Shown: piece after piece, positions 1-43,633 of the stretch
Position numbering within the stretch: position 1 is the first letter of the stretch
Layout of the letters: each line of letters starts with the position of its first letter
Assembly (NCBI GenBank): GCA_029862975.1
Contig: JAOTWP010000018.1
Location: 1-43,633 of the forward strand
DNA length: 43,633 bases
Direction of reading: 5' to 3'
Source: Acidobacteriota bacterium
GTDB taxonomy: Bacteria > Acidobacteriota > Thermoanaerobaculia > Multivoradales > JAHEKO01
The notes under the pieces: model-generated
Seen by the model: the letters and a program-made list of their open reading frames with translations, nothing else
Told to the model about the DNA's origin: nothing
The model's database searches: none
Position numbers and translations under genes: made by a program

Positions 1-24
1 TACGGCTCGACCCCGGACGCCTCG

Positions 25-654
25 TCAGCCAGCAGACCTGTCTCCCTCGAGCGCTGAGCGCCTCCTCTCGATCCTGCGGTACCCCCACGGGGCGAGCACG
101 AGGCACCAGAGGAAGGCGACGGCGAGGAACGAGCCGTACACGATGCCCCTGGTCCCCCCCCACTCGCTGACGACCAGCCAGCCGAGCAGAAGGTACGCGG
201 CAACCACCGGAGCACCGAGCATCCCGTAGAGAGGCTTGAACCACCATGGTTTCGCGTACGCACGCAGGAAGTAGTCGTGTTTCAGACGCTTCTCATCGTC
301 GCCCGACAGATTCATTTCTTTCGCCAGCATCGACGAGATGCAGTCCATCTCCTCGACGACCACGAAGTAGTTCCAGCGCAGGAAGAGATGTCCGGCGATC
401 CACGCCAGGATGAAGAGGGGAGCGAGCATCAAGAAGCCGCTCAGGACCTGCACCGTCAGGCTCGCGTTCGGACAGGGAGGGATCTGCAGATCGATGTCCG
501 CGTCCGCGAGCTTCACCAGCAGACCGAGACAGGCGAAGATCGCGATCGCGATCACGAGCAGCAGGTGGATGTAGAGCTTCAAAATCTCGGCCAGCAGCTT
601 GACCCGACTCTCGTGCTGGCTCGACAGGACCTGGAGCGCTTTCTCATCGCTCAT
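25..654 (-). CDS. Four-helix integral membrane protein, unknown function
   Basis: I do not recognise the family of this 209-residue protein. Four hydrophobic stretches are visible, near residues 28-50, 68-92, 143-165 and 172-192. They are separated by a polar loop containing MDCISSMLAKEMNLSGDDEKR, and the protein has a basic tail (RRIERRRS). This suggests an inner-membrane protein with both ends cytoplasmic. The ATG is preceded by GGGAGG about 8 nt upstream. The gene starts only 24 bp after the stop of the secreted IDIKPGS-domain gene, so the two should form one transcript under the c-di-GMP riboswitch further upstream. No catalytic motif is apparent. A role as membrane partner of the secreted protein is inference from context only. 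Confidence 0.8.
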   Translation of the reverse strand: MSDEKALQVLSSQHESRVKLLAEILKLYIHLLLVIAIAIFACLGLLVKLADADIDLQIPPCPNASLTVQVLSGFLMLAPLFILAWIAGHLFLRWNYFVVVEEMDCISSMLAKEMNLSGDDEKRLKHDYFLRAYAKPWWFKPLYGMLGAPVVAAYLLLGWLVVSEWGGTRGIVYGSFLAVAFLWCLVLAPWGYRRIERRRSALEGDRSAG

Positions 655-678
655 GAGCGAACCTCCCAGAGCTGCGGC

Positions 679-1737
679 CTACGGCACGATGCAGATCTCG
701 TCGCCGCCGCGGAAGAGCCTGCCGTCGAGCAGAGCGCCGGTCACTCCGGCTTCGCTCGTGCCGCCCTGCCAGGCGAGGGGATCGTCGTCGAGGAACTGGC
801 AGGCCAGGTCGGAGTGGCCGTCGCCGTTCACGTCCTCGTGTTGGCACTGCGGATCGCCGTTGCCCCGGACCCGGACCTCGAGCCCCGAGAAGTCGAGCGT
901 CGTGACGTCGATCTCCCATACGTCGAACTCGCCGCTGCCCAGGATCGCCACCGGGATGACCCCGTGGCCGTCGATGTTGAAGCAGTTGGGGTAGCTCCCC
1001 GGCTTGATGTCGATCTCGACCGCGATCTCGCACGGCCCGCTCTGGGTGACCTCGAACACCGGGTGGCTCAGGCCGCCCCAGACGGCGTACTCGTCCGCCA
1101 GAACCCAGATCTCGTTGCTGCCCGAGACGAACAGCTCCGTGGGGAGCGCCAGCCCGCCGAGGAGATACCAGCCGTCGGTCTCGACGACGCCGAGACTCTC
1201 AGCCTCGATCATCATCGACCGGAAGGGCTCGACTACGTTGCCGACGGATTGAGGTCTCCCCGCCGTGCCGCCCGCGGCAGCTTCCACACCGTTGACCCAG
1301 ACGTAGAGATCGTCGTTGATGCCGAGTCTCCGTTCGTTCGGAGCACAGCTCGGACAGTACTTGTTGACCAGACGGACCTCGTCGAGAATGGCCGCGCTGC
1401 ACACCTCGACCGAGGTGTACAGCCAGCGGTTGGTGACCCCACCCTCGTGAAGCCAATAGGCCCAGAAGTCCCCCGGCACCCAGCCCGGAATCGTCACGCC
1501 GAAGCCGTTGTGCTGCGGTCCGTCCCAGACCATCGACGTCCACACCCAGTGCGGGTCGTCGATGGGTCTGCTCGTCGTGCCCAGCCAGGGGCCCTCCACC
1601 ACCGAGCTGGTGGTCTTGGCCCACGCGGGATCCTCGAGCTTCACCACCGGCTGCGAGCTCGAGGCGGCTGGCAACAGCAGGGCCGCGAGCACGACGCAGC
1701 AACTTACGAGCGAAGCCGGGACAGGCTTCTTCTTCAT
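679..1737 (-). CDS. Secreted protein with C-terminal IDIKPGS/dockerin-like domain
   Basis: This 352-residue exported protein has a clear signal peptide (MKKKPVPASLVSCCVVLAALLLPAASS). The central 200 residues are rich in Trp, Gly and Tyr and I cannot assign them. The last 110 residues carry the recognisable module VEIDIKPGS...GVIPVAILGS..FDV..ID..TL and EDVNGDGHSDLACQF, found at the ends of many secreted and surface proteins. Its DVNGDGHSD loop resembles a calcium-binding motif. An AAGGAGG ribosome-binding site lies 7 nt before ATG. It is the first gene of a two-gene operon behind a GEMM-I riboswitch, so its expression is probably set by c-di-GMP, which suits an adhesion or matrix role. Unlike other exported proteins here, it ends in CIVP and lacks the FADGFESG tag. 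Confidence 0.85.
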   Translation of the reverse strand: MKKKPVPASLVSCCVVLAALLLPAASSSQPVVKLEDPAWAKTTSSVVEGPWLGTTSRPIDDPHWVWTSMVWDGPQHNGFGVTIPGWVPGDFWAYWLHEGGVTNRWLYTSVEVCSAAILDEVRLVNKYCPSCAPNERRLGINDDLYVWVNGVEAAAGGTAGRPQSVGNVVEPFRSMMIEAESLGVVETDGWYLLGGLALPTELFVSGSNEIWVLADEYAVWGGLSHPVFEVTQSGPCEIAVEIDIKPGSYPNCFNIDGHGVIPVAILGSGEFDVWEIDVTTLDFSGLEVRVRGNGDPQCQHEDVNGDGHSDLACQFLDDDPLAWQGGTSEAGVTGALLDGRLFRGGDEICIVP

Positions 1738-1760
1738 GGCAGACCTCCTTCACGCGGTCT

Positions 1761-1784
1761 CCCGCGGGCGACCGTGCCCGCGGG
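1761..1784 (-). terminator. GC hairpin downstream of riboswitch (expression platform)
   Basis: A perfect 9-bp inverted repeat (CCCGCGGGC, loop of 6, GCCCGCGGG) lies between the riboswitch core and the ribosome-binding site of the secreted-protein gene. No U-tract follows, so a classical intrinsic terminator is not proven. It is placed where a GEMM expression platform would sit and could act on transcription or on access to the ribosome-binding site. Confidence 0.4.
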
Positions 1785-1788
1785 CGCC

Positions 1789-1902
1789 CGGCAGCTCGGC
1801 GACCTTGGGATCCCTCTCGCGCTCGAGCCCGGCTCCGGGAGAAGGAGGCGAAGACCCGTGGCTTTGCGGCACCGGCTCTCGCCGGCTGTGCCTTTGTCGG
1901 GG
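1789..1902 (-). promoter_or_regulatory. GEMM-I (cyclic di-GMP-I) riboswitch
   Basis: On the minus strand the leader reads AAAGGCACAG, then stem CCGGC-GAGA-GCCGG, then GCCGCAAAGCCACGGGUC. It ends in AAGGUCGCCGAGCUGCC. This follows the GEMM-I layout: GGCAAAC, a helix capped by a GNRA tetraloop (GAGA here), GACGCAAAGCC-ACGGGUC, and a 3' segment AG...GCCGGGUUGCC. The terminal GGCA/UGCC pairing is intact. Two normally conserved A residues are C here (GGCACA for GGCAAA and GCCGCAAA for GACGCAAA). The second helix is longer and irregular. It lies about 50 nt before the start of the secreted IDIKPGS-domain gene. By hand alignment the ligand-contacting G after AAA is kept, which favours c-di-GMP over cGAMP, but this needs a covariance-model check. 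Confidence 0.8.
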
Positions 1903-2277
1903 CGAGGGCTGTTTACCACGTAACCCGCAGGAGGCCAACACCCCACGGAAGGGCCTTGGTGCCACCCGCGCGGGCGGGAGGATCGGTGCGCCTGGCGCAC
2001 GAGAGCGGTCGTCGGTTGGTTGACGCGGCGCGGGTCACGCCATGGTCAGGGACTCGATCGCGAGCGTCGTGCTGATGCGGTGATGAGCTAGGGTCGCCTC
2101 GGCTCCAGGAGATGCGACGATTCGGTACCGTGTCGTCAGCCCGTCCTAGGACCATTCGGCGGGTTGGAGCTCGCCGCCGATCAGCACCTCGCGTGCCGTC
2201 CGCTGGTAGTTCTGGACGGCGGAAAGGGCTCTTCGCCGTGGCATCGAGCCACCGACACCCTGATTTTCAGTCAGCTG
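1903..2277. other. Intergenic stretch without recognisable gene
   Basis: This stretch lies between the riboswitch and the end of the sulfatase-type gene. Both strands show only shadow ORFs. The promoter for the riboswitch transcript should lie in its left part on the minus strand. I could not pick a convincing -35/-10 pair. Confidence 0.5.
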
Positions 2278-4404
2278 CTAGGGGCGCCACTCGACGTCGC
2301 GCGCGATGACCGCCGGAGCCGGTTGCGCGGCGGCTCCGGGGTGCGCGGGCGGCTCGAGGCGCAGGTCGATCCTGGCCGCGGCCGCCGCGGGCGACGGCGG
2401 CAAGGGGTACTCGACCGTCCGCCACGCCGGATCGTCGAGGGTGAGATGGTCGACGACCTCGCCGTTGACCGACACGGTCACGGTCACCGGCCTCGGCAGG
2501 GGCGCGGCGGGCCTCAGCTCGAGCCGCATCGCGCGCGACCCCGGCGGGGCGTAGAGCACCGCGGCCTCGGCGAGGGGCCGGACCCGGCGGCCGTCGCGGT
2601 CCCTCCCGGGCGCGCCCCAGCCCTCGGAGATCGCCTCGAGGTCGGCTCCCGGCTCGAAGATGGCGCCGCGATAAGACCAGGACCTGCCGTCGCCGACGGG
2701 GCCGTCGATGGCGAAGAGGTCCATCCGTCGCAGGTAGGCCCGCTTCCAGTCGGCGTTCTCCCACTCGTACCAGGCGAAGGTCCGCTCTCGCGGCTCGTCC
2801 TCGGCGAGTCGCAGGGCGGGCTCACCCGAGTAGCCGCCGTCCGCGAAGCCGAGCAGGTCCATGACGGTCGCCGGAATGTCGGTGATCGTCGTCGGCGCGG
2901 CGGAGATGCGCAGCGGTCCCCTCGCGTGCGCCGCCTTGACCGCCAGCAGCGCCCGCGCGGCGCCGGCGATTTCCGGGAGATCCGCGAAGAGCCCGGCATC
3001 GTCGGCGCCGAAGCCGGCGGGGGGCAGGTGGGAGCCATGGTCGGACGACAGGACGATCACGCTGTCGTCGTAGACGCCCAGGGCGCGCAGGCGGTCGAGG
3101 AGACGCCTCACGAGGTCGACGGCGCACGCCGCCTGGTCCCGATAGCCGTCGCGGGTGAGCGCCGTGAGACCGATGAACTCGCAGCGCGCATCGAGAACCA
3201 GGGGCAGGTGCGGAACGCCCACGTGGAGGAGCTTGTAGACCGGTCGCTCGCGGCCGACGTGGACCCGCCGGACGAAGTCTTCGAGGAACGCGCGTCCGTT
3301 GTCCGAGTGGAAGCGGCGCCGCGTCGCGGCCCCGCCGGCCGTCACGCCCCACAGGGTCTGGAGCCGCCAGCCCTGATCGTTGTGGATCCACCGCTTGAGG
3401 ACGTGCGGCGCGTGCCGGAAGAGGGAGAGGTCGACCAGCTGCCAGCTGGCGAACCGCGCGTACTCGCCGCGGCCGACGTAGGGCCGCGGAATCACGTAGG
3501 CGTTGGTCGCCGACGCGAGACCCTGCGCGTGCATCGACACCGCATCGGTGTCGAACCCGCGCTTGCGCAGGACGCCGAAGAGCCACCGCTCGGCCGCGAG
3601 ACGTCGAACGAACCTCTGCACGGGCTCCTGATTCCGGTAGACCTCCCCCGTGAGCATCGCGGGAATGCTCGCGATCGTCGTCGGGAAGGCGCCGGCGTGG
3701 TCGGCGAAGAAGACGAATCCGGACAGCGCTTCGGCGGCCGCCGGATCGCCGTCGACGATCTCGCCGAAGACGTCGCCCTGGAACGCGTCCAGCACGACGT
3801 GGATCACGTTGCGGGTCCGCGACAGCTCGAAGACGAACTCGGACGGCTCGGAGAACGCCGTCGCCGGGGCGCCGGACCGCAGCGCGGACCCGGCGAGGAC
3901 CACGGTCTGGAGCCCGACGAGGAGCAGGCTGGCGAACGGGGCGATCGCCACGAGCCGGCGCGAGGCGGCGATCATCGCCGTCAACCCGATCACCCACAAC
4001 CCGATCTCGTAGGGGCTTCGCCCCGCGTGCAGCTCCCAGTCGAGTGCCTTGCCGGTGAGCGGCCCGTAGTCGGCGGCCAGGATGCCCCCTTGCAGCCAGG
4101 TGAGCACCCCGAGGCCGAAGAGCGCGACGACGTAGCGCCGGAGCCAGCCCGCGGGGAGCAGGAGTCCGAGTCCGATCAGGCCCGCGACGAGAACGGCGAA
4201 GAGGGGCAGCCAGTGGACGGCGAGCCGCCAGAACGGAGCGCGCAGCTCGTCCGTGTTGCCGGCGTAGATCGTGTAGGCGCCGAAGAGAAAGATCTGCAAC
4301 GGCGCGAGCGCCGCCGGGAAGGCGAGCCTTTTCGCTCGCCGCCACGCCTCCCCCGCTCCGCGTCGCGAGGGCGAGAGAACGATGGGGGACCGCGCCGCCA
4401 CCAC
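2278..4404 (-). CDS. Membrane-anchored sulfatase/phosphatase-superfamily enzyme
   Basis: This protein of about 708 residues has roughly four or five transmembrane segments in residues 25-195, then an alkaline-phosphatase-superfamily hydrolase domain. Metal-ligand-like motifs are visible: NVIHVVLDAF at the domain start, PTTIASIPAMLTG around the expected nucleophile (Thr/Ser), and VIVLSSDHGSHLP. The plan matches LTA-synthase-like or phosphoethanolamine-transferase-like membrane sulfatases. A beta-rich tail of about 150 residues follows (VTVTVSVNGEVVDHLTL). The GTG start lies 7 bp after the ileS stop, so the gene is probably translated from the ileS transcript. The substrate is unknown; lipid head-group or glycan modification is a reasonable guess. 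The large plus-strand ORF across the same region is a shadow. Confidence 0.85.
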   Translation of the reverse strand: MVAARSPIVLSPSRRGAGEAWRRAKRLAFPAALAPLQIFLFGAYTIYAGNTDELRAPFWRLAVHWLPLFAVLVAGLIGLGLLLPAGWLRRYVVALFGLGVLTWLQGGILAADYGPLTGKALDWELHAGRSPYEIGLWVIGLTAMIAASRRLVAIAPFASLLLVGLQTVVLAGSALRSGAPATAFSEPSEFVFELSRTRNVIHVVLDAFQGDVFGEIVDGDPAAAEALSGFVFFADHAGAFPTTIASIPAMLTGEVYRNQEPVQRFVRRLAAERWLFGVLRKRGFDTDAVSMHAQGLASATNAYVIPRPYVGRGEYARFASWQLVDLSLFRHAPHVLKRWIHNDQGWRLQTLWGVTAGGAATRRRFHSDNGRAFLEDFVRRVHVGRERPVYKLLHVGVPHLPLVLDARCEFIGLTALTRDGYRDQAACAVDLVRRLLDRLRALGVYDDSVIVLSSDHGSHLPPAGFGADDAGLFADLPEIAGAARALLAVKAAHARGPLRISAAPTTITDIPATVMDLLGFADGGYSGEPALRLAEDEPRERTFAWYEWENADWKRAYLRRMDLFAIDGPVGDGRSWSYRGAIFEPGADLEAISEGWGAPGRDRDGRRVRPLAEAAVLYAPPGSRAMRLELRPAAPLPRPVTVTVSVNGEVVDHLTLDDPAWRTVEYPLPPSPAAAAARIDLRLEPPAHPGAAAQPAPAVIARDVEWRP

Positions 4405-4411
4405 CCGAGGA

Positions 4412-7400
4412 TCAGTCCGCCACCTGGACGTCCACGGTCAGGCTCTGCCGGTCGACCGTCAGCTGGTGACCCGCGGCGAGCGATGCGGCGCGGGCGAGCT
4501 CCGTCGCGAGGGTCTCGGCGGCGATGTAGTCGCGGTGGGCCTCGACGTCCGCCGCGACCTCGTCGGACGCGGCGTAGGTGAGCCGGATCCGGTCCTCGAC
4601 GTTCAAGCCGATCTCCTTGCGGAGGTTCTGGATCGCGCGCACGAGGTCGCGCACGCGGCCTTCGCGGAGCAGCTCGGCGTCGAGCTCGGTCGCAAGCGCC
4701 ACGAAGAGCTCGCCCTTCTCGGCGATCGCCCAGCCCGCGGCCGGGTCCTTCGCGACCAGGATCTCGTCGGGCGGCACCTCGAGGCGCTGCCCGTCCGCGT
4801 CGAGCACGACCGGCAGGCCGGCCGCGACCCGCCGCTCGACCTCCGCGCCGTCGGCGGCGGCCAGGGCGCGCTTGAGGGGCGCGAGGAGCCGCTTGTACTT
4901 CGGCCCCGCCACCTTGCCGTCGAGCCGGACGGTGCGCTCGAAGAGGTCGTCGGCGCGGTCCACGAAGGAGAGCTCCTTGACGTTGAGCTCGTCGAGCACG
5001 ATGGGGACGTGGGGCCCGATGCGGCCGGGGAGCCGCGAGTCGGCGCCGTGGACCCTGAGCTCGCGCACCGGCTGGCGGACCTTGATCCCGGCGTTGTTGC
5101 GGGCGGCGTGGCCCAGCTCGACCAGCGAGCGGACGGCGTCCATGACGCCGAGGAGGTCCTCGTCGACGGCGAAGTCGCCCGCCTCCGGGAAGCTGCAGAG
5201 GTGGACGCTCACCGGCGCCCCGGCGTCCTTCTCGCGCACCAGCTCCTGGTACATCCTCTCGCTGACGAAGGGGACGACGGGGGCGACGACCTTCACCGTC
5301 GTGACCAGGCACTCCCACAGCGTGCGATAGGCGGCGCTCTTGTCGGCGTCGTCCTCGGTCTTCCAGATGCGACGGCGGCTGCGCCGCAGGTACCAGCGCG
5401 ACAGGGCGTCGATGAAGGAGACGACCTCCCGCATGAGGAGGTGGACGCTGTAGCCGGAGTAGTTGTCCCGGGCGCTGGCGACGAGCTTGCCGAGGCGGGA
5501 GAGGATCCAGCGGTCGAGATCGGGGCGCGCGGAGATCGGGATCTCCGCCCGGGCCGGATCGAAGCCGTCGACGCGCGAATAGGTCAGATAGAACTGGTGG
5601 ACGTTCCACAGGACGAGGAAGTCCCGCCAGGCGTCGCGGATCTTGTGGTACCCGAACCACAGGTCGTAGTCCGGGTTGTGCGTGGCGTAGAGCCAGCGCA
5701 TGGGGTCGGCCCCCACGAGGTCCGCCGCCTCGTTGAACTCGATGGCGTTGCCCTTCGTCTTGTGCATCTCCTCGCCGTGCTCGTCCTGCATCAGGCGGTA
5801 GCCGAAGAGCAGCTTGAAGGGCGGGCGGTTCTCCATGACCGTCGACATGGCGAGGATCGCGTAGAACCAGTTGCGGAACTGGCCGGGGTGGCTTTCCGAC
5901 ACCCAGTCGGCGGGGAACCACTTCTGCCAGTGCGCCCGGTCGGTGTTGTAGTGCATCGTCGAGTACGGGACGATGCCGGCGTCGAGCCACGGGTTGCCGA
6001 CCTCCGGGATGCGCGCGACCGGCCGCGAGCAGCCCGGGCAGGCGATCCTGACCGCGTCCACCCACGGGCGGTGGGGACTGTGGCCCGCGAACTCCTCCCA
6101 CCCCTGGACGGCGCGCTCGCGCAGCTCGTCCTTGCTGCCCACGACGTCGAAGACGCCGCACTCGCGGCAGAGGTAGATGGGCAGCGCCAGGCCCCAGTAG
6201 CGCTTCTTCGAGATCATCCAGTCCTGCATGTTCTGCAGCCACTCGAGCTCGAGCCGCAGCCCGACCTCGGGGATCCAGCGGGTCTGCCGGGTGACCTCCA
6301 TGATCTCCTTGCGCAGTCCCGTCGCTTCGCCGGTCTCCGCGTCGTAGCTCCCCATGTCGAGGAACCACTCGTCGACCAGACGGAAGAGCAGCGGCGTCTT
6401 GCAGCGCCAGCAGACGGGGTAGGAGTGGGTGTAGTCCTCGAGGTCGTAGAGGATCCCCTTGGCGCGCAGCGCGGCGAAGATCGGCTCGCCGGCGTCGGGA
6501 GCGCTCGTTCCGGAGAGCGGACCGAAGCCCGCGACGAAGACGCCGCTCTCGTCGATCGGACCGATGGCGGGCAGATCGTGCTCACGCCCCAGCTCGTAGT
6601 CCTCCTTGCCGCAGCCGGGCGCGATGTGGACGATCCCGGTGCCTTCCTCGGCCGCGACCTCCTTCCACGGGATCACCCGGTGCTCCACGCCCGCCTGCGC
6701 CGGGAGCTCGTCGAACGGGCCCTCGTACTCCCAGCCCACGAGCTCCTCGCCGCGCAGCTCGCCCAGGACCTCGAACGCCCCCTGCCCGGACATCACCGCC
6801 TCGACCCGCTCCCGCACCAGGTAGTAGACGTCCCCCCCCTGCCGCACCCGGGCGTAGGCGAGCTCCGGTTGGACCGCGCAGGCGACGTTGGCGGTCAAGG
6901 TCCACGGGGTGGTCGTCCAGACCAGGAGGTACTCCCGCTCCCGCCCCCGGATGGGGAAGCGCACGGTCGGCGAGGCGTGGGTGAGCTCCGGCCGGTCCTC
7001 GCCGTGGATCTCGTGCTGCGAGATCCCGGTGCCGCAGCGCGGGCACCAGGGCATCGAGTCGTGCCCGTGGTAGAGGAAGCCGCGCTGGTGGCACCTCTTG
7101 AGGAACTCCCAGATCGTGTAGTTGTTCTCGTCCGACATCGTGAAGTAGGAGTCGTCCCAATCCATCCAGTACCCCAGCCGGATCGACTGCCGGGTCTGGA
7201 TGGCGGCGTACTTCACCACCCGCTCCTTGCACTTCTCGACGAAGCGGTCGATGCCGTACTCCTCGATGTCGCGCTTGGAGGTGAACCCCAGCTCCTTTTC
7301 CACCTCCACCTCGACCCACAGCCCCTGGCAGTCGAAGCCGTTCTGGTACCGCAGCTCCCGGCCCGTCATCGCCCAGAACCGCTGGTACAGGTCCTTGTAG

Positions 7401-7573
7401 GTCCGCCCCCAGGCGTGGTGGACACCCATCGGGTTGTTGGCGGTGATCGGCCCGTCCAGAAACGACCAGGTGGGCTTGCCCCGGTTCTGCTCCACGAGCT
7501 TCCGGAAGCAGTCCTCGCGCTCCCAGAACTCGAGAATCTCGCGCTCGAGAGCCGGAAAATCCTCTCCGCTCAT
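4412..7573 (-). CDS. ileS: Isoleucyl-tRNA synthetase (atypical signature motifs)
   Basis: This class I aminoacyl-tRNA synthetase has about 1053 residues and charges tRNA-Ile with isoleucine. The N-terminal catalytic segment reads DGPITANNPMGVHHAWGRTYKD, so the HIGH signature is HHAWG. The KMSKS signature is replaced by EMHKTKGN. The CP1 editing domain is present with WTTTPWTLTAN. Two Cys pairs (CPRCG; CREC) suggest zinc sites, and an anticodon-binding domain with KVRQPVREL follows. Full family length is kept, so it should be functional. I chose the internal ATG (MSGEDFPALEREIL) because the family starts there; a GTG 72 bp upstream is the alternative. A tRNA-Ile-like element lies about 120 nt upstream on the same strand, and the sulfatase-type gene follows within 7 bp. 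Confidence 0.93.
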   Translation of the reverse strand: MSGEDFPALEREILEFWEREDCFRKLVEQNRGKPTWSFLDGPITANNPMGVHHAWGRTYKDLYQRFWAMTGRELRYQNGFDCQGLWVEVEVEKELGFTSKRDIEEYGIDRFVEKCKERVVKYAAIQTRQSIRLGYWMDWDDSYFTMSDENNYTIWEFLKRCHQRGFLYHGHDSMPWCPRCGTGISQHEIHGEDRPELTHASPTVRFPIRGREREYLLVWTTTPWTLTANVACAVQPELAYARVRQGGDVYYLVRERVEAVMSGQGAFEVLGELRGEELVGWEYEGPFDELPAQAGVEHRVIPWKEVAAEEGTGIVHIAPGCGKEDYELGREHDLPAIGPIDESGVFVAGFGPLSGTSAPDAGEPIFAALRAKGILYDLEDYTHSYPVCWRCKTPLLFRLVDEWFLDMGSYDAETGEATGLRKEIMEVTRQTRWIPEVGLRLELEWLQNMQDWMISKKRYWGLALPIYLCRECGVFDVVGSKDELRERAVQGWEEFAGHSPHRPWVDAVRIACPGCSRPVARIPEVGNPWLDAGIVPYSTMHYNTDRAHWQKWFPADWVSESHPGQFRNWFYAILAMSTVMENRPPFKLLFGYRLMQDEHGEEMHKTKGNAIEFNEAADLVGADPMRWLYATHNPDYDLWFGYHKIRDAWRDFLVLWNVHQFYLTYSRVDGFDPARAEIPISARPDLDRWILSRLGKLVASARDNYSGYSVHLLMREVVSFIDALSRWYLRRSRRRIWKTEDDADKSAAYRTLWECLVTTVKVVAPVVPFVSERMYQELVREKDAGAPVSVHLCSFPEAGDFAVDEDLLGVMDAVRSLVELGHAARNNAGIKVRQPVRELRVHGADSRLPGRIGPHVPIVLDELNVKELSFVDRADDLFERTVRLDGKVAGPKYKRLLAPLKRALAAADGAEVERRVAAGLPVVLDADGQRLEVPPDEILVAKDPAAGWAIAEKGELFVALATELDAELLREGRVRDLVRAIQNLRKEIGLNVEDRIRLTYAASDEVAADVEAHRDYIAAETLATELARAASLAAGHQLTVDRQSLTVDVQVAD

Positions 7574-7694
7574 GCTCGCTGCACCCCGCTCGTCATACCC
7601 GCCTTCTCTTCCCGTGTCCGCTGCATCGCAGTGCCCGGGCCGCACCGGCCGTCACGGCAACGCGCGCGGCTGCCGATCCGTGTCGCTGGCACGT

Positions 7695-7766
7695 TGGGCG
7701 GAGAGGATTCGAACCCTCGCCCCCGGCCCTATCAGGACATTGCTCTGACCAACCGAGCTATCGCCC
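7695..7766 (-). tRNA. Degenerate tRNA-Ile(GAT)-like element in the ileS leader
   Basis: The minus strand reads GGGCGATAGCTCGGTTGGTC and so on, with D-arm GCTC/GAGC, anticodon loop CTGATAG (anticodon GAU, Ile) and T-loop TTCGAAT. The fold is imperfect. The acceptor 5' strand is one base short (GGGCGA against TCCGCCC). The T-stem 3' strand is one base short (GAGGG against CCTC). The outer two anticodon-stem pairs do not form, and A14 is G. No CCA is encoded. Total length is 72, two less than usual. It could be a decayed tRNA-Ile, a functional but odd tRNA, a regulatory tRNA mimic in front of ileS, or a true tRNA with two homopolymer deletions in the assembly. Confidence 0.6.
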
Positions 7767-7934
7767 GCTCTCGCTTCGTGACAGATCGCACCTCGACCTT
7801 CGAGGAAACGCCAGGACTCTACCACCGGCCGGCCGGCGCCCGCGGCGAGGAGTGTGTTCCGGGTAGACGCCAACCCGAGACCCGTTGCGCTACCATGGGC
7901 GCGCGGTCTTCCGCCGCGGCGAGCGACAGACACG

Positions 7935-8507
7935 ATGAACGGATCGGCCAGCGTCCACCTCCAGGCATTCCTCAAGGATCCCAAGGGGGTCGCCGCGCTC
8001 CTCCCCACCGCGGCGCCCGTCGTCCAGCGCATCGCCTCGAAGGTCGAGCCGGACAGCGCCGGCTTGATCGTCGAGTACGGACCCGGAAGCGGAGTCCTGA
8101 CGCGGCGCCTCCTCGAGCGGCTCGGGCGCGACGGCAGGCTGCTGGCCATCGAGCGCAACGCCGACTTCGCCGCCCGGCTCGGCGACACGCTCGCCGATCC
8201 GCGGCTCATCGTCGTCCGCGAGTCGGCGCAGAGCGTGCGCGACATCCTCCGGCGCCTGGACCTGCCCCAGGCCGACTGCGTCCTGTCCGGGATTCCCTTC
8301 TTCTGGCTCCCCCCGGAGACCGCGCTCGAGATCGTCACCAAGACCCATGGCGCGCTCAAGGACGGCGGGAGGTTCGTGACCTACCAGGTCTTCTACCAGA
8401 GCCGCCGCCGCCTCCGCGTGCATCTCGAGAAGTGCTTTTCGGAGGTCCGGTCGGAGGTCGACCTGCGCAATCTGCCGCCCTACCGCATCTGCGAGGCGAT
8501 CAAGTAG
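7935..8507 (+). CDS. SAM-dependent methyltransferase, phospholipid N-methyltransferase-like
   Basis: This compact Rossmann-fold methyltransferase has 190 residues. SAM motif I is VEYGPGSGVLTRRLL, and an acidic residue follows at the end of strand 2 (LLAIERN). The segment DCVLSGIPFFWL occupies the position of the catalytic N/SxPF loop of rRNA dimethylases and the related phosphatidylethanolamine/ornithine-lipid methyltransferases. The N-terminal FLKDPKGVAALLPTAAPVV is also typical of that lipid-methyltransferase group. I therefore infer membrane-lipid head-group methylation, though small-molecule or rRNA substrates are not excluded. The ATG at MNGSASVHLQ was chosen; the ORF track extends 27 codons further without homology-like sequence. 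It is transcribed away from ileS and converges on the DUF5916 gene. Confidence 0.82.
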   Translation: MNGSASVHLQAFLKDPKGVAALLPTAAPVVQRIASKVEPDSAGLIVEYGPGSGVLTRRLLERLGRDGRLLAIERNADFAARLGDTLADPRLIVVRESAQSVRDILRRLDLPQADCVLSGIPFFWLPPETALEIVTKTHGALKDGGRFVTYQVFYQSRRRLRVHLEKCFSEVRSEVDLRNLPPYRICEAIK

Positions 8508-8530
8508 CGCCCCGCGCATGCCGCCTCGGG

Positions 8531-8543
8531 GCCCGCCGCGGGC
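8531..8543. terminator. Short GC hairpin between convergent genes
   Basis: GCCCG-CCG-CGGGC forms a small stem between the ends of the methyltransferase and DUF5916 genes. There is no U-tract on either side, so terminator function is only suggested by its position. Confidence 0.2.
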
Positions 8544-8567
8544 TCCGGCGCTCTCGCGGCTGGACGC

Positions 8568-11201
8568 TCAGGGAGCGAACCACTTGCTGAGCTTCACCAG
8601 GATCACGTCGTCGGGCGCGGCCGAGAAGAGCTGGCGCAGGCCTTCGCCGAAGCTCCGGTCCGGGAGCAGCGAGCTCTCGGAGCGCGTCTCGTTCCAGACG
8701 ACGAAGAGCGCGGAGCCGGGGCGGTACTCCCAGCGGACGACGAGATTCGAGTTGAAGTCGCGGAAATCGAAGTCCGGGTCGTCGAAGCTGTAGTCGACGG
8801 CGCCGTCGAGATCCTCGTCGACCCGGTAGGTTCCGTCGACGAGGACGATCTGGTCGGGCGTGAAGGTGGCAAAGCGGTCGCGGTAGGCGTCGGCCCGCGG
8901 GTCGGTGATGCGCTTGTGCTCGTCGTAGCGGCCGGTGGCGATGAAGGGCTGGCCGTAGAACTGGACGGTCAGGTTGGGGGTGAGGGCGTAGTCGACGCGC
9001 AGGGTCAGCGCCGTCGTCTCCTGGTCGAGGCGGCCGAAGACGTAGCGCTCGGCGGCGGCGAAGTCGAGGGTCTCGACGTACTGCAGCTCGGGCCGGTTGC
9101 GGCTCCGCGAGCCGCTCAGCGAGAGGCGCAGCGCGTCCGTCGGCCGGTAGACGATGCCCGCCCAGGCTTCGGACGCGTCGCGGCTGCCGTGGTCTCCCAT
9201 GGCCCTCCAGGCACCGAGCTCGCCGCTCACCTTGCGCCGTCGGTCGGTGTCGACCCACACGCTCGATTCCCACTCCCCCGGCCACTTCGACGACGGCCCG
9301 CCGCGCAGCTCGGTGTTGGAGATCGAGCGCTCCTGGCGGGTGACGCCGAAGCCGGCCGCGTACTTGTTGCGAAACTGCGCGTTCGTGTTGACGTTGTAGG
9401 CCGCGCCGAGGAAGTTGCCCGCGGTGTCCCAGTCGAGCCACTGGTTGCCGTTGACGGCGAGCCGGTCGAAGATGCCGAACGGGTCCGGCCGGTGCCAGCC
9501 GACCCAGGTGAACTGGTTGATCCCGTCGGCGCTGCGCATGAAGCCCAGGTCGTTGATCTCGAAGCCCGGCGAGCGCCAGGCGACTCCCGTCTCGAAGCGC
9601 AGGTCGAAGTTGCTGGTGCGCGCGAAGCGCACGGAGCCGGCGTGCCCGGAGAGCGAGGTGCGGGTGGGGTCCACCGACGCCGATTCGTTGTCCGGCCGCT
9701 GAAAGTAGCGCGCCGACGACTCCTGGGCCGCGAGAATGGCCTCCGGGCTGCCGCTGATCCGGCTGCCGAAGACGGCCGCTTGCAGCCGGTAGTCGCGGTC
9801 GCGGAAGTAGCTGCTGAAATCGAGCCCGCCGCTGTAGGCCGACTCGCGCATCCCCGACAGGTGCTCCTCGAGGCTGCGATTGACGGCGGTCAGCATGCCG
9901 CCGACGAGGACGTCGCCGGCGCGGAGGTCCTGCTGCAGCCGGCCCACGAAGTAGTTGGTCTGCGGCTCGACGGTGATCCTGGAGCGCGCGCCGCCCAGGT
10001 CGATCGTCGCTCTCTCCTTCGGGGTGAAGCTCTCGAGCAGCCCGATCGACAGGCCGGAGGCGGTCTTGCCCGAGAGCTTGAAGGCGCCGAGGATCGTCGT
10101 CGTCTCGGGAACGTCGGCGAACCCGCCCTCCGGGACCTCCGGGTCGTGGGCCGGCGACCGGCCGATGCGCCGCGAGTAGAAGAGCTGGTCGCGGGTGAAC
10201 GGGCCGCCGGTGATGGCCGGCGCCAGGGGCAGGGCGAAGATGTTCTTGCCCTCGATGAAGAACGGCCGGCGCTCGGTGAAGAAGGTCTCGAAGGCGGTGA
10301 GGTTGACCTCGGACGGATCGGCCTCGACCTGGCCGAAGTCGGGGTTGACCGTGAAGTCGAGCGTCAGGTTGCTGGTCAGCCCCAGCTTGCCGTCGAGGCC
10401 GAGGTCGAAGTCGTCGCTCCCCCCGTCGCGGAAGGGATCGCCCTCCTCGGCCGCGGAGCTCTCGGTCGAGATCACGCCGTAGGGCAGCAGCTCGATGCGC
10501 CGCTTGGGCTGGAGGTCGCGCAGTCCCCGCAGCTCCCCGAAGTTGCTCACCCAGCCCGTGCGGTCCTTCGGGATGTGCTGCCAGTTGGAGCGCTCCTCGA
10601 GCCGGTAGAGGCGGCGGGTCACCTGCAGCCCCCAGACCTGCTCCTCGGCGGCGCTGAACCGCAGCTGGCTGAGCGGAATCCGGCTCTCGGCGGTCCACCC
10701 GTCGGCGACCACCGCCGCCGCTCCCGTCCACACCGGGTCCCAGCTCGTATCCCAGTGGTTGTCGTTCGAGATGAACTCGTCGCTGCGGGTCCCCGAGAGG
10801 CTGAGCGTGAACGAGAACGCCGTCCGGCGGTCGTGGAAGCTGTCGATGTTGACCTCGATCCAGTCCCCGGGGAACCCGTCGCGGCGGGCGAGCTGCCGGG
10901 TCACGAGGGCCGGATCGTCGGCCAGGTGAAAGGCGAAGTAGAGGGCGTCGTCGTCGTAGACCACCTTGAACCGGGTCTGCTGGCTGGGCTCGATGCCGTC
11001 GGTCGGCTCCCGCTGGACGAAGGAGCCGGACCACTCGACCGTCTCCCAGACCGCATCGTCGAGAAGCCCGTCGACGACCGGCGGCGGGCCCGCGATCCGC
11101 GCCGTCTCGTAGGTCCGCCGGGCGACGGCCTCCTCCGATTGGCCCGCGACGGCCCCCGGCAGCGCGGCCACGAGGGCCGCGGTGATGGCTCTGGCTCTCA
11201 T
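8568..11201 (-). CDS. DUF5916-type outer membrane protein with CBM9-like N-domain
   Basis: This exported protein of about 877 residues has a signal peptide (MRARAITAALVAALPGAVAGQ). Residues 35-210 look like a carbohydrate-binding module family 9-like domain (PVVDGLLDDAVWE; YFAFHLAD; WTAESRIPLSQLRFS). The rest is rich in alternating aromatic beta-strands, suggesting an outer-membrane barrel of the DUF5916 family. It ends in LSKWFAP, with an aromatic near the C-terminus as in barrels. Such proteins are common next to TonB-dependent receptors. The substrate is unknown but probably a glycan. I chose the second Met as start because it gives the cleaner signal peptide; the upstream Met adds nine residues. 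It lies 107 bp after the choice-of-anchor B gene on the same strand. Confidence 0.85.
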   Translation of the reverse strand: MRARAITAALVAALPGAVAGQSEEAVARRTYETARIAGPPPVVDGLLDDAVWETVEWSGSFVQREPTDGIEPSQQTRFKVVYDDDALYFAFHLADDPALVTRQLARRDGFPGDWIEVNIDSFHDRRTAFSFTLSLSGTRSDEFISNDNHWDTSWDPVWTGAAAVVADGWTAESRIPLSQLRFSAAEEQVWGLQVTRRLYRLEERSNWQHIPKDRTGWVSNFGELRGLRDLQPKRRIELLPYGVISTESSAAEEGDPFRDGGSDDFDLGLDGKLGLTSNLTLDFTVNPDFGQVEADPSEVNLTAFETFFTERRPFFIEGKNIFALPLAPAITGGPFTRDQLFYSRRIGRSPAHDPEVPEGGFADVPETTTILGAFKLSGKTASGLSIGLLESFTPKERATIDLGGARSRITVEPQTNYFVGRLQQDLRAGDVLVGGMLTAVNRSLEEHLSGMRESAYSGGLDFSSYFRDRDYRLQAAVFGSRISGSPEAILAAQESSARYFQRPDNESASVDPTRTSLSGHAGSVRFARTSNFDLRFETGVAWRSPGFEINDLGFMRSADGINQFTWVGWHRPDPFGIFDRLAVNGNQWLDWDTAGNFLGAAYNVNTNAQFRNKYAAGFGVTRQERSISNTELRGGPSSKWPGEWESSVWVDTDRRRKVSGELGAWRAMGDHGSRDASEAWAGIVYRPTDALRLSLSGSRSRNRPELQYVETLDFAAAERYVFGRLDQETTALTLRVDYALTPNLTVQFYGQPFIATGRYDEHKRITDPRADAYRDRFATFTPDQIVLVDGTYRVDEDLDGAVDYSFDDPDFDFRDFNSNLVVRWEYRPGSALFVVWNETRSESSLLPDRSFGEGLRQLFSAAPDDVILVKLSKWFAP

Positions 11202-11273
11202 CTGCCTAAGGACAGCGCGGCAGGGCATCCGTCACCCGGGACACCTCCCGCGCTCCCAACGTTCATACGGACG

Positions 11274-11289
11274 AACCCTCCCGAGGGTT
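11274..11289. terminator. Small inverted repeat after the choice-of-anchor B gene
   Basis: AACCCT-CCCG-AGGGTT is a perfect 6-bp stem with a four-base loop, placed 3' of the choice-of-anchor B stop codon and upstream of the DUF5916 gene. It lacks a U-tract. It could slow polymerase or stabilise an mRNA end. Confidence 0.25.
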
Positions 11290-11307
11290 GGCCTCGCGGC
11301 GGACGGG

Positions 11308-12552
11308 TCAGGGCACGGTCGAGGACCAGGCCGACGTGTCGCCGGACTCGAAGCCGTCCGCGAAGAGGTCGAGCTCCGGTCGAATGACGAAGAGCCCCTC
11401 GCCCGTGTCGGTGACGATCACGAGCCCGCTGTCGAAGAACGGGAACGTCGTCCACGCGCCGCTGAAGTTGTTCGAGTCGCTCGTCGGCCGGGTGTCGAGA
11501 AACGCCACTTCGGTCAGCTCGCCGACGGAGAGATCGCCCATCTCGAGAACGCGGAAGCCGGCGCGGTAGTTGCCCTGGAAGACGTGATTGCCGCGCACGT
11601 ACTGGTTGTGATCGGTGGCGAAGGTGGTCGCCGTGTAGGTGCCGGCGAGCGACGGATCGTCGAGGTCCTGGATGTCGAAGACGTAGGTCTTGGTGTTGGT
11701 GCCGTTCTGCTCGTCGCCTTCGTCGCCGTGGATGTAGTAGCGCTGGTCTTCCGTCGTCCACCCCTGATGGGATATCGAGGCTCCGGGATACGGGGTCGAC
11801 GAGAGGGTCACCGGATTGAGCTTGTCGGTGACGTCGACGATTGCCACGAGACCCGTGAGGTCGGCCGCGACGCAGATCTCCTGGCCCTGGTGAGCGACGT
11901 CCGGACCGTTGTAGACCTGGCACACGGCATCGTGGATGTTGCCCGCCTCGCTGTAGCAGCCGGCGAAGACGGGCAGGGTCGGAGTGCTGACGTCGATCAT
12001 GTGCAGACCGCCGCTGCAGGTGTCGTCCGAGACCGGGTAGGCGAAGCCGGTCTCGGGGTTGATGGCGATGTTGTGGGCATCCGAGATCCCGTTGTAGTGC
12101 GCCGTCTCGGCGAAGATCACGGGCGGCGTCACGACGTCGCGCAGCTGCGACAGGTCGAACACCTGCATTCCGTGCCCGGAGGTGTCGGCGGTGACGAAGG
12201 CATGATCGGCGTACACCTTGACGTCTCGGATGAAGGTGGCGAGCCCGTTGTGCGCCGGCAGCGTGCCGACGACGACCGGAGCCTCCGGGTCCGCGAGACT
12301 CACGAAGATGGTCCCCTCGTTGGCCGCGACCAGCGCGTACTCGACGCCGGTCTGCGGATCCTCCCACCCCCAGTTGTCCGACGCCGCGGCGGTGCCGAGC
12401 TCGGCCGAGGAGAGATGGGACATCAACGTGACGTTGCTGCAGGGATAGATGCCCGCCATGCCGTCGACGCAGGGTATCGCCTGCCCGAAGGCGCCGGCCG
12501 CGGCCCCGAAAACGGCCACCACGAGGGTGGCAGCGAATCTGATTGTCATCAT
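11308..12552 (-). CDS. Choice-of-anchor B family secreted protein with FADGFESG tag
   Basis: This 414-residue exported protein has a signal peptide (MMTIRFAATLVVAVFGAAAGAFGQ). Repeats of the LVIVD kind fill the mature part (VFDLSQLRDV, HMIDVSTPTLPVFAGCY, VAIVDVTDKLNPV, YVFDIQDLDDPS). The sequence HNIAINPETGFAYPV with CYSEAGNIHDAVCQVYNGPD is typical of the choice-of-anchor B family, predicted to fold as a beta-propeller. The family is named because its members carry different C-terminal sorting signals in different bacteria. Here the protein ends LFADGFESGDTSAWSSTVP-stop. GGAGG lies just upstream of two consecutive ATG codons; the second gives the better spacing. The ORF track extends far upstream through the end of the oxidase gene, which is not real coding. 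Confidence 0.88.
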   Translation of the reverse strand: MMTIRFAATLVVAVFGAAAGAFGQAIPCVDGMAGIYPCSNVTLMSHLSSAELGTAAASDNWGWEDPQTGVEYALVAANEGTIFVSLADPEAPVVVGTLPAHNGLATFIRDVKVYADHAFVTADTSGHGMQVFDLSQLRDVVTPPVIFAETAHYNGISDAHNIAINPETGFAYPVSDDTCSGGLHMIDVSTPTLPVFAGCYSEAGNIHDAVCQVYNGPDVAHQGQEICVAADLTGLVAIVDVTDKLNPVTLSSTPYPGASISHQGWTTEDQRYYIHGDEGDEQNGTNTKTYVFDIQDLDDPSLAGTYTATTFATDHNQYVRGNHVFQGNYRAGFRVLEMGDLSVGELTEVAFLDTRPTSDSNNFSGAWTTFPFFDSGLVIVTDTGEGLFVIRPELDLFADGFESGDTSAWSSTVP

Positions 12553-12638
12553 GCACCTCCGGTTGTACGCCTGGAGCTCAGGTGGCTTGACCCTACCTGA
12601 TTGCGGCCTCGCCAGCCGCGAGCCGATCCATCCGCCGG

Positions 12639-14411
12639 CTACGGCACGGCGCCCGACCAGGCCGAGGTGTCCCCGGACTCGAAACCGTCCGCGAAGACGT
12701 CCGCGATCTGGAAGAAGGTCATCATGCCGAGCGCCGAGTGCTCGAGGATGTGGCAGTGCGCGAGCCAGCCGCCCGACGTCGCGTCGCCGGGGACCTTGCC
12801 GGACGCGGCGATCCGCCCGACTCTCCCCTTGTCGCGAAAGTTGACGGCGAAGCGCCCGATGCTCCAGCTGTGCCCCGGAACCGTTCCCGGGCGGCGCTTG
12901 ATCAGGAAGGTGTCCTTGTTCTCGAGGTGGGTCGCGGGCTCGACGTAGTTGCGCTCGGGGTCGTTCGGGAAGTCCAGGTCGACGAACTCGGTCTCGATGT
13001 GCTGGAACCCCCAGCCGTGGGTGTGGAAATTGTGATGGGAGCCGGTGAGGTTCTTCACCTCCCAGACGTAGGTCCCGTGGGTCGTGACCGAGTGGACGTC
13101 GCGGGGCGTCAGAGCCTCGAACGGCTTGCCGGGGGCCTGGACGAAGAAGACGACCTCGCCGGTCTCCCAGTCGGGGATCGTGTGTCCCATGACCAGCGGA
13201 AGGGTCGGTGCGTCGGTGGTGTCGATCCTGGTGAGCGTGGTCAGAGGATCCGGCGGCACCCACTCCACGGCGCCGGGCGGGCCCTCGACGACGACCAGGG
13301 CGAAGTGGATGACCTCGTTCGTCCCGTCGGGGACGTCATGGGCCAGGACGACGGTACCGTCGGGCAGGAACTCGACGCTATGGCGGCCCCGTTGGGTATC
13401 GTGCCAGGCCCAGGTGACGGGATCCCCCTCGGCCAGGACGAGGACGACGTCCGCGCGCTCGCCCGGGCTCAGCAGCAGACCGGTCGTCGGATCGGGGTCG
13501 GACTCGTGCCTGGTGCCGGGGTCACCCGAGAACGGCGGCGTACCGAATCCCGAGGGCGGAACCAGGATCGCGTGCTCGATCAAGCCTTGATCGCCGCCGA
13601 TCCGCCACATCGGGACGAACGGAATCGACACCCGCATGAAGCGGGCGTTGGCGACGTTGAGAACTCGCAGCCGGTGCGGCACGCCGCGCTCCATCGTGAG
13701 GGTGGGGAATCTCGCGCCGTTCAGCAGGAAGGCGTTGCCCTCGCGCCCGTTGAGCTGCTCGATCGCCACCTCCTCGCGGGTGCCCAGGAATGGCTCCACG
13801 ATCTGGCCGTCGTCGTCGAGCCAGACGTCGTCGAGCATCAGAACGTGCTCGTTCCCGGGCAGGTCCAATTCGCCGTCCTCGAGCGGGTCGTGAACGATGA
13901 GCGCGCCGTAGAGGCCCTTCTCCACCTGCACGTGGGTCTGGACGTGGGGGTGGTACCAGAACGTGCCCGCGAAGAGGAGAGGAAACTCGTATCGAAACGT
14001 GCCTCCCGGGGGCACGGCGCCTTGGGAGATGTTGCTGCCGTCCATGTTGGCCGGAGTCTCGAGGCCGTGCCAGTGGATGGTGGTGTCGACCGGCAGGTCG
14101 TTGCAGAGATGGACGATCAGCGTGTCGCCGACGTTGGCCTCGATCATCGGTCCCGGAAGAACGCCGTTGTAGGTGAAGACCGCGGTGTCGTTGCCGGTGT
14201 TGAAGTCCCACACCGCCTCGCGCGCGGTGAGGAAGATCTCGACCACCTCGGGATCCGGGTTCACGTCCTCGGCCAGGGCCGGCCGAACGACCCCTTCGAA
14301 GCTGGCCGGGGCCGCGATGCTCCCCGGATCGCAGACGCCTGCGGAGGCGCCGGCGCCGAGAGCGCCAGAGAGCAGCAGGGCGAACGAGAGATGTCGTGGA
14401 TTCGTCGTCAA
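12639..14411 (-). CDS. Secreted multicopper oxidase with FADGFESG tag
   Basis: This 590-residue exported oxidase couples substrate oxidation to reduction of O2 to water. The four copper-ligand segments are present in order: HWHG, WYHPHVQTH, HTHGWGF and HCHILEHSALGMM. The last is a full type-1/type-3 signature with axial Met. Three cupredoxin domains fit the length. The likely start is a TTG (LTTNPRHLSFALLLSGALGAG signal peptide) preceded by GGGAGG at 6 nt; the ORF track start lies in non-coding upstream DNA. The C-terminus is VFADGFESGDTSAWSGAVP, shared with four other exported proteins here. The substrate (metal, phenol or other) cannot be read from the sequence. The next gene on the strand is the choice-of-anchor B protein, 86 bp away. 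Confidence 0.93.
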   Translation of the reverse strand: MTTNPRHLSFALLLSGALGAGASAGVCDPGSIAAPASFEGVVRPALAEDVNPDPEVVEIFLTAREAVWDFNTGNDTAVFTYNGVLPGPMIEANVGDTLIVHLCNDLPVDTTIHWHGLETPANMDGSNISQGAVPPGGTFRYEFPLLFAGTFWYHPHVQTHVQVEKGLYGALIVHDPLEDGELDLPGNEHVLMLDDVWLDDDGQIVEPFLGTREEVAIEQLNGREGNAFLLNGARFPTLTMERGVPHRLRVLNVANARFMRVSIPFVPMWRIGGDQGLIEHAILVPPSGFGTPPFSGDPGTRHESDPDPTTGLLLSPGERADVVLVLAEGDPVTWAWHDTQRGRHSVEFLPDGTVVLAHDVPDGTNEVIHFALVVVEGPPGAVEWVPPDPLTTLTRIDTTDAPTLPLVMGHTIPDWETGEVVFFVQAPGKPFEALTPRDVHSVTTHGTYVWEVKNLTGSHHNFHTHGWGFQHIETEFVDLDFPNDPERNYVEPATHLENKDTFLIKRRPGTVPGHSWSIGRFAVNFRDKGRVGRIAASGKVPGDATSGGWLAHCHILEHSALGMMTFFQIADVFADGFESGDTSAWSGAVP

Positions 14412-14597
14412 CGCGTCCTCCCGCGCGGAGCGAGGAGGCGACCCGTCGTTGCCCACGCCGGCGCAGCTTCCGCCGGTTGCCGCCGCTGCAGCCGCCCGCT
14501 CTCTCGCTCGAACCGGGGCCAGTCTACCAGCCGCCCCGCGACGCGCTCCATTGACGGCGTCGCCACTCCGGGCCATCCTGCAGCGGTCCCGCTGCCC

Positions 14598-15941
14598 GTG
14601 CAAAGGAAGAGGCCTGCCCTGAGCGAACGAAGTCTCCTTGCCGTCCTGATGGCCGTCGCCCTGGCCGGCGTCTCGTCTGCGCAGACGGGCGCGCCGCCGC
14701 CGGCGGCGGGATTCGAGTTCCAGGCGAACACCAACACCACCGGGGCGCAGACCGCGCCGGACGTGGCGGCCCGGGCGGACGGCAGTTTCGTCGTAGTCTG
14801 GGAGAGCGACGTGTCATCGGGCGACGATAGCGACGGGACCAGCGTCCAGGTTCGTCGCTTCGCCGCCGATGGCGCACCCCTCGACCCCGCCGAAGTGCAG
14901 GTCAACACGTTCACGACCGGCCCTCAGAGAGCTGCGGCCGTCGGTGCGCGGCCGGACGGCTCGTTCGTCGTGAGCTGGGCGAGCGGCGCGGTGGGCAGCG
15001 AGGACATCCTGGCGCGCCGCTTCGCCGCCGACGGCACGCCTCTCGACCCCGCGGACTTCATTGCCAACACCTACACCTCGAGCTCCCAGAGCCGACCCGA
15101 AGTGAGCGTCGACGCCGCTGGCAACTTCGTGCTGACCTGGTCGAGCCTCGGCTCGCTCGGAAACGACGGTGACGGCGAGAGCATCCAGGCGCGGCGCTAT
15201 GCGGCCGATGGCACGCCGCTCGACGCGACCGAGTTCCAGGTCAACACCGTGACCGCGTCCAACCAGTTCGATCCCCATGTCGCCTTCACTCCGGGCGGTG
15301 ACTTCGTCGTCGTCTGGAGCACGGACACCGCCGTCCGCGGCCGGCGCTTCGCCGCCGACGGCACACCGCTCGACGCCTCCGACTTCGATGCCAGCACGGC
15401 GGGCGTCTTCACGTTCTCATCGAGCGTCGACACCACGTCCGACGACGGTTTCGTCGTGGCGTGGGGCTCCTTCGCCGGCGGCCCGGAGGACCCGGAGATC
15501 GAGGCTCGGCGCTTCGCGGCGGACGCGACGCCGCTCGACCCGACCGAGTTCCGGGTCAACGCTCTGACGGCGGGCGGCCAGATCCCCGGAGTCGTCACCG
15601 CGGCCCCGGACGACAGCTTCGTCGTCTCCTTCGCGAGCGACGGCTCCTTCGGCGACGACACGTCCGCCGACAGCGCTCAAGCGCGGCAGTACCGTGCCGA
15701 CGGCACCGCGGTCGAGGCGAACGAGTTTCAGCTCAACTCCTACACGACCCAGGCGCAGAACGTGCCACGCATCGACATCCTGACCTCGGGCGATCTCGTC
15801 GCCGTCTGGCCCAGCCAGGGCTCCCTGGGCGACGACGACGACAACTGGAGCGTTCAGGTCCGGCGCTTTCTGCTGCGCCAGATCTTCGCCGACGGGTTCG
15901 AGTCCGGCGACACGAGCGCCTGGTCGGGCACCGTTCCCTGA
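14598..15941 (+). CDS. Secreted seven-repeat protein with FADGFESG tag
   Basis: This exported protein of about 447 residues is built of roughly 55-residue repeats. Each contains a strand like SFVVVWES, a short Asp/Gly-rich loop (GDDSDG) and a phrase like RRFAADGTPLDP..FQVNT.T. I count seven such units, the first split at the N-terminus, as expected for a seven-bladed beta-propeller closed between its ends. The signal peptide h-region is LLAVLMAVALAGVSSAQ. The start is uncertain: GTG (used here) gives a basic n-region, while the first ATG lies inside the hydrophobic part. A CTG preceded by GGAAGAGG is a third option. It ends IFADGFESGDTSAWSGTVP. It is divergent from the oxidase gene, with 186 bp between them. 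Function unknown; surface binding is plausible. Confidence 0.82.
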   Translation: MQRKRPALSERSLLAVLMAVALAGVSSAQTGAPPPAAGFEFQANTNTTGAQTAPDVAARADGSFVVVWESDVSSGDDSDGTSVQVRRFAADGAPLDPAEVQVNTFTTGPQRAAAVGARPDGSFVVSWASGAVGSEDILARRFAADGTPLDPADFIANTYTSSSQSRPEVSVDAAGNFVLTWSSLGSLGNDGDGESIQARRYAADGTPLDATEFQVNTVTASNQFDPHVAFTPGGDFVVVWSTDTAVRGRRFAADGTPLDASDFDASTAGVFTFSSSVDTTSDDGFVVAWGSFAGGPEDPEIEARRFAADATPLDPTEFRVNALTAGGQIPGVVTAAPDDSFVVSFASDGSFGDDTSADSAQARQYRADGTAVEANEFQLNSYTTQAQNVPRIDILTSGDLVAVWPSQGSLGDDDDNWSVQVRRFLLRQIFADGFESGDTSAWSGTVP

Positions 15942-16032
15942 AGCTCGTTCCCTACGGAGTCGATCCCCCCCGCCGCCATTTCGCCGGCGCTCTGGAGCCT
16001 CTGGCTCGCGCAGCGGTGCTCGGCCGGTGTCC

Positions 16033-16203
16033 ATGAAGAACGATCCGCGGCGGATGCACCGGGAGATGTCCGATATTCGCGAGCTTCTTCGAGTGACGGA
16101 CCTCGATCGGGAAGAGGTCCGCGCGTATTTCGAGAAGCACGGGATGCTAGCCTTGTGGGATGAGCTCGCGGCCGACGATGACCCTCGCCCACCTCGAGCG
16201 TGA
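16033..16203 (+). CDS. 56-residue ORF resembling a nucleotidyltransferase C-terminus
   Basis: This small ORF is below the ORF-track cutoff. It encodes MKNDPRRMHREMSDIRELLR and TDLDREEVRAYFEKHGMLALWDEL. That helical pattern is what I recall from the C-terminal end of DUF6036-like nucleotidyltransferases, which are often antitoxin-like or part of two-gene modules. The catalytic N-terminal part (GS...DxD) is absent upstream, so this is probably a truncated remnant. It overlaps the start of the next small ORF in another frame, as functional gene pairs often do. No strong ribosome-binding site is seen. The family link is from memory and tentative. Confidence 0.4.
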   Translation: MKNDPRRMHREMSDIRELLRVTDLDREEVRAYFEKHGMLALWDELAADDDPRPPRA

Positions 16204-16366
16204 CCTGCCGACGACGCGGCGCGACGTCGAGGCGTTGAGGCGCGCAGCGGAGGTGGTGCCGGTGGATCCGATGGCGGCCGTTCAGATCCTCGCCGACGCG
16301 CTGCCTGCCGCGGCCAGGAGACCGCGCACCGACACGGCGATCGGCCGTCTTCAGTTCGAGCTCTGA
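16160..16366 (+). CDS. 68-residue hypothetical protein overlapping the preceding ORF
   Basis: The sequence begins MSSRPTMTLAHLERDLPTTR and ends TAIGRLQFEL. It starts inside the last 44 bp of the 56-residue ORF in a different frame, an arrangement suggesting translational coupling. The TLAHLERDLPTTRRDVEALRRA portion looks helical and resembles small partner proteins that follow DUF6036-type nucleotidyltransferase genes. That resemblance is from recall only. If its partner is truncated, this gene may be a leftover. A chance ORF in GC-rich DNA cannot be ruled out. Confidence 0.4.
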   Translation: MSSRPTMTLAHLERDLPTTRRDVEALRRAAEVVPVDPMAAVQILADALPAAARRPRTDTAIGRLQFEL

Positions 16367-16471
16367 AGACGCGCTCCCAGGTCGCGCACTCCTGCGGCCG
16401 GGCCGCTCCCTTTCGGTCGGCAATCCGCGGGGGGCGTATTCACCCGGGCAGCCGCAGGATCCGCCCGGCGT

Positions 16472-17173
16472 CTACTCCGGGGACGAGGCGCGGGTGGCCT
16501 CCACCCAGGCCCACAGCTGGGTCAGCTCCTCGCCGGTCAGCTCGCCGCGGTAGGCCGGCATCGAGAGCAGCTGGCGGCGCCAGAAGGTCCGCACCAGCGG
16601 GTTGGCGGCCAGGCGCCGGCTCGTGCCGTCGAGCACCCATTCGCGGAACTCCGCCTCGTCGCGCACGAGGTCGCTGAAATTGCCGCCCAGAAACCCGGGC
16701 ACGAAGCCGCCGAGCGAGCCGGGATTGGGCATGCCGCCCGAGCCCTCGGGACCGTGGCACGAGTGGCAGCCCTGGCGGCGCGCCAGCTCGCGCCCCGCCG
16801 CAGCCGCCTCGCCGCCGGCCGGCTCGACGCCCTCCACGGCGCAGGCAAACGCCGTCAGGTCGGCGATCTCGCGCTCCGACAGTGCCTCCCCGTAGGCCGG
16901 CATGCGCACTCGCTGGCCGGCGAGGCGCTCCGACGCCCGCGGGTCCTCGAGCCATGCGACCGGGGCCCCGAACCGCACCAGCTCCTCGATCTGCCCTCGG
17001 TCTTTCGCGTACATCATCGCGTTGCCGGAAGCGAACCTGGGCACCGTTCCCCAGCGGCTGCCGGGGTTGGGGATCTCGCGCGCGCCGAACGGCCGATGAC
17101 AGCCCATGCAGCCAGCCTCCTCGGCGAGGAGGCGGCCACGCAGGATGGGGTTGAGCTCCCGGCGCCACAGCAC
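16472..17173 (-). CDS. Di-haem c-type cytochrome, probably membrane anchored
   Basis: This periplasmic electron carrier has two covalent haem sites, CMGCH near residue 22 and CHSCH near residue 137. Each is followed by a Met-containing segment that can supply the sixth ligand (VRMPAYGEALSE; LSMPAYRGELTGEE). It reads as two tandem cytochrome c domains. The first canonical start is a GTG giving 233 residues. However, the frame remains open upstream and encodes RRRLLIALLAAAVLAAAALPVL, a typical single-helix anchor, with no ATG, GTG or TTG before the preceding stop. A CTG start therefore seems likely, close to or overlapping the end of the upstream Cys/His gene. Both genes are probably co-transcribed. 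The redox partner is unknown. Confidence 0.88.
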   Translation of the reverse strand: MLWRRELNPILRGRLLAEEAGCMGCHRPFGAREIPNPGSRWGTVPRFASGNAMMYAKDRGQIEELVRFGAPVAWLEDPRASERLAGQRVRMPAYGEALSEREIADLTAFACAVEGVEPAGGEAAAAGRELARRQGCHSCHGPEGSGGMPNPGSLGGFVPGFLGGNFSDLVRDEAEFREWVLDGTSRRLAANPLVRTFWRRQLLSMPAYRGELTGEELTQLWAWVEATRASSPE

Positions 17174-17270
17174 CTGGCGCAGAACCGGCAGCGCGGCAGC
17201 GGCCAGGACGGCGGCCGCCAGCAGCGCGATCAGGAGGCGGCGGCGCGCGGACAGAGGTCTGCGCCGATCC

Positions 17271-17633
17271 TCAGCCGGCGGCCCTGGCGGCGGTGACGGT
17301 CACCAGCTTCATGCCGTCCTTCTCGCTCAGCACTCCCTTCACCTCGGCCTTCTCGCCGGCCAGGTCCTTGAGCGCCTCGTAGGGAGCGCCTTCCTTGTGG
17401 TCGGCCGCCAGCAGCACGAGGTCTCCCTCGCTGGTGAGCAGTCCCATCGGCTGCCCGTTCTTCACGCAGCTCTTGGCGCACCCGGCGTGGTCCGCACCGT
17501 GAGCTCCCTGGCTGAGATAGCACGCGAGATCCACCACTTCGCCGGTCCAGCTGCCTTGGTCCGGCTGCGCCAGCGCTCCGAGGGCGAAGGTCAAGGCGAG
17601 CGCCACCACCGATACTACGATCTTCCGTTTCAT
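17271..17633 (-). CDS. Small secreted Cys/His protein, unknown function
   Basis: This 120-residue protein starts with a clear signal peptide (MKRKIVVSVVALALTFALGALAQ), with AAAGGAGC eight nt before ATG. The mature part has the compact motif VDLACYLSQGAHGADHAGCAKSCVKNGQPMGLL. Its three Cys and two His could bind a metal or form a disulfide. A beta-rich stretch with TSEGDLVLLAADH and AEVKGVLSEKDGMKLVTV follows, resembling an OB-like or stress-response barrel. It precedes and probably shares a transcript with the di-haem cytochrome, so a role in periplasmic redox or metal handling is possible but inferred. I do not recognise a named family. Confidence 0.8.
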   Translation of the reverse strand: MKRKIVVSVVALALTFALGALAQPDQGSWTGEVVDLACYLSQGAHGADHAGCAKSCVKNGQPMGLLTSEGDLVLLAADHKEGAPYEALKDLAGEKAEVKGVLSEKDGMKLVTVTAARAAG

Positions 17634-17750
17634 TGTCAGCTCCTTTCGAGGCCTCGATCATAGCGCAGACCGCGGGTGCCCGCCGCGCTCGACTCCCGGA
17701 GCTTCTTTTGCCAGGATCGGCGCCGCGGCACGGCGGCCACCGGCGACGCC

Positions 17751-17856
17751 GCGGTCGAGGAGATCTACGCAGGCCCCAAGGCCGCGCTGCGGCCGATCCA
17801 TGACCGGGTGATGCAGGCGATCGAGCAGCTCGGACCCTTCGAGATCGCGCCCTCCT
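17751..17856 (+). pseudogene. Fragment of a DUF5655-like domain
   Basis: The translation AVEEIYAGPKAALRPIHDRV followed by MQAIEQLGPFEIAP matches, from memory, the start of DUF5655 domains. There YxGPKAALRPI, then a helix, then GPxEIAPKK continues into a YVSLRRKKQFA strand. That continuation is missing; the frame runs instead into the CPBP protease gene. It appears to be a relic about 35 codons long. Its presence makes the ORF-track start for the protease misleading. Confidence 0.5.
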
Positions 17857-17912
17857 CCGAGCTCGCCCCTACCTTGGGCGCCGCGCCATCTGTCACAATC
17901 GCTGGCAGCACG

Positions 17913-18695
17913 ATGCAAGCACGGCTCGAAGGATCGCGGCTCGCCGCCGTCGTTCTGGCGGTCTTCGTCGCCTACTGGTTCCTCGAAGAGCTGCTCGTCC
18001 TCGTGCCCGGCTATCGGGGGCTCTTCGACCGCTTCGAGTACTACGTCCCGCGGTCGCTGCTGAGCGTCGCCGAGATCGCGCTGGTGCTGCTCGCGGTCTG
18101 CTGGCTGCATCGCCTCGGCCCGCCGTCGGGCCTCCGCGAGCTCGGCCTGCGATCACCAGCCGCCAGGGCCGGCGGCTTCGGCCTGGTGGCGACGGCGCCG
18201 ATGTGGCTGGTGTTCGCGGCGACCCACGACTTCGCCCCGGATCCCGTCCCCGAGCTCCTCTACGGAAGCCTGCTCTCGCCGCTCGCCGAGGAGCTCGTCT
18301 TTCGCGGCTTTCTCTTCGGTCAGCTGTGGCGGCGAGCGGGCTGGGGGCTGTGGCCGGCGCTGGCCGTGAGCTCCCTCGCCTTCGGCTACGGTCACGCGGA
18401 GGACGCCGCGAGGCTCACGGAAGGACTTGGCCTGCTTGCCGTCACCGCCCTCGGCGCCGCGATCTTCGCCTGGCTCTACTCCCGCTGGGGCACGTTGGTG
18501 GCGCCCCTGGCCCTGCACGTGCTGATGAACGCGAGCTGGGGGCTGTGGCAGGTGGGAGACGGCGCGCTCGCCGGCTGGGTGCCCTTCGCGCTACAGCTGA
18601 CGACCGTGACGCTGGCGATCGTCCTCACGCTGATGGCGGCGAAGCGGGGCTGGATGGCCGCGGCGGACGATTCAGCTACGGCGCCCGTTCTCTGA
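17913..18695 (+). CDS. CPBP-family intramembrane metalloprotease
   Basis: This polytopic protein of about 260 residues has the hallmark motifs of the CPBP (CAAX protease and bacteriocin-processing, Abi) family. These are EELVFRGFLF (EExxxR), AFGYGH (FxxxH) and HVLMNASWG, which lie in successive membrane helices and form the active site. Seven or eight hydrophobic segments are visible. Family members cleave membrane proteins near C-terminal signals, process prenylated proteins or confer bacteriocin immunity; the substrate here is unknown. I chose the ATG at MQARLEGSRLAAVV because the upstream in-frame codons encode a DUF5655-like relic. It sits amid genes for proteins with the FADGFESG tag, but that tag has no membrane helix, so a direct link is speculative. 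Confidence 0.87.
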   Translation: MQARLEGSRLAAVVLAVFVAYWFLEELLVLVPGYRGLFDRFEYYVPRSLLSVAEIALVLLAVCWLHRLGPPSGLRELGLRSPAARAGGFGLVATAPMWLVFAATHDFAPDPVPELLYGSLLSPLAEELVFRGFLFGQLWRRAGWGLWPALAVSSLAFGYGHAEDAARLTEGLGLLAVTALGAAIFAWLYSRWGTLVAPLALHVLMNASWGLWQVGDGALAGWVPFALQLTTVTLAIVLTLMAAKRGWMAAADDSATAPVL

Positions 18696-18700
18696 TCGAG

Positions 18701-18717
18701 GAGGCGGCACGCGCCTC
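18701..18717. terminator. Hairpin between convergent genes
   Basis: GAGGCG-GCACG-CGCCTC forms a 6-bp stem just after the CPBP stop codon and before the end of the convergent 161-residue gene. A short CCCTTTC follows on the plus strand. It is a modest terminator candidate. Confidence 0.3.
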
Positions 18718-18736
18718 GCTAGCCCTTTCAGCCCGG

Positions 18737-19222
18737 TCACCAGTCGTCCATCCGCGCCTTGATCGCCCTGCGCAGGGCCGCGTCGCTCAGCGGCCCCGCG
18801 GCGACCGGCTGCCCGGCGATCGCCACCTGCGGGGCGGGACGGGAGGGATCGGGCGCCTCGTGGCGCCAGAGCGGCTGCAGCTCGTGCTCCGCCAGGGCGG
18901 CGGTGACCACCGCCGCGAGCCGCTCTCGCTCCTCGGCCTCGTCGGCCCCCAACACCACCTCGATCTCCGAGTAGAGGTGGCGGATGTCCTCGCCGCGGTG
19001 CCGCAGGTACTCGCGCCACAGGGCCTTGCGGTAGTCCTCCTCCGACACGGGCGGCACGTAGTTGGCGCGCCCGATGGCGGCGAGCAGCAGCGCGACGATC
19101 TCCTCGCGCCCTTCGCGACCCGAGGCCGCCGCCTGCTCGCAGGCCGCCTCGAGGCCCACGATTCCCACCCGATCGAGCCCGATCAGGATCTTCGACACCC
19201 CTTTCGGCCCGCAGCTCACCAT
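18737..19222 (-). CDS. Hypothetical cytoplasmic protein, 161 residues
   Basis: The family is not recognised. There is no signal peptide or membrane segment. The middle is charged and helical (YVPPVSEEDYRKALWREYLRHRGED). The C-terminal part, PQVAIAGQPVAAGPLSDAALRRAI, has the cadence of the end of a thioredoxin-like fold (PxVxVxGxxVxxGxxx..eL..al), but the resemblance is loose. Two Cys occur near the N-terminus (SCGPKGVSKILI; EAACEQ). It could be a redox or chaperone-type protein; I make no firm call. It converges with the CPBP protease gene and is followed upstream by a very short RHH-like ORF on the same strand. Confidence 0.65.
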   Translation of the reverse strand: MVSCGPKGVSKILIGLDRVGIVGLEAACEQAAASGREGREEIVALLLAAIGRANYVPPVSEEDYRKALWREYLRHRGEDIRHLYSEIEVVLGADEAEERERLAAVVTAALAEHELQPLWRHEAPDPSRPAPQVAIAGQPVAAGPLSDAALRRAIKARMDDW

Positions 19223-19234
19223 GCTTCGCTCAGG

Positions 19235-19333
19235 CTAGGCGGCTGCGTAGAGCACGAGGCGCGGGATGTCGCGGCGGGCCAGGCGCAGCGTCCTCTCCAT
19301 CTCTTCGTCCAGGGTGAAGGTCGCGCGTTTCAT
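19235..19333 (-). CDS. 32-residue RHH-like mini-ORF
   Basis: The ORF encodes MKRATFTLDEEMERTLRLAR, then DIPRLVLYAAA and stop. A GGAG lies 8 nt before ATG. The beginning resembles the strand and first helix of ribbon-helix-helix antitoxins or CopG-type regulators, but the protein is less than half the usual length. It may be a truncated antitoxin; no toxin gene is adjacent. It ends 12 bp before the 161-residue gene starts on the same strand, so it could act as a leader ORF for it. Confidence 0.35.
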   Translation of the reverse strand: MKRATFTLDEEMERTLRLARRDIPRLVLYAAA

Positions 19334-19539
19334 GTTCACACTCCGTTCATACTACCGTCCGAGCGTTCCCTGGCGCCGAGAGGCCCGACGTCCGCGCCTC
19401 CCCTCCGCAGCTGGATCTGGCAGGGAACCGGCCGTTCATCATGCGGTCATCTGCTCGCTGCTACCTTGCGTCCAACAGTGCTTCGCGGCCGCTCGCGAGC
19501 AGCCGCTATTCGACGGTCGTCTTCCAGAAGGGGGCAGCG

Positions 19540-20757
19540 ATGCATCTCGAGTCAGGATCCCGCGTCTCGATGGCCCTCGGCGTCCTGTGGGTCGCCGTCT
19601 CGTGGACGCCGCTGGCCGCCGCGCCGGCGGACGGGCCCTGGACCCTCGTCGACAGCCCCAACCCCGGTCCGGCCCAGAACCGCCTGATCGACGTGACCCG
19701 CCTGGGCTCGAACGGAGTTCTCGCGCTGGGACGGGAGTACGCCGAGTACTTCGGCCTGGAATGGGGCGGCACGGAGTGGCTCGAGATCGCGATGCCCCCC
19801 CAGGAAGACATCGGCATGGGGTACGCGCTGGACAGCCTCGGGAGCACTCCCGGCGGCGACGTGTGGGCGGTCGGCATCGTCGGGATAGACCCCTTCACCG
19901 GCTTGCCGCTGGCGATGCGCTACAACGGCACCGAGTGGGACCGCATCGAAACGGTCCCGCTCGAGCCCGCCGGCCGCAACGGTCACGTGTTCGACGTGTC
20001 CGCCGTCAGCGACGACGACATCTGGGCGGTCGGCAACAGCGACGGGCCGCTGGCCGTGCACTGGGACGGCTCGGAGTGGACCGAGAACTCGCCCCCCGCG
20101 CCCGGCAACCGGATCCACGACACGTTCGCCGTCGCGGCGGTGGCGAGCGACGACGTGTGGGCCGTCGGCCATTTCGAGAACGTGGCGCCCGCCGAGCCCC
20201 TGGGTTTCTACCCCATGATCCTCCACTGGGACGGCACCTCCTGGAGTCACTTTCCCAACCCCGGCCAGGCGCTCGAGCGCCGGACCCTCCTCGACGTCGA
20301 GGCGGTGGCCGCGGACGACGTCTGGGTCAGCGGCTACTGGTGGTACGGCCTCTGCGAGCACCCGTCGGGAGCGAGCTACTGCGACCCGTTCTTCATGCAC
20401 TGGGACGGCTCGGAGTGGTCGGTCGTCCCCAGTCCGGCCGACACGGAGCGCGCCTACGTGAGCGAGCTCACGGCCTTCGCCAGCGACGACATCTGGGCCA
20501 GCACCGGGGCCGAGTACATGCACTGGGACGGCACGGAGTGGAGCGTGGTCGCGGCGCCCGACGTCCCCGGCGCCGAGACCGTCCGCCACGGCAGCGGCAT
20601 GGTCGCCGTGGGGCCGGACGTCGCCTGGTCCGTGGGCCGCTGGGAGCCCGCCGACGGCGGCTGGACCCGCACGCTCAGCGAGCGCTACCGCGCGAGCCTC
20701 TTCGCCGACGGCTTCGAGTCCGGCGACACCAGCGCCTGGTCGGCCGTCGTGCCCTGA
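19540..20757 (+). CDS. Secreted seven-bladed propeller-like protein with FADGFESG tag
   Basis: This 405-residue exported protein has a signal peptide (MALGVLWVAVSWTPLAAAPA). Repeats of 45-60 residues follow the pattern S.DDIWAVG......L..HWDGSEW. I count about seven, consistent with one seven-bladed beta-propeller. Asp-rich turns (DDIWAVG) are conserved between blades. The ATG at MHLESGSRVS was chosen because AGGGGGC lies 5 nt upstream; the ORF track adds 33 unsupported residues. The C-terminus is LFADGFESGDTSAWSAVVP. No catalytic motif is visible, so a binding or structural role at the cell surface is likely. Its seven-bladed plan is shared with the repeat protein ending at 15941, but the repeat sequences differ. 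Confidence 0.85.
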   Translation: MHLESGSRVSMALGVLWVAVSWTPLAAAPADGPWTLVDSPNPGPAQNRLIDVTRLGSNGVLALGREYAEYFGLEWGGTEWLEIAMPPQEDIGMGYALDSLGSTPGGDVWAVGIVGIDPFTGLPLAMRYNGTEWDRIETVPLEPAGRNGHVFDVSAVSDDDIWAVGNSDGPLAVHWDGSEWTENSPPAPGNRIHDTFAVAAVASDDVWAVGHFENVAPAEPLGFYPMILHWDGTSWSHFPNPGQALERRTLLDVEAVAADDVWVSGYWWYGLCEHPSGASYCDPFFMHWDGSEWSVVPSPADTERAYVSELTAFASDDIWASTGAEYMHWDGTEWSVVAAPDVPGAETVRHGSGMVAVGPDVAWSVGRWEPADGGWTRTLSERYRASLFADGFESGDTSAWSAVVP

Positions 20758-20760
20758 GCG

Positions 20761-20786
20761 GCGACCGCCTCCCGGCGGGGGTCGCG
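20761..20786 (+). terminator. GC-rich hairpin after the propeller gene
   Basis: GCGACC...GGTCGC closes an imperfect stem a few bases past the stop codon. No T-run follows, so function is uncertain. Confidence 0.25.
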
Positions 20787-21029
20787 GTTACGGGGGTCCG
20801 GGAGGGGCGCGGGGTCGACGCTGCCTGCGCCCCGCCCGACCGGGTGGTGACCCGGCCACGCTCGGGGACGTAGCCTCGAGGCTACCCGGTGGAAACCCGA
20901 GACCGCGGATCGGGCTCGACGGCGTGGTCGACCCTGCTCGCGGTCCGATCGAACGTCAGCCCGCGCGGTCCGGTCGAAGCCGACGACGCTGGGTTCCGGC
21001 GTACGGGCGGCGATCTGAAAGGAGCCGCG

Positions 21030-21614
21030 ATGCAGAAGCACGTAAAGCTCAAGGACCAGAGCGAGGTCCTCATCCGTGAGATGACGCGGGACGATCTCGC
21101 GGCATCCCTCGCCTTCTTCGAGTCACTCTCCGAGGAAGACCGCACCTACCTGCGGAGGGACGTCACGAAACGGGAAGTCGTGGAGCGGAGGATCCGCGAG
21201 GTCGAGGCCGGCACCGCGATCCGGCTGGTCGCCGTGGCCGACGGGCAGATCGTGGCCGACGGCTCCCTGGAGATCTCGAGCGAGGAATGGAAGGCGCACG
21301 TCGGCGAGCTGCGGCTGATCATCGCGCGCCCCTACCGCCGCAAGGGACTCGGCATCAGGCTGGCCGGCGAGCTGTTCCTGCTGGCGTCCAGCGCGCGGGT
21401 AGAGGAGATCGTCGTCAGGATGATGAGGCCCCAGAAGGCGGCCCGCTCTATCTTCCGCAAGCTCGGATTCCGGCAGGAGACGGTCCTGCCGGACTACGTC
21501 AAGGACCTGAGCGGGACGAGGCAGGACATGATCCTGATGCGCTGCGACCTGGAAGCCCTGTGGAGCGAGATGGAGGACTTCATCGCCACGGGTGACTGGC
21601 AGCGAACCCAGTAA
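21030..21614 (+). CDS. GNAT-family N-acetyltransferase
   Basis: This 194-residue cytoplasmic protein has the GNAT acetyl-CoA fold. It shows IREMTRDDLAASLAFFESL at the N-terminus, a central LVAVADGQIVADGSL hairpin, and ELRLIIARPYRRKGLGIRL, which contains the R/Q-x-x-G-x-G/A pyrophosphate loop. A C-terminal ARSIFRKLGFRQETVLPDYV is typical of the family. The substrate is unknown. The ATG is set by AAAGGAGC 5 nt upstream; the longer ORF-track start lacks support. It follows the propeller gene by about 270 bp with no recognisable gene between, so it may have its own promoter. Confidence 0.87.
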   Translation: MQKHVKLKDQSEVLIREMTRDDLAASLAFFESLSEEDRTYLRRDVTKREVVERRIREVEAGTAIRLVAVADGQIVADGSLEISSEEWKAHVGELRLIIARPYRRKGLGIRLAGELFLLASSARVEEIVVRMMRPQKAARSIFRKLGFRQETVLPDYVKDLSGTRQDMILMRCDLEALWSEMEDFIATGDWQRTQ

Positions 21615-21829
21615 TCGCCCTCTCGGCACTCGCTCCCGACACGGCCGACCGCACCACCGCCGCGGGGATGCTCGCGATCTCGTCCTTGCGCTCCAGCACG
21701 GCGACCGGGCTGCTCGCGACCAGCGCTGGGCTCGGCTGCAGCCGCTGCCCGGTCCAGCGAACCGTAACCCCACTGTCATCTCCGGGGCGCTACGCTCTCG
21801 ACCTGGTTGCAAGCCCGAGGAGATCCGTC

Positions 21830-22366
21830 ATGCGTCGCATCGTTCCGTCCCTGGCTCTCGCCGTCGCCCTGCTCTACTTGCCGGGAATCCCCGCCGCGGC
21901 CAGCCCGCACGTGTTCGCCGGGATCGACTTCGCGGTCGCGGACGTCGGCTTCTCGCTCGGCTTCGCCGACCTCGGCCACCGCCGGGGCCGTGGCCGCGGC
22001 CACGACGATCACGATGGCGGCTACTACTATCGAACGCGCGTGCCCCTGACCTCCCGCGAGCACCGGTGCAGCGACGCCTGCTACCTGCGGGACGACGTCT
22101 ACTACCACCATCCCGAGTGCCCGGTCGTCCTGCAGCACTTCGACCGCTACGGCTTCGACCCCTACCCGGTCTGGACGGCGCTGCCCGACGACGGCCTCTT
22201 CTACTACCCCTACGCTCACGGCCCGGAGTTCCACGACGATCACCACGGGCGGCGCCACGGCGGCGGCCACGGCGGCCGCCGCGGCCGGCGCCACGACGAC
22301 GGCGACTCGGACTCCGACTCCGACTCCCACCGGCGACGCGGCGGGCGCGGCTGGCACGACGACTAG
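21830..22366 (+). CDS. Small secreted His/Asp/Arg-rich protein
   Basis: This 178-residue protein starts with a signal peptide (MRRIVPSLALAVALLYLPGIPAAA) and has GAGGAG 6 nt upstream of ATG. The mature part has three zones: a Gly-rich beginning, a central Cys/Tyr/His region (CSDACYLRDDVYYHHPECP, YYYPYAHGPEFHDD), and a low-complexity tail of His, Asp, Gly, Arg and SD repeats ending GRGWHDD. Such composition suggests binding of divalent metals or anionic polymers; no family is recognised. The tail is compositionally extreme even for this GC-rich DNA. A 14-bp tandem duplication spans the stop codon. Confidence 0.7.
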   Translation: MRRIVPSLALAVALLYLPGIPAAASPHVFAGIDFAVADVGFSLGFADLGHRRGRGRGHDDHDGGYYYRTRVPLTSREHRCSDACYLRDDVYYHHPECPVVLQHFDRYGFDPYPVWTALPDDGLFYYPYAHGPEFHDDHHGRRHGGGHGGRRGRRHDDGDSDSDSDSHRRRGGRGWHDD

Positions 22367-22390
22367 CAGCGCGGGGCTAGCAGCGCGGGG
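22363..22390. repeat. 14-bp tandem duplication across a stop codon
   Basis: CTAGCAGCGCGGGG occurs twice in a row; the first copy contains the TAG stop of the His-rich gene. It is probably a replication-slippage duplication. Confidence 0.8.
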
Positions 22391-22439
22391 GCTCGCCGCA
22401 GCACGGGGGTACCTATCCGCGAGGTAGACGCTGTCCGGA

Positions 22440-23078
22440 TCAAGGCTCTTGGGTCGCGGACGACAGCGCTCCTCGCGCTTCGACCAGGGCTTGCTCCACG
22501 CGCTTGGAACCGGCGCCGGAAGAGGCGGGGCCTCGATCCGCGAGCGCGCTCCAGGCGCTCTCGTCGGTCGCCTCGTGCTGGCGCTCCATGACGATCAGCC
22601 AACGCCCGTCCTTCTTCACCAGCAGCGCCTCGAACGGGATGAAGACCGGCTCCTCCACGCCGTCCGCGTCGGTCTCCGCGTACCTGAAGACGCCGCGCTC
22701 GAAGGCCGTCGCCTCGTCGTCCTGGCGGCTGGAGAAGCGGAACGAGACGCTGGCGCTCCTGCCTTCGAGGCGGGCACGCTCCATGCCCTCGCCCCACTCG
22801 ACGAGCTGGCGGGCGATGGCGACCGTGCCCTTGCTGGAGACGAGAACCGCGTCCGCGTGGTAGGTCGCCGCCATTCCCGCGAGGTCCCCCGCCGCGACGG
22901 TGGCCGAGATCACGTTCCAGATCGCCGCGTCGATCTCGTCGCTGCTCGCTGCGCGAGCCACGGCAACCGGCATGGCGAGCAGCGCGAGCGCGAGCGCCGA
23001 AGCGAGGAGCCCCGACCAGGCCGGCTTCCCTGGCCCGGTGGGGCTTCGCGGCGACCTCGATGCCTGCAGTCTCGTCAC
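22440..23078 (-). CDS. Exported NTF2-like (DUF4440/SnoaL-type) protein
   Basis: This 212-residue protein has a signal peptide (GLLASALALALLAMPVAVARA) and an NTF2-like fold. Helical DEIDAAIWNVISATVAAGDLAGMAATYHADAVLVSS is the classic opening of SgcJ/EcaC- or DUF4440-type domains. Paired strands follow (SVSFRFSSRQDDEATAFERGVFRY and FEALLVKKDGRWLIVMERQHEA). Such domains bind small ligands or act as pockets; no catalytic residue can be assigned. The best start is a GTG giving MTRLQASRSP; the ORF track continues upstream into unlikely sequence. It converges with the His-rich gene and lies just downstream of the kelch-repeat gene on the same strand. Confidence 0.8.
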   Translation of the reverse strand: MTRLQASRSPRSPTGPGKPAWSGLLASALALALLAMPVAVARAASSDEIDAAIWNVISATVAAGDLAGMAATYHADAVLVSSKGTVAIARQLVEWGEGMERARLEGRSASVSFRFSSRQDDEATAFERGVFRYAETDADGVEEPVFIPFEALLVKKDGRWLIVMERQHEATDESAWSALADRGPASSGAGSKRVEQALVEARGALSSATQEP

Positions 23079-23160
23079 CGGTAGGGAGTCTAGCCAATCC
23101 TGACGCCGACGCCACGGGGATCGCCCGGGCGACCGCGCCGCCTGCGTTCCCTCGCTCCGG

Positions 23161-26100
23161 TCAGGGCACGACGGCCGACCAGGCGCTGGTATCGCCGGAC
23201 TCGAACCCGTCGGCGAAGATCCCGCTGGGCGCCTGAGCGCAGTAGGCGGCCCCGGTGCCGGTCTGTCCGCTCTGGTTCCAGGCGCCACCCCAGACGAGCA
23301 TCTGGTCGCCGGTCCACACGCTGGTCTGCGAATGCCGCGGGAACGGGACGGCGGCGCCCGTGCTGGTGGGCGTCCAGCCGTCCGCGGCCGGGTCGTAGCG
23401 GCCGCCGGTGTCGAAGTTGCCGCCGCCGTCGCTACCTCCCCAGACGATCATCTCCGCGCCGCTCCACTCCGTCGAGTGGCGGAAGCGCGCCGCGGGGGCG
23501 CCGAGGCCGGCGAGGGCGCTCCAGCTGTCGGTCGCCGGCGAGTAGCGCGCTCCGTCGCCCAGGGGACCGGAGGCGTTCTCCCCGCCCCAGACGATCATCT
23601 CGTCGCCGGTCCATTCGACGGTGTGGTGGCGCCTCGGGTCCGGGGCCCCGGCGAGGCTCGTCGGCGCCCAGCTGTCGGTCGCCGGGTCGTAGCGGCCCCC
23701 GGTGTCGGTCTCGCCGCCCGCTCCCGTCCAGCCGCCCCAGATGATCATCTCGGAGCCCGTCCAGACCGCGAGGGTCTCGGTCGCCGAGCTCGTGGCGGTG
23801 CGCGCCGAGGGCGCGCCGACCGTGCTGGTCGGGGTCCACGAGTCGGTCGCCGGGTCGTAGCGGCCGCCGGTGTTGAAGTAGGGCGTGCTACAGCCGGCGC
23901 AGCCGCCCCAGACGATCATCTCGGTGCCCGTCCAGACGCCCGACTGGTTCAACCGCGGCTGCGGCGCGCCGGCCGTGCTCATGGGCGTCCAGGAATCGGA
24001 GACCACGTCGTAGCGCTCGCCGGTGTTCGAGGCGCCCACTCCGGCCTCGCTGCCGCCCCAGACGAGCATCTCGGACCCGGTCCAGACCGCCGTCGGCCGA
24101 TCGCGGCCCCGGCCACCGAACGGATTGACCTCGACCCAGTGGTCGGTCGCCGGATCGTAACGGGCGCCGTCGTTCGACGCCCCGGCCCCACCCCAGAGGA
24201 TCATCTCGGCGCCCGTCCACACGGCGCTGTGGTTGATCCGCGCCACGGGTCCGGTCTCGAGCGAGGTCGGCACCCAGCTGTCCGTCGCCGGATCGTAGCG
24301 CCCGCCGCTCGACAGCTCGGCCTGACACTCGCCGCCCGTGCAGCCGCCCCAGAGAATCATCTCCTCGCCCGTCCAGATCGCCGTGTGCGCCGCGTGGTAG
24401 GGCGCCCCGACCTCGCTCGTGGCCGTCCAGGCATCGAGCGCCGGGTCGTAGCGGCCGCCGGTCGCGGTCTGGAACGAGCATTCGTCGTGGGTGCAGCCAC
24501 CGTGGAGAATCATCTCCTCGCCGGTCCAGATCGCCGTGTGCCGGTAGCGCGCGAAGGGCTCGTTCGCGCCGCTCGTCGGGGACCAGGTGTCGGCAGCCAG
24601 ATCGTACCGCGCGCCGCCGGCGATGAACTCGAAGCAGCCGTCGGTCCGGCAGCCGCCGAAGACCAGGATCTCGCTGCCGGTGGAGACCGCGCTGTGAAAC
24701 ATGCGGGCCTCGGGCGCGTTCGTCGTGGTCATCGCGGTCCAGCCGTCGGTCACCGGGTCGTAGCGGGCGCCGTCGTTCAGGGCGTTGGCGGGCGGGGGGC
24801 CCTCACCGGCCCAGACGACCATCTCGCTGCCCGTCCAGTTGCTGGTGTGGAACTGCCGCGGGCTCGGCGCACCGACCGTGCTGGTCGCGATCCAGGAATC
24901 GGAGGCAGGGTCGTAGCGCCCGCCGCTGTCGAGGTAGGCGCCGCAAGCCATGGTATCGCCGCAGCCGCCCCAGACGATCATCTCGCTGCCCGTCCACACG
25001 GCGGTGTGCAGACCCCGGGGGCTCGGCGCGCCGGCCGTGCTCGTCGCGGTCCACGCGTCCGTCACGGGGTCGTAACGGGCCCCCGTGTTGACCGCATTCA
25101 CGGTGCCGGTGCCATGGAACCCGCCCCAGACGATCATCTCGCTGCCCGTCCAGACGCCCGCCGAGACCATGTTTCCTTCCGGATGGCCGGTGGTGCTGAC
25201 CGGGTGCCAAACGTCTAGGGCGGGGTCGTAGCGACCGCCCGGCTCGGCCGCGCCGAAGACGTCGCGATTGCCCCAGACCAGCATCTCGGCGCCGGTCCAC
25301 ACCGCGACGTGGCCCACCTTGCCGGCGGGCAGATAGCGCATCGGGCTCCAGCTGTCGTCCGGGCAGGCGCCGGCGATCCGCGGGAGCCGCAGCTCCGGCT
25401 CGTTCCAGCTCGGCTCCGCCGGCAAGGCCCGCCGCGCCTCGGACCACCACTCGTGGAAGGGCACCTTCGGCCAGGCGACCTCGGCGACCCGCAGGCGGCC
25501 CGGCTGGCTCTCGAGCACGGCGACGACGAAGAACCGGTCCGGGTCCTCGCGCAGAGGACTGCGCCCGAGACCGCGTTCGAGACCGCGTTCGAGAAACAGG
25601 CTCGGCGAAGACAGCAGTCGCTCGTCGCCGCCGAGGTCCAGCAGCCGAGCCAGGTGCCGCAGCGCCTGATCCCAGCCCCGCTGGTCGAACCGCCGCTCGT
25701 CCGGCTGCGCGGCGGGCTCCTGCCAGCCCTCGGGGTCCAGGATCCAGACGCTCTCGGAGTAGTCGCCGTTGAGCAGCCGCATCCCCTCGCGACCGCCGCT
25801 GCGGTCGAGCTCCTCCTGCGCCTGCCCGCGCACCGCCTCGTGGAAGCGCCCGTCGAACGCGTACCAGCTCCGAATCAGCCGGTCGGCCAGCAGCGGCCGC
25901 GCGAGGCACTCCGCGATCACCCCGGGATCGTCGCCGAGGGCCGCCCACAGCTCGCGCAGCGTCTCCGGCGCCCGGGTGTTCCGTGCCATGTGCTCGATCT
26001 CGGCGCGCAGCTGGCTCTCCGTCAGCGGCCGGCTCCAGATCTCGGCCAGCGCGTTCGACTTCAGCCACGCGTCCTCGACCCTTGCCGCGAGCACGCCGGC

Positions 26101-26316
26101 CTCCAGAACGGCGGAGAGCGGCGGCTTCGGCCGCGGGTTGTCCGCCGGCCACAGCCGGTGGCGCCATCTGACCTCTTCGAGCGCCCGCTCGCAGGCCACC
26201 CTGTCCTCGAAGCTCAGCGGCGCCGCTTCGGCGGCGGCCATGCCCGGCAGCACCAGCGTCAGCGCCAGCAGCGGCCAGGGGTTCCTCCATCGGTATCGAG
26301 GGCACAGGTCTTCCAT
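23161..26316 (-). CDS. Large secreted kelch-repeat protein with helical N-domain and FADGFESG tag
   Basis: This 1051-residue exported protein has a signal peptide (NPWPLLALTLVLPGMAAAEA). Residues 35-330 form a mostly helical domain (VACERALEEVRWRHRLWP; ALAEIWSRPLTESQLRAEIE; ECLARPLLADRLIRSWYAFD). From memory this domain recurs in Acidobacteriota kelch proteins and resembles SurA-type periplasmic chaperone domains. Residues 340-1030 contain fourteen kelch units of about 50-55 residues, each with HTAVWTGSEMIVWGG and GGRYDPATDSWTPTST. Fourteen fits two seven-bladed propellers. Extra Cys pairs appear in some blades (GGCGDTMACG, GGCAGC), suggesting disulfides. It ends IFADGFESGDTSAWSAVVP. The ATG at MEDLCPRYRW gives the signal peptide; the longer ORF start is not supported. 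The ligand is unknown. Confidence 0.88.
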   Translation of the reverse strand: MEDLCPRYRWRNPWPLLALTLVLPGMAAAEAAPLSFEDRVACERALEEVRWRHRLWPADNPRPKPPLSAVLEAGVLAARVEDAWLKSNALAEIWSRPLTESQLRAEIEHMARNTRAPETLRELWAALGDDPGVIAECLARPLLADRLIRSWYAFDGRFHEAVRGQAQEELDRSGGREGMRLLNGDYSESVWILDPEGWQEPAAQPDERRFDQRGWDQALRHLARLLDLGGDERLLSSPSLFLERGLERGLGRSPLREDPDRFFVVAVLESQPGRLRVAEVAWPKVPFHEWWSEARRALPAEPSWNEPELRLPRIAGACPDDSWSPMRYLPAGKVGHVAVWTGAEMLVWGNRDVFGAAEPGGRYDPALDVWHPVSTTGHPEGNMVSAGVWTGSEMIVWGGFHGTGTVNAVNTGARYDPVTDAWTATSTAGAPSPRGLHTAVWTGSEMIVWGGCGDTMACGAYLDSGGRYDPASDSWIATSTVGAPSPRQFHTSNWTGSEMVVWAGEGPPPANALNDGARYDPVTDGWTAMTTTNAPEARMFHSAVSTGSEILVFGGCRTDGCFEFIAGGARYDLAADTWSPTSGANEPFARYRHTAIWTGEEMILHGGCTHDECSFQTATGGRYDPALDAWTATSEVGAPYHAAHTAIWTGEEMILWGGCTGGECQAELSSGGRYDPATDSWVPTSLETGPVARINHSAVWTGAEMILWGGAGASNDGARYDPATDHWVEVNPFGGRGRDRPTAVWTGSEMLVWGGSEAGVGASNTGERYDVVSDSWTPMSTAGAPQPRLNQSGVWTGTEMIVWGGCAGCSTPYFNTGGRYDPATDSWTPTSTVGAPSARTATSSATETLAVWTGSEMIIWGGWTGAGGETDTGGRYDPATDSWAPTSLAGAPDPRRHHTVEWTGDEMIVWGGENASGPLGDGARYSPATDSWSALAGLGAPAARFRHSTEWSGAEMIVWGGSDGGGNFDTGGRYDPAADGWTPTSTGAAVPFPRHSQTSVWTGDQMLVWGGAWNQSGQTGTGAAYCAQAPSGIFADGFESGDTSAWSAVVP
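23230..25330 (-). repeat. Fourteen kelch-unit coding repeats
   Basis: Roughly 150-170 bp coding units recur fourteen times inside the kelch gene, each holding a TGGACCGGC-GAGATGAT core. Codons differ between units, so this is an old protein-level repeat array rather than recent DNA amplification. Confidence 0.85.
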
Positions 26317-26459
26317 GGTGCTGTCTCTCCCTCGGAGGCCTTCGCCATCTGCGGGCGCCTCCCAGTCGAGCCGATCGTGCCCGGCCCGCGATGACACGGC
26401 GATGACAGGGTCGCCCCGCGCGCCGCCGCGCTCGAGGTCGAGGTCGAGGCGAGACGGTC

Positions 26460-27212
26460 CTACGGAAGTCTGAAGGTGAGGGTCAGGTTGTGGTAGACCG
26501 CGACCGGCTTGCCGTCGAGCGTCGCCGGCTCGAACTTCCACTGCTTGACGGCGTCGACGGCCGCCCGGTCGAGCTCCATGGGCAGGGGCTTGAGGACCTT
26601 CACGGCGGTGACGTTGCCGGCCGTGTCGATGGTGGCCTCGACGATCACGACACCCTGGATGCGGGCGCGCCGGGCGCCCCGCGTGTACTCCGGCCTGGGG
26701 CCGGACACGAGCACCGGGCGGGTCACGTCGCCTCCCACCCGGATCGGGCCCGCGAATCGGGGGGCTTCGACCGGCGGCGCGCTCGCCGGCGAGGGCGGCG
26801 AGGGCGGCTGCCCCAGGGCCGCTCGGACCTCTGCCAGCAGCGCCTGCCTGCGCGCCGCCTCGTACCCCGGCGCCGACGCGGCCAGGTGGACCAGCATCGT
26901 CTGGGCGGCCGCGGGGTCTCCGCCGTTCCTGAACGCGACGGCGATTCTGAGTCGACTACCGGCGACCGGCTCGCTCGACTCCGCGTAGCCCCCCGCGAGG
27001 AGGTGCCCGACCAGGTGACCGTACGCCGTCACGGCCTCGCTCCACCGCTCCTCGGCGAACGCCCTCTCGGCGTCCCGCTCGAGGCTCTTGGCCACCGCGG
27101 CGAACGAGGGGCTCTCTTCGGCCGTAGCCGCGACGGCTTGTCGAGCGCCCACGGCCGAGGTCGCAAGACCCAGCAGCAAGGCGAGCAGAATCGGCGATGG
27201 GCTCCTGATCAT
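26460..27212 (-). CDS. TonB-C-terminal domain (energy-transducer family) protein
   Basis: This 250-residue protein has a signal peptide or N-terminal anchor (SPILLALLLGLATSAVGA). A helical TPR-like region follows (ERDAERAFAEERWSEAVTAYGHLVG). After a proline-rich linker (PPSPPSPASAPPVEAP) comes a TonB C-terminal domain (GVVIVEATIDTAGNVTAVKVLKPLPMELDRAA, VKQWKFEPATLDGKPV). The last segment is the canonical TonB-C fold that contacts outer-membrane receptors. Because the usual cytoplasmic start and single anchoring helix are replaced by a probable cleavable signal, this is more likely a periplasmic TonB-C scaffold than a true energy transducer. It lies downstream of the Tat hydrolase gene on the same strand, separated by about 40 bp. 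Confidence 0.85.
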   Translation of the reverse strand: MIRSPSPILLALLLGLATSAVGARQAVAATAEESPSFAAVAKSLERDAERAFAEERWSEAVTAYGHLVGHLLAGGYAESSEPVAGSRLRIAVAFRNGGDPAAAQTMLVHLAASAPGYEAARRQALLAEVRAALGQPPSPPSPASAPPVEAPRFAGPIRVGGDVTRPVLVSGPRPEYTRGARRARIQGVVIVEATIDTAGNVTAVKVLKPLPMELDRAAVDAVKQWKFEPATLDGKPVAVYHNLTLTFRLP

Positions 27213-27252
27213 CGGCGGCGCTTCCCACTGGCCGGAGAACGGCCGAGCCTCC

Positions 27253-28137
27253 TCAGGCGAGATTGGCCTTGAAGAAGGCCACGGTCCGCTCCCAGGCGAG
27301 CTGCGCCGCCTTCTCGTCGTAGCGCGGCGTCGAGTTGTTGTGAAAGCCATGCCGCGTCCCGGGATAGAGGTGCCGTTCGTACCTGACCTCGTGGGCGACG
27401 AGAGCCGCCTCGAAATCCGGCCACAGCGCATTGATGCGCGGGTCGTCCTCGGCCGACTGGATCATCAACGGCGCCTTGATCCTCGCCGCGTCCTCGAGCG
27501 CCTCGGGCGGCGCCCCGTAGAACGGCACCCCGGCGGCGAGATCGCCGCCCATCTCCACGGCCAGGTAATAGGTGATGCCGCCACCCCAGCAGAAGCCCAC
27601 GGCCCCGAGCTTGCCCGTCGAGGACTCGTGGGAGCGGACGAACCGCGCGCTGTTGAGCATGTCCCGCCGCAGCGCGTCCGGATCGAGGCTCGCCTGCAGG
27701 GCGCGCCCGTCGTCGTCGTTGCCCGGATAGCCGCCGACCGGCGAGAGGCCGTCGGGCGCCAGCGCCAGGAAGCCCGCGACGGCGAATCGCCGGGCGACGT
27801 CCTCGACGTAGGGGTTCAACCCCCGGTTCTCGTGAACCACGAGGACCGCCGGAAACGGTCCTTCCCCCGCCGGCGCGACGAGGTACCCGCGCATCTCGCC
27901 GGAGGTCCCGCCGGGCGACGGATAGTCGACGTACCGGGCCGCGATGCGCTCGTCGGTGAACGAGATCGTCTGCGCCGCCGCGTAGCGCGGCAGGAGAGCC
28001 TGCGCCATGGCCAGGCCGGAAGCGCCGATCAAGGGGATGGCGCCCGCGCGCCGCAGGAACTCGCGCCGGGTGATCCGGCCGTGGCAGTACTCGTCGTAAA
28101 GGTCGTAGATTCGCGGATCGATTACCTGGGACTTCAC
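27253..28137 (-). CDS. Tat-exported dienelactone hydrolase family protein
   Basis: This 294-residue alpha/beta hydrolase carries a twin-arginine signal (RITRREFLRRAGAIPLIGASGLAMA), so it is folded before export. The catalytic triad of the dienelactone hydrolase family is visible: nucleophile Cys in GFCWGG, Asp in SAEDDPRIN and His in GTRHGFHN. VVHENRGLNPYVEDVARR is the typical oxyanion-region motif. The substrate is unknown; annotated relatives act on lactones or esters. The GTG start was chosen because GGGAGG lies 8 nt upstream; the ORF track extends farther without support. It is divergent from the toxin-antitoxin pair and followed by the TonB-C gene. Confidence 0.9.
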   Translation of the reverse strand: MKSQVIDPRIYDLYDEYCHGRITRREFLRRAGAIPLIGASGLAMAQALLPRYAAAQTISFTDERIAARYVDYPSPGGTSGEMRGYLVAPAGEGPFPAVLVVHENRGLNPYVEDVARRFAVAGFLALAPDGLSPVGGYPGNDDDGRALQASLDPDALRRDMLNSARFVRSHESSTGKLGAVGFCWGGGITYYLAVEMGGDLAAGVPFYGAPPEALEDAARIKAPLMIQSAEDDPRINALWPDFEAALVAHEVRYERHLYPGTRHGFHNNSTPRYDEKAAQLAWERTVAFFKANLA

Positions 28138-28331
28138 GGGGGTGCCTCCCGGCCGGTTCGCCTCAAGGTACAGGAAGACCGGCGGCGTCTTCAACCTCGG
28201 ATCGCCACTCTTCGCTGAATGCTCCGATCCGGCGAGCCTCGAGCTCGTCTGCCTGGACGAGCTCCTGGCCACGGCCGCGGAGCTCGCGGGCCTTCGGGTC
28301 CTGTCCTGACGGTGCAAGCCGAGACCGATTC

Positions 28332-28369
28332 TTGCCTTGTTGGTCGAATAGGACTAGTCTAACTGACCA
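28332..28369 (+). promoter_or_regulatory. Candidate promoter and operator of the toxin-antitoxin pair
   Basis: A TTGCCT (-35-like), a 17-nt spacer and TAGTCT (-10-like) end 8 nt before the antitoxin ATG. The 8-bp palindrome GACTAGTC covers the -10 region, and an outer inverted repeat TGGTC...GACCA is almost symmetric about it. Phd-type antitoxins commonly repress their own promoter through such palindromes. The -10 match is only three of six. Confidence 0.4.
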
Positions 28370-28653
28370 TGAAGACTATCTCGGTCTCCGAGCTCAAGAC
28401 GCACCTGTCGGAACAGCTCCGCGCCATCAAGAGAGGGTCTCGGGTGTTGATCACGGAGCGGGGCAAGCCGGTGGCCGAGCTGGGTCCACCGGCTTCCGCT
28501 CCAGACCGGCGGTTGGCCGATCTCCAGGCCACCGGCGTCGTGGCCATCGGCAAGCACGAGCTCGCCGCCGACTTCTGGGTGCGCTCCCGACCGCAGGACG
28601 CTCGCGGCCTGGTGCGGGAGGCTCTGCTGCAGGAACGCCGGGAAGGCCGATGA
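28369..28653 (+). CDS. Phd/YefM-family antitoxin
   Basis: This 94-residue protein opens with MKTISVSELKTHLSEQLRAIKRG, followed by VLITERGKPVAEL. This is the full DNA-binding and dimerisation signature of Phd/YefM antitoxins. The C-terminal half (DFWVRSRPQDARGLVREALLQERREG) would be the toxin-neutralising tail. It overlaps the toxin gene by 4 bp (ATGA), so translation is coupled. Autoregulation through the upstream palindrome is likely. Confidence 0.92.
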   Translation: MKTISVSELKTHLSEQLRAIKRGSRVLITERGKPVAELGPPASAPDRRLADLQATGVVAIGKHELAADFWVRSRPQDARGLVREALLQERREGR

Positions 28654-29087
28654 TCTTCTGGGACTCCTCCGCCATCGTCCCCCTGCTGGTCGAGGAGCCG
28701 GCGACCCAGACAGTCCATGACATCGTCCGCCGGGATCCCGCCATCGTCGTGTGGTGGGCGACGCGCGTCGAATGCACCTCGGCCCTTTCGCGACTCGAGC
28801 GCGAAGATCGCCTGCCCGTCGACACGGTCGACGCCGCTCGAGATCGACTGGCGGAGCTCGCGCGTAGCTGGACCGAGGTCCTGCCGACCGACGATGTCCG
28901 GAGCCAAGCCGCGAGACTGCTGCTGCGGCACGCCTTGCGGGCGGCGGATGCCCTGCAGCTGGCGGCGGCCCTGGCCTGGGGCGGCGCGGAGCCCGAGCGC
29001 CATGAGTTGTGCACTTTCGATGAGCGGCTGTCGATCGCGGCCCGGGGTGAAGGCTTTCGGCTCCTGCCTGCGGTCTCGGCGTCGTAG
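28650..29087 (+). CDS. PIN-domain toxin (VapC-like ribonuclease)
   Basis: This 145-residue PIN-domain protein has the expected acidic residues: Asp in MIFWDSSAIVPLL, Glu in TRVECTSALSRL, Asp in ALRAADALQLAAAL and Asp in LCTFDERLSIAA. Family members are Mg-dependent RNases acting on tRNA or rRNA and are neutralised by the cognate antitoxin. The ATG overlaps the antitoxin stop. The ORF track starts far upstream in the antitoxin gene; that extension is out-of-frame sequence. The pairing of a PIN toxin with a Phd-type antitoxin is common. Confidence 0.92.
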   Translation: MIFWDSSAIVPLLVEEPATQTVHDIVRRDPAIVVWWATRVECTSALSRLEREDRLPVDTVDAARDRLAELARSWTEVLPTDDVRSQAARLLLRHALRAADALQLAAALAWGGAEPERHELCTFDERLSIAARGEGFRLLPAVSAS

Positions 29088-29175
29088 AAAGCCCCGACAA
29101 TTCTCCCGGCGGAACGGGCGTGGCCAGCAGGAGGGCAGCTGGTATTCTCCACGACCCGTCGCCGATCCCCAAATC

Positions 29176-31866
29176 ATGGTCCTTCACCGCGCGCAGACTA
29201 CGAGTGAGGAAGCGGGAGCCGCATCCAGACCCGCGGTTCTGGCGGCGCTGACCTCTCGGCGAGTCGGAATCCTGCTGCTGCCTTACCTCGTGCTCGTCGT
29301 CATCCACCTGCTGTCCGGCATGCAGATGGAGCAGCCGACCGTCCTCGCGGACGAGCTCGGATATCTCGGCAACGCCCGCTATCTCTCCGGGGCGGCTCAC
29401 ATGCCGGACATGCGTCAGTGCCAGTTCTACCACTTCGGATACTCGCTCTTTCTGTTGCCCGCGTTCTGGCTGTTCACGGATCCCGTTGCGATCTACAGGG
29501 CCGCCATCGTCATCAACGCGCTCCTGATGAGCTCGCTGTTCTTCCCGCTGTACTTCATCCTCAGGTCACACCTCGAAGTAGCCAACGGCGCCGCTCGTTG
29601 GATCGCTTTCGCGTGCTGCCTCTATCCGCCGCTCATCCTGTACTCGAACTTCGCCTGGGCGGAAAGCGCGTTCATCCCCCTGTACGCGGTGACCGTGGCC
29701 GTGCTCGGCAACTACCTGGTCTCCAGGTCACGTCGCGACGCGCTGCTCTTCGGCGCGCTCGCCGGGTTTCTCTACACCGTTCATCCGCGAGCGCTGCCGG
29801 TGCTCGCGGTCATCCTGGTCTCTCTGGCTGTCCTGGTTTTCCTCAGGCTCCTCCCGGTCAGCCGGGCCCTCCTGAGCGCGTCGGCGATGGCCCTGGTCTT
29901 CGCGCTCACCCGAAGCGTCAACGAACACCTCAAGGCGATCGGCTGGGGCGGCGGCGGCGAGTTCTCCGCGATCAAGCTGGCCGGGAGACTCCTTCCGGAC
30001 AGCGATTTCCCGGCCCTGGTCGAGCGGGCGATGGGCCAGCTTCTCTACCTGTCGCTGGCGTCCCACGGCCTCTTCCTGCTGGGACTCATGGCCGTGATCT
30101 GGCTGATCGTCAGGAAGCTGAGCTCCGAATCCCCGCGCCGCGTGATCGCGGATCCGCAAACCGCCGTGCCGATCTTCGTGTCGATCACGGCCGTCGGGAT
30201 CTTCGTCGCCTCGTGCACCTCGAAGCTCTACAGCCTGCACGGCTCGGAGAGCCTGCGGGGCGCCGAGTTCATCTACGGCCGTTACAACGAGGGATTTGCC
30301 GTGCTGTTCATCGCCTTCGCCCTGGCCGAGTTCTTTCGGCGCGAAGTCGAGAACCGTCAGCTGATATGGGGAGCGATCGGCGTGACCGTAGTCATCGTGT
30401 GTTTGACCGCGGTCGTCGCCGTCGAGGTCGACGACGCTCAGAGGAGACAGGTCGCCGGTCAGCAAGGAGAGGCCCCGCGAGAAGAGGTCCTGCCGTCCGA
30501 GGTGGACGGCGTCAATGTGCCCGGGGTCTACCCCCTCGTCGAACTTTTCGGCGGCTTGAAGCTCCCCCTGATCTCTCTCGTAGCAATCGCTTCGTTCCTG
30601 TTGATCGCGGTGACGACACGATTTTCCAGGCCCGGCGGTCTGGCCCTGCTGATCTTCGCCTTCGCTCTGTACTCGGTCTCCAATTACTTCCACTATCTCG
30701 TGCCTGCCAGGGTGCGGGCCCGACCGCGGCTCGGCTTCGTGACGCAGGCGGCCCGTCTCGGTCCGATCAGCGCCGTCAGCTACGATGCCGCTCATCTCGA
30801 GCCCGAGTTCCTGCACGGAATCCAGTTCTTGATGCAGGAGGCGGTCTTCGATCGCTTCGACAGTCGCAACGGAGACAAGCCCGAATCGGAGGTCGTGATC
30901 AGCGGCAACGACTGGCCGCAGGCCGAGAGTCTCGGTGCGAGCTTCATCGTGTCGGCGGGCGGCTGGAACAACGCGCTGTGGGTCCTGCCCGGCGAAACGC
31001 GTTCGCGTCTACCCGCCCCGGTCTACGAGGGCGTGATTCTGGGAGCGGCACCGGGATACCGCGTTCGGGAGTCGGGATTCCACCAGCCGGAGCGGATAGG
31101 AGGAGCTGACGGGAGATGGACGAACGGAGCCGCGACCTTGCGAGTGCCGGTGGACCCGCGAAGCCCGCCGCACCTTCTCGGGATCGAGACCATGGTCCCC
31201 GATCGAGACGGGGCCGATCTCCGGTTGCTCGCGAACGGCATCGAGCTGTGGCACCAGGAGGTTCCCGGGCTTGCGTGGTCGAAGACCTTCGACCTGCAGC
31301 AGATACCTCTGGACGACGAGCTGCTCATAGAGCTCGAGAGCGACGTCTTCACTCCCGCAGAAGACCTCGGAAGACCCGAGGATCAGCGACAGCTCGGAGT
31401 CCTGGTGCGGGCGATTCGCCTGGCCTCGCCGAGCAGCCTGGCCGGCGCGGCATCCGAGGGCCTGACCCTGGGAGCCGAGCCCGTGTTCGGCTTCGAGGAA
31501 TCCGGTTTCCTGGACCAGGAGCGCTTGAATGGCGAACCGGCCCGGTGGACCGACGGGAGCGCGACCCTGCGAGTGCCGCTCGATCCGCGGAAACCGCCCG
31601 CGGCGCTCGAGATCGAGACGGCCGCACCACTGCGGGATGAGGTCGAACTGCAGGTGATCGCCAACGGCATCGAGCTCTGGCGCGGGCGGATTCCGCCGCG
31701 GCTCTGGTCGAAGACCCTCAGCATGGAGGGGGTACCGCTCGACGATGAGCTGCTCATCGAGCTGCGATCCGACACCTTCGTCCCGGCGGAGGCCTTCGAG
31801 CGCTCGGCAGACCAGCGAAGGCTGGGAGTGATGGTGCGAGGCATTCGACTGAAGGCGCGCGAGTAG
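29176..31866 (+). CDS. GT-C-type membrane glycosyltransferase with duplicated C-terminal domain
   Basis: This 896-residue protein has about ten or more transmembrane helices in residues 25-500, and an Asp-Glu pair in the first external loop (TVLADELGYLGNARYL). The DE pair matches the catalytic loop of polyprenol-phosphate-sugar-dependent GT-C enzymes (ArnT/PMT-like). After the membrane part come two tandem copies of a domain of about 134 residues. Copy one runs from EGVILGAAPGYRVRESGF to VRAIRL, copy two from EGLTLGAEPVFGFEESGF to VRGIRLKARE. Shared phrases are ATLRVP.DPR.PP, LLANGIELW and PLDDELLIELxSD, a beta-sandwich lectin-like pattern. It probably transfers a sugar on the periplasmic side, with the repeats binding product or glycan. 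It opens the glycan locus. Confidence 0.82.
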   Translation: MVLHRAQTTSEEAGAASRPAVLAALTSRRVGILLLPYLVLVVIHLLSGMQMEQPTVLADELGYLGNARYLSGAAHMPDMRQCQFYHFGYSLFLLPAFWLFTDPVAIYRAAIVINALLMSSLFFPLYFILRSHLEVANGAARWIAFACCLYPPLILYSNFAWAESAFIPLYAVTVAVLGNYLVSRSRRDALLFGALAGFLYTVHPRALPVLAVILVSLAVLVFLRLLPVSRALLSASAMALVFALTRSVNEHLKAIGWGGGGEFSAIKLAGRLLPDSDFPALVERAMGQLLYLSLASHGLFLLGLMAVIWLIVRKLSSESPRRVIADPQTAVPIFVSITAVGIFVASCTSKLYSLHGSESLRGAEFIYGRYNEGFAVLFIAFALAEFFRREVENRQLIWGAIGVTVVIVCLTAVVAVEVDDAQRRQVAGQQGEAPREEVLPSEVDGVNVPGVYPLVELFGGLKLPLISLVAIASFLLIAVTTRFSRPGGLALLIFAFALYSVSNYFHYLVPARVRARPRLGFVTQAARLGPISAVSYDAAHLEPEFLHGIQFLMQEAVFDRFDSRNGDKPESEVVISGNDWPQAESLGASFIVSAGGWNNALWVLPGETRSRLPAPVYEGVILGAAPGYRVRESGFHQPERIGGADGRWTNGAATLRVPVDPRSPPHLLGIETMVPDRDGADLRLLANGIELWHQEVPGLAWSKTFDLQQIPLDDELLIELESDVFTPAEDLGRPEDQRQLGVLVRAIRLASPSSLAGAASEGLTLGAEPVFGFEESGFLDQERLNGEPARWTDGSATLRVPLDPRKPPAALEIETAAPLRDEVELQVIANGIELWRGRIPPRLWSKTLSMEGVPLDDELLIELRSDTFVPAEAFERSADQRRLGVMVRGIRLKARE
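31024..31857 (+). repeat. Tandem domain duplication in the GT-C gene
   Basis: Two consecutive segments of about 400 bp (near 31024-31425 and 31456-31857) encode homologous domains. Stretches such as GCGACC(T/C)TGCGAGTGCCG are nearly identical. This is an internal duplication. Confidence 0.85.
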
Positions 31867-32289
31867 CTCGGCCTGTCAACGGGTATCAGCGGCCGGCGAG
31901 CGTCTGCGTCGCAGGCCGAGGTGGTGGCGCAGCGAGCCCAGCCGTGAAGGCGGCAACGGCGAGCTGACAGGAGCCGGCCGTCGAATCAGACCGCCAGGGA
32001 TCGGATAGAATTCCCCGACGGCCAGATCGTCGTGCAACCACCCGGCGGGTCGCCGCACGCTGCGTACCGGCGGCCGACTCAGCGGAGGTCTTCTTCACAC
32101 CGACGCCCTCGAGCTTCTCGACGGGACGCTTTCCGACCGGATCGGGCGCATTCCGCCAGCGCAGAATCCTCCCTTCGATCCTCAACCTCGACACGATCGC
32201 GGTGCTCGACCCGGATCAGGAGAAATCGTGTCGGCGATCACGGGGCTGACCCAGCGTCAACATCAGCCGACCCTGCTGCCGAACAGCCG
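31867..32289. other. Intergenic stretch without recognisable gene
   Basis: This stretch lies between the GT-C gene and the first sulfotransferase. Short ORFs on both strands lack coding character and ribosome-binding sites. It may contain the sulfotransferase promoter or decayed coding sequence; I see no defined element. Confidence 0.5.
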
Positions 32290-33048
32290 ATGGCCGACGT
32301 CCAGCTGATCCACTGCTCCTATCACAAGTGCCTGACGGCCTACTACGGCCGCATCATGGATGCAGTCTTCAATCGATGCCTGCCGTGGAGCGCCGGCTAT
32401 CGCCACTACAACAGCCATCTCGAGGACTTCTACGACGGCTTCGACCGGCACCGCGTCGCGTCAGTCAACAACCGAGCCCTCGACCTCGATCGTCTGGGTC
32501 GCTTCCGGATCTCGCGATTCATCCGCGATCCGCGCGATCTGGTCGTATCCGGCTACTTCTACCACAAGCGCGGCGCCGAGCCCTGGGTGACGACCCCATC
32601 GCCAACCGACGACGACTGGTACTTCGCCAACGGCGTCGTGCCCGAGGGCATGCGAGCCACCGGACTCTCCTTCGCGCAGTATCTGCAGTCGCTACCCGAC
32701 GAGGAGGGCCTGCTGGCGGAGCTGGAGTTCCGCACGCTGCACTTCGAGTCGATGGCCGGTTGGCCGGCCGAGCACCCCGACATCATCACATACCGCTACG
32801 AGGACATCATCGGCAACGAGGCGGCGGTGTTTCGAGAGCTCTTCGAGTTCTACGGGCTGTCGCCGCTCGAACGGCGGCTTTGCAACTACTTCGCGCGGCG
32901 CTACTCGATGCGCAGACGAGCGGCAGATCCCCACATTCGCAACCCGCTGTCCGGCCAATGGAGAAAGCACTTCACGAGGCGGGTCCGACAGGCATTCGAT
33001 GCAAGGTATGCGGGTCTCGTCAACCAGCTCGGCTACCCGTCCGACTGA
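32290..33048 (+). CDS. Sulfotransferase-fold protein
   Basis: This 252-residue cytoplasmic protein has sulfotransferase nucleotide-binding elements. IHCSYHKCLTAYYGRIM fills the position of the 5'-phosphosulfate loop. FIRDPRDLVVSGYFYHK is the 3'-phosphate motif with Arg and Ser. YRYEDIIGNEAAVFRELFEFYGL is the usual downstream segment. It should transfer sulfate from PAPS to a hydroxyl or amine on a sugar or lipid. The ATG at MADVQLIHCSYHK was chosen; the ORF-track extension is low-complexity Arg/Ser sequence. It lies in the glycan locus, with the GT1-type transferase starting about 70 bp downstream. Confidence 0.85.
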   Translation: MADVQLIHCSYHKCLTAYYGRIMDAVFNRCLPWSAGYRHYNSHLEDFYDGFDRHRVASVNNRALDLDRLGRFRISRFIRDPRDLVVSGYFYHKRGAEPWVTTPSPTDDDWYFANGVVPEGMRATGLSFAQYLQSLPDEEGLLAELEFRTLHFESMAGWPAEHPDIITYRYEDIIGNEAAVFRELFEFYGLSPLERRLCNYFARRYSMRRRAADPHIRNPLSGQWRKHFTRRVRQAFDARYAGLVNQLGYPSD

Positions 33049-33118
33049 CCTCGGGCTCGGCGATCACGCGAATGTCATGAGCGACCTGACGGCGTCCGCA
33101 GCGGGAGATCGGTGAGGG

Positions 33119-34519
33119 ATGGGCGCTCGAATCCTCTGCGTAGCGGACGGCCTGGCGAGCGTCCTGTATTCGAGCGTGGAGCTCGCCCGCCGCCTGGCTG
33201 CCGCCGGCCACCGCCTGACCTTTGCCGGTCCGCCCGATACCCGCAAGCTCGTCGAGCATCACGGTCTCGGGTTCCTGCCGCTGGCGGAGAGTCGCTACCA
33301 CGACTTTCTCGAAGCCGATGCCCGCACAGGCGTGATCCAAAGACTGCTCGACCTGCGCAGCCGACGTGAGCGAGCCAAGGAGGCTCTGGCCGCAGGCGCC
33401 TTCGCGAGAGCCGCGCTCGATCTCGATCCCGATCTCCTCCTCATCAACGGAGAGATGCACGAGCACATCATCGCAGCCTCGGCCACGGGTCTGCCGACTG
33501 CCCTGATGAACACCTTCGTTTCGATCTGGAAGCGTCCCGGCCTGCCGCCTCCGCACTGCCTGGTGCGGCCCGGCGTCGGCTGGCAGGGCAGTCGCGCCGG
33601 GATCTCCTTGCTGTGGTTCGCGCTGCGGCTGCGGAAGTGGCGCAGGGGGCTGTGGCGTCGCAGCAAACGAATCGGCTGCGATCGCCTGTCCGTGCTGCGT
33701 GATCTGGCACGCGAGTCCGGCTTCGACCTGCGCGGCGAAACCGACGCTGGTCAATGGCTGATCCCCTTCACCTACCGGCGGCTGCCGGTGCTGAGCCTGC
33801 ACGCGCTGGAGTTCGAATTCCCCCATCGCCCGCCGGCCGGCGTGCACCATGTCGGTCCGATGGTGCTCGAGTCTCGTATCGATCGGCCGATGACGGAGGA
33901 AGACCGGCTGAGGCTCGATGGGATCCTGGAAGGTCGGCGGCGCTCCGCGGGAGATCGCAGGTTGATCTATGCCGGCTTCGGGTCGGTCTTTTCCGCCGAC
34001 CGCGCCTTTCTGCACCGCCTCCTCGAGATCACCGCGGAGCGGCCTCATTGGGATCTCGTGCTCAGTCTGAGCGACCGAATCGATCCCGCCGAGCTCGGCC
34101 GGCTGCCGGACGGCACGCACGTCTTCTCGTGGCTACCCCAGACGGAGGTTCTGCGTCACGCGGACGCTGCCGTGACGCACGGCGGCATCAACACGATCGA
34201 CGAGTGCGTGCTCAGCGGAGTGCCGGTGCTCGTCTACTGCGGCTTCGAAACGGATATGGGCGGCACGACCGCGCGGGTCGTGCATCACGGCATCGGCATC
34301 GCCGGCGACCGGCGGCGGGACGGGACCGGCACCATCTGCGAGCACATCGATCGCCTGCTGCACGAGACGCACTTCGCTCACACCGTAGAGCGGATGCGGC
34401 GGATCTACGCGGCCTATGCCGAAGAGCGGGTGGCGGAGAGGACCGTCGAAGCACTGCTCGGTGGGGAAGCCTCGACCGGGCCTTCCGATCGAAGCAGCGC
34501 GCGAGGTGCGGGCCGGTGA
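33119..34519 (+). CDS. GT1/UGT-type glycosyltransferase
   Basis: This 466-residue GT-B fold enzyme resembles the macrolide/UDP-glycosyltransferase group. The N-terminal half begins ILCVADGLASVLYSSVELARRL. The C-terminal donor-binding signature is HADAAVTHGGINTIDECVLSGVPVLVYCGFETDMGGTTARVV, with the conserved HGG and donor-contact acidic residue. It probably adds a sugar from a nucleotide donor to a lipid or small-molecule acceptor in the cytoplasm. Only a weak GTGAGGG precedes ATG. Its stop overlaps the flippase start (GTGA), so the two are translationally coupled, which suggests its product is a substrate of the flippase. Confidence 0.87.
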   Translation: MGARILCVADGLASVLYSSVELARRLAAAGHRLTFAGPPDTRKLVEHHGLGFLPLAESRYHDFLEADARTGVIQRLLDLRSRRERAKEALAAGAFARAALDLDPDLLLINGEMHEHIIAASATGLPTALMNTFVSIWKRPGLPPPHCLVRPGVGWQGSRAGISLLWFALRLRKWRRGLWRRSKRIGCDRLSVLRDLARESGFDLRGETDAGQWLIPFTYRRLPVLSLHALEFEFPHRPPAGVHHVGPMVLESRIDRPMTEEDRLRLDGILEGRRRSAGDRRLIYAGFGSVFSADRAFLHRLLEITAERPHWDLVLSLSDRIDPAELGRLPDGTHVFSWLPQTEVLRHADAAVTHGGINTIDECVLSGVPVLVYCGFETDMGGTTARVVHHGIGIAGDRRRDGTGTICEHIDRLLHETHFAHTVERMRRIYAAYAEERVAERTVEALLGGEASTGPSDRSSARGAGR

Positions 34520-35967
34520 ACGGCACCGCGCGACGCTTCGCCACGGGCGCGGGCTGGCTCTACGGCTACCGCTGGCTCGAGCGGCTGCTCGACTTCGTCG
34601 CGATCGTCGTGCTGGCCCGGATCCTGGCGCCGGACGACTTCGGCCTCGTCGCCATCGCCGCCTCCGTCGTCACGATCATCGAAGGACTGAGCGCTCTCGA
34701 CGTCAACAAGGCGCTGATCCGCGCGCGGGACGAGGACCGCGCGCTGTATGACAGCGCGTGGACCCTGTCCGCCATCCGGGGCTTCGCGTCGGCGCTGATC
34801 ATGATCGCGATCGCGGCTTTCGTGAGCGACGCCCGCATCGCGGGGGTGCTCTACGCGCTGGCGCTGAGCCCGATCCTGACCGCCCTCTCGAACCCGCGCT
34901 TCGTCATGTTCGAGCGCGATCTGGTCTACTCCCGGCTGGCCCTGCTCACGCTCGGCGCCAGGCTCGTCGCCTTCGCGGTGACGCTGGTCATCGCCGTCCT
35001 CTATCGCAGCTACTGGGCGCTGGTGCTCGGGATGCTCGCCGGCAGCCTGGTCGGCATGATCCTGAGCTACGCACTGCGACCCTACCTGCCGCGATTCCGC
35101 CTGGCCCGGGCGTCGGACATCTTCGGCTTCAGCGGATGGCTGTCGCTGACCAGTATCGTGACGACGCTGTCCATGGAGACCGACAAGATCATCGTCGGCC
35201 GCCTGCTCGGCGTCGCCGACGCCGGCCTCTACTTCATGACCCAGCGGGTCGGCGTGCTGCCGACGAGAGAGCTCGTCAGTCCGCTCCAGCGGATCCTCTT
35301 CCCCTCCTTCAGCGAGCTCGCCGACGATAGCGAGCGTCTCCGACGGGTGGCCTCCGAGTCGATCAACGTGCTCGGCAGCCTCAGCCTGCCGGCGGCCTTC
35401 GGTTTCGCCCTGGTCGCGAACGACTTCGTGCCGCTGGCCCTCGGCGACCAGTGGCTCGCGATCGTCCCGCTGCTCGCGATCCTGGTCCCCTACCTCGGCC
35501 TGCGCGCCACCCTGTCGATGACCCTGCCCTGCGTGATGGCGCAAGGGAAGACGAAGCTGCTGTTCTGGGTCAGCTTCGTCTACGCGCTCGTCCACCTGCC
35601 GGCCTTCATCGCCGGCACCGCCCTCTTCGGGCTGGCCGGCGCCATCTGGAGCATCGTCGCGGCCGGCGTCTTTTACTCCTACCTCAATGCCTGGTTGCTC
35701 AAGAGGACCCTCGGCATCGGGCTCGGCGAGATCCTGGCCCAGATCCGGCGGCCGCTTGCCGCGGCGGCCGTCATGGTCGGCGTCGTGCTGGCCGCCGCTA
35801 CGGCCCTGCCTTTCGAGCTCTTCTCGGCGAGCGGCTCGTGGCTCTCGTTGGCGATCAAGATCGCGGTTGGCGGCCTGGTGTTCTGCGGCGCCCTTTACTC
35901 CATGTGGCGGCTCGAGGGCCACCCACCCGGCATCGAGCAGCGCCTGCTCCAGCTGCTTTCCCGTTGA
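34516..35967 (+). CDS. Wzx-like oligosaccharide/lipid flippase (MOP superfamily)
   Basis: This 483-residue polytopic membrane protein has about 12-14 hydrophobic segments. Its beginning, GWLYGYRWLERLLDFVAIVVLARILAPDDFGLVAIA, is the classic N-terminus of polysaccharide exporters of the Wzx/RfbX type. METDKIIVGRLLGVADAGLYFM is the usual central motif. It would flip an undecaprenyl-linked or glycolipid intermediate across the inner membrane. The GTG start overlaps the preceding stop by 4 bp; the much longer ORF-track start runs through the GT1 gene in another frame. It converges on the GT4 gene with a 30-bp gap. Confidence 0.9.
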   Translation: MNGTARRFATGAGWLYGYRWLERLLDFVAIVVLARILAPDDFGLVAIAASVVTIIEGLSALDVNKALIRARDEDRALYDSAWTLSAIRGFASALIMIAIAAFVSDARIAGVLYALALSPILTALSNPRFVMFERDLVYSRLALLTLGARLVAFAVTLVIAVLYRSYWALVLGMLAGSLVGMILSYALRPYLPRFRLARASDIFGFSGWLSLTSIVTTLSMETDKIIVGRLLGVADAGLYFMTQRVGVLPTRELVSPLQRILFPSFSELADDSERLRRVASESINVLGSLSLPAAFGFALVANDFVPLALGDQWLAIVPLLAILVPYLGLRATLSMTLPCVMAQGKTKLLFWVSFVYALVHLPAFIAGTALFGLAGAIWSIVAAGVFYSYLNAWLLKRTLGIGLGEILAQIRRPLAAAAVMVGVVLAAATALPFELFSASGSWLSLAIKIAVGGLVFCGALYSMWRLEGHPPGIEQRLLQLLSR

Positions 35968-35997
35968 CCCCGACCGGCGCCCGGACCACCCTGCTCG

Positions 35998-37191
35998 TCA
36001 GTCGCCGACGAGTCGGGCGAAGGCGGAGGCGGTTCGCTCGGCGATGGCCGGCCAGGAGTGCTGCTCCGCGACCCGCCTGCCGCCCCGGGCCAGGCGGTCC
36101 CGCAGCTCGGGCTCGGCAAGCATCCGAATCACGGCCCGGGCCAGCTCGGCGGGCGCTTCCGGCGGCACCAGCAGGGCGTTGTCGCCGTCTCGAAGCAGCT
36201 CGGGCAGGCCGCCCACGGTGGTCGCCACCACCGGCAGGCCCAACGAGAGGGCGAGGTAGAGGACTCCGGATTGGCTGACGTGTCGATAGGGCATCACGAG
36301 CACGTCGGCCGCGGCGAAGTACCGGCTCACCTCCGAGAAGGGTATGTACTCGAAGCGGTGGACGGCGCCGAGTCGCGTTGCCCGGGCCTCGAGCTCGCGG
36401 CGACGTTCGGGCTTCAGCCGCACCGGATCGCCGGCCACCAGCAGCCTGGCGCCGGGTCTCACGGCCACCACCTTCGGCCAGGCTTCGAGCAGCAGGTCCA
36501 GGCCCTTGTACTCCCGGATGTAGCCGAAGAAGAGCGCGACCTCGTCCTCCGGCTCGAGGCCGAAACCGCGTCGCGCGCCCTCCCGATCGGCCGGCTCACC
36601 GGCGTCTTCGAAGAAGCCGTAGTCGCCGTGGGGTATGACGACCACCCGCCGCGGGTCGACGGCGAAGTCCTCGACGAGTCGTCTGCGGTCGAAGCCGGAG
36701 TGGGCGATGACGAGATCGGCCAGCCGGTGGACGCGCCGGTAGGCAGCCTGCTGGAAGGGAATTCGCTCGTGCGGCGTGACCACGTGCGCCGTCGCCACGA
36801 GGGGGGTTCGAAGCCGCCGCAGCAGGGAGAGGTAGACGAGTGAAACCGGGTTCGTGCAGTGGAAATGGATGACCTCCGGCCGCAGCCGTCGAGCGATCGC
36901 GGTCACGCGGAAGGCGTCGACAACGGCCTCGACCTTGCGGGCCACGCTCGAGATGGGTCCCGGCAGTCGCTGCTGCATGCGGTGGCTGAAGCCTCCGATC
37001 GCCGTGTCGAGCTCGAGCTTCGACGGCAGGTGCCGGTCCTCGAGCTCGTAGCAAGCGGCGGTCAGCAGCCTCAGCTCGTGGCCGCGCTCGGCGAGCGCGC
37101 ACGACAGACTGTAGGCGTAGTGGATCAGCCCTCCGCGGCCGAAGGTCTCGATCTCGAGTATCCGCATCGCGCGTCTCGCGGCGCCGCTCAT
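35998..37191 (-). CDS. GT4-family glycosyltransferase
   Basis: This 397-residue GT-B enzyme starts with ILEIETFGRGGLIHYAYSLSCALAERGH, whose Gly-rich loop is the acceptor-side signature. The C-terminal half holds VALFFGYIREYKGLDLLLEAW and ALSLGLPVVATTVGGLPELLRDGDNALLVPP. The latter is the GT4 donor-binding E-x7-E-like region. It should add a hexose from a nucleotide-sugar to a lipid-linked acceptor. The ATG at MSGAARRAMRIL has GGAGGAGAGG immediately upstream; the ORF track begins 32 codons earlier. It is the only minus-strand gene within the glycan locus, divergent from the NRPS gene and convergent with the flippase gene. Confidence 0.9.
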   Translation of the reverse strand: MSGAARRAMRILEIETFGRGGLIHYAYSLSCALAERGHELRLLTAACYELEDRHLPSKLELDTAIGGFSHRMQQRLPGPISSVARKVEAVVDAFRVTAIARRLRPEVIHFHCTNPVSLVYLSLLRRLRTPLVATAHVVTPHERIPFQQAAYRRVHRLADLVIAHSGFDRRRLVEDFAVDPRRVVVIPHGDYGFFEDAGEPADREGARRGFGLEPEDEVALFFGYIREYKGLDLLLEAWPKVVAVRPGARLLVAGDPVRLKPERRRELEARATRLGAVHRFEYIPFSEVSRYFAAADVLVMPYRHVSQSGVLYLALSLGLPVVATTVGGLPELLRDGDNALLVPPEAPAELARAVIRMLAEPELRDRLARGGRRVAEQHSWPAIAERTASAFARLVGD

Positions 37192-37429
37192 CCTCTCCTC
37201 CGGATGCGAAGCCGGCGAAGCCTGTCTCGCAACACCGGCTCCGGCCGTCTCGGCGACTCGAGAGCCCCGCACCGGATCTGCGGCCACTGGTGGAAGGCAT
37301 CCGAGGACTCGCGAGAGGCGAAACCGATGCCGGATGACCGCTGGGATCCTAGCACCGCCCTAGCCATGGCTCTGCCGGCACCGCCGAATACACTGGCGCT
37401 ACCAGGGAAGGCGGTTCGAGAAGCTCCTG

Positions 37430-41470
<4,041 letters not shown>

Positions 41471-41489
41471 GCGGAGGCGTCGGACCGAG

Positions 41490-42257
41490 TTGAGACAGGC
41501 CGAGCCCTGGCGATTCCCGCGGCAGAGCCACGAGCTGCTGGACCGCATCGCCGCCAGCCTTCGACCGGACCACCCGGCCCTCGAGGAGTGGTTCTCGAAC
41601 TACTGCCGGCAGCACCGGCAGCGGCTCGTGGCCGACCTCCACATCGTCGGCCGACACGTCGAGCCCGGCGCCCGAATCCTGGAGTATGGGGCGATCCCGC
41701 TGCTGATGACCGGTGCCCTGAAGGCCCTCGACTACGAGGTCAGTGCCGTCGACCTCGAGCCCGAGCGCTTCGCGACGGCGATCGCGAAGCTCGGTCTCGA
41801 CGTCAGGCGCTGCGACGTCGAGACCGAGCCGGTCCCATTCGACGCCGAGAGCTTCGACGTGGTGCTGTTCAACGAGCTCTTCGAGCATCTGCGGATCAAC
41901 CCCGTGTTCACGTTGGGTGAGGTTCACCGTGTGCTCAGGCGCGGAGGCCGGCTGCTGCTGTCGACCCCCAACCTCCGGTCCTTCCGCGGCATCCGCAACC
42001 TGGTGCTCCACAACCAGGGCCACGCCGCTTCGGCCGGCATCTACCGGCAGTACGAGAAGCTCGAGACGCTCGGCCACATGGGACACGTCCGGGAGTACAC
42101 CACGCGCGAGGTGACGGAGTTCCTCGGCCGAGTCGGCTTTCGGATCGACACCCTCATCTACCGCGGCGGCCACGGCAGGGGCCTGGTCGGCCTCGCGGAG
42201 CGGCTGGTGCCGTCGATGCGCCCCTTCTTCACGCTCGTCGCCACGAGGGGCGGCTGA
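41490..42257 (+). CDS. Class I SAM-dependent methyltransferase
   Basis: This 255-residue enzyme of the Methyltransf_11 type has a motif I variant ILEYGAIPLLMTGALK, with AIP in place of the usual GxGxG. It continues with VSAVDLEPERF (acidic end of strand 2), ESFDVVLFNELFEHLRINPV, and VLRRGGRLLLSTPNLRS. The altered glycine loop is unusual but occurs in SAM-dependent enzymes from glycan clusters. The apparent start is TTG, 20 bp after the NRPS stop, with GGAGG about 12 nt before; no upstream ATG is in frame. It probably methylates the sugar or aminoacyl product of this locus and is co-transcribed with the NRPS. Confidence 0.85.
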   Translation: MRQAEPWRFPRQSHELLDRIAASLRPDHPALEEWFSNYCRQHRQRLVADLHIVGRHVEPGARILEYGAIPLLMTGALKALDYEVSAVDLEPERFATAIAKLGLDVRRCDVETEPVPFDAESFDVVLFNELFEHLRINPVFTLGEVHRVLRRGGRLLLSTPNLRSFRGIRNLVLHNQGHAASAGIYRQYEKLETLGHMGHVREYTTREVTEFLGRVGFRIDTLIYRGGHGRGLVGLAERLVPSMRPFFTLVATRGG

Positions 42258-42259
42258 AG

Positions 42260-43168
42260 ATGCGCGCGCCCGAGATCGGTATGCGCATCTTCGTCGTCGG
42301 CGTGCCGCGCTCGGGCACGACGCTGGTGCAGAGTCTGCTGGCGGCGCACAGCAGCGTGACCTCTTTCACGGAGAGCCACTTCTTCGACCGCCATTTCACC
42401 CTGCTGCCCGCGACCTCGCGGCCTGTCCTGACCAGGAATCCCGGGCCACGGCTGCAGCAGTTCCTCGACGAGAACGGCGAGCAGGCGCCGCCAGCGGCCG
42501 CCTGGTTCCAAGCGACGGGCCGCAGGGCGCTCGGGTTGCGGCCGCTGGTGCCGCTGTGGACCGAGCCTGTCGCGCGACGACTGCTGCGAGTGCTGGACGA
42601 GCTGGCGCTCAGGCGAGGCGCCTCGAGCTGGGTCGAGAAGACGCCCCGGCACCTGCGCTTCATCCCCTTCCTCGACAGGGTTTCGGGTGCCGAGGCGCGG
42701 ACCCTCTTCGTCCACGTGATCCGGAAGGGCCTGGAGGTCGTAGCGTCGCTGCACCAGGCCTCGCAGAGCTGGGAGCGGCCCTACGGTCTGGACGAGTGCG
42801 TCAACCGCTGGAACGACGAGCTCGGCTTCTCGCTGGGCCGGATCGCGGCGCCGAACGATCACTTCGTCTTCTACGAAGAGCTCACCGCCCGGCCCGAGGC
42901 GGCGCTGCGGCGGCTCCTCGCCGGGCTGGGCCTCCGCTGGGAGCCCGAGATCCTCGAGCGCTATGCCGCGGCGGCCGACCGGCTGACCACCACCGACGAG
43001 GCCTGGAAAGCGGACGTCGGCCGCAGGATCCGTCGCTCCGCGACCTCCGGGCGCAGGCTGAACGCGGAGCAGCGGGACCGGATCCGCGGGTGGCTGCGTC
43101 ACGACCTCTACGAACGGCTCCGCGAAGCCGCCGCACGGCGTTCCGCCGACACCGGCGGCCCCGGTTGA
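42260..43168 (+). CDS. PAPS-dependent sulfotransferase family protein
   Basis: This 302-residue protein starts MRIFVVGVPRSGTTLVQSLLAAH, the canonical 5'-phosphosulfate-binding loop. TLFVHVIRKGLEVVASLHQ is the 3'-phosphate segment. WVEKTPRHLRFIPFL and FVFYEELTARPEAALRRLLAGLGL are typical of bacterial carbohydrate sulfotransferases of the Sulfotransfer_3 type. The start lies 2 bp after the methyltransferase stop, so the two are coupled. It is the second sulfotransferase in this locus and differs from the first in sequence and length, suggesting sulfation at two positions or of two substrates. Confidence 0.9.
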   Translation: MRAPEIGMRIFVVGVPRSGTTLVQSLLAAHSSVTSFTESHFFDRHFTLLPATSRPVLTRNPGPRLQQFLDENGEQAPPAAAWFQATGRRALGLRPLVPLWTEPVARRLLRVLDELALRRGASSWVEKTPRHLRFIPFLDRVSGAEARTLFVHVIRKGLEVVASLHQASQSWERPYGLDECVNRWNDELGFSLGRIAAPNDHFVFYEELTARPEAALRRLLAGLGLRWEPEILERYAAAADRLTTTDEAWKADVGRRIRRSATSGRRLNAEQRDRIRGWLRHDLYERLREAAARRSADTGGPG

Positions 43169-43175
43169 GGGCGCG

Positions 43176-43633
43176 ATGAGCGATCGCCCTGTCGTCTCCG
43201 TCGTGGTGCCCTTCTTCAACAACAAGCGCCACATCGCCGCCTGCATCGAGTCCCTGCTCGGACAGCGAGAGGTCGGCGGGCCCTACGAGCTCATCCTGAT
43301 CGACAACCGGTCGACCGACGGCTCGGCGTCGATCGTCGCGGGCTTCAGCGGGCTGACCCTCCTCGACGAGCAGACTCCCGGGGCCTACGCGGCGCGCAAC
43401 ACCGGCATTCGGGCGGCGCGGGCTCCGCTGATCGCGTTCACCGATGCCGATTGCGTCGTCGACGCCGACTGGCTGCGGGCGATCCGTGACGGCATGCGGG
43501 AACCCTCGATCGGGATCCTGCTCGGCCATATCCGCTATCCCGGGCGGGCGTCGCCGGCGATGCGGCTGCTCGGCGCCTACGAGAACGCCAAGACCGAGTA
43601 CGTGATGAACCACTGCCCGCCGGCCTTGCACTA
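43176..43633 (+). CDS. GT2-family glycosyltransferase, truncated by the window edge
   Basis: The first 152 codons are visible. VSVVVPFFNNKRHIAACIESLLGQ, then LILIDNRSTDGS, then GAYAARNTGIRAARAPLIAFTDADCVVDADWL form the GT-A nucleotide-sugar-binding fold. The DAD acts as the metal-binding DxD. It belongs to family GT2. The ATG lies 7 bp after the sulfotransferase stop and continues the operon begun by the NRPS. The rest of the gene is outside the window. Confidence 0.9.
   Translation, partial: MSDRPVVSVVVPFFNNKRHIAACIESLLGQREVGGPYELILIDNRSTDGSASIVAGFSGLTLLDEQTPGAYAARNTGIRAARAPLIAFTDADCVVDADWLRAIRDGMREPSIGILLGHIRYPGRASPAMRLLGAYENAKTEYVMNHCPPALH

Follow-up and report, generated by a model that had tools for sequence, protein, structure and literature searches.

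A class I c-di-GMP aptamer and the genes behind it

Near its first position, on the minus strand, the window (the whole 43.6-kb stretch of DNA that was analysed) carries a riboswitch aptamer followed by two genes.

1787–1902, minus strand: aptamer of a c-di-GMP-I (GEMM-I) riboswitch whose third stem is long (RF01051, 46.6 bits, E 4.1e-6); the genome has seven such aptamers, this one included
679–1737, minus strand: gene for a secreted 352-aa protein with a signal peptide and a C-terminal IDIKPGS domain (IDIKPGSYPN motif)
25–654, minus strand: gene for a 209-aa multi-spanning hydrophobic membrane protein without a family match, 24 nt after the 352-aa gene

Both strands of the entire window were searched against Rfam with cmscan. 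The aptamer, at 1902–1787, was matched over the full length of RF01051 (1–87 of 87) and was the only Rfam match in the window at or above the gathering score. The sequence-only reading had claimed a GEMM-I core and had named a covariance search as one way to check it. The two motifs that it quoted, GCAAAGCCACGGGUC and GCCGAGCUGCC, were both found, with the aptamer on the minus strand, which the reading had not named, and the search bore the claim out with a score above the RF01051 gathering score of 35. The ligand-contacting positions of Vc2 (G20, A47 and C92) are all kept, C92 being read from GCUGCC in the cmscan alignment. Vc2 numbers given here (20, 24, 43, 47 and 92) are placed on the window aptamer according to the Vc2 crystal structure as we understand it. 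The aptamer sits in a 5′ leader, and its end is 49 nt from the ATG. Judged by score, ligand positions and location, the element is a genuine, ordinary class I c-di-GMP riboswitch.

With Vibrio cholerae Vc2 and RF01051 it shares the full-length covariance match, G20, A47, the conserved GCUGCC 3′ strand, the three-stem architecture and a GNRA loop on the first hairpin (GAGA in the window aptamer). It differs from Vc2 in its long P3 extension and in having C/C for A/A at positions 24 and 43. A consensus fold of 52 long aptamers aligned with MAFFT recovered the first hairpin without P3, and the P3 extension was therefore taken from single sequences.

Both genes match the earlier description of a secreted IDIKPGS protein and a membrane protein after the riboswitch, and they are probably co-transcribed as an operon. 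The 352-aa protein matched no Pfam or NCBIfam family. Across 72 genomes of its order it was matched in a single other genome, at the level of a domain, and had no ortholog, so that the window leader itself could not be tested by comparison; the 209-aa membrane protein had no relative among 72 genomes of the order. An AlphaFold model of the 352-aa protein, built from the single sequence, was useless (pLDDT 32), and a literature search on ‘IDIKPGS’ found no paper. This locus connects c-di-GMP with two proteins, the uncharacterised secreted protein with its IDIKPGS domain and the membrane protein. Particular to this case are the orphan gene pair, the C/C internal loop and the P3 arm, which may serve as an anti-Shine-Dalgarno element. 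Elsewhere in the window, a large open frame lies at 37523–41467 (plus strand) and begins PADQPAYLGEMQRSLWLAHRLDPSSPAYNLGSAF; we take its start to resemble a non-ribosomal peptide synthetase condensation domain, and one later frame to be sulfotransferase-like.

The internal loop and the choice of ligand

The two A-to-C departures pointed out from the sequence do exist: the aptamer reads GGCAcA ... GcCGC where the consensus is GGCAAA ... GACGC. They fall at Vc2 positions 24 and 43, which face each other across the first hairpin's internal loop. An A at either position is the consensus letter of the model and is not known to be a condition of membership. The first hairpin was read in each of 104 RF01051 matches from the window genome and its relatives within the order. 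The C/C state of the window aptamer was the commonest (55 aptamers), followed by A/A (15), C/U (10) and A/G (9). Positions 24 and 43 varied together among the lineage aptamers, as an internal-loop pair would: their mutual information over 88 distinct sequences was 0.79 bits, as compared with a highest value of 0.23 among 2000 permutations. The evidence for covariation is strong but short of formal proof, since permutation ignores relatedness. Because C/C is the lineage norm and the pair covaries, A at 24 and 43 does not define membership in this lineage. For the same reasons a ligand specificity changed by the A-to-C substitutions was ruled out, and the proposal that they alter affinity or ligand choice was not upheld; the discriminating position is a G.

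That position is 20, which separates c-di-GMP from cGAMP binders, and a G20A change makes GEMM-I able to bind cGAMP (PMC6274999). It is G, the c-di-GMP type, in the window aptamer and in all seven genome copies, none of which has the A20 of GEMM-Ib, and A20 was read in only 4 of the 104 lineage copies. The A-to-C changes, for their part, are located away from position 20. It is thus very unlikely that the aptamer senses 3′,3′-cGAMP in place of, or alongside, c-di-GMP, even though the genome encodes a GGDEF protein that carries the Hypr serine (GHLVGS ... GGDEF) and this serine is kept in all 15 matches found in 18 family genomes. The protein in question (L234:964-2091; G000:C199:2539-3663) has its GGDEF motif intact and is a candidate 3′,3′-cGAMP synthase.

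The A20 aptamers of relatives (L049, G022:C185; L100, G018:C249; L060, G019:C152; L081, G025:C20) all stand before signal-peptide proteins. C20 was read in three further copies, at least one of them perhaps misaligned. In one copy of the window genome (L044, G000:C52:12911-13018) the ligand-proximal stem has changed in a compensatory way, with CC/GG for GC/GC at 21–22/45–46.

Copies across the lineage and their exported products

The 4.49-Mb assembly of the window genome (309 contigs) holds seven c-di-GMP-I copies, and related genomes hold up to 18 each. Such numbers are not exceptional, because Geobacter sulfurreducens has 17 GEMM-I riboswitches (PMC6456294). The GEMM-I/GEMM-Ib set of that species resembles the present one in its many aptamers per genome, its extracellular products and a Hypr GGDEF enzyme; most Geobacter copies sense cGAMP, unlike the window genome with G20 in all seven. 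Domain matches in the window genome (18 GGDEF, 5 EAL and 3 HD_5) indicate that c-di-GMP metabolism is present.

A downstream gene was defined as one of at least 100 codons with its start within 160 nt of the aptamer. With gene starts and signal peptides called by simple heuristics of our own, a signal peptide was found in 61 of 75 directly downstream genes as compared with 36 of 107 other genes at the same loci (Fisher p 1.2e-10); for comparison, the window has 5 among its 25 called genes. The remaining six copies of the window genome likewise precede signal-peptide proteins. Most of the domains encoded downstream are of kinds that exported proteins carry: FG-GAP, PKD, thrombospondin type 3, reprolysin-like peptidases, subtilase and di-haem cytochrome c peroxidase. 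We conclude that the set of proteins exported by these uncultured bacteria is probably under c-di-GMP control. This lineage-wide tie to secreted proteins, which places a large share of the exported proteins under one second messenger, is the most useful result of the analysis.

The riboswitch class itself and its control of secreted proteins were already known. Vc1 of V. cholerae precedes gbpA, for which positive regulation by c-di-GMP has been reported (PMC4744006), and Bc2 of Bacillus thuringiensis precedes the collagen-adhesion protein gene cap (PMC4933901). The window element and Vc1 are both class I c-di-GMP aptamers that precede a secreted protein; Vc1 differs in its gene, its expression platform and its 225-nt leader.

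In several relatives, pairs of aptamers lie about 0.4 to 1.3 kb apart on one strand (L072, G029:C229; L057, G019:C13; L105, G018:C453; L065, G019:C68). At L040 (G000:C92) the aptamer 3′ strand (GCGCCGAGCTGCCGG) is repeated shortly downstream of the true one; the repeat may compete with the true strand or may be what is left of a tandem copy.

Leader folding and the direction of control

Between the aptamer and the start codon, and within P3, the leader contains the following elements.

1841–1849, minus strand: GCCUCCUUC, the 5′ arm of the long P3 stem and, within the aptamer, a putative anti-Shine-Dalgarno element
1761–1784, minus strand: strong hairpin between the aptamer and the ribosome-binding site, without a U-tract, present in both folded states
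1744–1750, minus strand: Shine-Dalgarno AAGGAGG, 6 nt ahead of the ATG
1741–1760, minus strand: small stem AGACC/GGUCU of the constrained fold, partly overlapping the Shine-Dalgarno in the aptamer-formed state

The strong hairpin noticed earlier is real and consists of a perfect 9-bp stem, CCCGCGGGC-ACGGUC-GCCCGCGGG. Its location directly after the aptamer would suit premature termination of transcription, intrinsic or Rho-dependent, with the hairpin in the expression platform, and the pilM and Cd1 GEMM-I switches do act on transcription (PMC9262584). However, no run of U follows the hairpin, and a T5 tract between aptamer and start codon is missing from 75 of 81 lineage leaders. An intrinsic terminator was thereby ruled out, and control by termination of either kind seems improbable. 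Since T5 tracts are so rare and the aptamer-to-start distance has a median of only 52 nt in the lineage leaders, control of translation fits better than a terminator.

The P3 arm GCCUCCUUC is a 9-bp complement of the ribosome-binding-site stretch GAAGGAGGU (1751–1743), with a duplex energy of −16.2 kcal/mol. In the unconstrained ensemble of the window leader the Shine-Dalgarno pairs with this arm at a probability of 0.99; when the P3 loop was shuffled 300 times with its dinucleotides preserved, 4 shuffles paired equally well. When the base of P3 was enforced, Shine-Dalgarno accessibility rose from 0.00 to 0.57. Over 62 leaders the mean accessibility was 0.30 without constraint and 0.44 once the aptamer was enforced (Wilcoxon p 8e-6). 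These gains have to be read with the caveat that imposing structure of any kind upstream is apt to free the Shine-Dalgarno. The pairing of the Shine-Dalgarno with the P3 arm in the unconstrained leader, and its release when P3 is enforced, suggest an ON switch. As long as no ligand is bound, the 5′ P3 arm (1849–1841), which is rich in pyrimidines, would pair with the Shine-Dalgarno region and block ribosomes. With c-di-GMP bound, the aptamer would retain the arm within its own P3 stem; the Shine-Dalgarno would then be more accessible and the secreted protein made at high c-di-GMP. To our knowledge, no such anti-Shine-Dalgarno arm lies inside the Vc1 aptamer.

Aptamer identity, G20, leader anatomy, the signal-peptide association and the c-di-GMP enzymes were computed; translational ON action is what we infer. 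That the riboswitch leads the operon, belongs to a multi-copy secreted-protein set and acts as a translational ON switch is a model to which we give an even chance. The proposed direction and level of control rest on thermodynamic folding of a GC-rich RNA. For the window leader alone, the test of complementarity gave p 0.055, and the leader was no more stable than its shuffles (z −0.1).

The AGACC/GGUCU stem leaves the Shine-Dalgarno partly covered in the ‘ON’ fold, which counts against the ON reading. The opposite mode, that of Vc2, would have the bound aptamer form P1 while structures further on, among them the 1784–1761 hairpin and the AGACC/GGUCU stem, mask the ribosome-binding site. Vc2 has been described as a translational OFF switch in which P1 is the key element (PMC9262584), and an accessibility of 0.57 means that the Shine-Dalgarno is still partly paired in the aptamer-formed fold. 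Computed accessibility is nevertheless lowest without the aptamer, in the window as well as on the family average, and we consider an OFF switch a rather unlikely alternative. The ON reading that we prefer would set the window switch apart from Vc2.

Of 47 leaders, 12 paired the Shine-Dalgarno with the P3 arm at a probability of 0.7 or more, the window leader being among the highest; other leaders use different partners. When the P3 loop was shuffled in these 47 leaders, neither the change in accessibility (p 0.07) nor the loop pairing (p 0.21) was significant, and the anti-Shine-Dalgarno arm was not accepted as a proven family-wide device. A doubtful extension of the ON model would make the variable P3 stem the expression platform in this lineage, with its anti-Shine-Dalgarno 5′ arm sequestered by the ligand-bound aptamer. 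Such a compact translational ON switch would drive a large secretome that depends on c-di-GMP, and next to it there would be a conserved synthase of the cGAMP type, served by a few A20 aptamers. The P3-arm mechanism is the most testable part of the analysis, and it offers a compact switching mechanism in testable form.

Follow-up and report, generated by a model that had tools for sequence, protein, structure and literature searches.

Several described systems sort dozens of exported proteins per genome by means of a short C-terminal tag, among them MYXO-CTERM with its myxosortase (PMC11980579), GlyGly-CTERM with rhombosortase (PMC3237569) and PEP-CTERM with exosortase. These signals consist of a motif, a transmembrane helix and a basic cluster. 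Many secreted proteins likewise end in the C-terminal beta module of the T9SS. In the dockerin-cohesin system, many clients dock on a few SLH-anchored acceptors (PMC12484212), and in TasA the N-terminal strand of one subunit completes the jelly roll of the next (PMC9674648).

The 19-residue tag described here is partly like each of these. It has host families in common with MYXO-, GlyGly- and PEP-CTERM (M36 peptidases and choice-of-anchor proteins) but carries neither transmembrane helix nor basic cluster. An earlier note on this DNA, made from the sequence alone, had set the tag apart from these three signals and from LPxTG, and rightly so: no hydrophobic helix follows the motif, and 80 of 87 motif-bearing frames in the host genome end in SAWSxxVP-stop. 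With the T9SS C-terminal domains the tag has the M36 body in common, yet it is far shorter and corresponds to strand 1 of a ConA-like jelly roll; SprA had no match in 33 genomes in a search run without a positive control. The likeness to dockerins lies in a common docking module on many clients, in the few acceptors, and in an acceptor that is sometimes fused to SLH domains. However, a dockerin is an EF-hand module, whereas the tag is 19 residues belonging to the acceptor's own fold, and the acceptor of the host genome is single-domain. Dockerin PF00404 matched none of the five tagged proteins discussed below, nor was it among the top families of 80 tagged proteins. TasA, chaperone-usher pili and type V pili resemble the proposed arrangement in that a beta-strand of one protein completes the jelly roll or beta-sandwich of another (PMC9674648). 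There the strand is N-terminal, the subunits are alike and the product is a fibre, whereas the tag is C-terminal and sits on dozens of unrelated proteins with one proposed acceptor. No sequence relation between those systems and this one is known. SpyTag/SpyCatcher is an engineered, covalent split of a domain into a peptide and the remainder. The likeness is that of a peptide to its domain of origin, but the tag system is natural and an isopeptide bond is unlikely in it, since no Lys is invariant among acceptors.

A shared C-terminal tag in the window and its genome

The window, that is the whole 43,633-nucleotide stretch analysed, belongs to a genome of 4.49 Mb in 309 contigs (G000). The five tags that the earlier note had reported in it were all verified, each in frame and followed directly by a stop codon (Table 1). 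Also borne out was its statement that the carriers have unlike bodies (choice-of-anchor B, multicopper oxidase, kelch and two other repeat or propeller-like proteins). Their export is likely, signal-peptide-like N-termini being plausible in all five, although the one at 19540-20757 was not captured with the scripted start. Moreover, the tag is selective, as exported window proteins without it exist (two examples in Table 1). On the window proteins no match to a Pfam or NCBIfam model extends over the tag, which in the choice-of-anchor B protein lies outside the family profile.

Table 1. Tags, their carriers, untagged exported proteins and the proposed acceptor; positions are those of the window unless a locus or contig is named.
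Feature	Position	Strand	Description
Tag 1	11311..11367	(-)	LFADGFESGDTSAWSSTVP then stop
Tag 2	12642..12698	(-)	VFADGFESGDTSAWSGAVP then stop
Tag 3	15882..15938	(+)	IFADGFESGDTSAWSGTVP then stop
Tag 4	20698..20754	(+)	LFADGFESGDTSAWSAVVP then stop
Tag 5	23164..23220	(-)	IFADGFESGDTSAWSAVVP then stop
Choice-of-anchor B protein, tag 1 carrier	11308..12549	(-)	413 aa, signal peptide; TIGR04312, E 2.3e-133, residues 26-390/413
Multicopper oxidase, tag 2 carrier	12639..14411	(-)	~590 aa, signal peptide; PF07732 E 1.7e-31, PF07731 E 3.9e-13
Repeat protein, tag 3 carrier	14598..15941	(+)	Signal peptide if the start is GTG 14598; no Pfam family in a Pfam profile search
Propeller-like repeat protein, tag 4 carrier	19540..20757	(+)	Weak Pfam matches only
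Kelch-repeat protein, tag 5 carrier	23161..26316	(-)	1051 aa; Kelch_1/Kelch_3 and related, E down to 5e-77
Exported protein without tag	8568..11201	(-)
Exported protein without tag	21830..22366	(+)
Tag peptide			IFADGFESGDTSAWSATVP
Proposed acceptor of the host genome	L318:2423-3085 = G000:C303		220 aa; signal peptide then NTSLAVTNAAAIDGNFGLEV...SHMDSFVSTR; A5 profile match C303:46497-47084, E 4e-43

The tag pattern, [ILV]F-x-DGFESGDTSxWSxxVP-stop, had 98 matches in a pattern search of the host genome, with about 90 copies on unrelated bodies; together with hundreds in the class, this number is far above chance expectation. The motif stands near the stop in 87 distinct frames, essentially all matches inspected, and 80 of these end at the identical residue. 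Of the 67 tagged proteins with a complete 5' frame, 63 have a signal-peptide-like start vs 14 of 47 untagged proteins; the scripted test is permissive, so it is the contrast alone that is meaningful. The signal-peptide-like starts make export of the tagged proteins likely. Three proteins of the host genome (L073, L077 and L078) carry the tag module directly after the signal peptide rather than at the C-terminus.

In the 80 copies with the same end, most first and second positions of the core codons carry about 2 bits of nucleotide information, third positions usually less. Information falls sharply at each tag border, to about 0-0.5 bit downstream and 0-1 bit, with codon periodicity, upstream. 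Because the codons vary and the flanks are unconserved, the conserved unit is the peptide and not the DNA, in agreement with the earlier claim that selection acts on the former.

The tagged bodies include FG-GAP, kelch, PQQ and BNR propellers, M36 and S8 peptidases, multicopper oxidase, beta-helix and MauG-like proteins, among others. Four to six tagged proteins match NCBI models for M36 peptidases called "myxosortase-dependent," "rhombosortase-dependent" or "T9SS-dependent," and further ones match "choice-of-anchor B" and "Q" models. By these names, the M36 and choice-of-anchor families keep a constant body and swap the C-terminal signal between lineages, so the tag occupies the slot of a sorting signal.

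The tag is restricted to a single class, the Thermoanaerobaculia-type Acidobacteriota, where it reaches 150 or more copies per genome. It has matches in 63 of 149 class genomes, many of them with at least 61 each; the genomes of genus g23 listed in this set have none. In a pattern scan of named genomes, matches fell mostly in metagenome-assembled genomes of Thermoanaerobaculia and other Acidobacteriota, where 11-20 residues usually separate the motif from the stop. Motif-bearing genomes apparently outside the class have one or two copies each, and one has six. In Chloroflexi, Armatimonadetes, Actinomycetota and others the motif is internal or N-terminal and begins a larger domain. Between lineages the residues after the Trp differ, usually numbering from 0 to about 8, and because of this variable length we define the core as [ILV]F.DGFE[ST]GD....W. 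Orthologous long choice-of-anchor B proteins elsewhere end in divergent short tags, which shows that different families retain the core. In the literature searched, no paper contains the motif DGFESGD and none pairs this class with sorting signals. The tag is real, widespread and, in that literature, undescribed.

The tag as part of a jelly roll, and a secreted protein that lacks it

The choice-of-anchor B body ends in the 19-residue tag in tag-rich genomes and in a domain of about 200 residues in four tag-poor ones (G038, G044, G045 and G046). The first residues of this domain are the tag motif, for example IFADGFESGDLASWSKSKGDAVSVTTPGLDGSSHALSVSV..., and in nearly all copies inspected it reaches the stop. 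An AF2 model of the whole domain (pLDDT 94.8) is all beta, with the tag forming the first strand (E2-5) and a loop, and fold comparison identifies it as a ConA-like jelly roll with alginate lyases, Cip1 and lectin-like folds as neighbours. A Pfam search with the whole domain gave no significant match, placing its likeness to known jelly-roll families in the fold only, and a PDB sequence search was uninformative. By alignment and structure prediction, then, the tag corresponds to strand 1, with the loop after it, in a hitherto undescribed concanavalin-like jelly roll of about 200 residues. Tag-poor genomes of family f1 carry the whole domain on some proteins and the bare tag on others.

This modifies the proposal of a new and selective element for sorting or retention at the C-terminus: the tag does sit in a sorting-signal slot and differs from known signals, but it is no free-standing motif. 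The earlier note had also considered that the tag might be the beginning of a larger domain, truncated by chance. The larger domain exists, and it is what points to a mode of action for the tag; the truncation, however, is not a matter of chance, because some 80 proteins of the host genome stop at one residue and the remaining domain is encoded once, separately.

That remainder was noticed through partial whole-domain matches whose start lay no earlier than about domain residue 21-35, with strand 1 absent. Tag-rich genomes encode, usually once, a secreted jelly roll that begins at strand 2 and has no tag, which we call the acceptor. A profile (A5) built from these small secreted strand-2-onward proteins found the domain in 55 of the 149 class genomes, usually as a single stand-alone copy. 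In 36 of 37 acceptors of tag-rich genomes the signal-peptide core directly precedes strand 2, with no FExG motif upstream, and the chain of the acceptors inspected stops at the last strand, [FY]xSxR, in many cases with TLAP after it. In hhalign, columns 22-199 of the full domain align with acceptor columns 2-184 (probability 99.9, E 1.5e-32). The AF2 model of the host-genome acceptor (pLDDT 92.2) has the strands of the whole domain minus those of the tag; the protein has no significant Pfam match.

Co-occurrence and fusions

Among the 149 class genomes, 47 are tag-rich (at least 10 tags). A verified acceptor is present in 37 of these vs 5 of the 102 others (Fisher p 2e-20) and, counted by genus, in 21 of 25 vs 2 of 45 (p 7e-12), p-values that overstate independence because of shared ancestry within one class. 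Even so, the contrast inside family f7 is clear: genera g21 and g22 have both tag and acceptor, and the g23 genomes listed have neither. In 10 of the 47 tag-rich genomes no acceptor was verified, and three of these ten, each at least 90% complete (G030, G049 and G103), gave no match at all. Five tag-poor genomes have an acceptor (G020, G021, G088, G090 and G105). When 396 genomes were sampled evenly over the phylum, just two from outside the class, both of one genus, had the acceptor domain.

Tag and acceptor are also found in one chain. In G038 (L297/L322), a signal peptide is followed by IFADGFESGDTSAWS and the acceptor, and in G496 a 687-aa frame (L360) has LFADGFESGNTSAWSVTVP-KRNA-LAVNAPAAL..., a complete 19-residue tag right before the acceptor, which past KRNA reads LAVNAPAALLGSFGLEV. 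At its other end, SLH domains (PF00395, E from about 1e-11 to 1e-16) follow the acceptor in families f9 (G088, G089) and f3 (G028, G029), and a dockerin-like repeat does so in G105. As read from these sequences, the fusions connect the tag to the acceptor and the acceptor to an anchor.

Proposed docking and its rivals

Since the peptide is the first strand absent from a secreted jelly-roll protein, it probably acts as a plug by which many proteins dock on a common receptor. Donor-strand complementation involves an acceptor without one strand of its fold, seen here in the hhalign alignment and the AF2 strands, and partner proteins that bear the missing strand, as the correspondence of the tag with strand 1 and its loop and the cis fusions (L297 and L360) indicate. 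We consider many-to-one docking of tagged proteins onto the acceptor by this route the best explanation, and a probable one. The co-occurrence across the class, the SLH fusions and the sorting-signal slot of the tag speak for it as well. Roughly 60-150 client proteins per genome would first be exported by Sec. The C-terminal tag (strand 1, [ILV]F.D, and the loop GFESGD..S.W) would then insert in trans into the small secreted acceptor and supply strand 1, completing its jelly roll, and the completed fold would keep the clients attached to one another, to the surface of the cell or to the matrix, with SLH domains serving as the anchor in some lineages. Physical binding in trans, docking of a non-covalent and possibly Ca2+-assisted kind, and the place where the complex ends up are inferences. 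Against docking, the host-genome acceptor is a single domain with no anchor of its own, so that docking by itself would not account for attachment to the cell there, and its confidently predicted fold when alone means that it may be autonomous. Also counting against it are the ten tag-rich genomes with no verified acceptor, the five tag-poor genomes that have one, and the f1 genomes in which whole domain and bare tag occur side by side.

The main rival is that the tag is an export signal, read by type II secretion or another machine that carries tagged proteins out of the periplasm. The strand-1-less proteins would then be further secreted relatives within the domain family, or else act in the periplasm as a chaperone of the tag. 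Secretins offer it some encouragement: tagless g23 has a single PilQ-like secretin, and tag-rich genomes have a GspD-like one as well. But tagless or tag-poor genomes (G036, G020 and G105) have the GspD-like secretin too, the tag can stand right after the signal peptide, and the precise absence of the tag from the acceptor is left unaccounted for. We regard this reading as unlikely.

A processing signal, cut at or near the tag by a protease or transpeptidase that anchors the protein on the surface in the manner of GlyGly-CTERM, MYXO-CTERM or the T9SS, had been among the earlier suggestions. It would suit the extreme C-terminal position, and its host families (M36, choice-of-anchor) bear processed signals elsewhere; still, there is no helix or basic cluster, the three proteins with the module after the signal peptide do not fit, and of the sortase-type partners neither exosortase nor rhombosortase does. 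Exosortase (PF09721) was found neither in the host genome nor in five other f1 members searched, although it occurs in most tag-rich genomes outside f1, and it was rejected as the partner. So was rhombosortase (TIGR03902), whose best score in the host genome was 30.7 bits vs a cut-off of 84. SprA, as stated above, had no match in the search run without a positive control. Processing is therefore not favoured, and we give it little credence.

A functionless remnant of an ancestral C-terminal jelly roll, truncated past strand 1 and copied among genes, would agree with the tag opening a larger domain in related genomes, but it is very improbable given some 80 copies with one end residue, a peptide kept while codons differ and flanks do not hold, and retention across many families alongside the strand-1-less acceptor. 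Lastly, a repeated DNA element spread by recombination that encodes the tag by accident might explain the extra tag-DNA copies just 3' of the stop in a few genes (L015 and L044), but it was rejected as scarcely credible, because synonymous variation is free and conservation generally ends at the tag borders, 57-60 bases apart.

Taking docking together with the distribution, we favour, on balance, a natural split-domain sorting system of one Acidobacteriota class: a strand borne by 60-150 or more exported proteins per genome, the remainder of the domain being a single secreted acceptor, SLH-anchored in some cases, with many-to-one and probably non-covalent docking on surface or matrix. If so, this would be a principle of C-terminal sorting unlike that of the sortase-type tags and T9SS domains discussed above: proteins would dock by fold completion, with no membrane enzyme to cleave them. 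It would explain how members of the class might display scores of unrelated proteins, and the inventory of extracellular proteins of a whole bacterial class would become predictable from sequence. Loss of the single acceptor gene should then release all clients, and the two components would constitute a natural peptide/acceptor pair for protein attachment. As a conjecture on the composition of the two partners, the acidic D..E..D of the tag and the Asp that is invariant in the last strand of the acceptor would suit Ca2+.

Position and repetition of the tag module

In two proteins of the Acidobacteriota genome under study (L077 and L078), the 19-residue module lies immediately C-terminal to the signal peptide and not at the C-terminus. 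At some tagged genes (L015 and L044), one or two extra copies of the tag DNA, together with part of the 3' flank, are found just downstream of the stop codon, and fragments such as SESGDTSAWSSTIP are leftovers of these repeats. A stray tag-like fragment at L057 resembles those at the two genes.

Locations of displaced and repeated tag sequences
Locus	Feature	Position
L077	N-terminally placed 19-residue module	G000:C303:58905
L078	N-terminally placed 19-residue module	G000:C175:42300
L015	Repeated tag DNA downstream of stop	2156-2349
L044	Repeated tag DNA downstream of stop	1625-1719
L057	Stray tag-like fragment	near 4379

Other C-termini and tandem domains

The choice-of-anchor B protein L187, from a tagless relative (G036), ends in a different, Cys-containing domain (...CGSPLQALDVATCTLTPVAVVP), which is another anchor choice. 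Repeated Cys-rich units, CxxCGPCxEGxGDCDxDxEC, stand in place of the tag at the ends of the choice-of-anchor B proteins L196 (G022) and L210 (G021). Three tandem copies of the jelly-roll domain form the C-terminus of the large proteins L292 (G055) and L299 (G056).

Exosortase-like proteins and secretins

Most tag-rich genomes outside f1, the family that includes the genome under study, encode one divergent exosortase-like protein (PF09721), mostly of ~200 aa (G024, G027, G031, G035, G054, G055, G058, G061, G084, G085, G100, and others); none was found among the f1 members searched. The tagless genus g23 (G063, G064, G069, G077, and G079) has a PilQ-like secretin only; the tag-rich class members searched additionally carry a GspD-like secretin, its frame often about 930 aa.
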